From a virus, in IMG/VR virus record IMGVR_UViG_3300024346_000150, positions 1-42,954 of that record: DNA of 42,954 bases; one strand, given 5' to 3'. The notes beneath the pieces are model-generated. The model worked only from the letters and a program-made list of their open reading frames with translations, was not told the origin of the DNA and ran no database searches. A program made the position numbers and the translations under genes. Below are positions 1-42,954 of the stretch, one piece after another (the first letter of the stretch is position 1; each line of letters starts with the position of its first letter).

Positions 1-2
1 GT

Positions 3-1241
3 ACTGTTAACTTAGATATGAGAGATGGTAACTTCTTTGGTGTAACAGATACATTAGCTCATAATGTACAAGATGATTTATCATACAATTCTACTTATAG
101 TTCAAGAAATACATCTAAAACATTTTTACAAAAGCCAGAAGATTTTGACCAAATAAACACAATGTCAAATATGATTGCTGCTTCTAGTTTAAAAATAAGT
201 GGTGATACATTAGATGCTTACACTGATTTTCCTGCAGCAGAAGTACATGAACTTAACACAAAGTTTGGACCTATTTACAATATATTTAACTTAAGAGGTG
301 ATTTGTTTACACTGCAAAGCGGTGCTGTTGCAAAACTATCTGTTAATCCAAGAGTTGTTGTTGATAATGCAGACGCAGCAGCCGTAACTATTGCAACGGG
401 TACAGGAAGAGTTATAGAACGAAGTGATTACGTAGACACACAGTATGGTAGTCAGCATTATAATAATGTAATTACTACAGGTGTTTCAGCATATTGGTTT
501 GACTCTTATCAGTCTTCGTTTTGCAAACTAGTTTATGGTCAAGGTATAGCTGTACAAGATTTAGGTGTAGTTACACAAAACGCAAATTTATTTGACGCTT
601 TGAAAGATTTGCAAATAAAAGACGAGCCTCTAGATTTATCTAAAGGTGGTGTAGCTTTAGCGCATGATTATCGTCACTCAGAAGTTACTTTAAGTGTTAC
701 CCATCCTACTTTTGCTAACAACCTTAGTATTACCTATAGTGAGTTATCAGACGTGATGGTAAGTAAGAAGTATCAATCTGTAGCAAAATCTATTAATCAT
801 AAAGGTGAGCTTTATACAGTTGGATACACTAAACTAGCTGGTTCAGATGATATATCTAGCGGTTCTTTATGGTTAGAAAATAGTTTAAATAATGCTAACT
901 CATATTACAATGTTACTTTACCTAAATGTTTAGATGTAACTTTTGTATGTAACGAAAGCGTTTATTCAACTAAAAAATTCGATAAGCTTGTTATGTATTG
1001 CTCTGGAAATATCAATACAAAGAAATTTACTACTTTTACATTTACTGATTCAATGAGTGGTAGTTCAATAACAAATAATGAGTTTTCTGACAGAATGGCT
1101 AACGGTAAACACATAATACCTATTACAGATGGTACTAATAAAGCTCAAGGCCAGTATCTAATTATTAATGCAACTGCCCCTATTGCTAGCTACCCAGTTG
1201 AGTTATTTGGCGCACTTGTCCACAATAGAATAGTAAAATGA
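3..1241 (+). CDS. C-terminal part of a tail/stabilisation-type virion protein (5' partial)
   Basis: The reading frame is open to the left edge of the window, so the gene almost certainly begins upstream; the first ATG inside is at 18 but nothing marks it as the true start. About 412 residues are visible. They are polar and rich in Ser, Thr, Asn and aromatic residues with alternating beta-strand character, and end in APIASYPVELFGALVHNRIVK-like beta-rich sequence. There is no signal peptide or membrane segment. The gene is first in a run of overlapping virion genes (it shares ATGA with the next), ahead of ejection-type proteins. This is where podovirus-like phages keep their tail stabilisation or tubular proteins. 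I infer a tail or portal-adjacent structural role from position and composition only; no catalytic motif is visible. Confidence 0.6.
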   Translation, partial: TVNLDMRDGNFFGVTDTLAHNVQDDLSYNSTYSSRNTSKTFLQKPEDFDQINTMSNMIAASSLKISGDTLDAYTDFPAAEVHELNTKFGPIYNIFNLRGDLFTLQSGAVAKLSVNPRVVVDNADAAAVTIATGTGRVIERSDYVDTQYGSQHYNNVITTGVSAYWFDSYQSSFCKLVYGQGIAVQDLGVVTQNANLFDALKDLQIKDEPLDLSKGGVALAHDYRHSEVTLSVTHPTFANNLSITYSELSDVMVSKKYQSVAKSINHKGELYTVGYTKLAGSDDISSGSLWLENSLNNANSYYNVTLPKCLDVTFVCNESVYSTKKFDKLVMYCSGNINTKKFTTFTFTDSMSGSSITNNEFSDRMANGKHIIPITDGTNKAQGQYLIINATAPIASYPVELFGALVHNRIVK

Positions 1242-2299
1242 TAAATTACTTAGGAAAAGAAGAAGAAAAGAAATTAGCTAATGCATTGTACTACGGTGGA
1301 GGTGCTGTAGGAAAAGCTATAGGTATGTCAGGACTTAATGAGAGTTCATTATTTGGCAGTAAAGAAGATAGAAAAAACAAAGAGCCACTAACTGACAAAC
1401 AAAAAGAAACCAATAGTGTTAACTTAGGAGCTGGTTTAGGATTAGCTAGTGCTGCCATTTCAGCACTTGACACTGACCCTGAGTATGGAAATGCTGATGT
1501 TGCTGGTTCTGCTTTACAATTTGCTTCTATGGGGGCAGCTGCAGGACCAATTGGAGCTGCTGTAGGTGGAGCAGTTGGTTTAGGTGTTGGACTTCTTACT
1601 AAAGGTAAAAAGAAAAGAGAGAAACGTAGAGAAGAGTCTGCTAAAAGAGAGAAAGACCAATTATCAGAAGATTTAAAATTACAAAGCGAACGCTCTATAG
1701 GTTACCAAGAAGGTGGGGAAATACAAATGAGTAATTTAGGACATATAGATTACAGACCTTCTATTGGTTATGGTGCTGGATTTACAGGTCCTAGTGAAAC
1801 AGAAGATATATATTTTAAGTCAGGAACACAAAGAGCCCCTAAAGGTTACTTTGAAGAGTCTATGGCTAGACTAGAAGTAAAGCCAGAAACTGCAATAAGG
1901 TTAGCACAAAGATATATAGACCCAGCTAAGATGCCTGACATATCTATGTATAGCAGCTCCACTCGAACACCTAGACCTCAAATCAATATAGCGAGTGGAC
2001 AGTACGATGCTTATGATGTACGCATGCAGAAGTCTGGTGTGGAAGCTGGTAGAGTAGATGATATGTCTTTAGGTAATTATAATACAGGTGGTATGACTAA
2101 AGGTGCATACAGCCATAAGACAAATCCATTAGCTGTAGTAGATAAGAATGGTCAGCACACAGGAATGGAGCTTACAGGTGGCGAGGGTGTATTTGATAAG
2201 CCTGCTATGGAAAAGATTAAACGAATGGTAGCTGGAGGACAATTTAAAGAAGCTGGCGTGTTCGTGAACAATGAAATGAAAACTTGGAAACATAAATAG
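1238..2299 (+). CDS. Putative internal/ejection-type virion protein with Gly/Ala membrane-like segment
   Basis: A 353-residue protein whose start ATG overlaps the previous stop (ATGA), indicating translational coupling. Residues about 85-125 form a Gly/Ala-rich hydrophobic stretch followed by a dense basic run (KKKREKRREE), the look of a segment that can enter a membrane. The C-terminal part has the pattern TGMELTGGEGVFD followed by an amphipathic helix, which I recognise from the ends of many phage internal or minor virion proteins. The next gene, carrying lysozyme, starts two bases after this stop. I infer a capsid-internal protein delivered with the DNA. No enzyme motif is visible, and a scaffold or other minor structural role cannot be excluded. 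Confidence 0.6.
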   Translation: MINYLGKEEEKKLANALYYGGGAVGKAIGMSGLNESSLFGSKEDRKNKEPLTDKQKETNSVNLGAGLGLASAAISALDTDPEYGNADVAGSALQFASMGAAAGPIGAAVGGAVGLGVGLLTKGKKKREKRREESAKREKDQLSEDLKLQSERSIGYQEGGEIQMSNLGHIDYRPSIGYGAGFTGPSETEDIYFKSGTQRAPKGYFEESMARLEVKPETAIRLAQRYIDPAKMPDISMYSSSTRTPRPQINIASGQYDAYDVRMQKSGVEAGRVDDMSLGNYNTGGMTKGAYSHKTNPLAVVDKNGQHTGMELTGGEGVFDKPAMEKIKRMVAGGQFKEAGVFVNNEMKTWKHK

Positions 2300-2300
2300 T

Positions 2301-4418
2301 ATGGCAACTTCAGTAATAGACTTACTAAAAAAGAACGAAGGATTTAGCGGTACTATCTACAATGATACTGGAGGAGTCCCTACTATAGGATACGGCTTTA
2401 CTGCTATGGTTCTAGATGGTAAAGATGGCAGACCTAAATTTAGCGATTACAAAAACAAAGAAATGACTGAAGAAGAGGCTAACGACCTTTTAGTCAATAA
2501 GATTGTACCTTACTTTGAACGTCAACTTAGAAACAAACTAGATGACTATGATGGTTTAGCTGATAATCAAAGAGCAGCTATAGTAGACTTAGCATACAGA
2601 AATGGTGTAGCAGGGTTGGGAAAATCTGGGGTTTATAATGCTATTAACAAAGGTGACTTTGAAGAAGCTACAAATATTATTAGAGATTCAAAAGACTTAC
2701 AGAAAGAAAACAGTGTTGTATTGCAACCAGGTGACAAAGCTTATGAAGGTATTACAGGTCGCAATACAGAAGCAGCAGATGTGTTTAGCGGAGTACAAAC
2801 TGCTTCACCTCGTACTAAATCTTCTTCTCAGACTATTGCACCTGAAAAGAACAAACAACAAAAAGCTGTAGATGCTGTAAATAAAATAAAAAAAGCTCAA
2901 CAATTTAAAACGTTACGTGCTGAACTGTCTCCTGCTTTTCAATCTCAAATTGAGAAAGAAATAATTGACTTTTCTACTGAGTTTGCCTCAACAATGAAAA
3001 AAGGTTGGGTAGGTAGTAGAGATGAAATACCTGCAAAAAACAAAGAGTTTGATGAAAAACTTAATGAGTACGTAAGAAATAAATATAAAGAGCTTGGTCT
3101 AGATGAGTCTAAACCTGAAGACTGGGCTAAGATGAAAGCTATATTTAAATATGCATCATCTATACCTCAAGGCGAAGAGTTTGGAATAAAAATTGGAAAT
3201 AAAGATAATAGGCTTATTGATACCAATTTCGAAATTCTCATGGAAGACCGAAGTGGTAGTGGGAATTGGTACTCTATGTTTGGAGAAGGTGCTCAGTTGG
3301 ATGATACTATCCCTTCTAGCGTGCAAGAAGAACTTCAATCTGATGAATACGTTTCTAATGTAATAGCTGATAAAGAAAGGTATGGATTAGACTTTAAAAT
3401 TAATAAAGGGCAAAATATCTTAGATATAGACGAAGAGGAATTGTCTAAAAGAGTAGGTGTTGATATAAGTGGTAAGTATTTTGGTGAAGAAAAAGATAAG
3501 TCTCAACAGCTAATACAGGATGTATTTACTGGTGTAGAAACCCCACCTTCTACGGAAGATGCTAAAATTAAAGATTCGTTAGCAGAAGGTATAGCAGCAG
3601 GTGAGGCTTTAGAGCTTGAAGATGAAGAAATAGAAGAAGAAGAATCTATGAAGTCTTTAGGTTTAAATGAAGACGGTTCTCAAAAACCTCCAGTTGGGCC
3701 TGACAATCAAGAAAAAATGCGTAAAGCAGAAAAAGTGCTTTCTGGTTTGAAAGCTGCTGCAGGAATACTATCTTTATCTAAAGCTTTAAGAGACCCTGAA
3801 ATAGAAACCCCTGAATTATCTCCCCTTATTACAGAGGCTGTAGAGAAACAAAGGCAACTATCTAAATCAGGTCTTACAGCAGCTGAAAAATCAGCGGCTA
3901 TGTCAAACCTAGATAATGCGTATGCAGGAGCAATGAAGAATGTTTTAAGAGCCTCTGGTGGACAAAGAGGAATGTTCTTAGCTGGACAAGGTGTGGTCGA
4001 TGCAAATCGAATACAAGGGCTTAATCAACTTGCAGCTCAAGACGCTGCAGTTAGACAACAAAATGTACAGCAATACAATGCACTTGCATCTTCAGTTGGT
4101 CAAATGCAACTACAAAGAGATATGTCTGTAGAACAAATGAAGCAAGCTACAATGCAAAAAAACAGAGATGTTCTTGGAGGTATAGGAACAAATCTTGTTT
4201 CTGATGCTATAAGTGATGTTTCTTGGTATTTAAACCCTAACAGAGATTTAATAGAGCAAGCGCAGAGAACTAACCTTGAAGGTTTGGCAGGGTCTGATAG
4301 AGTTCCTTACGACGCTTCAAAAAGTGCTTCTGTAGGGTTGGCTTCTACAAACCCGAATATTAAATCGACTGAACAAGAAAAGCAGTTACAGAAACAAAAA
4401 AACAAAACTTTTAAATAA
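2301..4418 (+). CDS. Virion-associated lysozyme (T4-type, GH24) fused to a long ejection-type protein
   Basis: The first ~150 residues are a T4-lysozyme-like (glycoside hydrolase 24) domain: E13 in KKNEGF, D22 and T28 in NDTGGVPTIGYG reproduce the Glu-Asp-Thr catalytic triad with the same spacing as T4 lysozyme (11, 20, 26). The downstream QRAAIVDLAYRNG segment matches the family's second helical region. About 550 residues follow, low in Cys and rich in Glu, Lys and Gln, with an acidic stretch near residues 435-450 and Ala/Gln-rich helices toward the C-terminus. The position among virion genes and the fusion to a long helical tail argue for local peptidoglycan degradation during DNA entry, not host lysis; a separate M15 endolysin lies at 33.2 kb. 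Start ATG follows the previous TAG by one base. Confidence 0.82.
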   Translation: MATSVIDLLKKNEGFSGTIYNDTGGVPTIGYGFTAMVLDGKDGRPKFSDYKNKEMTEEEANDLLVNKIVPYFERQLRNKLDDYDGLADNQRAAIVDLAYRNGVAGLGKSGVYNAINKGDFEEATNIIRDSKDLQKENSVVLQPGDKAYEGITGRNTEAADVFSGVQTASPRTKSSSQTIAPEKNKQQKAVDAVNKIKKAQQFKTLRAELSPAFQSQIEKEIIDFSTEFASTMKKGWVGSRDEIPAKNKEFDEKLNEYVRNKYKELGLDESKPEDWAKMKAIFKYASSIPQGEEFGIKIGNKDNRLIDTNFEILMEDRSGSGNWYSMFGEGAQLDDTIPSSVQEELQSDEYVSNVIADKERYGLDFKINKGQNILDIDEEELSKRVGVDISGKYFGEEKDKSQQLIQDVFTGVETPPSTEDAKIKDSLAEGIAAGEALELEDEEIEEEESMKSLGLNEDGSQKPPVGPDNQEKMRKAEKVLSGLKAAAGILSLSKALRDPEIETPELSPLITEAVEKQRQLSKSGLTAAEKSAAMSNLDNAYAGAMKNVLRASGGQRGMFLAGQGVVDANRIQGLNQLAAQDAAVRQQNVQQYNALASSVGQMQLQRDMSVEQMKQATMQKNRDVLGGIGTNLVSDAISDVSWYLNPNRDLIEQAQRTNLEGLAGSDRVPYDASKSASVGLASTNPNIKSTEQEKQLQKQKNKTFK

Positions 4419-6181
4419 TGGATTACTCTAAAGTTAATAACGCTTTGTCTGGTTGGCAAGGCTCAAGCGCACGAAGAGATAGAGAGCGTGCTGAGTTAGG
4501 TCAAGCAATGCAGTTGCAGCAAATGAACATGCAGCAACAGCAAATGGCAGAACAAAAAGAGCAACAACTAGATGATTGGATGCAAGTTATTCAATCTAAA
4601 GCTAGTCAGGTTGCTATACGTAACGAAGACAGAGAAACTGTTCAAGGTTTATACGACCAAGAACGTGAGGTGTTTTTAGCTGAATTAGAGAAAGCTGGTA
4701 ATGACCCAGTAAAGTTTATGAATTCTGGAGGTCGTAGAGTTATGCAAAACTTTTACAACAACTTAAACAATTCAGAAGAAATCCAAAGAATAAAAAGTAA
4801 TACCCAACAAGTACAAAGCTACTACGAGGCTTTAGAGGGGGGTGAAGGAAAAAACGCACATCTTATATCTAATCAATCTAGAAGAGATTTTAATGCTTTT
4901 ATGGAAGGCGATATAGACTCTTTTAATCATAAGCAGCTTGCACAGTGGTCTCAACCAAAAGAAGGAGATTATGCAGGTGCAGGCAATAAAGCTCAAGCCT
5001 TTTTAAACACAGATGATAATTATAGAATATTTAAGTCTAACTATTTAATTGAGTATGACTTACCTTCTTCTATGTATGAATCAATATCAGATAGTCAGTT
5101 AGAAAATTATGCTGCAGGATATGTTGGAGGTGGAAGAGCTAAAGCTTTACAACCTACTATAGGTTCTATTGGTGAGGTAAACAAATCTTATGGAGCTCGT
5201 GTTAGCAAACAACTTTCTAAGATAAATAGAAAAACAATTAGTACAGACCTGCTTAAAAGCGGTTCACAAGAATATGAGTTTGCTGTAAAAGATTTTGATT
5301 CAGGTACGTTTGTTTATACAGAGTCACCAGAAAATACTGATGTAGTAGGTAGTAGAGGTTTCCAAGGTAGCGAACTAACATTTGCTCAAATTAAATTTGG
5401 AGAAAACACTATAACGGACTTAGAGGGAGATACATACATATCTGATGTTAAAGCAGATGGTACTATGTACGATGAAAATGGTACATTACTTCCAGTGGGA
5501 ACTCAAATTGGCTCTATACAACCAATGGGTGTTTATTTAGGGTATAAAATAAAAACAGCCGATGGATTTAAACTTGTTACTGCAGACGATGTAGATGGAG
5601 CGCCACAAGACGCAGAACATGTTATTATGCAAGAGTATCAAGACGACGATTATATTACAAGCAAAGAACGTTATTACGTAGAAATAGACACATCTAACCC
5701 TACTAAGATGGCTATGTTGTCTAAACAAAAAGGTATAGACGGAGCATTGAATAGGTTTAATTCAGAGTCTGGTATAGGTCAACAATCAAACGTGCAGGCG
5801 CAAAAAAACTTAGCACCGTTATCTCTTACGTCTAATCAAGAAGACGTAACGGCAAACGTAGAGATTTATGACGCTCCTATTACAACTACTATGCAACAGT
5901 TAGGTGTAGACCCTGCAAGAAACATAGTATCTAGAAGTTTACTTTTAGCTTTAGCATCAGGAAGTGATGATGTTAATTCTGGTATAAGTCAATTAGTAAG
6001 ATTATTTAATGCTGATGATTCACCTGAGTTAAATGCTGCTTTAGTGAGCGGAAACTCAAAACAATTTTTTGACTTATATTTGGAAGGTCTAGTAGCACAA
6101 GGTGTGGACCAGAAAGTAGCAATAGACCATTTAATAAAAGTAGACGAACTAAGGAGCAAAATACAAAAAGCACACAACTAA
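4418..6181 (+). CDS. Putative internal virion protein, Gln/Met-rich coiled coil N-terminus
   Basis: A 587-residue protein starting inside the previous stop (TAATG). Residues about 25-60 are extremely rich in Gln and Met (repeats of LQQMNMQQQQM type) and should form a long helix or coiled coil; the C-terminal region of the preceding lysozyme fusion is also Ala/Gln-helical, so the two may pack together. The central part is mixed alpha/beta with Tyr and Gly. No catalytic motif, signal peptide or convincing membrane segment was seen. Gene order (lysozyme fusion, this gene, giant polymerase-like protein) suggests one of the set of proteins packed with and ejected ahead of the genome. The role is inferred from neighbourhood alone. 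Confidence 0.6.
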   Translation: MDYSKVNNALSGWQGSSARRDRERAELGQAMQLQQMNMQQQQMAEQKEQQLDDWMQVIQSKASQVAIRNEDRETVQGLYDQEREVFLAELEKAGNDPVKFMNSGGRRVMQNFYNNLNNSEEIQRIKSNTQQVQSYYEALEGGEGKNAHLISNQSRRDFNAFMEGDIDSFNHKQLAQWSQPKEGDYAGAGNKAQAFLNTDDNYRIFKSNYLIEYDLPSSMYESISDSQLENYAAGYVGGGRAKALQPTIGSIGEVNKSYGARVSKQLSKINRKTISTDLLKSGSQEYEFAVKDFDSGTFVYTESPENTDVVGSRGFQGSELTFAQIKFGENTITDLEGDTYISDVKADGTMYDENGTLLPVGTQIGSIQPMGVYLGYKIKTADGFKLVTADDVDGAPQDAEHVIMQEYQDDDYITSKERYYVEIDTSNPTKMAMLSKQKGIDGALNRFNSESGIGQQSNVQAQKNLAPLSLTSNQEDVTANVEIYDAPITTTMQQLGVDPARNIVSRSLLLALASGSDDVNSGISQLVRLFNADDSPELNAALVSGNSKQFFDLYLEGLVAQGVDQKVAIDHLIKVDELRSKIQKAHN

Positions 6182-6184
6182 GTT

Positions 6185-9100
6185 ATGGAAGAAAATCTGT
6201 GGAATCCAAACCCAGGAACGCCAAGTCAAGACGTTTCTAAGTACGACCAATCATTAGATAGTAACTTTAAAGAACCACAAATACAAGATAACATACAAGC
6301 TCCCCAAGAGCCTGTAACTCTTGTTGGTCAACCTAAACAAGGTTTAGATACTTCTGTAGAATCAGACTTATGGAGCTATACAGAAGCTGCAAGACAGCAA
6401 CCTCAGCTTCCAGACTTACCAGAGGCAGGTAATCCAGGTATTGATTACGATATGGGTCACCTAGAAAAAATAGGTAGGTCTTTGATGGTGGGTGTAGGTG
6501 ATATGTTTGATAGTATGGGTGACCTTGCAGATTTTGTAGGTGGTACTCCTTCAAGCATAATTGCAAAACAAGTTTATGGTGTAGATACAGCGAAACCTAT
6601 ATCTGATGCTTTTCATGGGTTTGCAGACTACTTACAATCTTATGGTGACACAGTACCAGGTTTACAAGACTTAGAAAATGTATCATGGGATGATTTAACA
6701 GATATTAATTTTTGGGAAACAGGGGTAGCGAGAATGCTGCCTTTTGCTTTATCATTACTAGTACCAGCAACTGCTGCTGCTAAAGGAGTTTCTTTACTTA
6801 CTAAAGGAGCTAAGTTTAAAAAAGCAGCTCAAGCTATTGCAGCAGGTGGACGTTCCGTAGGTGTGTCTTCTAAGTATGCGAACACACTAAACGCTACTAA
6901 GCTTATTAAATCAGGTTTAGGTGTTACAGCTGCAGGTTCTACTTCTAACATGATTGAAGGTGCTGCTCTAGCGGGTCAAGCTATGAACGAAGCTGTTACT
7001 CAAGGAATAAGCGTACAGGACGCAAAGCACGTCGGTAGACAAGTGTTTGTTGATAACTTAGCGTCTATGGGTGCTGATGTTATTCAGTATGGTTTATTTG
7101 CAGGGCAACTAAAAGTAGGTGGTGCATTAGGCAAGTCTCTAAAGACTGCAACTACTACTGCTGCTGGTACTAAAGCAGGTCAAGCTGCTGCTGCCACGTT
7201 AGGTAAAGCTGCTCAAACTAAAGTTATAAAAAGTCTTAAAGCTCCTACTATTAAGCCATTAATAAAGAATAGTTTTAAGGCTCTTGGAATGGGTGCTGCA
7301 CAAGGGGTTACTGATGGTGTTGTAGAGCAGTTTCAAGAAGTTTACCAGGACTGGTCTGTGCAAAGACGTATTGCTGAAGCTAAAGGAGAAGACTTTCCTT
7401 CTTACTTAGAGTTCTTTACCGCAGACGAACAAAGACCCACTCGTGTATTATCTTTCGCTACAAGTCTTTTAATGTCTGGCGTTAGCAATACTATACGTAC
7501 ATCTACAGAAAACAAAGCTACTATTGCTGGAGCTATTCAAAGTAGAGCTGAGTCGCATGAAGTGTTAGATATATTTAACAAAGACTTAGATGAAGGTACT
7601 TATAGGTTTAAAGATAAGGATGGAAATCTAAAAGAGTTAAATGCAGAACAAGCTACGTTGTTAGCTAAAGATACTGCAGCACGTACTCTTATTATGAACG
7701 CTGTTACCCAGGGTGAGTCTGAGGTTATTATGGAGTACTTTACAGCTCAACAAGAAGCTGGTACTATTACTGAAGAACAATTTAACGCCTACTCTGATGT
7801 ACTCATGCAAGTACAAGAGGCGGTACAAGCATACCCTACGCAAAACTTAAACAACAAAGAGAAAACAAGTTTAGTTTCTACCGCATGGCTTAATAGTACT
7901 GTAGCTAATAGCTTATCTCAGAAAAGAGAAGAGTTTGCTGCAAGAGCGGAAGAGATTCAAATGTTAGTGGAGGACGGTAAGATGTCTCAAGAGTTTGCAG
8001 ACAAAGAAATTGCAGGTTTAGAAAAAGCTGCTGAGTTGGCTCTTAAAGAAGAGGTTGATATACTAGATGCAACTGGTGAGAACATAAAATTTGTATATGA
8101 GGCAGCTAACTCTAGAGTAAAAGCAGAAGAATTTGCTAAAAACGAAGGCAAACAACTTACATCTATAGCTGAAAAAGAATCTAGAGGTGAAGAGCTTACG
8201 CAAAAAGATAAAGACTTAATAGATAAAAATAAAGCTTTTTATTCTTCTGCTAAAGCTACAATCGTTTCTGCAGAAGCAACAAATAAAGCCTCTGAGTTTG
8301 CTGGTAAAGAATTTAAGCAATATGGTGCACCTAAAATTCAGAAAGACGGCTCTGTAGAATTTGTTAGACAAAACAAAGACGGCTCTGTAGATACTATAGT
8401 TGTAGCTACTGACGGTAAAGTTAGCAAAGAAACTACTAGAGCTGATGAAACGGTAAATGCTGCTAAAGAAGAAATTGAACAAGAAATCAAAACAGAGTAT
8501 CAAAAATTTGTAGATACTGGCGAGGTTTCTGATGCAACTGTGAAAAACATAGCATACAAATTAACTCAAGGACAACCACTTAGTAAAGAAGAGGAAGCCA
8601 TGAGAATGGGTGCTAAAGACAGAGTTGAAGCTATACTTGTAAAGCAAAAAGAAGAAAAGGAAGTTGCTCCTGTGAAAACAAGAGATGGTAGGGTAGAAGA
8701 AAAAAAGACTATAAAAGAAAAAGCTAAAGGTTTGTATGACAACCTAAAAGCTTCTGCTGTAGTTGCTAAAAATTTAGTTAAAGAATACAAGAACAAAACC
8801 TTTACTAAGGAAAATTTAGGAAAAGTAATAGACGCTACAGAAAGAGCTGTAATTAAGAGACGTGTAAAGAATGCGTTTCCGCTTACTGCTGGTTCTGAGA
8901 ATGCTGTTGTATCATTGTTGTCAGAGAAAGCCGCAGACGGCCTTATATCAGTTAATGGTATAGTAAGTTTGGCTAAACGTGGGACAAACTTTGCAGGTTA
9001 TGCAGCTGGGTTAGGTGCGTTTATAAACTTTGATGCTGACAATGCAGACGAAGCATTTTTCCATGAGAATTTTCACATATTTAGAAAACTATACGGACAC

Positions 9101-12100
9101 CGCCCTGAAGTTCAGGAAATGATGGACCATATAGTTAATCAGCCTATATACAAGCAGACAAAATTAAATTACCAAGAAAACATTTTGTATTCTGTTCCTA
9201 CAGGCAAGAAAGGGGAAGTTACTGTATTGCGTCAAGAAGATGCATTAAAAGTTTTACAGAAACAAAGACTTGAAGAAGGGGATGCTTCTGTTGTACCTAC
9301 TACTATAGAAGACTACATATACTTAAACAAGGTAGAGCAAGTAACTCAAGATACGGTAAAAGAGTTTTACGAGGACTCTTTAGCTTTACTGCAACAAGAA
9401 GGTTACACTGAGTTGGCAGCTAAAGACCAGACTAATATACAAGATGAGTCTTTGACTAAGCTAGCTGGTTTATACGGTGCTTACAATCAGGATATGTTTA
9501 TATCTGACAAGAAGAAGAGAGATGCTTTTAATAACTCGCTTAAATCTTGGAAAGAAAAAATATCTAGCTCGTTTACTAAAGAAGAATCTGATTGGTCTCT
9601 AGAAACTGCATCTAAAGGATTGTATAAAAAGGAAGGCTTTGACTTAGAAGCTAAGTTTGCTGCTATTAAAACTATTATAGAAGAAAACGAAGCTGAGTAC
9701 GGCCCTTTAGCTAAAGAATCTCCATCTACTGTTCGTATACAAGAACTTAAAAAAGAAGAGCTTGTAAAACAAATAGAAGAAGAGGTAAACAATACTAGAG
9801 ACGAAGTAATATCTCAGGCTAAAGATTTCTATGCAAATGAAATGCCTAGTATACTTAGTGAAGAACAACTAAAAGACGCAGAACCTAGAAGGGTTTTAGA
9901 CGCTATAAAAGTTGCTGTAGGTACTAGTAAGATGTATAGAAAAGCTAAGGTTGCTTTAGCTAAGTCTATTCTATCTAAATATACTGTTGGCACAAAAGAA
10001 TACAATGAGGTAGAAGCCTTACTAGTAAGTAATGATAAACAAATTTCTCAGCATGTAAGAGAAATGTTTATGGCAAGTGTTTCTAACGAAGCTGCTAAAT
10101 CTATAGACAAACAAGCACAAGAAGAGATAGCACAACTAGATATGGACTTTGATGGTATTGAAAATCAAGACAATGCCTTAGTAGCTATTTTAAATGGTGA
10201 AAACAGAGACTTCGGTAAGAAGTTCTATATGATAATTTCAGACTTTATAAACTCTGAAAGGTATGTGGGAGATAGAGGTGGAGCGTATAAACAGCGTCTA
10301 GGTAAAGGTCATTTAATGTACCTACTTAAACAAATGCAGGTTCGCACAAAAACTGATGCAGCTTTTATAGACACTGTAAATAAAATTCAAGCAACACGAT
10401 TACCCGAAAAGCCTACAAAAGCGATAGATATAAATACAGCTATTCTATCTGATTTCTTTACTTACTTACAGTCTGAAGTAGATATAACTGGTGGTAACAT
10501 ATACGAGAATATATTGTTACAATTCCGTTCTATGACTACAGATAAAGCTTTTACTTTTAATGACGGTGTAGCATCACCTACGTTAAGCGTAAAGCTACGT
10601 AGACAAATAGCTAATGCAGTAATAGAAGAAAAAGGTTTTTATTTAGAAAATGCAAGCGTAAACATAGAGTCTAGTAAAAAAGAATCTTTAAAGTTTATTA
10701 GTAAGTTTGAAAATGCTATATACAATAAGAGTCAAGGGTATTCTGCAAATAGCAAGTATACAGAGTCTCAATACAAAGTATGGGCTGCTACAAAAAAGAG
10801 ATTAAACTATTCTCGTGCATTAGCCAATTTAATTAGCAAAGAAGAATTAACTGATTCGGAAGTGCGTAATTTTGTAAACACTTATCTATTATCTTCAGGC
10901 AATCAACTTAGCCCAAGTCAGTATACGGACTTAATTATTGAAGATGGCACTATAGGAAACTTTACTATAAACAAGTACTTTACTAAAGAAAAGTTAGAAG
11001 CAATGCTTTTAGCTAGCTTAAGTGCAAGGTTTTCTGGAGTGACAAAAGAAAACTACACCTTAGCAGAGATACAAGATAAAATGAAAAAAGAGGTGTTTGA
11101 TGTTATATTTGACACTGGTAATTTTTATTCATCAAAAGCTAAAGTTTTAAACTTAGAAACAGTAGATATTACTGATGCAACAAAACAAAACATACTAAGT
11201 AAGTTTCAAGAAAACATAGAAGAAGCTTACAAGTCAGAAGAATACAACAAGGCATCTATTGAGGTAATAGGAGATAACGCAAAGCTAAATGATATGCTAG
11301 GCGCAGAAGAAGTAACAAGAAAGATAATTACTTCTAAAATGTCTATGGAGGACGACTCTTACTTATACAGTATAACTAGCCCTGAAGGAAATACAGTAAA
11401 CAAAAACACTCGTAAGTACTTTTTAGAATACAATAAAGAAGCGTTAAAAGATTATGCTGAATCAAATCCTTTGGGTTATCAATCTTTGTTTACTAGTAGC
11501 GGTATTACAAATCCTTATGCTAGTTCTATTTTAAATGATAGTTTTCAGTTATTTTCTCTAGAGGGTGATACATGGCGAAATGTAGACAAAGATAAGATGA
11601 GCAATCTAGATGTTACAGCAAACGACTTGAATAACATTTTAGACGCAATAGAAAACGGTAACACTAAATACAAACAAGTAGTAAAAGACTACTCTGACAA
11701 GTCTAGAAGATACTACGCCGATGCTAATACTATCTTGACAGAGAAAGAGGCTAGAAAGCAGCTTAAAGACCTTCAGAAGTATCATAAAGGTAAGCTTCAG
11801 TCTTTAGTTGAGCGTCATAATAGTAATGATGACAACTTTGACGCTTTCTTAGTTATTAATAAAGATACCTTAGCTTACCTAGAAAAAGAATTTGGTAAAC
11901 TAAAAAACACCGCAAACAAAGCTAACATTGGAAAAGGAGAAGTAAACATTACTACAGATGTATTGTTTACGTTATCTATTAACGGTGTGACTTATGATTT
12001 GTTAAACGACAAGGATATTGCTAGAAGCGAGCAAGACTTGATGAACTTGTATGACGAAGAAACATTCCCTTTTAAGCCAGCAGACTACACAAGAGCTATA

Positions 12101-15100
12101 TATAATTATATAATAAACAAGTACTACTTACAAGATATGTTCGGTAATGTTATGCAAGAGCAAGACTTTACCATGAAGAATAAACGTGCTACTGGTTTTA
12201 TTGCACCACACGATTCAAGTTATAGTGGTGGTAGAGTAGAGTTAGTTATGTTCCAAGATGAAGAGATGTCTACAGAACAACTAGCTCATACAGTGCAAGT
12301 TATGGACACATCAGAGGATGGAAAGGTAACTCTCAGAAATGTAGAGCTGTCTGGTAGCCCTGCTCTTATGGATTCTGCATCATACATCACTGAAGAACAT
12401 GCTAACAAGCTTATCGCTAAACATGGTAATATAGTAGATGTTAAAGGCTCATTTAAACTTGTAGGCTTTGGAAACAACATAGATAACAAGACTATATCAG
12501 GAATGTTTGGTATGGAAAACAACAACTTCTATGCTAAAGGACATACCATTGTATTAAATAATAAGGTAAAAGGGCCTCTTAAAAGTATATATAAAGCTTT
12601 AAAAGCAAGAGAGCAATACTATGTAGATAATAACTTGTCTGAACATAACGCTATAGCTTATGCTGATTCTGCAATAAAGAAAGGTTCTATTAAAGGCGAA
12701 GAAGGTACTCCAAAAAACAAGTTAAGCTTGCAAGAATGGAATACACTGTCTAGTAGCCCTAACAAGATTAACGAATTTATAAACTCTTACTCACAAGATG
12801 CTACTAATAACTTGTTTGGTTATGATGGTAGATTCTTTGGTATACAAGGTGAGTTAGATAAAGACGCTACTACAGCAACTACATCTAAACAGATGGTTTC
12901 TGGTATCAACTTATTTAGACAGCACAACAATGCAGCTGTAAAAAGTAGAGCAAATCAAGTTCTAGATGCTGTAGCTAAAGCATTAGACCTACAGTATGAG
13001 CAAGAGATTAAGAACCTAACTAGAGAAGGCTTACTTCTTAAAGATTTAGACTCAGACTCTTTACCAGTATACGAAAAAACTTTACTTGAAGACGGTAACT
13101 TAGATATGCCTGCTGTTCGTGAACGAGCATTAAAACTATTACGGTCTAAACTAATAAAGAACACGTTTAAGATTAGAACGCTAGGTACAGTTTCTGTGCA
13201 AGAGTCTGATGTAATTTATGGGTACAAGCTAAAAGGTAAAGAGATTGTACAAACAAACGATGGTTTAAAAGCCATGACAGTTGTTAGAGGTAAGGATGGT
13301 TATAGCGTAACTTCAGCTGAGGCTATTGTATCACAGCACACTGCTTCACAATTAGGTATTACACAAAAAGATTTAGATGGTGGCAAGATAGTTGAGTTTA
13401 TAGCTACTCGTATACCTTCTTCTTCTGCAGGTTCTACAGTAGTTCTTAAGGTAAAAGGTATATCTACTAAGCCTGGTAATACTATTGCGGTGCATCCAAC
13501 TGTATCGGCTATTATAGGTTCTGACTTAGATGGTGATATGCTCCATTTAAACTATGTAAAAGAGGATGAAGACTTGTCTCCGCTAGATAAAGCTAAAAAC
13601 TCTATTATACAAAACATTATAGCTTTATATAAAATGCCAGAGGTGCAAAACTCTCTTACACAAGAAATAGAGATAGCAACTTTGACTAAGGCGCACAATA
13701 AAGAATTGTTTGGTTCTGAGCAAGGGGATAAAGATATACCTAATGACTTCCACCCTTTAGGTGCTAACGCTATGTATGGTCAAACAAAGGGTAATGCCCC
13801 TATGATTGGTATTATAGCTTCTCAAAACTTAGTCTACAACTATGTAGGTGAGGGTAACCCACAGCTTATATACAACGAAAAACCATTAAGCATTGTGTAT
13901 AATGGAAAGACTTATACTAACATAGACAACTCTATCAAGCAAGATGGCTCTGGTACATGGTATGAGGTTGCTAAGTGGTTAAACTTAGTATTGGATGATG
14001 GAAAGAATAACGTAAGACAGAAGTTTATGTTTGTAAAGAACACAAGCAATATTTTTGTTATGCTTATTAAGATGGGTGTGCCACCTGCAAAAGTATCAGC
14101 ATTTATAAAAAGTGCACAATACTTAGATGCTATGTACGACTCTAAAGGTGAACTAAACATACTGTACAAAGATTCTGTATCAGCAGATAAATCTGCTAAT
14201 ATAAAGAAACTGATTAGTGATAAGTATACTGAAGGAGATGGTATACAGTTTAACATAGATAACGCAACTCAATCTGACTACATGGCAATGTTTGTAGCGT
14301 TAAGCTCTGTTAGTACTGATATATTTGATTTAAGTCATTTTGTAAGCCTGGATAAGTCTTTTGAAGCAGACCCATTGAACGGGTTGGTAGCTCACCAAAA
14401 GGCTATGCAGGCTTTGGAAAGACAAACAGACATCGCTAATAATCTAGGTGCAAACTTGTTATTCAAACGCAACAAAGAAGTAAACTTGCAGATTATAAAC
14501 AGATACTTTGCAGAAGACACTCATTACACTAATGGTTATAAAGAAGGCTTATTAGGTTCTTCCGATGAGTTTAGGTTATTAGATAATGACGGAATTTTAG
14601 CTGCAGAAAAAAACACTCAGTTTAAAAAAGATGAAGACGGCAAGATTGTAATAAAAGATGGAAAAAAAGTTGTACAAAAAGTAAACTCTACTTCTATGTT
14701 TACTAACCATGAAAATCTTGAAGGCTTATCTACAACTGAAGACGTAAACACTAATATGGCTAAAGCCTTAAATGTTATGCGTTTAGCTGTACACTCTAAG
14801 ATGCCTATTGGTAGTTACGTATATGATGTATACAGAAACGCAGACTATGGACTAAAAGAGCAGTACTCTACAAAACAGTTTGAGAAATTTAGCAAAGAAC
14901 AACAATACGGATTGGTTACAGAAGCAGTCAATGAATACCTCAACCAGAACCAAATGATTGGTGATAGGGTAAATAGCTTTGTAGGTATTATGAATAGCGT
15001 AATAAATCATGAGTTTGTTACAGTAAACAATACACCTCAACGTATTAGAGTTATTAGATTTAAGCCTAATATGGAAATAATAGGTAATGAGTTAGACTTT

Positions 15101-18100
15101 ACTCAGCAGGTTCGTATTATACAGAAAGATTTTGCTTCTATGCCAAAGGAGATACAAAACTTCTTTGTGGCTTATGACTTCTTAACTACGGGTTGGGGTA
15201 GTAATGGTAACTCTATATCACCTTTCTTTAGTCAAGAAAAGATTAGGCAAATTAACGATACAAGTAAACGAGCTAATAGAGATGGTTCGTTTGAACAAGA
15301 CTTAGCTTCTTATATAAAGAAGAACGAACTATACAATGCGGGACTATTCTCGAACCCTAAGCAAGACGGTATAGTAAATGCTCGTCGTGTGGCTGTTCTG
15401 TCTTACCTAGCGTTATTTGGGAATGACGGGAAGCTTGATAAAAAGGGTTTATTTAGTATACAAAGCTATAATATAGGTAAATCAGAAACTAATACCGTAA
15501 CAACTATACAAGATGCTCATTGGAAGGCTGATAGGTTTGAGATGCGTAAAGAAGATATTTCTTTAACAACTAGACCTCTAGAAATATTTAGTGGCGTACA
15601 AGAAACAGCTATGCTAAATATATTCGGTGAAGCTATGCGTCAGCCTGCTGCAAAAGCAAGTAACTCTATGGAGTTTGAGTCAGGTGACAAGCAATACTTA
15701 AAAGTACCTGTGTATGAATTCCCTGGGACAGACTATCAAGGTGTAGGAGAAACTATGTCTTCTGAAAAGTACTTTAAGAAAATGCTTCCTGAAGGGGTTG
15801 AATACAAAGATGTAGACCCTCTATATCAAAATGAACTACAAGCTAAGTATGAGGCTTACGTATTTTCTGTACAAAAAGTTAAAGAGTTATATGAAGAATT
15901 ACGCTTATCTAATATAGAAGAAGCAAATTACGCATACGACCCTAATAACAAGAAAGCACTAGACGCTAAGTTTAGAGAAGCTCAAACCTGGTTTAGAGAA
16001 TACCATGATAAACTAAATTACGATAGAGTAACCGTAGATGTAGATAAAGATACTATAGCGTTGCCTACAGAATCAACTAAAGACTATGGTAATATTGATG
16101 AACTAGCTGCTAACCCACTACGACGTTACCTAGAGTACAACTTTGGTAACCACATAGCTAACAAGCAAATGTACGACTGGGGTGTTCAAAATGGTAAAGA
16201 CTTTTTAGATACTATAACTGAAGACAGAAGAGGTAAAGACATTAGCCAACTTAACATGTGGTTGTCTCCTGGGGACTTTGGAAGAGGTAAACCTGCTATA
16301 GCTTACATAAACAAGAATATGAAGCTTACGCACATGGCTTACACTAGAAACATACATCTAGTTACAAAAGAGATGAACGACAAGTTGGAGGCTTTGTATA
16401 AAGCTAACTTTGGTGACTCTACTAAAGCTAAAGCAGCTAGATTGTGGTTAAACTACATGCCTATGGGTACTAGAGGTATATCACAAAAGTTATTTGGTAA
16501 CTTATTAGATGAGCAGACAGGATTGCAAAAGACTATACTTCCTGATTTGACTGTTACATACAGAGATTCTTCTGATATGAAAATTAAGAAAGGGTTAGTA
16601 TATCAAGGTGGTGACTTCCAGGGTAGAGTAAATACTAACTCAGAAGCTTATAAAGCTTTAAACCAAGCTGAAAGAGACTATTTAGAAATGTATACAAAGT
16701 ATACAGCTTTCTATGCTGCTTTAATTAAGTCAAAAGGTTTATATGGCAAAACACGTGGTACTTCTTATGTTCCTTCCGTTACCTCTTCTAGATGGGAAAC
16801 TTTACAGAAGCGAGGATTGTTTGGTGTATACTACCAAATGTTTAGAGGCGACCATGATTTAGCTGACGTAATGATTGAAGATGTAAACCCTTTGACAGGA
16901 GATACAGAAACACTTGATTACTTTAGCTGGAAGTCAATCTACATGTATGGCTCTGGTCAAGACATTGTAGAAACTACTGTAACTGCTAAAAGCGAAACTA
17001 GTAAGACGTTTAAGAAAGGTACTAAGTCTGACGCAGAACGAGTAAAAGGCTTAATGCGAATTAAAGATAAAGCTAAACAGCATATAAAAGACGGTAAAGA
17101 TGCTTTAGGGAATGACGTAGCAATCGGTTCTAGAATCAACGATATGATGGCTGCAGAGTCAGAAGAGTCGCAAAACAGGTTTAACGCCAAGCGTTCTATG
17201 ACTTCTGCATACTTAGGAACTAATAACATGCATAGAGCCTTACGTGAGTACGTATCTAAATTTATGTTCCAACATGGTAATGCTTTCCTAGATGAAGAAA
17301 CAAACACCTATACACAGCTTTCTTGGGCTGGTGATGACAGAGTTTTTGTTTTAGATGAAGGGGTTTCTAGACAGGAAGTTGAGCAAAACAGATTAGCCTT
17401 TTCTGGTTTTGAAGATAAAAAACAAGAGGTGGATGCTGCTATTGCTAACCTAGGTGGAGGTAAAGTATTTGAACCTACTGTACAGTATGGTGCAGCAAAG
17501 AATAAGAACGCAATTAACTACCTACAAAAAGTAGTTAAGCGTGGCCTTATAAGCAAAGAGAGAAACTTTACGTTTAGTGACTTTGAATCTGAGTCTAAAG
17601 TAACCAACTTCTTTGTTAACTGGACTATGTATGTTGCTCTTGGTTTAAACGTGCCTGCTGCAATAGGTAACGTTGCTATTGGTAAGTTTAACGCATACCG
17701 TCAAATGGGTGGTACTAACACTTTATTAGGAGAAAAAAGATACTGGGGTGTAAGCGACTCTAAAGGCTATGACCATGAGCAAATGAAAAAAGCTCGTAAG
17801 ATGATAGAAGAGTTTGGTATTCTTACATATAGAGCTGACGAAATTGCAGAAGGTGTAGGTGGTAGTTCTTTAAGTGCTTTAATATTCTCGCCAATGATTG
17901 CTGCTGAAAACTGGATACAGCAAGCTGCTTTCTTAGGTGCACTTACAGAAGAACAATGGAACTCGTACTACGTAGATAGTAAAGGTAACCTAGAACTAAA
18001 AGAGGGTGCTACAGGTATTTCTCAGCTAGAGCTAGCTAAGTTAGAGCGTGACGTAATTAATGTACAAGGTCGTGGTTACTCTGAAACTGATTCTCGTATG

Positions 18101-18703
18101 ATTCAGCTATACGCTTTATCAAATATGACAATGCAGTTTAAGCGATGGTTTCCTACATTCTTAAAAGATAGGTTTGGACAAGAAGAAATAGATGACTTAG
18201 GCACAATTAGAATGGGTGCATACACTGCTGCGGCAGACTTCTTTACAAAGCTTAAAGATGAAGGTAAGCAGTTTGATATTAAAACTTGGAATGCAGAGCT
18301 TAAAAAGCTTCCTAAACACCAACAAGAGGCTGTCATGAGGTATTGGAGAGGTACACACGGTGTTATGCTTGTTGCAATGCTTCTTGGTATGTCAGCAATG
18401 TTTACGGACGACGATGAGAAAGATACTGAAGCTATGGAGTTTATGGAAAAGTTGTTGGGTGATATGTTACTTATTGTAAACGCTCCTAAGCTTACGTATA
18501 TGGCAAACGTACCTGCTTTAAACACTTTTAAAAATCTTAACTTAGCTGTGTTCCACGCAGTAAAAGGGACAGAATATAAACGTGAATCTAAGTACGGAAA
18601 GAAAGGTGATAAAAAGTATGTATCTAACTTGGCTCAATTATTACCAAGCCCTGCTAGAATACCACTTCAACAAAAAAAGAAAGAGAAAAGGTCTCTTAGA
18701 TAA
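6185..18703 (+). CDS. Giant 4172-residue polyvalent virion protein with RNA-polymerase-like DxDGD motif and HExxH motif
   Basis: One uninterrupted 12.5-kb frame. Seen: hydrophobic, Ala-rich stretch at about 177-205; an HENFH (HExxH) motif at 960-964, as in zinc metallopeptidases; GIQGE followed by a Lys-containing helix near 2219-2245; then RIPSSS at 2409 and, 38 residues on, GSDLDGDMLHL with the acidic triad D2447, D2449, D2451. This RIP...GSDxDxD arrangement matches, from memory, the double-psi beta-barrel active site of single-chain two-barrel RNA polymerases in crAss-like phage virions; DxDGD is the metal-binding signature of that superfamily. Near 3808-3845 is another hydrophobic segment (NWTMYVALGLNVPAAIG), then MTMQFKRWFPTFLKDRFG and a last hydrophobic stretch before 4110. 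I infer a protein ejected into the host that transcribes early genes, with protease or other modules. Nuclease or toxin modules could also be present; polymerase activity is not proved by the motif. Confidence 0.72.
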   Translation: MEENLWNPNPGTPSQDVSKYDQSLDSNFKEPQIQDNIQAPQEPVTLVGQPKQGLDTSVESDLWSYTEAARQQPQLPDLPEAGNPGIDYDMGHLEKIGRSLMVGVGDMFDSMGDLADFVGGTPSSIIAKQVYGVDTAKPISDAFHGFADYLQSYGDTVPGLQDLENVSWDDLTDINFWETGVARMLPFALSLLVPATAAAKGVSLLTKGAKFKKAAQAIAAGGRSVGVSSKYANTLNATKLIKSGLGVTAAGSTSNMIEGAALAGQAMNEAVTQGISVQDAKHVGRQVFVDNLASMGADVIQYGLFAGQLKVGGALGKSLKTATTTAAGTKAGQAAAATLGKAAQTKVIKSLKAPTIKPLIKNSFKALGMGAAQGVTDGVVEQFQEVYQDWSVQRRIAEAKGEDFPSYLEFFTADEQRPTRVLSFATSLLMSGVSNTIRTSTENKATIAGAIQSRAESHEVLDIFNKDLDEGTYRFKDKDGNLKELNAEQATLLAKDTAARTLIMNAVTQGESEVIMEYFTAQQEAGTITEEQFNAYSDVLMQVQEAVQAYPTQNLNNKEKTSLVSTAWLNSTVANSLSQKREEFAARAEEIQMLVEDGKMSQEFADKEIAGLEKAAELALKEEVDILDATGENIKFVYEAANSRVKAEEFAKNEGKQLTSIAEKESRGEELTQKDKDLIDKNKAFYSSAKATIVSAEATNKASEFAGKEFKQYGAPKIQKDGSVEFVRQNKDGSVDTIVVATDGKVSKETTRADETVNAAKEEIEQEIKTEYQKFVDTGEVSDATVKNIAYKLTQGQPLSKEEEAMRMGAKDRVEAILVKQKEEKEVAPVKTRDGRVEEKKTIKEKAKGLYDNLKASAVVAKNLVKEYKNKTFTKENLGKVIDATERAVIKRRVKNAFPLTAGSENAVVSLLSEKAADGLISVNGIVSLAKRGTNFAGYAAGLGAFINFDADNADEAFFHENFHIFRKLYGHRPEVQEMMDHIVNQPIYKQTKLNYQENILYSVPTGKKGEVTVLRQEDALKVLQKQRLEEGDASVVPTTIEDYIYLNKVEQVTQDTVKEFYEDSLALLQQEGYTELAAKDQTNIQDESLTKLAGLYGAYNQDMFISDKKKRDAFNNSLKSWKEKISSSFTKEESDWSLETASKGLYKKEGFDLEAKFAAIKTIIEENEAEYGPLAKESPSTVRIQELKKEELVKQIEEEVNNTRDEVISQAKDFYANEMPSILSEEQLKDAEPRRVLDAIKVAVGTSKMYRKAKVALAKSILSKYTVGTKEYNEVEALLVSNDKQISQHVREMFMASVSNEAAKSIDKQAQEEIAQLDMDFDGIENQDNALVAILNGENRDFGKKFYMIISDFINSERYVGDRGGAYKQRLGKGHLMYLLKQMQVRTKTDAAFIDTVNKIQATRLPEKPTKAIDINTAILSDFFTYLQSEVDITGGNIYENILLQFRSMTTDKAFTFNDGVASPTLSVKLRRQIANAVIEEKGFYLENASVNIESSKKESLKFISKFENAIYNKSQGYSANSKYTESQYKVWAATKKRLNYSRALANLISKEELTDSEVRNFVNTYLLSSGNQLSPSQYTDLIIEDGTIGNFTINKYFTKEKLEAMLLASLSARFSGVTKENYTLAEIQDKMKKEVFDVIFDTGNFYSSKAKVLNLETVDITDATKQNILSKFQENIEEAYKSEEYNKASIEVIGDNAKLNDMLGAEEVTRKIITSKMSMEDDSYLYSITSPEGNTVNKNTRKYFLEYNKEALKDYAESNPLGYQSLFTSSGITNPYASSILNDSFQLFSLEGDTWRNVDKDKMSNLDVTANDLNNILDAIENGNTKYKQVVKDYSDKSRRYYADANTILTEKEARKQLKDLQKYHKGKLQSLVERHNSNDDNFDAFLVINKDTLAYLEKEFGKLKNTANKANIGKGEVNITTDVLFTLSINGVTYDLLNDKDIARSEQDLMNLYDEETFPFKPADYTRAIYNYIINKYYLQDMFGNVMQEQDFTMKNKRATGFIAPHDSSYSGGRVELVMFQDEEMSTEQLAHTVQVMDTSEDGKVTLRNVELSGSPALMDSASYITEEHANKLIAKHGNIVDVKGSFKLVGFGNNIDNKTISGMFGMENNNFYAKGHTIVLNNKVKGPLKSIYKALKAREQYYVDNNLSEHNAIAYADSAIKKGSIKGEEGTPKNKLSLQEWNTLSSSPNKINEFINSYSQDATNNLFGYDGRFFGIQGELDKDATTATTSKQMVSGINLFRQHNNAAVKSRANQVLDAVAKALDLQYEQEIKNLTREGLLLKDLDSDSLPVYEKTLLEDGNLDMPAVRERALKLLRSKLIKNTFKIRTLGTVSVQESDVIYGYKLKGKEIVQTNDGLKAMTVVRGKDGYSVTSAEAIVSQHTASQLGITQKDLDGGKIVEFIATRIPSSSAGSTVVLKVKGISTKPGNTIAVHPTVSAIIGSDLDGDMLHLNYVKEDEDLSPLDKAKNSIIQNIIALYKMPEVQNSLTQEIEIATLTKAHNKELFGSEQGDKDIPNDFHPLGANAMYGQTKGNAPMIGIIASQNLVYNYVGEGNPQLIYNEKPLSIVYNGKTYTNIDNSIKQDGSGTWYEVAKWLNLVLDDGKNNVRQKFMFVKNTSNIFVMLIKMGVPPAKVSAFIKSAQYLDAMYDSKGELNILYKDSVSADKSANIKKLISDKYTEGDGIQFNIDNATQSDYMAMFVALSSVSTDIFDLSHFVSLDKSFEADPLNGLVAHQKAMQALERQTDIANNLGANLLFKRNKEVNLQIINRYFAEDTHYTNGYKEGLLGSSDEFRLLDNDGILAAEKNTQFKKDEDGKIVIKDGKKVVQKVNSTSMFTNHENLEGLSTTEDVNTNMAKALNVMRLAVHSKMPIGSYVYDVYRNADYGLKEQYSTKQFEKFSKEQQYGLVTEAVNEYLNQNQMIGDRVNSFVGIMNSVINHEFVTVNNTPQRIRVIRFKPNMEIIGNELDFTQQVRIIQKDFASMPKEIQNFFVAYDFLTTGWGSNGNSISPFFSQEKIRQINDTSKRANRDGSFEQDLASYIKKNELYNAGLFSNPKQDGIVNARRVAVLSYLALFGNDGKLDKKGLFSIQSYNIGKSETNTVTTIQDAHWKADRFEMRKEDISLTTRPLEIFSGVQETAMLNIFGEAMRQPAAKASNSMEFESGDKQYLKVPVYEFPGTDYQGVGETMSSEKYFKKMLPEGVEYKDVDPLYQNELQAKYEAYVFSVQKVKELYEELRLSNIEEANYAYDPNNKKALDAKFREAQTWFREYHDKLNYDRVTVDVDKDTIALPTESTKDYGNIDELAANPLRRYLEYNFGNHIANKQMYDWGVQNGKDFLDTITEDRRGKDISQLNMWLSPGDFGRGKPAIAYINKNMKLTHMAYTRNIHLVTKEMNDKLEALYKANFGDSTKAKAARLWLNYMPMGTRGISQKLFGNLLDEQTGLQKTILPDLTVTYRDSSDMKIKKGLVYQGGDFQGRVNTNSEAYKALNQAERDYLEMYTKYTAFYAALIKSKGLYGKTRGTSYVPSVTSSRWETLQKRGLFGVYYQMFRGDHDLADVMIEDVNPLTGDTETLDYFSWKSIYMYGSGQDIVETTVTAKSETSKTFKKGTKSDAERVKGLMRIKDKAKQHIKDGKDALGNDVAIGSRINDMMAAESEESQNRFNAKRSMTSAYLGTNNMHRALREYVSKFMFQHGNAFLDEETNTYTQLSWAGDDRVFVLDEGVSRQEVEQNRLAFSGFEDKKQEVDAAIANLGGGKVFEPTVQYGAAKNKNAINYLQKVVKRGLISKERNFTFSDFESESKVTNFFVNWTMYVALGLNVPAAIGNVAIGKFNAYRQMGGTNTLLGEKRYWGVSDSKGYDHEQMKKARKMIEEFGILTYRADEIAEGVGGSSLSALIFSPMIAAENWIQQAAFLGALTEEQWNSYYVDSKGNLELKEGATGISQLELAKLERDVINVQGRGYSETDSRMIQLYALSNMTMQFKRWFPTFLKDRFGQEEIDDLGTIRMGAYTAAADFFTKLKDEGKQFDIKTWNAELKKLPKHQQEAVMRYWRGTHGVMLVAMLLGMSAMFTDDDEKDTEAMEFMEKLLGDMLLIVNAPKLTYMANVPALNTFKNLNLAVFHAVKGTEYKRESKYGKKGDKKYVSNLAQLLPSPARIPLQQKKKEKRSLR

Positions 18704-18716
18704 TTTAGTATATTTG
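18701..18716 (+). promoter_or_regulatory. Promoter-like box of Bacteroidota type (TAATTTAGTATATTTG)
   Basis: The octamer TATATTTG fits the Bacteroidota -7 consensus TAnnTTTG and sits 16 bases before the start codon of the first adhesion gene. The 16-mer differs at one base from the one at 32068 and resembles the one at 27104. It begins on the stop codon of the giant gene, so a new transcript could start exactly at the module border. No matched -33 TTTG is obvious. Function is inferred. Confidence 0.5.
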
Positions 18717-18732
18717 TATAAAACATATTATA

Positions 18733-19272
18733 ATGGCGGATACTTTAAAAGCTGATATAGCTAAAGAACTTAATATAACAGCACGTAGAAATGATTCCTT
18801 CCAATTATCTTTGCAAGTTAAAGATAGCGGAGGAAACATTGATATGGATACACTAAGAGGTAGTGTTTACCCTAACTATCAAGCTAAGATGACTATAATA
18901 AATCCATCTAACGATAGAGTATTAAACATATACAGTTATTATTGGAGAGATGTTGTTCCTACTAATGGTAGCGCAGTTCACCCTTTAAACGCACAGCCTA
19001 CAAGTAGTACTGAAGGTCACTGGTCTGGTACTGCGGCAGATGATATTAATATGGGAATTTATTTACTTGCACAGACAACTGCAGGCTCTACCACTCAAGC
19101 TGCTACTATAACAGTACCACACGAGTATATGGACTTTCAATCTGGTGTATATAAGTATGACTTACAAATAAGAAAACAAACTACAGGTAGTGCAACAGAC
19201 GATGCATCTGCAGAGTTTACTACATGGTTGTTTGGTAACTTTACCTTAAACGCAGACATTACTCAATCTTAA
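18733..19272 (+). CDS. Adhesion adaptor paralogue A (beta-rich, 179 residues)
   Basis: This is the longest of three related small proteins in the window; the others start at 27137 and 31714. Shared features are a short N-terminal helix, the motif NITARRNDSFQLSL near residues 14-27, a variable middle, and a C-terminal SGVYKYDLQI strand followed by TWLFGNFTL. The strand pattern suggests an immunoglobulin-like or baseplate-upper-protein-like sandwich. It lies just after a promoter-like box and its stop overlaps the start of the next gene (TAATG), so it is probably made with that fibre protein in fixed ratio. I infer an adaptor that links fibres to the tail. No enzyme motif is present. The longer middle, with extra Thr/Ala-rich sequence, distinguishes it from its paralogues. 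Confidence 0.65.
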   Translation: MADTLKADIAKELNITARRNDSFQLSLQVKDSGGNIDMDTLRGSVYPNYQAKMTIINPSNDRVLNIYSYYWRDVVPTNGSAVHPLNAQPTSSTEGHWSGTAADDINMGIYLLAQTTAGSTTQAATITVPHEYMDFQSGVYKYDLQIRKQTTGSATDDASAEFTTWLFGNFTLNADITQS

Positions 19273-19967
19273 TGCCAGAAGCTATCAACATATTAGTAGA
19301 TACTCCTAAACAAGAGTTAATCATTAGTGGCTACCCGCAAGGCGTAGCCTTTAATGTTAATGCTACAAATCAAGAGTTTGTTGTACCTACACCTACTACA
19401 ACTGTATTTGAAGCTTCTTCAGGTATAGTAGAATATGATTTAACTGTAGACGGAACTCCATCAGCAGAGGCTATAAGTGCTGCAGGCTCTGTAAACATTA
19501 CATTAGGTACACTACCTGCTAATGACTTATACGAAACACGTAGTTCGTTTAAGCACTTATATAAAAACTTTGTAGATAGTGGCACAAGTTCATTTGTACA
19601 AGGAGATGTTGTAGTACTTAAATCCAATCTTGCTGATAGCGCTAATGATTGGAAGGCTACATGTATAAAAGCTGACACTGCAAATGAAGAAGCAGGAGCG
19701 TTTAGTGCTTTACATATATTTATTAGTCATACAAATAATGATTTAATTTTAGTAAGTCAGGGATATTTTGACGTTCCTGATTCTAAGGTAACTCAATGGA
19801 CTGCTGGTAGAACTTTGTACTTAGATAATTTAAATAAGTTTAACGTAGTGCCTAGTCAGATTGTATCTGGTGGCTGGGTAAGGTCTTTAGGGTACTCTGT
19901 ACCTAACACAGATAGTAAAAAAAGAATTTGGTTTCAACCTGATAGCACATTTGTAAAAATAATATAA
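19272..19967 (+). CDS. Tail fibre/adhesion protein, 231 residues
   Basis: The start overlaps the stop of adaptor A. The N-terminus (ILVDTPKQELIISGYPQG) is a run of beta strands, and the C-terminal half contains DSKVTQWTAGRTLYLD and SGGWVRSLGYSV followed by RIWFQPDSTFVKII. This G-G-x-V-R-x-x-G-Y ... F-x-P-D-x-T-x-V-x-I ending is common in phage fibre and head-decoration beta domains that I have seen. There is no catalytic motif, signal peptide or membrane segment. Context (adaptor before, 1094-residue fibre after) supports a receptor-binding or fibre-attachment role. A head-fibre role is the main alternative. Confidence 0.55.
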   Translation: MPEAINILVDTPKQELIISGYPQGVAFNVNATNQEFVVPTPTTTVFEASSGIVEYDLTVDGTPSAEAISAAGSVNITLGTLPANDLYETRSSFKHLYKNFVDSGTSSFVQGDVVVLKSNLADSANDWKATCIKADTANEEAGAFSALHIFISHTNNDLILVSQGYFDVPDSKVTQWTAGRTLYLDNLNKFNVVPSQIVSGGWVRSLGYSVPNTDSKKRIWFQPDSTFVKII

Positions 19968-19973
19968 AAAAAC

Positions 19974-22900
19974 ATGGCAACTTACTACCCTTTAATATCT
20001 AACAATCCTTCTGCTAATACAAAACTTGACCTATTTACAGGAGACACAGACAATTTGTTTGATACATACGTATTTACAGATTCAACAACTGGCTCTCAGG
20101 TTGCATACTTACTTTTTATTGTAAAAAACACACACACTAGTTCAGATAGTGTATTGGAAATAACAGAAATTAGCGGTAACGCTGATTTTAATGCTGACTT
20201 TACTATTAACCCCCCTGTAAGTGGTTCTGATTCTTCACTATTACTAGGCCTTAGTACTAATTTTGCAAAAGCCATAGGTGACATTTCTGGAACTAATACA
20301 GGTTATGCAGTAGCAAACACTACACATTCTGGAACTGGCTCTTGTACAGGAGCTGATGCTTTTATAGGACACAATGGTAGTATAGAACAAAACGGTACAG
20401 GTTTTAATGCTGCTAGTAGTTCGTTTTTACTTCCTATATATAAGACTTCTAGCATCATTGGTACTGGTATTCCTTTTAATAGCTACACTTCTTTCTTGGT
20501 TAAGTTTGCTCCTAGTGCTGTAAAAACACTTGCTGGTGAACCAAAGCTTACTATAAAAAACAATGACAACGATATAGTTTTAGAGTTTAATGGCTCTGTA
20601 AACAATCCACTTTCTTTCTTTGCTAAAGTTGGTACAGCTACAGCTTTAGATGGAAATGATATATTTGAACCTACTGGGGCTACTATTACAGATGGTGGGA
20701 CTTTTGATTTAGGTACTTACCCTGTAAACTACGATTACGGAAATATAGGTAAAACTTTGTTTTTTTCTGACCACAGTGCTAACGCAGGTAATTACCAGTT
20801 TAGACCTGCAGATGGATATAATACATTTTTACGGGTAGGTGAAGCTGTAGCTGAAACGGTAGACGGAGTTGCTTATACAAGTTCAGACTTTGGAATTAAA
20901 CCAACAGGACTCTTTCAACAAAGTTGGTTTGCTACAGATACTAACCTTAGTTTTTTAAGTGATGTAGGTAGCGAAAACCCTACTAGGCAAAATCAAAATA
21001 TTAAATTTAAAAATTCTGACGTATATAAAAATTTTAGTTTACGTTCTGATTCTACTTTTAATGAACACCCTACGCATTTTAAAGCTTCTAATGCTACAAC
21101 TGCTAATGTACATTTAACTAACCAGCATACAACTGCTGACGATTCAAAAGTTACCGCTGTATATAAATTAGGTAAAATAATAAACGACACAAACCCAGAG
21201 CAAACTACTAGTGCATTAAATAATGAATATTTTGTTTTTAAAGTACAAGTAGCTTTTTATTCAATTTTAACTTTTAATCAAGCGCAAACTGATTTACACG
21301 CTCAAGCAAAAAATAGTAATTTAAAATTAGAGAAACGTTGTTTTAATAATTATGTAGATTCTTCAGGTTCTACTGGACCGCACTTTGAAACAAGAGCAGG
21401 TCAAAGTATTACTACACATGCACTTAGAGGTAATATAAGTACTTTAAATATTTATGCTAGATATAATTATTTTAATACAAACTCTTTAGCTACTACTGAT
21501 TTTACCGTACCTACATTTACTGTAGAATCAGAAACTTCATTATACTCTGACTATACAAATAACGCTAGCGACTTAAATACTAAAGCTAAATTTTTAGTCA
21601 GCGGAACGTCAAATGATTTTACTACTGCTAAAGCTGCTTTGCCTGGTACTAATACAACTATAAGTTCTTCTACAACATTTACTACTTTTAACCTAACTAG
21701 TAATAATGGTAATATTATAGGGCTACAATATCATCCTGACGTAAATAGGTTTATGGCCGAACACATGTATAATCACCCTATAACGAACAATACTAAGTAC
21801 AACGTTGTAACGAATGAAAACCCTTTTGGTTTTTATACAGCAGATTTTGTACCTAGTAGTGCTGGTAATACTGAGTTTTGGGGTAAGTTTGCAGCAGCAG
21901 GTGCTAATGAAGGCGCACAACCTCTTTATAAAATGGGATTCTTTCCTAAGCTATCTCACTTAAGATTGCTTGCTAGTGATGGTGGAGACCTTGTTACAAA
22001 CTCTTCTGGAAGCACTGGCACACCTAAAGCTAAACTTTTTACTGACGCTTCTACAAGTAGCGCTAAACAATATAGTATAGCAACTACTAAAGTTTCAACT
22101 ACTGAATGGCGTGCTTACAACTCAACTACCGCAGCTAATACTATACAAACTGTTAGCGATGGACATGGTAGCGTTGTAGCAGACGAAGGTGAGTGGTATG
22201 GTTCTGGTAAAGCATACATAACAAATCCAACTTGCTGGGGTAATAGTGGTTCTAGACAAACTGTAAACAATAACGATAGTCCTTATATAGGACATTTCCC
22301 TACAAACATCAGTAGAAGTAGTTCGACAGGAGAACCAACTGTACATGATTTTAAAGAACCAGGTGATAACGGAGGTCTAAATACTCCCTACTACTTTAGG
22401 TTACCTCCTGCTTCTTATAATCAATCTAGCGCAAAATGGAGAAGTGTAGGTAGATTTTATTTTGACAACACAGGTGACTACCCAATTTATATACAAGCAA
22501 TAGAAGTAAAGAATAATAACTTTACTAACCTTGAAGGTGGTAGTATTGCTTATCAGTCTAGCAAAAACGCTGTCATGCCAAAAACTATGAATGATGCTGG
22601 TAGTGCAGAGGTTGCTGTTACATATAAACCTGACAACACTAATAGTCCTACACCTACGTTTGGTATTTACCAAGGTAAAAGAACTGGTGACTCTGCTCTG
22701 TCTGAAGCGTGGGATTCTGCTGGTAGCGGTTACAAGTATGGTGCTAGTGCAGTAAACTTCCCTGCTAATGTATCTTCTGCTGTACTTGGTAAAGCTCACT
22801 ACAACGATAATAATGAGTATGTAAGTGGCTCTCTATACAATGGTAGTAAGACTAATAAAAGATTGTTAGTCGAACCACAAGTAGACAATGGCTTTTTCAG

Positions 22901-23258
22901 TAGAGAAGAAAATGACTCTAAAGTAAAAAGTAATAAAACAGAGAACTATATAGACGTAACTTTTGAAATAACACCTACTAATAATTCAGCTTACGATAAC
23001 GGAGTTTATTATACACAGATTGCTATTTCTTATTATGTAGATGAATATGAAAACAGAAAATCTGTAACTGCAGATTCCGATAGTTATACTGAAACAGACC
23101 TTTTGTTAGGGGCTACTGGAAATAGAACTTCAAGACTTTATGTGTCTAAATATTTAATAGGTGTAGAGCTGACTAGTGCTGCTGAAATTACATTAGTAGA
23201 TTCAGAGGGTGATGCTTCGCCTACTTCTATAGACCTTCCTAACTTATCTATAGGATAA
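19974..23258 (+). CDS. Large beta-rich tail fibre protein, 1094 residues, with ASH/HYDIN-like module
   Basis: A long Ser/Thr/Asn/Gly-rich protein with almost no Cys and many short beta strands, typical of fibres. Residues about 172-210 (SFLVKFAPSAVKTLAGEP then LTIKNNDND and VLEFNGSV) fit the pattern F-x-P ... L-x-I-x-x-N-D ... L-x-G of the ASPM-SPD-2-Hydin immunoglobulin-like fold, which is often found in Bacteroidota surface proteins. Further Ig-like blocks may follow, for example near residue 865 (FYFDNTGDYPIYIQAIEVK). The start is the ATG after an A-rich stretch (ataaaaaaacATG). It sits between two smaller fibre proteins in one operon. I infer a structural or receptor-binding fibre; carbohydrate binding is plausible but not shown. 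Confidence 0.65.
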   Translation: MATYYPLISNNPSANTKLDLFTGDTDNLFDTYVFTDSTTGSQVAYLLFIVKNTHTSSDSVLEITEISGNADFNADFTINPPVSGSDSSLLLGLSTNFAKAIGDISGTNTGYAVANTTHSGTGSCTGADAFIGHNGSIEQNGTGFNAASSSFLLPIYKTSSIIGTGIPFNSYTSFLVKFAPSAVKTLAGEPKLTIKNNDNDIVLEFNGSVNNPLSFFAKVGTATALDGNDIFEPTGATITDGGTFDLGTYPVNYDYGNIGKTLFFSDHSANAGNYQFRPADGYNTFLRVGEAVAETVDGVAYTSSDFGIKPTGLFQQSWFATDTNLSFLSDVGSENPTRQNQNIKFKNSDVYKNFSLRSDSTFNEHPTHFKASNATTANVHLTNQHTTADDSKVTAVYKLGKIINDTNPEQTTSALNNEYFVFKVQVAFYSILTFNQAQTDLHAQAKNSNLKLEKRCFNNYVDSSGSTGPHFETRAGQSITTHALRGNISTLNIYARYNYFNTNSLATTDFTVPTFTVESETSLYSDYTNNASDLNTKAKFLVSGTSNDFTTAKAALPGTNTTISSSTTFTTFNLTSNNGNIIGLQYHPDVNRFMAEHMYNHPITNNTKYNVVTNENPFGFYTADFVPSSAGNTEFWGKFAAAGANEGAQPLYKMGFFPKLSHLRLLASDGGDLVTNSSGSTGTPKAKLFTDASTSSAKQYSIATTKVSTTEWRAYNSTTAANTIQTVSDGHGSVVADEGEWYGSGKAYITNPTCWGNSGSRQTVNNNDSPYIGHFPTNISRSSSTGEPTVHDFKEPGDNGGLNTPYYFRLPPASYNQSSAKWRSVGRFYFDNTGDYPIYIQAIEVKNNNFTNLEGGSIAYQSSKNAVMPKTMNDAGSAEVAVTYKPDNTNSPTPTFGIYQGKRTGDSALSEAWDSAGSGYKYGASAVNFPANVSSAVLGKAHYNDNNEYVSGSLYNGSKTNKRLLVEPQVDNGFFSREENDSKVKSNKTENYIDVTFEITPTNNSAYDNGVYYTQIAISYYVDEYENRKSVTADSDSYTETDLLLGATGNRTSRLYVSKYLIGVELTSAAEITLVDSEGDASPTSIDLPNLSIG

Positions 23259-23261
23259 GCC

Positions 23262-23879
23262 ATGGCATACATACCACAATTTATAAAGGGCAACTTCTGG
23301 GGTGGGCAAAGAGCTACCTTAGAAGGTGTTCGGTATATAGCTGGGATTAAAAATAGCGGTACTGTGGGATATACAGTAGATAATGTCTATGTACAAAACC
23401 ATATTAGTAATCCTCAAGAACTTGATAATATTACTAATTTTGCTTTTACTATACCTGATGAGTTTGTAAGCTATCAGTTATTAGACCAAAGCACTATTGT
23501 AGGTAAGGGAGATGATAATAAATATAAGATTCCTTACCCTCCTAATTATTTATTACAGCCTGGTAACGTTGCTTACGCCCCTTATGGACAAACAAACAAC
23601 GTTTACAATTGGAGGTTTAGAAACACTTTTAATTTAAATCAAAACCAAATATTGTATTTTGTTATTCAGTTTACCCCTGAAGCTAGAAAACAAGATTTTT
23701 ATAAAGCTGATTTAGTTTTAAAATTTCACCAAACAGGTTCTAGCAGTTACGAAACTCAAAAGTTTTCTTTAAGTGGAGACTTTTTATATGAGATAGATGA
23801 AATAGATACTAAAAACTTTCCTTCGCAAGTTATGTCAGTTTCAGGCGTACCTTTTGGTGGGTTAATTACAATACATTAA
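23262..23879 (+). CDS. Virion adhesion-region protein, 205 residues, unknown
   Basis: No family recognised. The protein is beta-rich, with many aromatic residues (Tyr, Phe, Asn), and includes RNTFNLNQNQILYFVIQFTP near residues 117-136 followed by KADLVLKFHQTG and KFSLSGDF, a strand pattern resembling the last strands of an Ig-like domain in the preceding protein. There is no signal peptide or membrane helix. It starts three bases after the large fibre stop and ends two bases before the next start, so it belongs to the same transcript. Probably a fibre accessory or tip protein; this rests on context. Confidence 0.5.
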   Translation: MAYIPQFIKGNFWGGQRATLEGVRYIAGIKNSGTVGYTVDNVYVQNHISNPQELDNITNFAFTIPDEFVSYQLLDQSTIVGKGDDNKYKIPYPPNYLLQPGNVAYAPYGQTNNVYNWRFRNTFNLNQNQILYFVIQFTPEARKQDFYKADLVLKFHQTGSSSYETQKFSLSGDFLYEIDEIDTKNFPSQVMSVSGVPFGGLITIH

Positions 23880-23880
23880 C

Positions 23881-25449
23881 ATGAAGTTTTCAATAGGTGA
23901 TACATACGAAACTGTAGGTACTATATTTTCTATAGACAGGTTAAACTCTACTTTTTCTATACATGCTACTGACATTAACTCTAGCTCTCATAGTAATCCA
24001 AACTCGATAGATAACCTGTTTACTCATCTTAGTAGTCTTAGTTTAAACGGCATAACAGGTTGGTCTGCTGCTTCTAAATTACAATTAGAGTCTATAATAG
24101 GTACTGGAACTAGTGGCGCTCAAGGCCATGTATATCCCACTACTTTTATAACACAGACTACAGGGGTAAAAATAGGTCAAAACGTACCAGGCGAAGGTGG
24201 TTATGTTTTTCATATAGACAGCGCTATAGCTTACGTTTATATTTCAGTAGATAACGTAATGAATCATAATAGCGTAGCATCTTTTGCAGATTCTTTTTCT
24301 TTAGATACTAGTAGCGGTACTGTAAGCGATGTCTTACCAATAGATAGAGATTTGTATTATCACTTTAAAACAAATGTTTTAGAGCCCCGCATAAACACTT
24401 TAAACGCAAACATTAACGCATACTGGCTTGCTGATAGCTATGTAAGAAATAATGCTTATTATGTAAACCCAGTTTCTTTAAAGGTTTTATATGCAAATAA
24501 AAATATTAGTTACCCTCCTTTATTGTACAGGACTATACCAAGAATGTCTGAAGGAAATAACTTTTATGGATTATATAACCCATACTTTGATTCGACTGAA
24601 TCTGCGCTGCTTGATAGCGCGCAAGTTACTAATAAAGACATACGTATACTACCCGTAAAAGTTATTACCCCACAGAAACATGCTATTTTGGATGTAGGTG
24701 GGGATAGTATTAATTTATCTTTTAATTCAGAAACTCAAAACGACAATAATTACTGCATGATGGGGCAAGTTAATCTGCCTTCACTTTTTGTTTCTGTTAC
24801 AGGTACAACGGCAGTAGTAGAAGAACAAGATTTTACTTTAACATTTCCTCTAGGCTGGTCTATATTTAGCTTACCTTTTGACATAAGCACGTTAACAAAG
24901 ATTACGCATGGCTCTACTGTAGTAAACAACCCCTCTTTAACTTCTTATACTGACCAATTTGGATTAACTTACAACAGTATTAAGGTTAGTGATTTGCTTG
25001 ATGTAATAGAACCTAAAGTTACTGTAGCTAAAGATAATAACGGTAAAGCATGGATTACAGAGTTTAACTTTGATGGTATACCCCTTATAAGTAAACACGA
25101 TGCTTTTCAAATAAAAACTACAGAAGAAGTTAGCGTAACCTTTACAGCAAAACCTGATTTCAATGTAATAACGACTAATAATGTTGCTACAGTAGAGTTT
25201 GGTGCAGAAATAAAAATACTAGCTGGATGGAATATAATGAGGTTTCCTTTGAATGAGGCTGCAGGTTTTATTCTTAACTTTAGAGATGTAGTAGAAGATT
25301 TAATAATTGCAAAAGATGAACTAGGTAAACCTTATCTTCCAGAGTATGCTTACAGCGGAGTAGAAAACTTCTTACCAGGTAAAGGTTATCAGGTAAAAAT
25401 GAAAGATACTAAACCAGTATATACAATAAAATTTGAAGGTTCAGCATGA
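23881..25449 (+). CDS. Adhesion-region protein with two GW...YLPE...GYQ modules, 522 residues
   Basis: The first ~310 residues are unrecognised and beta-rich. Two copies of one module follow: copy 1 from about residue 325 (LGWSIFSLPFD ... VAKDNNGKAWITEFNFDG ... HDAFQIK) and copy 2 from about 447 (GWNIMRFPLN ... IIAKDELGKPYLPEYAYSG ... PGKGYQVKMK). The core is G-W-x-I, then K-D-x-x-G-K-x-x-x-x-E-x-x-x-x-G, then a glycine and Tyr/Phe-Gln. I have met this module in secreted and phage structural proteins of Bacteroidota; its function is not known to me. The protein at 26192 carries two more divergent copies. ATG follows the previous stop by one base. Likely a fibre or baseplate component with repeated beta domains, possibly ligand binding. 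Confidence 0.6.
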   Translation: MKFSIGDTYETVGTIFSIDRLNSTFSIHATDINSSSHSNPNSIDNLFTHLSSLSLNGITGWSAASKLQLESIIGTGTSGAQGHVYPTTFITQTTGVKIGQNVPGEGGYVFHIDSAIAYVYISVDNVMNHNSVASFADSFSLDTSSGTVSDVLPIDRDLYYHFKTNVLEPRINTLNANINAYWLADSYVRNNAYYVNPVSLKVLYANKNISYPPLLYRTIPRMSEGNNFYGLYNPYFDSTESALLDSAQVTNKDIRILPVKVITPQKHAILDVGGDSINLSFNSETQNDNNYCMMGQVNLPSLFVSVTGTTAVVEEQDFTLTFPLGWSIFSLPFDISTLTKITHGSTVVNNPSLTSYTDQFGLTYNSIKVSDLLDVIEPKVTVAKDNNGKAWITEFNFDGIPLISKHDAFQIKTTEEVSVTFTAKPDFNVITTNNVATVEFGAEIKILAGWNIMRFPLNEAAGFILNFRDVVEDLIIAKDELGKPYLPEYAYSGVENFLPGKGYQVKMKDTKPVYTIKFEGSA

Positions 25450-26195
25450 GAGTAAATAATTTAAAAAAAGAAATTTCTAGGAACGCTCTTATACAGGTTG
25501 TAAATAAAGATGCAGAGTTGGAGAACCCTACTTTATTTTTTACTGACCTTACTAACCCTAAATCTTTCTTGGTTTCTGATGGGCAGGAAGCAAAAACTGA
25601 CAGACAGGGTGCGCTAGCTTTTGTAGATAGTGTGTTTATTTTTTTTAGAGATACATTTGTAGAAAACCAAAAAGTAACTGAAATAAAAAATACAGTTGTT
25701 ACTAGATTTATTGATAGTACCTCTGCTCAAACTAAAAGAGATTATAAAGATTTATCTTTTAATGTTTTTTTTAATAATTTTTTAGCTGGTAACTATGATT
25801 CTGATTTAGGTTTAGACAAAGCAAACACACTAAGAACTTCTTATAATAACTTATATGCCTCTATAGCTAATTTTTCTAGCTTTACTTTTAGGTTAAAAGA
25901 TAGCGCAGGTAACTTATTTTTACAAACCGCACCAGCAAATAGTAGCGAGCTAGAGGGAGGTCATTCTTTTTCTTTAGATTTACCCATAGATGATACAACT
26001 ATTACAGACAAGGTTGGATACACAAACAATGAAGCTATTTACCCTTTTTACTATAGCACGTATTACAATAAAGAATACCCTATAAGTTTTAATTTAAATG
26101 CAAATCAAACAGCAAGAAACAGAGAAACTTGGTTTGTAAATAGCATTAGTATAGATGAACAGTATAATAAAGATTTTAATCCAGATTTTAAATGA
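25446..26195 (+). CDS. Adhesion-region protein of unknown function, 249 residues
   Basis: No family recognised. The N-terminus is charged (MRVNNLKKEISRNALIQ), the middle is Phe/Asn-rich mixed alpha/beta, and the C-terminus is rich in Tyr and Asn. Its start overlaps the previous stop (ATGA) and its own stop overlaps the next start (ATGA), so it is tightly coupled between the two proteins that carry the GW/YLPE modules. That suggests the three form one assembly. No membrane segment, signal or catalytic motif is visible. Confidence 0.5.
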   Translation: MRVNNLKKEISRNALIQVVNKDAELENPTLFFTDLTNPKSFLVSDGQEAKTDRQGALAFVDSVFIFFRDTFVENQKVTEIKNTVVTRFIDSTSAQTKRDYKDLSFNVFFNNFLAGNYDSDLGLDKANTLRTSYNNLYASIANFSSFTFRLKDSAGNLFLQTAPANSSELEGGHSFSLDLPIDDTTITDKVGYTNNEAIYPFYYSTYYNKEYPISFNLNANQTARNRETWFVNSISIDEQYNKDFNPDFK

Positions 26196-27103
26196 AAGTT
26201 GTATCTAAAATAATAAATATAGCTTACTCTTTGGGTTCTGTTTTTGTAAACAATATTTCTAAGGTTATCCCTGTAGTTAATATAAATTTAAAATCGCAAT
26301 CTGCTGTATCTGTTCTTACTAAAAGTATTTTTGCTAAAGCAACATCTAAAACTATAAATGTAGCCCAAATCTCTAAGCTTATACAAGTAAGTTCTTTTAG
26401 CTTTAGAGAGCCTTTTTATTTTTCTGCTACTACATTTACCCGAAAGTTTGATGTAGGTAATGGAGGGTTTAGTATACCGCTTAATATAGAACAGATAGAG
26501 TCGCAGTATGGGAGTGAGAAAGGGCAAATATTAAACTACAACACTACACATGATTTTATTCACTTTGTAAAAAACAACTTTTATTCTGACCTAGAGGCTA
26601 CAACTCCCCTACTAGAGAATATAAGTGATTACATTTCAGTCATTAAAAATTACAAAGGAGATGCATATCTTCCACGGTTTAATTATAACGGTATAGGTTT
26701 TTTATCACATGGCCAAGGTTACCAGATAGATGTTATAAAGCCTTTTTATATGAAAATTAAAGGCTCTCAGTACGAATCTATTGAAAAGTTTAATGACTTT
26801 AAGTGGCAAATAAAAGATGGAGACTTTGCTAACAACAATAATTACAGGTGGCATTACATAGGTATACCAAGCATTGTATCTAAAAACACTGAACAGTTTT
26901 TTTCTGAGTTTATAAAAGATGATGAGACTTTCCCACTTATAGTTAGTGGCTACGAAGTCTCTAGCTATAGGTTGCTTATATTAAAAGACATAAACGGTAA
27001 CGCATCTTTACCTCATTTTAATTACTTTAAAGTAGACACTCTAGAACCAGGAGAGTATTATACAATGAAGGTCAACTTCATGCCTGAAGCAAACATATAT
27101 TAA
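26192..27103 (+). CDS. Adhesion-region protein with two divergent GW/YLPE-type modules, 303 residues
   Basis: The first ~80 residues are hydrophobic and Val/Ile/Ser/Lys-rich and could form an amphipathic or buried N-terminal domain. Copy 1 of the module spans roughly 95-190 (ISVIKNYKGDAYLPRFNYNG then GFLSHGQGYQIDV); copy 2 spans roughly 220-300 (WHYIGIPSIV ... LLILKDINGNASLPHFNYF ... EPGEYYTMKV). Both keep K-D/N-x-x-G-x-A-x-L-P-x-F-N-Y, and copy 2 has lost the terminal GYQ. The gene closes the second fibre sub-operon: the next promoter-like box starts directly after its stop. Likely structural, working with the 522-residue protein. Confidence 0.55.
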   Translation: MKVVSKIINIAYSLGSVFVNNISKVIPVVNINLKSQSAVSVLTKSIFAKATSKTINVAQISKLIQVSSFSFREPFYFSATTFTRKFDVGNGGFSIPLNIEQIESQYGSEKGQILNYNTTHDFIHFVKNNFYSDLEATTPLLENISDYISVIKNYKGDAYLPRFNYNGIGFLSHGQGYQIDVIKPFYMKIKGSQYESIEKFNDFKWQIKDGDFANNNNYRWHYIGIPSIVSKNTEQFFSEFIKDDETFPLIVSGYEVSSYRLLILKDINGNASLPHFNYFKVDTLEPGEYYTMKVNFMPEANIY

Positions 27104-27119
27104 TAATTTATTACCTTTA
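27104..27119 (+). promoter_or_regulatory. Promoter-like box (TAATTTATTACCTTTA), weaker copy
   Basis: It aligns without gaps to the boxes at 18701 and 32068 and ends 17 bases before the ATG of the second adaptor paralogue, nearly the same spacing as at 18701. The TAnnTTTG core is imperfect (TACCTTTA, last base A). It lies at a gene-cluster border where a start site would be expected. Lower confidence than the other two. Confidence 0.38.
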
Positions 27120-27136
27120 CATATAAAAATTTTATA

Positions 27137-27529
27137 ATGGCAACAAAAGTATCCGCAGACGTAGCCTCTATTGTAGACGTTACTGCAAGACGTAATGATT
27201 CATTCTATCTACAAACTACTTTAACGCAAGCAGACGGCTCTATATACCTATTACAAGGTGCTGATACTAATGCTTATGTAGCTAAGTTTGAGATATACGA
27301 TAGTAATGACGTAAAAGTATTAGCTTTTATATCTGGCACTGGTTCTTCTCCTGAAGTTAATAACACTATTACTGTAGGAGCGACAACAGGAGTACTAACT
27401 ACAAACGTAGCTGCTACTAGCATGACTATAAGAAGCGGTACATACAAATATAAGCTTGTTGTAAGTCATGCAGGGGACGCAGTAACTAATACTGTAATGG
27501 TAGGTAAGTTTAAAGTAGTTGATATATAA
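27137..27529 (+). CDS. Adhesion adaptor paralogue B (130 residues)
   Basis: Clearly related to the protein at 18733: DVTARRNDSFYLQTTLTQ near residues 13-30 matches NITARRNDSFQLSLQVKD, and SGTYKYKLVVSHAGD then VGKFKVVDI matches the paralogue's SGVYKYDLQI ... FGNFTL. The first ten residues are also alike (MATKVSADVA against MADTLKADIA). It is compact, beta-rich, with no Cys and no membrane segment. Its stop overlaps the start of the 1167-residue repeat fibre (TAATG), mirroring the way paralogue A couples to its fibre. I infer a linker between fibre and tail, or a chaperone-like cap made in equal amount. Confidence 0.65.
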   Translation: MATKVSADVASIVDVTARRNDSFYLQTTLTQADGSIYLLQGADTNAYVAKFEIYDSNDVKVLAFISGTGSSPEVNNTITVGATTGVLTTNVAATSMTIRSGTYKYKLVVSHAGDAVTNTVMVGKFKVVDI

Positions 27530-30500
27530 TGGCTAACTCAGTAGTTAACTTAAGTCTACAAGCTAAGTCCACACCTACTGTAAATATTACAGTTAACGAA
27601 GCTGGTTCTGTATCTGGGACTGGCTCTGTTAGTCCTGTAATTAAGTTTGTAGCTAGTGGAGAGGTAGGACCTACAGGCGCACAAGGTATACAAGGAACAA
27701 TATCAGGCAGCGACGTAGTAACCACTTCTAATATACAGAATGGTGCTGTGTCTACTGCAAAGCTTGCTGATGATAGTGTTACTGCAGACAAGCTTGGGCC
27801 TAATTCTGTTTATGGTGCAGCTATTCCTGACTTAGGTATAGACACAACCAAGATAGGTAACGACGCTGTTACGTCTGCTAAGATAGCTGATAACGCTGTT
27901 ACATCTGCACATATAGCTCCTAACGCAATAACCGAAGAACTTATAGAGTCTGGTATCATTACTAGAGCTAGTATAGCTGACAATACAATAGACTCTTCTA
28001 AGATTCAAAACTATACTTTAGTAACTACTGACTTTTCTTTAAACTCTGTAGATGGTACTGTAATAGTAGATAACCCAACAATAGCGGGAGATGTTTCTGC
28101 TGTTAATTATAAAAGTAGGGGAGCGAGTCCTGGAAAATTTGAAGGACCTGACTCAGATGAAATGCATTTAAAGTTTCATACTACATTAAAGTATGTAAAC
28201 ACTAGCGGCACTGTAGTAGGGGGAATGGACCAGTCTGGAAACTTTACATTAAGTGGTACGGTAGATGGTATAGATATAGCTACAGACGTAGCCGCTAACA
28301 CTAATAAGGTTTCCTATCCTTCTTCAGACTCTACAAAGGTTGGTCATATTACTGTTACACAAGCTATTAATTTAGATACTGACCACGCTTTACTAGGTAC
28401 TCACACTAATCAGATTGCTGCTATAGACTCAAACAATTGGGTTACAACAGCAAAGATACTAGACGGTAACGTAACTACGAATAAGCTAGAGGGTAATGCT
28501 GTAACTACAATAAAAATACAAGACTCTAATGTTACTACGGCAAAGATTGCTGACTCTAATATAACTACTGCAAAAATTGCAGACAACGCAATTACTACTG
28601 CAAAGGTTTTAGATGGAAATATAACTACAAACAAGTTAGAAGGAAACGCAGTTACCAGTGCGAAGATAGGTGATAATCAAGTAGTTACCTCTAAAATACC
28701 TGACAACGCTATAACAACTGCAAAAATACTAGACGGTAATATTACAACTAACAAACTAGAAGGGAACGCAGTAACGACAGCAAAAATAGGTGATGGACAG
28801 GTTACTGCTGTAAAGATTCCTGATGGTGATTTAGTAACTGCTAAGTTTGAAGATGGCGCAATTACAGCTCCTAAGATTGCTTCTAACGCTGTAACTACTG
28901 TAAAGATATTGGATGGTAATGTTACTACAAATAAACTTGAAGGTAATGCAGTTACTACCGCTAAGATTACAGATGCTAGCGTTACAGCTGATAAGTTAGC
29001 TGCAGATTCAGTTACTTCTGCAAAGGTAGCAGACAATGCTATTACTACAGATAGCATTACAGACGGACACGTTACTACTAACAAGCTTGAAGGAAACGCT
29101 GTTACTACAGCTAAAATTACAAACAACGCTATAACCACAGACAAGATTACTGATGGTCATGTTACTGGAAACAAATTAGAAGGCGGGGCTGTTACAACTG
29201 ACAAGATAGGAGACTCTCAAGTTACTACAGCAAAAATCGCTGATGGCAATGTGACGGGTAACAAACTAGAAGGTGGTGCAGTGACAACTGCTAAAATAGG
29301 TGACAATCAAGTTACTACTGCTAAGATAGCTGACGGAAATGTTACAGGTAATAAACTTGAGGGCGGAGCAGTAACTACAGACAAAGTTGGGGACAATCAA
29401 ATAACAACCGCTAAAATATTAGACGGTAATGTAACAGGAAACAAGTTAGAAGGTGGAGCAGTTACTACAGCAAAAATTGGTGACGGTCAAGTAACTGGAA
29501 ATAAGCTTGAAGGAGGTGCGGTAACAACTGCAAAGATAGGAGATGACCAAGTAACTGCAGATAAGCTAGCAAACAGCATTAATTCAGCGATTGCAGCTAA
29601 TACATCTAAAGTAGACCTTACAGTAGATGGCTCAGGAACTATACACGCAAACAATGTAGGAACTTTAAATCAAAGCACTACAGGTAACGCTGCAACTGCT
29701 ACAGCTCTTGCCGCAGGAAATCAGACTATAGATGGAGACGTTACTATAGGAGCAAATGATGAGGGGCATGACTTGCTTGTGTATGGACATACTGCTAATG
29801 CTAATATGTTTTGGAATGCTTCAGAAGATTTCTTAAAGTTTAGCGACCTTGCTAAAATAGTTTTTGGTACTGGTGTAGCCGCAGGAGATTTTGATAGCTC
29901 TATACAAGCAAATGGAAGTAACCTTGTTATATATAACGACACAGGTAATATACAAATAGGAGATACTGTAGAGATTACAGGAGACCTTACTGTAAGTGGG
30001 AACTTATCTATTGGTAACGATGCAGAAATTACTTCCGTAGGTAGCATGGTGTTTAGAATAGATTCTGATGCTAATGAGTCAAGTCAAAAATTTACTTGGA
30101 AAAATAATGCTAGTGATGTTATAGCAGAAATAAACGAAGAGGATGAGCTTGTAATATACGGAAGTTCTTCAGGAGACCCTCGTATATTGTTACATCAAAC
30201 AGGTCAAAACAATACATACGGTCCTCCACAGTTAGACTTTTATCGTGAAGACACGCTTGTAGATAATGCGGATTTAGGTATGATTAATTTTATAGCTAAA
30301 GACTCCGCAGACAATGACCAAACTTACGCAAAAATAATAGGTTTAGCAGAGGAATCAGGTTCAGGAACTGAAGGAGGTAAGATAAAACTTCAAGTAGCAA
30401 CTCATGATGGTGAGATACAAACAGGAATTACAATTGAAGATGGAGATGCCGAAGACGAGATAGATGTTACCATAGCTAATGGCTCTAGCTCTTTAACTAC

Positions 30501-31032
30501 TGTAGCTGGTAACTTAAACATTACAACTAGCATAGAGCTTGGGCACGCGTCTGATACGACCATAGCTAGAACTGCAGCAGGTACAGTATCTATAGAAGGT
30601 AAAGAAATAGTTACTATAAACAAACAAAAAAATATACACAGTTACGCTTACCACTACTCAGGTACAAGTGCTCACTTTATACCTATGTCTGGTGCTACGA
30701 CATCTGATAGTACAGGTTTAACTGCTACATCTTACCACTTAATGCAAGTAATGCCTTTTGATGGTAGAGTAGTTAGGATAGCTGTATTTAACCAATCTAC
30801 AACAAGTAGAACTGATTTATTTGAAATGTATATAGATGGAGACGATAGCGACCCTAGTGGAGACCAAAGAGGTACAGACTTAAGTTTTACGTCTACACAA
30901 AAAGGTAATGGAGATTGCGCTACTGATTGGACGTTTTCTAAAGGCGAAGCTATAGCGATAAGAAGAACTCCCTCAGCAGCAGTAAACGGAACAACAATAA
31001 CAGTAGTATTTGAATTTGATATGACAACGTAA
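27529..31032 (+). CDS. Tail fibre with 38 phased decapeptide repeats, 1167 residues
   Basis: The order is: N-terminal beta segment; a short collagen-like GPTGAQGIQG (about residues 47-56); nine decapeptide units at about 74-163; a non-repeat domain; 38 contiguous decapeptides at about 305-684 with consensus V-T-T-x-K-I-x-D-x-x alternating with V-T-x-N-K-L-E-G-x-A; then a Gly/Asp-rich shaft ending in a C-terminal beta sandwich (about 1030-1167) that resembles the next protein. VTTAKI/NKLEG repeats are familiar from phage fibres and decoration proteins, where they probably build a trimeric beta shaft; that is general knowledge, not shown here. No catalytic motif. The stop overlaps the start of the next gene. 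Host-range determinant by inference. Confidence 0.75.
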   Translation: MANSVVNLSLQAKSTPTVNITVNEAGSVSGTGSVSPVIKFVASGEVGPTGAQGIQGTISGSDVVTTSNIQNGAVSTAKLADDSVTADKLGPNSVYGAAIPDLGIDTTKIGNDAVTSAKIADNAVTSAHIAPNAITEELIESGIITRASIADNTIDSSKIQNYTLVTTDFSLNSVDGTVIVDNPTIAGDVSAVNYKSRGASPGKFEGPDSDEMHLKFHTTLKYVNTSGTVVGGMDQSGNFTLSGTVDGIDIATDVAANTNKVSYPSSDSTKVGHITVTQAINLDTDHALLGTHTNQIAAIDSNNWVTTAKILDGNVTTNKLEGNAVTTIKIQDSNVTTAKIADSNITTAKIADNAITTAKVLDGNITTNKLEGNAVTSAKIGDNQVVTSKIPDNAITTAKILDGNITTNKLEGNAVTTAKIGDGQVTAVKIPDGDLVTAKFEDGAITAPKIASNAVTTVKILDGNVTTNKLEGNAVTTAKITDASVTADKLAADSVTSAKVADNAITTDSITDGHVTTNKLEGNAVTTAKITNNAITTDKITDGHVTGNKLEGGAVTTDKIGDSQVTTAKIADGNVTGNKLEGGAVTTAKIGDNQVTTAKIADGNVTGNKLEGGAVTTDKVGDNQITTAKILDGNVTGNKLEGGAVTTAKIGDGQVTGNKLEGGAVTTAKIGDDQVTADKLANSINSAIAANTSKVDLTVDGSGTIHANNVGTLNQSTTGNAATATALAAGNQTIDGDVTIGANDEGHDLLVYGHTANANMFWNASEDFLKFSDLAKIVFGTGVAAGDFDSSIQANGSNLVIYNDTGNIQIGDTVEITGDLTVSGNLSIGNDAEITSVGSMVFRIDSDANESSQKFTWKNNASDVIAEINEEDELVIYGSSSGDPRILLHQTGQNNTYGPPQLDFYREDTLVDNADLGMINFIAKDSADNDQTYAKIIGLAEESGSGTEGGKIKLQVATHDGEIQTGITIEDGDAEDEIDVTIANGSSSLTTVAGNLNITTSIELGHASDTTIARTAAGTVSIEGKEIVTINKQKNIHSYAYHYSGTSAHFIPMSGATTSDSTGLTATSYHLMQVMPFDGRVVRIAVFNQSTTSRTDLFEMYIDGDDSDPSGDQRGTDLSFTSTQKGNGDCATDWTFSKGEAIAIRRTPSAAVNGTTITVVFEFDMTT
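27748..28017 (+). repeat. First decapeptide block: nine 30-bp coding units
   Basis: Nine consecutive 10-residue units (for example VSTAKLADDS, VTADKLGPNS, VTSAKIADNA) lie in register without gaps, but are more degenerate than the later block; units three, seven and eight keep only the hydrophobic/Thr framework. Likely an older copy of the same shaft element, separated from the main array by ~420 bases of unique sequence. Confidence 0.7.
28441..29580 (+). repeat. Main decapeptide array: 38 units of exactly 30 bp
   Basis: Counting residues gives 38 units of ten with no insertion or deletion. Two unit types alternate: VTTAKIxDxx and V/ITTNKLEGNA, which becomes VTGNKLEGGA in the last third, where a three-unit (90-bp) higher-order period appears. 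The protein repeat is strong while codons vary freely between units (Val as gtt, gta, gtg; Lys as aaa, aag), so nucleotide identity is modest. It is a coding repeat, not a CRISPR or intergenic array. Confidence 0.85.
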
Positions 31033-31712
31033 TGGCACTAGCGGATAAAAAACATAATAGAATATATTCTACTACTGGTAGCGACTCTGACAAAGTAGAC
31101 TCTACTAAGCTAAATAGAATGCAGTCTAAGTTTACTAATAAAGAATACTTAGAGGATGAAGATGCTTTTGAAACTTTAGGCTGCCTGCTTTATCAAATGC
31201 AGCAGATGTCTGAAGAACTTGACGAGCTTAGAAGGTTTTCTAATACAGAGCTTAATCATAAAGCTTCTTCAAAAATGATACTAAACTGTGGGTGGGTAGG
31301 CTCTACAGCTTCTAGGCAATATTTACCATTCGGTTATGGTGGTACTTATGACGCAACATCAACTAATGGGTACTTAGAATACGGAGGATGGATTGCTCCT
31401 TGTAATGGTAGTGTAGAGTCAGTAATAATTAGGTCTGAAAATTTTTGTGGGTACTCTGACGTAGCCTTACACTTTGCGTCTACTAATACAGAAGTACCTA
31501 CTTTCAACCCTGGTAGTGGTAAAAGTGATACGATAAACATGAGTCAAGATGATACACCTTACAAGTTTCTTAGCTTTGATGGTCAATACTCTTCAAACTT
31601 AAATACTTTTACTGCAGGGCAAGTAATTATGGTTAGTTTTGACCCCTCTTCAGTATCAGGAGATAGTATAGCAACAATGGTTTTAAATTTAGATTGGACA
31701 AACTCTTTATAA
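31032..31712 (+). CDS. Fibre tip/accessory protein, paralogous to the repeat fibre's C-terminus, 226 residues
   Basis: The N-terminal ~80 residues are charged and helical (CLLYQMQQMSEELDELRRF suggests a short coiled coil). From about 85 the protein becomes a beta sandwich: APCNGSVESVIIRSENFCG ... TAGQVIMVSFDPSSVSGD ... MVLNLDWTNSL. This parallels the end of the preceding fibre (MPFDGRVVRIAVFNQST ... KGEAIAIRRTPS ... VVFEFDMTT) in order and spacing. The coiled coil may trimerise it on the fibre. The start overlaps the fibre stop (TAATG). Receptor-binding tip or alternative tip is inferred. Confidence 0.6.
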   Translation: MALADKKHNRIYSTTGSDSDKVDSTKLNRMQSKFTNKEYLEDEDAFETLGCLLYQMQQMSEELDELRRFSNTELNHKASSKMILNCGWVGSTASRQYLPFGYGGTYDATSTNGYLEYGGWIAPCNGSVESVIIRSENFCGYSDVALHFASTNTEVPTFNPGSGKSDTINMSQDDTPYKFLSFDGQYSSNLNTFTAGQVIMVSFDPSSVSGDSIATMVLNLDWTNSL

Positions 31713-31713
31713 T

Positions 31714-32070
31714 ATGGCAACAATAAACACTGATATTGCGCAAAAAATAGACATAGTTACAAGAGAAAATAACTCTGCTACTATAAATTTAGTTATAACA
31801 GATTCTACAGGAGCTGCTTTTAATTTAACAGGTTATACTATTGTACATACTGTTTTTGACGACCATGAAACCTATTTAACTAAAAGCGGTTCGGGTGGTA
31901 TAACTGCTACTGGGGGAGGTTCATTCGACACTACGGGTAAGATTACTATCAAATATACCCCTACAAATTTAAGTATACTTCCAGGTACATATCAGCATAA
32001 ACTAGTACTGACAGTGGGAGATGACGTTAAAACTTGGATGCATGGAAAGTTTAAAATCAACAAAGATTAA
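31714..32070 (+). CDS. Adhesion adaptor paralogue C (118 residues)
   Basis: The third and smallest member of the adaptor family: DIVTRENNSATINLVITDSTG near residues 13-33 corresponds to the ARRNDSF segment of the other two, and PGTYQHKLVLTVGDDVKTWM then HGKFKINKD matches their C-terminal strands. ARRNDSF has drifted to TRENNSA, so this copy is the most diverged, and unlike the others it is the last gene of its cluster and is not followed by a fibre. The stop codon forms the first bases of a promoter-like box. It could link the 226-residue tip protein to the virion or act on its own. Confidence 0.6.
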   Translation: MATINTDIAQKIDIVTRENNSATINLVITDSTGAAFNLTGYTIVHTVFDDHETYLTKSGSGGITATGGGSFDTTGKITIKYTPTNLSILPGTYQHKLVLTVGDDVKTWMHGKFKINKD

Positions 32071-32083
32071 TTTATTATATTTG
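32068..32083 (+). promoter_or_regulatory. Promoter-like box (TAATTTATTATATTTG) ahead of the lysis region
   Basis: The exact TATATTTG octamer matches the Bacteroidota TAnnTTTG -7 motif, and the 16-mer differs by one base from that at 18701. The first codon-length bases are the stop of adaptor C. The next gene starts 46 bases later, leaving a leader with an imperfect GCTAGCTAG repeat. It probably drives lysis-module transcription late in infection; inferred. Confidence 0.5.
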
Positions 32084-32129
32084 TTAAGCAGTGAGGGCTA
32101 GCTAGTTATTATATAATAAATACAATAAA

Positions 32130-32408
32130 ATGGCTCAGAGTTTAAATGAGGATACAAACTTTAATGTAAGTATTAAGTCTTTAGCAGCAATCGCTGTTTT
32201 TATATTTACCTTAGTTGGTATGTGGTTTTCTTTGCAAGCAGATATTGCAGAAGCAAAAGAACTACCTAAACCTACAGACCCCGTAATTACAAGAATGGAG
32301 TTTGATATGAAAGACAGACTTATTAGGCAAACTATTATGTCTACTCAAGAAGATGTTACTGAAATCAAAGATGATATAAAGCTGATTAAACAAAAGCTCT
32401 ATGAGTAA
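32130..32408 (+). CDS. Single-TM coiled-coil protein, holin-like, copy 1 (92 residues)
   Basis: A short polar N-terminus, then one hydrophobic helix at about residues 17-37 (LAAIAVFIFTLVGMWFSLQA), then a charged helical tail ending in DDIKLIKQKLYE, likely a coiled coil. The layout and the core SIKSLAAI ... GMWFSLQADIA are repeated in the 112-residue protein at 32815, so the two are paralogues. Proteins with this design occur in phage lysis regions, and the M15 endolysin lies 0.7 kb downstream, so I infer a holin or holin partner; a membrane anchor for another virion or lysis protein is possible. The gene overlaps the next by eight bases. Confidence 0.55.
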   Translation: MAQSLNEDTNFNVSIKSLAAIAVFIFTLVGMWFSLQADIAEAKELPKPTDPVITRMEFDMKDRLIRQTIMSTQEDVTEIKDDIKLIKQKLYE

Positions 32409-32757
32409 GTTTTTACTATATATGCTTTTCTTATTTTCCGTTAGCGCGTTTGGACAAAACCAAATAAGTGCTGATAATTTTGATTGGGAGATAAGGAGAG
32501 GTGTAGCAGTAGTAGAGTTTTGGGCAGGGTGGAATAGAGGTAATGAAATACTTTTTATGCACGAACTAACTAACTGCAGAACTTACCGTCATACGATAAG
32601 AAGAGATAAAAGTTTATTACAAAGATATAAAGTTGATGCAGCTCCTACAATTATAGTATTTAAAAATGGAGAAGAACAATATAGGTTTACTCCTAACATT
32701 ATGTTAAAGGTAACTGCTACAAAAGAACAAGTACAATCAGCTATTAACGATTTATAA
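32401..32757 (+). CDS. Secreted thioredoxin-fold protein lacking the CxxC active site
   Basis: A clear N-terminal signal peptide (LLYMLFLFSVSAFGQ, cleavage after residue 19) with the Gln-ended site typical of Bacteroidota. The mature part fits a thioredoxin fold: VVEFWAGWNRGNEI at 37-50 aligns with the family's VxFWAxWCxxC, but Cys is replaced by N45 and N48; KVDAAPTIIVFKNGEE at 77-92 keeps the cis-proline (P82) loop. One Cys (C59) remains. It therefore cannot do normal dithiol exchange. It lies between two paralogous membrane proteins in the lysis region, starting inside the first one. A periplasmic binding, chaperone or lysis-timing role is possible; T7-type DNA polymerase accessory use of thioredoxin seems unlikely because it is exported. 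Confidence 0.68.
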   Translation: MSKFLLYMLFLFSVSAFGQNQISADNFDWEIRRGVAVVEFWAGWNRGNEILFMHELTNCRTYRHTIRRDKSLLQRYKVDAAPTIIVFKNGEEQYRFTPNIMLKVTATKEQVQSAINDL

Positions 32758-32765
32758 CCAAAACA

Positions 32766-32837
32766 ATGATTACAATTTGCTCATCTCTAGTGCTATCGAC
32801 GGTAGTATTAAGCTATGTATACTGTGGAAGAAGATAA
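32766..32837 (+). CDS. Candidate 23-residue hydrophobic micropeptide overlapping the next gene
   Basis: A frame of 23 codons (MITICSSLVLSTVVLSYVYC then GRR) fills the 57-base gap before the second holin-like gene and overlaps its first 23 bases in another frame. It would be one short membrane helix with two Cys and a basic end. Embedded or overlapping tiny membrane proteins are known in phage lysis cassettes. There is no independent support, so this could be chance. Confidence 0.28.
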   Translation: MITICSSLVLSTVVLSYVYCGRR

Positions 32838-33153
32838 ACTAAACATTACAGAAACTTCTAAAATTAATTTAGATATAAAGTCACTTGTCGGCATTGTTGT
32901 TGGTATAGTGTCTTTAGCTGGTATATGGTTCACCCTTACAGCATCTATAGCTCAACTGCAGTTAGATGTGTATCGTATGCAAGAACACGTAGAACTTAAT
33001 GACGAGTTTAGAACTAAATGGCCTCGTGGTGAAATGGGTGCATTGCCTGACGATGCAAAACAAGACCTTAGAATTTCGTATCTTCAAAAAGATGTAGACT
33101 ACCTCAGAACTGTGGTAAAAGAATTAGAAATAACGCAAGCAAAAACTGAATAA
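32815..33153 (+). CDS. Single-TM coiled-coil protein, holin-like, copy 2 (112 residues)
   Basis: Paralogue of the protein at 32130: LDIKSLVGIVVGIVSLAGIW then FTLTASIAQ parallels SIKSLAAIAVFIFTLVGMWF then SLQADIAEA. One membrane helix at about residues 24-44, then a long charged region ending in a likely coiled coil (ISYLQKDVDYLRTVVKELEI). Its stop overlaps the endolysin start (TAATG), tying it to the lytic enzyme. Holin or membrane partner of the endolysin is inferred. Two copies may form a heteromeric pore or have opposing (holin/antiholin) roles, as in other phages. Confidence 0.58.
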   Translation: MYTVEEDKLNITETSKINLDIKSLVGIVVGIVSLAGIWFTLTASIAQLQLDVYRMQEHVELNDEFRTKWPRGEMGALPDDAKQDLRISYLQKDVDYLRTVVKELEITQAKTE

Positions 33154-33602
33154 TGAAATTAAGCAAAAACTTTACTCTTGCAGAAATAACACATAGTAAT
33201 ACAGCCTTAAGATTAGGTATAAAAAATGAGCCGACAAAAGAACATTTACAAAATATTCAAAAGCTTATTACAGGGCTTGTTCAACCTATCAGGAGCGCTC
33301 TTGGTCCTCTTCGTGTTAGCTCTGGTTATAGGAATCCAAATCTTAATCGAACGATTGGTGGAAGCGTTAAGTCACAACACTGCCGAGGGCAGGCGGTTGA
33401 CTTGCAGTTCTGGGAAAAAGGAAGAATGAACAATAAAGCTATATATGATTGGGTTTTATCTAGCAACATAGATTTTGACCAAATGATTAACGAGTTTGAT
33501 TACTCGTGGATACATATATCTTTTAGTGAGTTTAAAAATAGAAAACAAGTTCTCGAGGCGTATAAAGACGAGGATGGAGATACTAGATATAAATATTCAT
33601 AA
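33153..33602 (+). CDS. Endolysin, peptidase M15 (D-Ala-D-Ala carboxypeptidase-type)
   Basis: A 149-residue M15_3-like zinc peptidase covering the whole protein. Seen: SSGYRNPNLNRTIGGSVKSQ at 56-75, then H76 and D83 in QHCRGQAVDL, and WIHISF with H121; His, Asp, His is the family zinc triad. The N-terminal LSKNFTLAEITHSNTA is the usual opening of this family in Bacteroidota phages. It would cut peptide cross-links or stem peptides in the cell wall during lysis. There is no signal peptide, so export should depend on a holin; the candidate sits immediately upstream with overlapping stop/start. ATG at 33153 fits the family's usual length. Confidence 0.87.
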   Translation: MKLSKNFTLAEITHSNTALRLGIKNEPTKEHLQNIQKLITGLVQPIRSALGPLRVSSGYRNPNLNRTIGGSVKSQHCRGQAVDLQFWEKGRMNNKAIYDWVLSSNIDFDQMINEFDYSWIHISFSEFKNRKQVLEAYKDEDGDTRYKYS

Positions 33603-33619
33603 CTTATATATATAATATT

Positions 33620-33754
33620 ATGGCATTTAAAAAACACATGATGTACAAGGGTAGTAAGTCTGTAATGGCTAAAACTAACAAAGAACACTTAACTTTAAAA
33701 GCTAAAGGTTATATACACACTAAGCCTAAAAAAAATAAATCTAAAAAGAAATAA
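33620..33754 (+). CDS. Small basic protein, 44 residues
   Basis: A short frame missed by length cut-offs: 44 residues starting MAFKKHMMYKGSKSVMAK and ending HTKPKKNKSKKK. About a third of the residues are Lys, with none of Asp or Cys. It lies 17 bases after the endolysin and two bases before the next gene, filling a gap in an otherwise gap-free operon, which supports it being real. The first of five Lys/Arg-rich products in this stretch. Possibly nucleic-acid binding or a minor virion component; unknown. Confidence 0.55.
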   Translation: MAFKKHMMYKGSKSVMAKTNKEHLTLKAKGYIHTKPKKNKSKKK

Positions 33755-33756
33755 TT

Positions 33757-33948
33757 ATGCCTAAAGATGCATGCTATAGAAAAGTAAAAGCTCAATATAA
33801 AGTTTTTCCAAGTGCGTACGCATCGGGAGCTATTGCTAAGTGCCGCAAAAAGAAATCTGGCGGTTCTAAAAAAAAGAAGTACAGCAAAGGTGGTATGGTT
33901 TCTTCTTGTTGTTGCAATATGGATAGGTTTGGTAGACAATCAGACTGA
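33757..33948 (+). CDS. Small basic Cys-containing protein, 63 residues
   Basis: It starts MPKDACYRKVKAQYKVFPSA and continues YASGAIAKCRKKK; this opening, with paired Cys and the KVFPSAYASGA sequence, is one I have seen in many short phage proteins of unknown function. After a Gly/Lys/Ser-rich linker comes SSCCCN with three adjacent Cys. Four further Cys in all (C6, C29 and the cluster) could bind a metal. The stop overlaps the next start. Possibly a virion or DNA-condensing protein, by composition and neighbours only. Confidence 0.65.
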   Translation: MPKDACYRKVKAQYKVFPSAYASGAIAKCRKKKSGGSKKKKYSKGGMVSSCCCNMDRFGRQSD

Positions 33949-34229
33949 TGGCTGTGCGAAAAACAAAGGCTGGAGCTAATTTAAAGCGCTGGTTTAAAGA
34001 AAAATGGAAAGATGAAAAAGGCAACCCATGTGGTTCGTCTAAAAATAAAGGTGTCAAAAAATGCAGACCAACAAAAAAAGTAAACAAGAAAACACCTGTG
34101 ACCTGGAAGGGTGTAGGAAAAAGAAAATCTGCGGTTGTGGCAGAAAAAAAACGAGTAGGAATGGGTAAGCGTACTAGTGCGCTCCGTAAACGAAAGACAA
34201 ATGCCAAGAAAAAAGGAAAATCCAATTAG
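33948..34229 (+). CDS. Lys/Arg-rich small protein, 93 residues
   Basis: Very basic (roughly 35-40% Lys+Arg). Conserved-looking core: RWFKEKWKDEKGNPCGSS, then KKCRPTKKVNKKTPVTWKG and VVAEKKRVGMGKR; the paired CG/KKCRP motif is familiar from short phage and giant-virus proteins, without a known function. The start overlaps the previous stop; the end overlaps the following gene by 29 bases, which indicates a tight coding layout. DNA packaging or binding is a reasonable guess; ribosomal-protein-like charge alone proves nothing. Confidence 0.6.
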   Translation: MAVRKTKAGANLKRWFKEKWKDEKGNPCGSSKNKGVKKCRPTKKVNKKTPVTWKGVGKRKSAVVAEKKRVGMGKRTSALRKRKTNAKKKGKSN

Positions 34230-34500
34230 GAAAACTACCAAAGGCAAGGGTGCAAATTACAGACCTACGAAAAAAGGTGCTGGAATGACTAAAAAAGGGG
34301 TTGCAGCGTATCGTAAGAAAAACCCTGGAAGTAAGCTTAAAACGGCTGTAACAGGCAAGGTTAAGGCTGGTAGTAAAGCAGCAGGCAGACGTAAGTCTTA
34401 CTGCGCACGTTCATTGGGTCAATTAAAAAGAAGTAGTGCAAAAACAAAGAATGACCCTAATTCAAGAATTCGTCAAGCAAGACGTAGATGGAAATGTTAA
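34201..34500 (+). CDS. Lys/Arg-rich small protein with RRKSYCARS...RRRWKC motif, 99 residues
   Basis: I chose the ATG at 34201 (MPRKKENPIRK) in place of the upstream ATG at 34177, because basic proteins of this type usually begin MPRKK and the later start shortens the overlap with the preceding gene. Core: MTKKGVAAYRKKNPGSKL, then AAGRRKSYCARSLGQLK and NDPNSRIRQARRRWKC at the very end. I recall this block as a small family (DUF6321-like, unverified) in phages and large DNA viruses. Two conserved Cys flank the basic helix and may bind metal. Unknown function. Confidence 0.68.
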   Translation: MPRKKENPIRKTTKGKGANYRPTKKGAGMTKKGVAAYRKKNPGSKLKTAVTGKVKAGSKAAGRRKSYCARSLGQLKRSSAKTKNDPNSRIRQARRRWKC

Positions 34501-34503
34501 GTT

Positions 34504-34893
34504 ATGATAAAGAATATTATACAAAGTTTAGTAGGACAAGCTGCTAACATTATAGATGAAGTAGTTACTACAGATGAAGAAAGAATACAACTTAAGCAAC
34601 AGTTTGAAAAAGTGGTTAAAAACCATGAAAAAGATATGTTTGCCCTCGAAGTTAAAGACAGAGAAAGTGCGAGAGAGATATATAAAGATGATGCTACTAT
34701 ACAGAAAATATTAGCAATTATCTTTACAGTTGCATATTTTTTTCTATCTTACACCATGTTTAAGTACTTTGTACTGAACACAATAGAATTATCTGATTAT
34801 GAAATTGGTTTCATAAGTACGGTATTTGGAGCAATGAGTAGCAAAGTAAACACAATTATAGACTTCTTTTTTGGGGGGTCTTCTAAAAAGTAA
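34504..34893 (+). CDS. Two-TM holin-like protein, 129 residues
   Basis: The N-terminal ~65 residues are amphipathic/charged (DEERIQLKQQFEKVVKNHEK, likely coiled coil), followed by a first membrane helix at about 69-90 (ILAIIFTVAYFFLSYTMF), a short loop ELSDYE, and a second at about 100-122 ending in FFFGGSSKK. This cytosolic-helix plus two or three TM layout fits the phage holin (3TM-type) group I know from proteobacterial and Bacteroidota phages. A membrane-hole role would make it a third candidate in this lysis region. Immediate neighbours are tightly spaced (three bases each side). Confidence 0.62.
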   Translation: MIKNIIQSLVGQAANIIDEVVTTDEERIQLKQQFEKVVKNHEKDMFALEVKDRESAREIYKDDATIQKILAIIFTVAYFFLSYTMFKYFVLNTIELSDYEIGFISTVFGAMSSKVNTIIDFFFGGSSKK

Positions 34894-34895
34894 CA

Positions 34896-35081
34896 ATGAG
34901 CGGAATAGAGGAAGACGTATGCTTTAAGATTATAAAGCGTTCTGAAATGGGCAGAAAAAAGTACGGAACTACGATGGAGCGAACAGATTTAAGCGAGATA
35001 GAATGGCTTAAACATGCTCAGGAAGAAGCGATGGATTTAGCTGTATACCTTGAAAAGCTTATACAGATTAAACAAAAATGA
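34896..35081 (+). CDS. Small MazG-like/unknown protein, 61 residues
   Basis: Opening MSGIEEDVCFKIIKRSEMGR with KYGTTMERTDLSEIEWLKHA then EEAMDLAVYLEKLI. The E-x-x-x-A-x-D-x-A pattern in a helical protein resembles the metal-binding helix of MazG-type nucleotide pyrophosphohydrolases, and this small family recurs in phages. At 61 residues it is shorter than catalytic MazG proteins (~100), so activity is uncertain. It overlaps the next gene by ATGA. Confidence 0.6.
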   Translation: MSGIEEDVCFKIIKRSEMGRKKYGTTMERTDLSEIEWLKHAQEEAMDLAVYLEKLIQIKQK

Positions 35082-35461
35082 TTGATTATTTAATTATCCA
35101 CTCCACTTCTACAGAGAAGGGGAAAGTGGTTGACAAAAAAGATTACAATTTATTAGTATCTTGCGATATAGTTCATTTTAATGGACAGCTATCAAACTAT
35201 AAGGTAGAAGAACCAGAGCACCCAACCAGCGACGACAACTATAAGCATGTAGCTTATATAGGAGGAATCGAAGATGGCAATGCTACTGACACAGCTACTT
35301 GGAAACAATACGACAGCTTAGAACATATAGTGATGTACCACTTGCTTTATAATCAAAATTTAAAAGTAGGTTGTTCGTCACTTTTTTTTGATACAGACTC
35401 TGGGTTAAGGGTTAGAACTTGGTTAGAAGATATAGGAGTCAAACCTAAAAATATTATGTAA
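35078..35461 (+). CDS. Degenerate N-acetylmuramoyl-L-alanine amidase-like protein, 127 residues
   Basis: The N-terminal MIDYLIIHSTSTEKG and the middle HVAYIGGIEDGNATDTATWK fit type 2 amidases (first zinc His H8; the IGGxxxxG...DTRT block). The second zinc ligand, normally His in a VxGH motif, is at KVGCSS (C99), and the terminal CPCFD-type block is reduced to FFDTDSG, so at least one and probably two of three zinc ligands are missing. It is also short. Hence a decayed enzyme, a cell-wall-binding remnant, or a regulator; T7 lysozyme is a precedent for an amidase-fold protein that controls an RNA polymerase, but no link is shown here. Confidence 0.65.
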   Translation: MIDYLIIHSTSTEKGKVVDKKDYNLLVSCDIVHFNGQLSNYKVEEPEHPTSDDNYKHVAYIGGIEDGNATDTATWKQYDSLEHIVMYHLLYNQNLKVGCSSLFFDTDSGLRVRTWLEDIGVKPKNIM

Positions 35462-35739
35462 TGTCTAGAAATACTTTAGCTGGTAAGGGGAATGGGAAAA
35501 GCAGAAGTGCAAAATACTACGCTGCAAACCCTAAAGCACGTAAAAAAAAGCAAGACTATGACAAGAAATATCATTCTACACCCGAACGAAAGAAATATAG
35601 AGCGGAATTAAACGCTAAAAACCGTAAAGCAGGCACTTACGGTAATAAAGACAATAAAGACATGTCCCACAGAAAGAACGGTGGGCTTGTCAAAGAAAGT
35701 CAAACTAAAAACAGAGCAAGAAATCGTGGAAAAAAATGA
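35461..35739 (+). CDS. Lys/Arg/Asn-rich basic small protein, 92 residues
   Basis: Composition is extreme: SAKYYAANPKARKKKQDYDK, then YHSTPERKKYRAELNAKNRK and a basic tail ending ARNRGKK; no Cys and little hydrophobic content. The repeated Tyr/Lys/Arg pattern is one I have seen in phages of many hosts, of unknown role. It starts inside the previous stop (TAATG) and overlaps the following gene by up to 59 bases. It is the fifth very basic product between 33.6 and 35.7 kb. Likely nucleic-acid associated, by charge only. Confidence 0.62.
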   Translation: MSRNTLAGKGNGKSRSAKYYAANPKARKKKQDYDKKYHSTPERKKYRAELNAKNRKAGTYGNKDNKDMSHRKNGGLVKESQTKNRARNRGKK

Positions 35740-37075
35740 AGAACTAAAGGATTATCTATTAAAAAATCCTGAGAAACTGCGTAAAGATTATGCAGACACA
35801 GCAGCTTTATTTGATACTACCTATGAAAGTGTACGTAGTATAGCAAGAAGGTTAAGAGCAGCATTTGACGAAGAAGTAAAAGCAGCGTCGTACTCATCAT
35901 CGGAGATACCGAATGAGAAAGTAGTTACTAATGAGAAAAAAGACTCATTGACTATATCTGTCGAAGACAGCAATAGAGTAAAATCTCTAGACGACTTAAT
36001 AAACAATTGTAATGTAGACCTTGAATCTTGGGAGGTAGACTGGTTCGATATTGGTACATACGAGGTAACTGGATTTGATAATGACAGGAAGCCTGTAACA
36101 GTTACTATGTATAGAACTAAGGCTAAGTTTAAGAAGATAAACATCTGGAATAATTTAAGTAAATTAAAAGAAGATTTAAAACAAGATTTATTTGAAGCGT
36201 TCAGTACATACTCTATTAAGCCAGATTTTAAGCCTAAACAAGCGGGTGAGGAAGGCTATTTGCTCGAAATTGGGGCATACGACTTGCATCTTGGTAAGTT
36301 GGGTATTGATACTGATGGTTACTCTTTGGCTCTGGCTAGGGAAAGGCTTCATTCTGCTCTTCGTTCCCTTTTTGAAAGAGCAAGAGGATTCAGAATTGAA
36401 GAAATAGTCTTTGTAGTCGGTAACGACTTCTTAAATGCAGACAGAACTAACCCTTTTACATCTACTACAGCTGGTACACCACAATCTAATACAGTTTCTA
36501 CATACGAAGCTTATCGCTTTGGTCGTAAACTTCTAGTAGAGTGTATAAACGCTTTAGCTGCTGCTGCTCCTGTGCGTGTTGTTGTTATTCCAGGTAATCA
36601 TGACGAAGAGTCTATGATGCACATGGGAGACGCACTAGAAGCATTGTATGAAACTACTGAGCATATTACTGTAGACAATAGTAGACCTTTAATGAAAGGT
36701 TATAAGTACGGAGAATGTTTACTTATCTTTGACCATGGTAATAGAGTGAAGAACTACAAGAATCTTGCGTCTGTTATCTCTCAAAGGTTTAGAGAGGTTT
36801 GGAGTAGCGTAAGGCACATTGAAGTCCACAGAGGGCATCTACATAGCCTTAAAACAAGTATTATGGGTCAAGTAGAAGAACTTAACGGAATTGCTGTTAG
36901 GCATCTCGGAAGCATGTCGCCAACTGACCAATGGCATGATGATAGTGGATATATGTCCACGATTAAACGAGCGCACGCATTTGTATGGCATAAGACCAAC
37001 GGTATGCAGTGTGAATATTACTATAACGTTCCTGTAAGAAATGGAAAACAAACAAAAGAAGCCTCCGAAGAGTAG
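35681..37075 (+). CDS. Calcineurin-like metallophosphoesterase with N-terminal HTH
   Basis: No ATG is available near the 5' end; GTG at 35681, TTG at 35687 (giving MSKKVKLKT) and GTG at 35726 are candidates. I prefer TTG 35687, while the listed start is the longest. Counting from 35681, residues ~40-65 (TAALFDTTYESVRSIARRLR) look like a helix-turn-helix. The phosphoesterase motifs are all there: DLHLG (D201, H203), GNDFLNAD (247-254), GNHDE (305-309) and GHLH (H386, H388). These bind two metals and hydrolyse phosphodiester or phosphomonoester bonds; the substrate is unknown. Such genes with HTH fusions are frequent in Bacteroidota phages. It overlaps the next gene by 35 bases. Confidence 0.82.
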   Translation: MGLSKKVKLKTEQEIVEKNEELKDYLLKNPEKLRKDYADTAALFDTTYESVRSIARRLRAAFDEEVKAASYSSSEIPNEKVVTNEKKDSLTISVEDSNRVKSLDDLINNCNVDLESWEVDWFDIGTYEVTGFDNDRKPVTVTMYRTKAKFKKINIWNNLSKLKEDLKQDLFEAFSTYSIKPDFKPKQAGEEGYLLEIGAYDLHLGKLGIDTDGYSLALARERLHSALRSLFERARGFRIEEIVFVVGNDFLNADRTNPFTSTTAGTPQSNTVSTYEAYRFGRKLLVECINALAAAAPVRVVVIPGNHDEESMMHMGDALEALYETTEHITVDNSRPLMKGYKYGECLLIFDHGNRVKNYKNLASVISQRFREVWSSVRHIEVHRGHLHSLKTSIMGQVEELNGIAVRHLGSMSPTDQWHDDSGYMSTIKRAHAFVWHKTNGMQCEYYYNVPVRNGKQTKEASEE

Positions 37076-37697
37076 TGTTAAATTTAACATTACATTATCT
37101 GATGAGCAGAAGTCGGCTAAGAGCGAGATATTAAATCACGCATATAGTTTTGTAGTAGGTAAGGCAGGTAGTGGTAAGACACTGTTAGCAGTACAGATTG
37201 CACTTGACCAATTCTTTAAACGTCAGTATAACAAGATAGTTATTACTAGGCCGACTATTGCAACAGAAGACAACGGTTTTTTGCCAGGAACAGAAAAGGA
37301 AAAGCTAGAACCTTGGTTAGTACCCATCATGTCTAACATGAGAAAGGTATACAACAAAGAAAGTAAGATAGATAAAATGGTGGAACTTGGTGAGGTAGAG
37401 CTTGTTTCTTTGTCTCACTTTAGGGGTAGAACTTTTGAAAACTCTGTAGTTATTATAGATGAGTTTCAAAACCTTACTAAGTCACAGTTTAGAATGGCTT
37501 TGGGTAGATTAGGAAAGAACTCTATAATGATATTCTGCGGAGACAATCAGCAAGTTGACCTGAAAGACGTTAACTACTCTGCAATACATGATGTATCTAA
37601 AATAAAAGATAGCTCTTACGTTTATAAGATTATCCTTGAAGATAACCATAGACATAAGGCTATTGATGATGTACTAAACTTACTAACTACATACTAA
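37041..37697 (+). CDS. phoH: PhoH-family ATPase
   Basis: A 218-residue P-loop protein. Walker A GKAGSGKT is at 40-47, VVIIDEFQN (Walker B D140, E141) at 136-144, and sensor-like ICGDNQQVD further on, matching PhoH in order and spacing; TRPT and FLPGTEKEKLEPW are also characteristic. PhoH proteins are ATPases linked to phosphate starvation in bacteria and very common in marine phages; the exact role is not known, RNA metabolism being one proposal. It overlaps the metallophosphoesterase, so a combined nucleotide or RNA-turnover task is conceivable. Confidence 0.88.
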   Translation: MENKQKKPPKSSVKFNITLSDEQKSAKSEILNHAYSFVVGKAGSGKTLLAVQIALDQFFKRQYNKIVITRPTIATEDNGFLPGTEKEKLEPWLVPIMSNMRKVYNKESKIDKMVELGEVELVSLSHFRGRTFENSVVIIDEFQNLTKSQFRMALGRLGKNSIMIFCGDNQQVDLKDVNYSAIHDVSKIKDSSYVYKIILEDNHRHKAIDDVLNLLTTY

Positions 37698-37888
37698 TGC
37701 AAGAATTAATACAAATAATATACGGAAGAACTACCTTGGAACTTGGTGTTTACTGGGGTGTGCTACTAGGCTTTCGTACTTTTGAGGCTAATGAAGTTCA
37801 TCAGGCTTACGAGCTACACATATATGTACCTTTTATATATATTGCAGTAGTGCAGAACGTAAGTGATGAAGAAGATTTAAATCTCTGA
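37697..37888 (+). CDS. Small hydrophobic protein at the end of the plus-strand block, 63 residues
   Basis: MQELIQIIYGRTTLELGVYW, then VLLGFRTFEANE and ELHIYVPFIYIAVVQN before an acidic tail. Two weakly hydrophobic stretches, possibly membrane-associated. The start overlaps the PhoH stop, and its end overlaps the minus-strand HNH gene by 12 bases. Unknown function; I have seen similar short phage proteins next to PhoH-type genes. Confidence 0.6.
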   Translation: MQELIQIIYGRTTLELGVYWGVLLGFRTFEANEVHQAYELHIYVPFIYIAVVQNVSDEEDLNL

Positions 37889-38143
37889 TTCTAACTTATA
37901 CAGAACTTTCTGTAAGTGTTTAACCTTAACTTGTTTATTAAAATATGGACTTGACTCAGCCTTATCGTGACAGCTCCTACACAGCGCTACAAGGTTTTCT
38001 ATGTAGTCTTTACTCGAACCACCCATTCCCCTGGGATGTATATGATGAATGTCTACAGCAAGCTGCCCACAATTGGTACATAGAATGTGGTCAGTCCTGT
38101 CTAAATTAAAGAAGGTTACATATACTTTCTTATGATTCACCAT
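37877..38143 (-). CDS. HNH endonuclease, small (88 residues)
   Basis: One HNH domain: CTNC (C22, C25), DIHHIHPRG with H33/H34, N50 in IENLVALC, and CRSCH (C55, C58, H59). The two CxxC pairs form the structural zinc site of this subgroup, and H33/H34, N50 and H59 the beta-beta-alpha-metal active site. It cuts DNA, either as a homing-like enzyme or a packaging/repair helper near terminase; no terminase is seen here. Start ATG at 38143 overlaps the end of the upstream gene by 14 bases, and its 3' end overlaps the convergent plus-strand gene by 12 bases. Confidence 0.8.
   Translation of the reverse strand: MVNHKKVYVTFFNLDRTDHILCTNCGQLAVDIHHIHPRGMGGSSKDYIENLVALCRSCHDKAESSPYFNKQVKVKHLQKVLYKLESEI
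37894..37917. terminator. Hairpin at the convergent gene junction
   Basis: ACTT-at-ACAGA-actt-TCTGT-AAGT can form a 9-bp stem with a two-base bulge. It lies just past the plus-strand stop and within the end of the minus-strand HNH gene, where a terminator for the plus block would be expected. The following T tract is weak (gttt), so an intrinsic terminator is uncertain. Confidence 0.35.
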
Positions 38144-38345
38144 CTAACTGAATAAATTGTCCTATGTGGTTTAGAGCTTCTGTAGCTCTTATAAAATCAT
38201 TCACATCTTCAGTGATTGAATACTCTACTATATAATCTCCTACTACTGGTTCTGTTTCTCTTTCTCCAGCTAGTTTAGCCATCTTTTGTTCATGATACCA
38301 CTGTGCATACTGCTCAAGTAGTTTTTGTGAAATATGTTTTTCCAT
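38130..38345 (-). CDS. Unknown small protein, 71 residues
   Basis: No family recognised. The N-terminal half is a charged helix (ISQKLLEQYAQWYHEQKMAK); the rest is acidic (VVGDYIVEYSITEDVNDFIR). No membrane segment. Just upstream is the 151-base intergenic stretch with several hairpins, so this is the gene most likely controlled by that RNA. It overlaps the HNH gene by 14 bases and may be made with it. Confidence 0.55.
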   Translation of the reverse strand: MEKHISQKLLEQYAQWYHEQKMAKLAGERETEPVVGDYIVEYSITEDVNDFIRATEALNHIGQFIQLDGES

Positions 38346-38496
38346 TTGCTTTTTGTTTAGTAGTGATAACAGAGGGAAACTCCCACAGCTTCCCCCTGAT
38401 TCTCACGTGTTGATTTCTAAATCCCGTTAGAAATTTTGCCTGCTTCCTAGGGCAGGACTTGTTTTGCCCAACTCAAGTATGGTGCTCACTTTACTT
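38346..38496 (-). ncRNA. Structured intergenic region, candidate leader RNA or small RNA
   Basis: A 151-base stretch without a gene. Read on the minus strand it holds: a stem at 38363-38406 (GTGA/TCAC, CAG/CTG, one G-U pair that exists only on the minus-strand RNA, GGGAA/TTCCC); a perfect 7-bp hairpin at 38414-38433 (TTTCTAA/TTAGAAA); and two overlapping alternatives, CCTGC/GCAGG at 38439-38456 and GGGCA/TGCCC at 38450-38469, that exclude each other. GC is locally higher than flanks. This looks like a regulatory leader or stable RNA. No known riboswitch was recognised. Confidence 0.45.
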
Positions 38497-38643
38497 TTAA
38501 CTTCCGCAGGCTTCGCAGTCTTCATCATCTATGCTGCAAGCGTCTGGTTGGTCTTTGTCTTCTAAGTCTACTATCCATGAGTCCCATGTTTCTCTAGCGA
38601 CTTCTTCGTTCTTTAGTTGTTCTGCTGTTTTTTCTGTTAACAT
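38497..38643 (-). CDS. Small acidic protein with C-terminal Cys motif, 48 residues
   Basis: A short frame: MLTEKTAEQLKNEEVARETW, then DSWIVDLEDKDQP and DACSIDDEDCEACGS. The charged helix followed by a C-x(6)-C-x-x-C tail is a pattern I know from small proteins of Bacteroidota phages. The start is coupled to the upstream 44-residue gene (TAATG). The three Cys may bind metal. Function unknown. The regular frame, coupling and neighbours support it. Confidence 0.58.
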   Translation of the reverse strand: MLTEKTAEQLKNEEVARETWDSWIVDLEDKDQPDACSIDDEDCEACGS

Positions 38644-38777
38644 TACTTTGTTCTTTTTTTTAAAGCACGTAAGCTTATGTCAAGCTTGTACTTGATTGAT
38701 AAATATCTTTGGACTATCCGTAGCCCATGCTTTTTACGTTTAGCTTTTTGTATAGCTTCTTGTATAATACCTTTCAT
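38643..38777 (-). CDS. Small HTH-like basic protein, 44 residues
   Basis: MKGIIQEAIQKAKRKKHGLR followed by IVQRYLSIKYKLDISLRALK and KRTK. The segment VQRYLSIKYKLDISLRALKKR parallels TQRILRKKFNIIVSQRDIQRR of the 65-residue protein at 38928 on the other side of the tRNA-like gene, so both may be small HTH proteins of one family. Highly basic. Its stop overlaps the next start. No binding site is known. Confidence 0.52.
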   Translation of the reverse strand: MKGIIQEAIQKAKRKKHGLRIVQRYLSIKYKLDISLRALKKRTK

Positions 38778-38791
38778 GTAAAATGATTTGC

Positions 38792-38937
38792 TGTAGGGGG
38801 AAGAGTCGAACTTCCACGTAGAGGTTAGCTAAAGGACAAGTTGTGCACAATGGTGGTCAACCCGCTATCCTAAAGTTTATTCCTTTATCTACACCCTCGA
38901 GACAGGAGGGCATGTCTGCCAGTTTCATCACCCTACA
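38792..38937 (-). tRNA. Class II tRNA-like gene with oversized variable arm; anticodon position reads GTC
   Basis: Fold on the minus strand: acceptor TGTAGGG/CCCTACA (7 perfect pairs), TG, D stem ATG/CAT with AAACTGGCAGA loop holding GG, anticodon stem CCCTC/GAGGG with loop CTGTCTC (T33, GTC at 34-36), T stem GGAAG/CTTCC with TTCGACT loop. The variable arm begins GTAGA/TCTAC and carries 65 extra bases, the first seven of which (TAAAGGA) pair with TCCTTTA, making an arm of ~75 bases. Arm type and D-arm style resemble tRNA-Leu, yet GTC would be Asp and base 37 is T. CCA is not encoded (GCAA follows). It may be a true but inserted tRNA, a decayed one, or a tRNA mimic. Confidence 0.55.
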
Positions 38938-39125
38938 TTACTAGCTTGCTCTCTCTTTGAGTTTAAGCCATCTAACCTTCTTTGTATATCACGTTGAGAT
39001 ACAATGATGTTAAACTTCTTTCTAAGTATTCTTTGAGTCTTATTCAGTCCTGTACCGCTATTAGCGTGCATGTCTGATACAGCGTTTACTATTTGCTGCT
39101 CTTGTTCTGTTAGTTTACTCTTCAT
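38928..39125 (-). CDS. Small HTH-like protein, 65 residues
   Basis: MKSKLTEQEQQIVNAVSDMH with NKTQRILRKKFNIIVSQRDI followed by QRRLDGL: the sequence T-Q-R-I-L-R-K-K ... S-Q-R-D-I-Q-R-R looks like a recognition-helix segment preceded by a helix. Similar to the 44-residue product nearby. Its stop lies inside the acceptor stem of the tRNA-like gene (10-base overlap). The start overlaps the end of the upstream gene by 11 bases. A DNA-binding regulator of phage genes is plausible. Confidence 0.58.
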   Translation of the reverse strand: MKSKLTEQEQQIVNAVSDMHANSGTGLNKTQRILRKKFNIIVSQRDIQRRLDGLNSKREQASNVG

Positions 39126-39402
39126 GTTTAAATCTAGGTTGAGTGTAACCGCATTGGGCTATCTGTTCCAAAGATATAATTTTTATTTCACATCCTTGTG
39201 ATTTTTGATTATCAGACTTTAGTCTTGTCATCAAGTTTGCATTATACCTAGAATCGTTTAGCAGCTCTAATGTGTTTCCTATACAAACTTCTCTTGTGGT
39301 TTTTTTGTATGGTTTATTTATTAGAACTTTCTCCCCTTTGCGTTTACCGTAATACCTTACTTCGTAAGTAACCTTGTTAAAACATATAGGCATTTTATAC
39401 AT
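39115..39402 (-). CDS. Unknown protein in the replication block, 95 residues
   Basis: No family recognised. The N-terminus MYKMPICFNKVTYEVRYYGK has strands and basic residues; the centre is helical (GNTLELLNDSRYNANLMTRL), and the end is charged. No motifs. Start overlaps the DnaA-domain gene's end by eight bases, so it is co-expressed with it. It may assist DNA metabolism, by location only. Confidence 0.5.
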   Translation of the reverse strand: MYKMPICFNKVTYEVRYYGKRKGEKVLINKPYKKTTREVCIGNTLELLNDSRYNANLMTRLKSDNQKSQGCEIKIISLEQIAQCGYTQPRFKHEE

Positions 39403-39904
39403 TCAATACCTCCTTAATGTTTTCTATCTTTTGGTTAAGCTGTTTATTACGAGAGATTAATACTCTGCATGTTTCAGTAAGCTCTGCATAATTCTGCCCA
39501 CTAATACTGTAGTCTTCTCCTTTCTCTCCGTACAGCTCAAACCTACAATACTCAGCTAGCTTGTTATATAATTCAACACTATCTTTTTCCATGCATAAAG
39601 TTTCTTCATACACTTTAACGTAGTGAATTATTGTTGCGTGGTGTTTACCAAACATCTTACCTATTTGACTTAAAGTAAATTTAAAGTAATCATGTATAAC
39701 TGAAGCAATAACTATGTTTGTGTTGACCATAGCTCTTTTTCTGCTGTCTACTATACTAGAGTCTATACTCATGTGTAAGTATGCTCTTGAAAACACATTA
39801 CTTAAAATAGTTTTGTTAAGCTCACTTATATTCAGGGAATGAATTTTCTGCAAATTCGGTGTCCAAGGTTTTAATTTTATTGTAGATTTCTTTTGTTTCT
39901 CCAT
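39395..39904 (-). CDS. DnaA domain IV-like DNA-binding protein without AAA+ module, 169 residues
   Basis: Residues ~48-100 carry the DnaA C-terminal pattern: DSRKRAMVNTNIVIASVIHD, then TLSQIGKMFGKHHATIIH; compare the SRKR ... SLxEIGxxFGxRDHTTVxH signature that binds DnaA boxes, where here HH precedes ATI. No Walker motifs and no room for AAA+ exist, so it can bind but not remodel DNA. The C-terminal ~60 residues are a charged coiled coil (ETCRVLISRNKQLNQKIENI). It likely recognises an origin or represses/organises transcription. It overlaps the next upstream gene by 83 bases in another frame. Confidence 0.74.
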   Translation of the reverse strand: MEKQKKSTIKLKPWTPNLQKIHSLNISELNKTILSNVFSRAYLHMSIDSSIVDSRKRAMVNTNIVIASVIHDYFKFTLSQIGKMFGKHHATIIHYVKVYEETLCMEKDSVELYNKLAEYCRFELYGEKGEDYSISGQNYAELTETCRVLISRNKQLNQKIENIKEVLNV

Positions 39905-40049
39905 GCGCTTTTTCTTTATCTTTTTTTGTACTATCTATACCTAAGTTACTTTGCAGTATAGCGTTCTTGTGTAATAACTTGTCTATTTTACTCCTGGTCT
40001 TCTTGTTCGTGTAGTAAGGAGATAAACTTTGATTTTTCTTGGTAGCCAT
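39822..40049 (-). CDS. Small charged helical protein, 75 residues
   Basis: MATKKNQSLSPYYTNKKTRS, then DKLLHKNAILQSNLGID and KEIYNKIKTLDTEFA with a C-terminal FPEYK. Charged helical protein, no known family. It overlaps the DnaA-domain gene by 83 bases and the GGCT-like gene by 62 bases; I keep it because the start codon context is good and the product is soluble and non-random. One of the overlapping starts could be lower than assumed. Unknown function. Confidence 0.45.
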   Translation of the reverse strand: MATKKNQSLSPYYTNKKTRSKIDKLLHKNAILQSNLGIDSTKKDKEKAHGETKEIYNKIKTLDTEFAENSFPEYK

Positions 40050-40407
40050 ATATTCCTACGTTATTTATTTTAGCACGAGCTGGTATCATTTCATTAAAAT
40101 ACAACCATGCATTGATTAGTTTTATGTTGTTGTTTTTATCTATTGTCTTGATAATAGTTTTCTTTCTTTTATACCAGATAGGATGACCTTCTAGCATGTC
40201 TAAATCATCAAGAGTAGCCCTACTAACGTCGTAGAGCTCTCCTGATATATTAGTTAAAGAAAACGATTCAGACACGTATGGAATACCATCTTCGTACATT
40301 ATATACCTATCTTTAGTAAGTCCTGTACCTATGTATTTACTACCTGCTAGTAGTCTATGGTTTCCATGTGCTCTTTTCAGAGTTCCGTATACAAATACTG
40401 TTTCCAA
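39988..40407 (-). CDS. Gamma-glutamylcyclotransferase-fold (AIG2/GGCT-like) protein
   Basis: A 139-residue protein beginning METVFVYGTLKRAHGNHRLL: the YGTLK glycine loop (Y7-L10) is the hallmark of this fold. SGELYDV near 55-61 and LDDLDMLEGHP with catalytic Glu E73 followed by YKRK complete the pattern. Family members form 5-oxoproline from gamma-glutamyl compounds or split epsilon-gamma-glutamyl-lysine; phage members are known but their substrate is not. Its place among replication genes hints at an effect on host metabolism or on modified proteins. Confidence 0.8.
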   Translation of the reverse strand: METVFVYGTLKRAHGNHRLLAGSKYIGTGLTKDRYIMYEDGIPYVSESFSLTNISGELYDVSRATLDDLDMLEGHPIWYKRKKTIIKTIDKNNNIKLINAWLYFNEMIPARAKINNVGIYGYQEKSKFISLLHEQEDQE

Positions 40408-41181
40408 TTAAAATTTGATTATGTTGTTAAATGCAGTGTACATGTCTTGCACACCATCTTGGTCCATCTTTCTAAACGATTGTATATTAGCTATACCATT
40501 CTGATATGCTATTCTACTGTCGTCCATTCCTGTAACAAAGTCTACAACCACTACGTCGTATGGAGCTTTCTTTTCTATAAAAGCAAAGTAAAACTTATGA
40601 GCTTTAAGTCCGTCAAGATAGAACGCTGCTTGTATCCCATACTTAAAGTTCTTTATGCTTTCTGCTATAGCTTCTATGTCTATACTTTTACATGTCTTTA
40701 TATCAACTATGTAATTTTCTTTAGGGTCATAGTAATCTACTTTAGCTTTACATTTTACACCTTCAAGCTCAAATAACTTTATAACTTCTCTTTCACCACC
40801 CTCATGTACTAACTTACTGTATATAGGATGTCTGCTTAAGCTTTCCTGCATACCTAGCAACATGTTCTCACTCTTACCTGGTAGGTGGTTAGGTACGTCT
40901 TGATTCTGTTCTTTCCATTCTGCTATATACTCTTTACCTGCTTTGGTTCTTTTATCCATAGCTGGCTCAAATGCATATAACTTCTTGTACTCTTCAGGTT
41001 CAAGCATCATAGCATGGAACGCAGACCCTACTAAGAACGCTTCACTCTCTATGTTTTGTGACATAGCAAAATCAAACTGCTTCTTGCTCCCTTGTAGAGC
41101 CTGCTTTACCATACTAGCTGATATATACTCTTTATCATCAAAGTAATTATCGTCTGTAATTATTCCGTTGTTCTCTAACAT
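40408..41181 (-). CDS. RecE-like/PD-(D/E)XK exonuclease, 257 residues
   Basis: The PD-(D/E)XK core is visible: H56 in SAFHAMML, E130 in GGEREVIK, D149 in CKAKVDYYD, D160-I-K162 in NYIVDIKTC, and Q184 in YGIQAAFYLDG. This order (H, E, D, DxK, QxxxY) is that of the RecE/exodeoxyribonuclease VIII and related phage nucleases, including those annotated DUF3799. It would digest duplex ends to give 3' single strands for recombination with an annealing protein; no RecT/Beta gene is in view, but the SSB-like gene is close. It overlaps its upstream neighbour by seven bases. Confidence 0.84.
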   Translation of the reverse strand: MLENNGIITDDNYFDDKEYISASMVKQALQGSKKQFDFAMSQNIESEAFLVGSAFHAMMLEPEEYKKLYAFEPAMDKRTKAGKEYIAEWKEQNQDVPNHLPGKSENMLLGMQESLSRHPIYSKLVHEGGEREVIKLFELEGVKCKAKVDYYDPKENYIVDIKTCKSIDIEAIAESIKNFKYGIQAAFYLDGLKAHKFYFAFIEKKAPYDVVVVDFVTGMDDSRIAYQNGIANIQSFRKMDQDGVQDMYTAFNNIIKF

Positions 41182-41408
41182 AACACATACTTTGCTACGT
41201 TAGTCATCTTTTTGCTACCATCTTTGTTAGTCCACCTGGTAGCCACTCGTGCATTTTCTGTATTTATCTTTACTCCGTCTGCTTTTAGTAAAAAGATAGA
41301 TGCTGATAGCCTTGTATTACCAAGGTCTCTAATAGCTTCTAATGAGGTTATACTCTTGTACTCTTGTAAGTACTTCAATAGTCTTGACTTATGTGTTTCT
41401 TTTTTCAT
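41175..41408 (-). CDS. Winged/HTH-type small DNA-binding protein, 77 residues
   Basis: MKKETHKSRLLKYLQEYKSI then TSLEAIRDLGNTRLSASIFL is a helix-turn-helix start (opening helix, turn, ARLGxTRLSAxI-like recognition segment), followed by KADGVKI and a strand. This fold is common in small phage proteins located in recombination blocks. It overlaps the RusA-like gene by 20 bases and the nuclease by seven, so it is translated with them. Probably a local regulator or replication helper. Confidence 0.65.
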   Translation of the reverse strand: MKKETHKSRLLKYLQEYKSITSLEAIRDLGNTRLSASIFLLKADGVKINTENARVATRWTNKDGSKKMTNVAKYVLC

Positions 41409-41781
41409 TTTTTAAAACTTTAATGATTACTCCTGCTCTTTCTTTATCTACAACATACCCTGTAAAGTGTGGTATGAGGTTGTGTATGTCATCATCCTCT
41501 ATCCATTCGTTCTTAACCATAAGGTCTTGAACTGTTTGGGCTGGGTTGATGTAATCAAACTTTCTCTTACTGTCTCGTATAAAGTAGAATGATACTGTGT
41601 ATGGTTTTTCTAAACCTTCTGTAAGTTTTAGGAACTTATCTTTCTTTTCCAGGTAAAACTTCTTTGTGTTTTTTATATACTCTCTTGTCGTCTTGCTGTT
41701 TATCAGGTATTTACCTGTCCACTGTTTACTGTTTTTGCTTGACGGTACGTTAAAGGGTATGTATATTTCATCCTTTCTCAT
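41389..41781 (-). CDS. rusA: RusA-like Holliday junction resolvase
   Basis: Family pattern: D70 and K74 then FDYINPAQTVQDLM with D76, N79 and D86, and NEWIEDDDIHNL with D96-D98, matching the Asp/Asn-rich metal site of RusA-type resolvases. Length (130) is normal. It would resolve branched recombination and replication intermediates as a dimer. Position between NinB-like and RecE-like genes matches recombination operons of many phages. The start ATG at 41781 overlaps the NinB gene by 14 bases. Confidence 0.82.
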   Translation of the reverse strand: MRKDEIYIPFNVPSSKNSKQWTGKYLINSKTTREYIKNTKKFYLEKKDKFLKLTEGLEKPYTVSFYFIRDSKRKFDYINPAQTVQDLMVKNEWIEDDDIHNLIPHFTGYVVDKERAGVIIKVLKNEKRNT

Positions 41782-42196
41782 GCGGGTCTGGTATGTATAA
41801 GTGAAATGTTTGAGCTGCCCATTGCTTTACTTTCTCGATAAAATCTAACATGTCTTTGTTAGATAGCTTGGTAGTGCTTTCTGTTGTGTCGTACCATTCA
41901 TTGTCAACCTCTATCTTCTTCTTAAGAAATGTTTGTTTCAATAGCTCGTGAGTTTCTTCTTTAGTATATCCTGTGTAGTCGGATATAATCTTTACTACTA
42001 CTCCCCAATAATATTGATTCAATTGATTGCTTCTTTTAGGTTTGTACTCTGATACAGTAACTTGTACAGTCTTATCTTCGTATCTAGCAATGTCTTGGTC
42101 AAGACGCTCTCTGTTTCCAAAGTGCATCTTTCCCTTAACAACTTTAGCTATGTGTATAAGCTTCATAGTAAAGCAAGGGTTTTTACACCCCTGCAA
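41768..42196 (-). CDS. ninB: NinB-like recombination protein
   Basis: RSNQLNQYYWGVVVKIISDY, then TGYTKEETHELLKQTFL and ESTTKLSNKDMLDFIEKV with WAAQTFHLYIPDPHEK at the end, is the NinB (lambda Orf-type) pattern. In lambda this protein helps RecA/SSB-based recombination on single-stranded DNA. I prefer the internal ATG at 42166 (MKLIHIAKVV), since the first ten residues of the longer form are Cys-rich and unlike the family. A close SSB-like gene lies directly upstream. Confidence 0.74.
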   Translation of the reverse strand: MQGCKNPCFTMKLIHIAKVVKGKMHFGNRERLDQDIARYEDKTVQVTVSEYKPKRSNQLNQYYWGVVVKIISDYTGYTKEETHELLKQTFLKKKIEVDNEWYDTTESTTKLSNKDMLDFIEKVKQWAAQTFHLYIPDPHEKG

Positions 42197-42202
42197 TTAC
42201 AT

Positions 42203-42754
42203 TTAGAATGGCATGCTATCGTCAGCAACACCACCTGTACTAGCGTTTAAGAACGCTTCATGAGCAGCTCTATATGCTGCAGAGTCTGATGGACTTAACG
42301 GTTTGTTATGTCTGTTTTGGTCAAACGTAAGGTTACTACCTTCTGGTCCTGACATTTTGTAATCCATTACAGATTTAATTACAGGCTCTCCTGTATCTTT
42401 GTCGTTAGTCCAATACTCACGTTTACCAAGTATAACTTCAATAACACTACCTACAGCTTCTTTACATGCGATAGGTGGATTACTAAATGTTGTAGCGCCT
42501 GCTGACATCAAGAAACGTTTGAATATTTTCATACGAATATCTTTTGCAGCTTCTGAAGTGCTGTCATCTGCACCACTCATCTTTAGGTATGCAATACCAG
42601 ATTTGTTTGCTACCTTAAACTCTGTATAAGGAATACCCGTATACCCTTCTCTTTGCTCTGAAGATTTTACTTCCATAACTTTTACTTTATGGACACCCTC
42701 TTTCAAGTAACTCTGTTGAGCTGTTACTTCTACTTGTTCTAAATTTTTAAACAT
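42203..42754 (-). CDS. Single-stranded DNA-binding-protein-like, 183 residues
   Basis: The N-terminal ~140 residues are beta-rich (GVHKVKVMEVKSSEQREG, then TEFKVANKSGIAYLKMS and SVIEVILGKREYW), compatible with an OB fold, though no classic SSB signature was seen. The C-terminus DDSMPF is the acidic-hydrophobic tip typical of bacterial and phage SSBs, used to bind partner enzymes. The preceding linker is Ser/Ala-rich and flexible. It heads the visible recombination cassette. Alternative: another phage OB-fold factor with an SSB-like tail. Confidence 0.68.
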   Translation of the reverse strand: MFKNLEQVEVTAQQSYLKEGVHKVKVMEVKSSEQREGYTGIPYTEFKVANKSGIAYLKMSGADDSTSEAAKDIRMKIFKRFLMSAGATTFSNPPIACKEAVGSVIEVILGKREYWTNDKDTGEPVIKSVMDYKMSGPEGSNLTFDQNRHNKPLSPSDSAAYRAAHEAFLNASTGGVADDSMPF

Positions 42755-42771
42755 TTGTTTTGATTTAAAGA

Positions 42772-42954
42772 TTAGTTATAATACTCTTCGCACTTTTCTA
42801 TGACCTGTGCAAGGTCGTTATCTACATACAGTTCTTCAAACATTCCCATCGGACTCTTAGCTGAGTCTTTCCCTGAAGATTGTGTTCTAAACCTATACTT
42901 TGCTTGTTCTTCACCGTAGTGATTATCTGTAAACAGACAGCATACAAACTCTTT
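42772..42954 (-). CDS. C-terminal end of an unknown gene (5' partial at the window edge)
   Basis: Sixty in-frame codons run from the right edge to a TAA at 42772: KEFVCCLFTDNHYGEEQAKY, then RFRTQSSGKDSAKS and a helical tail ending KCEEYYN. The true start is outside the window. No motif is recognised. Only 17 bases separate it from the SSB-like start, so the two are probably co-transcribed and involved in DNA metabolism. Confidence 0.5.
   Translation of the reverse strand, partial: KEFVCCLFTDNHYGEEQAKYRFRTQSSGKDSAKSPMGMFEELYVDNDLAQVIEKCEEYYN

What the first reader, a model, noticed from the sequence alone, without database searches (positions are those of the whole stretch)
38792..38937. tRNA-like gene with a ~75-base variable arm and mismatched identity
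All helices of a class II tRNA are present, but the variable arm holds a 65-base insert that itself pairs (TAAAGGA/TCCTTTA), the anticodon position reads GTC (Asp) in a Leu/Ser-like body, base 37 is a pyrimidine, and CCA is not encoded. It could be a small intron-like insertion, a decoy for host synthetases or tRNA nucleases, or a stable phage RNA in tRNA disguise. The adjacent gene ends inside its acceptor stem.
Basis: partly seen in the sequence, partly recalled or inferred. Interest (0 to 1): 0.72.

Follow-up and report, generated by a model that had tools for sequence, protein, structure and literature searches.

The report
Non-decoding aspartate tRNA with giant arm
A crAss-like phage carries a member of an undescribed tRNA-derived RNA family, widespread in Cytophagales bacteria, that looks built to be loaded with aspartate (and probably converted to asparagine) but not to be read by the ribosome; if that is right, the cell makes asparagine on a dedicated carrier RNA.

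Summary
In detail: minus strand 38790-38937 is a complete class-II tRNA-like RNA (154 bits, E 3e-45 against a model of its relatives), invisible to ARAGORN and Rfam. It is not an oddity of this phage. I found 195 distinct relatives (53 viral, 142 chromosomal), in 120 of 146 sampled genomes of one order (Cytophagales), with strong compensatory change in both the tRNA core and the variable-arm domain.

Across all 195, the bacterial aspartyl-tRNA-synthetase determinants are kept (U35, C36, C38 195/195; G34 192/195; G73 in all 155 scored). Normal decoding features are broken: U33 and A37 never occur together. The first pair U1-A72 and the missing U20a are the published signals that let GatCAB amidate Asp-tRNA to Asn-tRNA; the host's own tRNA-Asp has the opposite signals.

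RNA-bearing genomes keep GatCAB although they have AsnRS, mostly GlnRS, and an AspRS that looks discriminating. None of the 40 tested has the AsnB found in genomes lacking GatCAB.

Best reading: a dedicated carrier for tRNA-dependent asparagine synthesis. The family is near certain; the function is inferred (about 0.6). Eight RNA-negative relatives that still have GatCAB are unexplained. No intron and no decay; a decoy role is not excluded.

The parts
38790..38937 (-). whole RNA (146 nt plus G73-C74)
   Evidence: R1 covariance model 154.2 bits, E 3.4e-45; 7/7, 5/5 and 5/5 bp stems
38931..38937 (-). 5' acceptor strand TGTAGGG, U1 (pairs with A72) and G2 (pairs with C71)
   Evidence: 1-72 is U-A in 150 of 155, G2-C71 in 155 of 155 distinct members; compensatory changes at 1, 5, 6 and 7
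38912..38928 (-). D arm, ATG/CAT stem, loop AAACTGGCAGA with G18G19-C20-A21 and no base 20a
   Evidence: GG[CT]AG in 195 of 195 members; stem changes A-U, U-A, G-C
38894..38910 (-). anticodon arm CCCTC-CTGTCTC-GAGGG
   Evidence: one stem pair changes compensatorily, the others are invariant in the 24-sequence alignment
38899..38905 (-). anticodon loop C32 U33 G34 U35 C36 U37 C38: Asp determinants, abnormal base 37
   Evidence: 195 members: 35, 36, 38 invariant, U33 with A37 never together
38816..38893 (-). giant variable arm (78 nt)
   Evidence: lengths 21-111 nt in relatives; covarying domain
38888..38892 (-). 5' side of variable-arm base stem GTAGA
   Evidence: pairs with TCTAC at 38818-38822; U-A, G-C, A-U, C-G seen at the second pair
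38818..38822 (-). 3' side of variable-arm base stem TCTAC
38876..38883 (-). conserved internal-loop strand GGAATAAA
   Evidence: conserved facing CUAA in long-arm relatives
38825..38828 (-). conserved internal-loop strand CTAA
38866..38871 (-). inner stem 5' strand AGGATA (pairs with TGTCCT)
   Evidence: compensatory changes at four of these pairs
38833..38838 (-). inner stem 3' strand TGTCCT
38851..38863 (-). conserved GGGTTGACCACCA element between the strands of the inner stem
   Evidence: GACCAC invariant in 22 of 22 long-arm sequences (they were chosen for holding it)
38799..38815 (-). T arm GGAAG-TTCGACT-CTTCC
   Evidence: three of five pairs with double changes
38790..38798 (-). 3' acceptor strand CCCTACA, then G73 and C74
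   Evidence: G73-C74 in 155 of 155 distinct members
38928..39125 (-). 65-aa ORF of unknown function overlapping the RNA 5' end by 10 bases (neighbour, not part of the RNA)
38643..38777 (-). 44-aa ORF just downstream of the RNA, loosely similar to the 65-aa protein (neighbour)
   Evidence: no Pfam match

Best explanation
The RNA is a dedicated, non-decoding carrier for tRNA-dependent asparagine synthesis in Bacteroidota, and this crAss-like phage brings its own copy. Shown: a conserved tRNA-derived RNA gene family whose chromosomal copies look like independent transcription units. Inferred steps: (1) the host's AspRS, which looks discriminating, loads it with aspartate, because it keeps G34 U35 C36, C38 and G73; (2) GatCAB amidates it to Asn-RNA, because it has U1-A72 and lacks U20a, unlike tRNA-Asp; (3) a broken loop (no U33 or no A37) and a giant variable arm keep Asn-RNA with an Asp anticodon off the ribosome, where it would put Asn at Asp codons; (4) Asn is released for AsnRS and metabolism. 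The variable arm may dock the AspRS-GatCAB complex. A phage copy would keep asparagine production going during infection.
For: Family and structure. Loop statistics on 195 distinct members: U35, C36, C38 invariant, G34 192/195; 33/37 combinations UU, AU, UC, GU, UG, GA but never UA, which is the host tRNA-Asp loop CUGUCAC. The unbiased sets (loop-free pattern; model hits) show the same. Published rules: bacterial Asp identity is G73, G10, G34, U35, C36, C38 (PMC9976931); amidation of Asp-tRNA is conferred by U1-A72 and blocked in tRNA-Asp by G1-C72 plus U20a (PMC9976931; U1-A72 also PMC4206432). RNA: U1-A72 150/155, no 20a 195/195; host tRNA-Asp: G1-C72 and U20a. Genomes: GatB in 40/40 RNA-positive, AsnRS 40/40, GlnRS 33/40. 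Among AsnRS+GlnRS genomes GatB is in 33/33 RNA-positive against 6/13 RNA-negative (Fisher 3e-5). The AsnB ortholog is in 6/7 GatB-negative and 0/63 GatB-positive genomes. No RNA-positive AspRS has His at the E. coli L30 position, which all six AsnRS-less genomes (needing a non-discriminating enzyme) have; 31/33 carry the KN motif shared with 6/7 GatCAB-less genomes and 0/23 GatB-positive RNA-negative ones. G160 has no AsnA or AsnB-like protein above cut-off. Window phage host: crAss muzzle protein PF25731, E 1e-32.
Against: No experiment. Genomes are not phylogenetically independent; the KN-type AspRS is found in most Cytophagales checked, with or without the RNA. Of 15 normal-sized RNA-negative genomes in that order, 8 have GatB and no AsnA/AsnB match at the threshold used, so RNA and GatCAB are not strictly coupled; GlnRS was not tested in those. 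One RNA-positive genome (G387) shows no GatB at 1e-60. Six RNA-positive genomes also have AsnA. Larger asparagine-synthase-like proteins (about 600-650 aa) of unknown role occur in most RNA-positive genomes. G10, a listed Asp determinant, is present in only 19 of 155. G34 is lost in 3 members. Four phage members have A1-U72. tRNA-Asn in the one genome read in full also seems to start U1-A72, so it too could serve GatCAB if aspartylated. How Asn would be released is unknown, and class-II bulk might hinder AspRS.
Confidence: 0.6

Rival explanations
1. An aspartyl donor outside translation without amidation: the RNA is charged with Asp and an unknown transferase moves Asp to a lipid, peptide or wall precursor.
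For: Same AspRS determinants and broken decoding features. Dedicated non-decoding tRNAs that donate amino acids are known (staphylococcal tRNA-Gly; my knowledge).
Against: Does not explain U1-A72, the missing U20a or the presence of GatCAB in genomes that also have AsnRS and GlnRS. No conserved transferase-like neighbour stood out.
Confidence: 0.15
2. A decoy or sponge: the RNA absorbs an anticodon nuclease, tRNA-guanine transglycosylase or AspRS, protecting real tRNA-Asp or starving the host during infection.
For: The U33-G34-U35 stretch suits tRNA-guanine transglycosylase and colicin-E5-like nucleases (my knowledge). Phages carry it, including phages with a full tRNA set.
Against: Chromosomal in 120 of 146 sampled genomes of one order, as an apparent housekeeping gene. 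U33 is A or G in 13 members, which breaks the UGU motif while keeping U35, C36 and C38. Does not explain U1-A72 and the missing U20a.
Confidence: 0.12
3. A translating tRNA-Asp isoacceptor with special decoding (frameshifting, stress or rare-context use of GAC/GAU).
For: GUC anticodon; the short-arm members L098 and L101 are called tRNA-Asp by ARAGORN.
Against: Pyrimidine 37 in almost all members, non-U33 in 13, never the normal U33+A37 pair; arms up to 111 nt; the one genome read through also has an ordinary tRNA-Asp. If GatCAB acts on it, decoding would be mutagenic.
Confidence: 0.08
4. Decayed tRNA, chance fold or spliced tRNA with an intron-like insert.
For: Abnormal base 37, no CCA, poor fold z-score of the single sequence.
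Against: Extensive compensatory change in core and arm, terminator-like hairpins after 98 of 130 chromosomal copies, graded arm lengths.
Confidence: 0.02

Closest known systems
tRNA-dependent asparagine synthesis on tRNA-Asn (non-discriminating AspRS plus GatCAB; Deinococcus, Thermus, Bdellovibrio; PMC4206432)
   Same: Same predicted chemistry and enzymes: Asp loaded on an RNA with U1-A72, amidated by GatCAB, in cells that may also have AsnRS and GlnRS.
   Different: [quoted passage not shown] Here the substrate would be a separate RNA with an Asp anticodon, so a discriminating AspRS suffices, and the product would not decode.
Non-proteinogenic tRNA-Gly isoacceptors for staphylococcal cell-wall synthesis (from memory)
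   Same: tRNA genes specialised away from the ribosome for a metabolic job.
   Different: Other amino acid and enzymes; ordinary size; loss of ribosome use by other changes.
tRNA-Leu (class II)
   Same: D arm and overall cloverleaf resemble Leu tRNAs, which score 25-60 bits with the model.
   Different: G73 instead of A73, Asp anticodon loop, U1-A72, variable arm up to 111 nt; members score 73-157 bits.
tRNA-Asp
   Same: Anticodon loop CUGUCUC against CUGUCAC, C38, G73, G2-C71.
   Different: Class II body, U1-A72 instead of G1-C72, no U20a, base 37 or 33 abnormal.
Class-II tRNAs with unusual arms (tRNA-Sec; PMC7609411)
   Same: Long variable arm, G73.
   Different: No 8/5 or 9/4 acceptor domain, no UCA anticodon. 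That review has no phage or Bacteroidetes case under the words searched.

Membership tests
bacterial tRNA-Asp identity (AspRS substrate) | G34, U35, C36, C38 | tested here: met
   192, 195, 195 and 195 of 195 distinct members; rule from PMC9976931
bacterial tRNA-Asp identity (AspRS substrate) | G73 | tested here: met
   155 of 155
bacterial tRNA-Asp identity (AspRS substrate) | G10 | tested here: not met
   G at position 10 in 19 of 155; A or U in most
bacterial tRNA-Asp identity (AspRS substrate) | aspartylation by AspRS | not testable with these tools
   needs an aminoacylation assay
GatCAB substrate | U1-A72 | tested here: met
   150 of 155; A1-U72 in four phage members and one A-A
GatCAB substrate | no U20a in the D loop | tested here: met
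   GG[CT]AG, no 20a, 195 of 195; rule from PMC9976931
GatCAB substrate | GatCAB encoded in the same genome | tested here: met
   GatB 40 of 40 RNA-positive genomes; one later genome, G387, without a match
decoding tRNA | U33 with a purine at 37 | tested here: not met
   U33 with A37 0 of 195; U33 with G37 2 of 195
tRNA (Rfam RF00005 / ARAGORN) | scores above the curated cut-off | tested here: not met
   ARAGORN accepts only the short-arm members L098 and L101
tRNA-Leu | A73 and a Leu anticodon | tested here: not met
   G73 155 of 155; GUC anticodon
spliced intron-containing tRNA | a removable insert in an otherwise normal tRNA | tested here: not met
   arm length is graded (21-111 nt) and the arm itself covaries as a structured domain

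The most novel reading that the evidence does not exclude
Cytophagales and their phages make asparagine on a dedicated, ribosome-excluded carrier RNA that AspRS loads and GatCAB amidates, with the giant variable arm as a docking platform; phages carry it as a metabolic RNA gene.
Probability: 0.55. Interest if true: 0.93.

Novelty: new variant of a known kind. Interest (0 to 1): 0.87.

Why it matters
A tRNA-sized gene present in most of a bacterial order is missed by the standard finders used here. It could explain why bacteria with both AsnRS and GlnRS keep GatCAB, a question raised in PMC4206432 for several phyla including Bacteroidetes. If right, it is amino-acid synthesis on a purpose-built RNA that is charged like a tRNA but kept from decoding, and a metabolic RNA gene carried by phages. 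It would also give a natural AspRS/GatCAB substrate whose loop separates charging from decoding.

Tried and rejected
Single-sequence folding gave an alternative fold and no significance. Rfam at E up to 10 gave only a chance U12 match. The TAAAGGA/TCCTTTA pairing was dropped after relatives broke it. Complementarity of CCTGTCTC to a 16S helix-34 sequence recalled from memory was considered and set aside: ordinary tRNA-Asp is nearly as complementary and some members have non-U33. Isolate phage DNA and protein searches gave no relatives. Literature searches found no description of this RNA; most subscription papers are not in the library. A neighbour-gene search for a partner enzyme found synteny (Lrp-type regulator, pseudouridine-synthase-like gene) but no obvious amino-acid link. 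GatB, AsnA, AsnB, AspRS and GlnRS are not encoded in the fetched phage stretches. The AspRS KN signature first looked perfectly linked to the RNA but is largely a clade trait in Cytophagales, so I lean on it less.

Full report
What is there. On the minus strand of the window, 38937 down to 38792 reads TGTAGGG-TG-ATG-AAACTGGCAGA-CAT-G-CCCTC-CTGTCTC-GAGGG-[78 nt]-GGAAG-TTCGACT-CTTCC-CCCTACA, followed by GCA. Every tRNA helix is present. ARAGORN and Rfam report nothing. Folding alone gives no significance (z = -0.95), so the case rests on relatives.

Relatives. A pattern from this sequence hit three near-identical IMG/VR contigs. Looking near related phage genes and with looser patterns and a hand-written descriptor gave dozens more. 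Five lie outside Bacteroidota and lack the rest of the RNA; the others are Bacteroidota, mostly Cytophagales, and those I could read that are not cut off by a contig end show the same RNA. A covariance model (R1) scores members 73-157 bits and ordinary Leu tRNAs 25-60. It finds the RNA in 32 of 297 sampled Bacteroidota genomes and 120 of 146 genomes of the order of G001, an Algoriphagus, 1-7 copies each, often in tandem. The window phage has a crAss-type muzzle protein (PF25731, E 1e-32), which points to a Bacteroidota host.

It is a conserved structure. In 24 diverse sequences 99.1% of core cells pair (88.9% in shuffles), 12 of 24 pairs show changes on both sides, and no shuffle or slid register comes near. 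The variable arm covaries too: in 22 long-arm sequences 91.5% of cells pair against 73.5% in shuffles, covariation 0.57 against 0.20. The arm has a base stem, a conserved internal loop (AUAAA facing CUAA), an inner stem ending AUA/UGU, a GGGUUGACCAC element and a variable hairpin. Arm length runs from 21 to 111 nt. Some large phages also have a hairpin inserted in the D loop.

It is a gene of its own. Chromosomal copies lie repeatedly opposite an Lrp-type regulator or downstream of a pseudouridine-synthase-like gene (names by eye from the protein sequences), and 98 of 130 are followed by a terminator-like hairpin against 12 of 130 control positions. In the one complete genome whose tRNAs I read (G002), ARAGORN on the best 30 of 39 tRNA matches shows one ordinary tRNA-Asp and most other species, so the RNA is an addition. 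In the window the RNA sits in a run of small minus-strand genes; the upstream 65-aa ORF ends inside it.

What the conserved letters say. Over 195 distinct members, U35, C36 and C38 are invariant and G34 is kept in 192; G73 and G2-C71 are invariant in 155. The published bacterial Asp set is G73, G10, G34, U35, C36, C38 (PMC9976931); G10 is not kept (19 of 155). The host tRNA-Asp loop is CUGUCAC. In this family the combination U33 with A37 never occurs: most have U37, some C37 or G37, two chromosomal lineages (G286, G294) have A33, some phages have G33 or A33, and the one member with A37 (L289) has G33. So the letters AspRS needs are kept and a letter the ribosome normally needs is changed each time. 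My first patterns contained CTGTCTC and are biased; the loop-free pattern and the model hits are not, and they show the same rule.

The second signal. Amidation of Asp-tRNA by bacterial GatCAB is conferred by U1-A72 and blocked in tRNA-Asp by G1-C72 and U20a (PMC9976931; U1-A72 also PMC4206432). The RNA has U1-A72 in 150 of 155 and no base 20a in 195 of 195; the host tRNA-Asp has G1-C72 and U20a. The RNA thus joins Asp charging to GatCAB recognition.

Genome test. In 40 RNA-positive and 30 RNA-negative Bacteroidota genomes: GatB 40/40 and 23/30; AsnRS 40/40 and 24/30; GlnRS 33/40 and 13/30. Where AsnRS and GlnRS are both present GatCAB has no textbook job, yet it is there in 33/33 RNA-positive against 6/13 RNA-negative genomes (Fisher 3e-5). 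The AsnB ortholog occurs in 6/7 genomes without GatB and 0/63 with it. AsnA is in 6 of 40 RNA-positive genomes, five of which lack GlnRS. The AspRS anticodon domain of RNA-positive genomes looks like that of genomes without GatCAB and unlike that of genomes without AsnRS, which all have His at the E. coli L30 position. That this His marks non-discriminating enzymes is from memory, but it fits the controls here. One RNA-positive genome, G160, has no AsnA or AsnB-like protein above cut-off at all.

Where the test is weak. Within Cytophagales the KN-type AspRS occurs with and without the RNA, so that association is partly descent. Of 15 normal-sized RNA-negative genomes in the order, three lack GatB, two have AsnB, one has AsnA and one has an additional GatB-AspRS fusion, but eight have GatB with none of these; they may lack GlnRS or carry a diverged RNA, which I could not test. 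Most RNA-positive genomes also hold larger asparagine-synthase-like proteins of unknown role. Fisher values ignore relatedness.

Reading. The most economical account is a dedicated carrier: AspRS loads Asp, GatCAB turns it into Asn, a broken loop and a huge arm keep the product from putting Asn at Asp codons, and Asn is released for AsnRS. Charging, amidation, ribosome exclusion and release are all inferred. A phage copy would supply the carrier during infection. Rivals are an Asp donor for an unknown transferase, a decoy, and an unusual decoding tRNA. Decay, chance and an intron are rejected.

Noticed in passing
L435 (G356:C6:120900-124500), ORF 186-3524: A 1112-aa open frame fusing a GatB-like domain to an AspRS with the non-discriminating-type VRDHGD motif, in an RNA-negative genome of the order that also has a standard AspRS; it looks like a one-chain transamidosome. 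The contig could be a contaminant of that assembly.
   Followed up: partly
L097, L099, L113, L119, L130, L131, L152: Large-phage members of the family carry a second inserted hairpin, in the D loop, as well as the giant variable arm; two of these stretches (L099, L113) also hold a tmRNA.
   Followed up: partly
L123 12808-12883, L135 6620-6695, L100 3663-3738: A separate tRNA about 245-325 nt upstream of the RNA for which ARAGORN proposes a four-base anticodon (agtc); possibly an odd tRNA-Asp or a frameshift tRNA. Rfam accepts the L123 copy as a tRNA.
   Followed up: no
window 38928-39125 and 38643-38777: Two short basic proteins flank the RNA (65 and 44 aa) and look alike around a K-F/Y-x-I/L-x-x-S-x-R-x-x-x-R stretch, possibly small DNA-binding paralogs.
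   Followed up: partly
window 6185-18703: A single 4172-aa ORF in a crAss-like phage contig; the first 1000 residues match no Pfam family.
   Followed up: partly
window 39988-40407: Gamma-glutamyl cyclotransferase-like gene (PHROG 2520) in the phage, next to exonuclease and RusA-like genes.
   Followed up: no
L348 (G082:C23:55337-55413): A family member with a class-I-size variable loop (7 nt) and loop CTATCTC, followed by a strong terminator-like hairpin: a reduced or diverging form.
   Followed up: no
L277, L280, L287, L291, L295, L297, L299, L301: Phage members of only about 95 nt with G33 or A33 in the anticodon loop; short-arm forms of the same RNA.
   Followed up: partly
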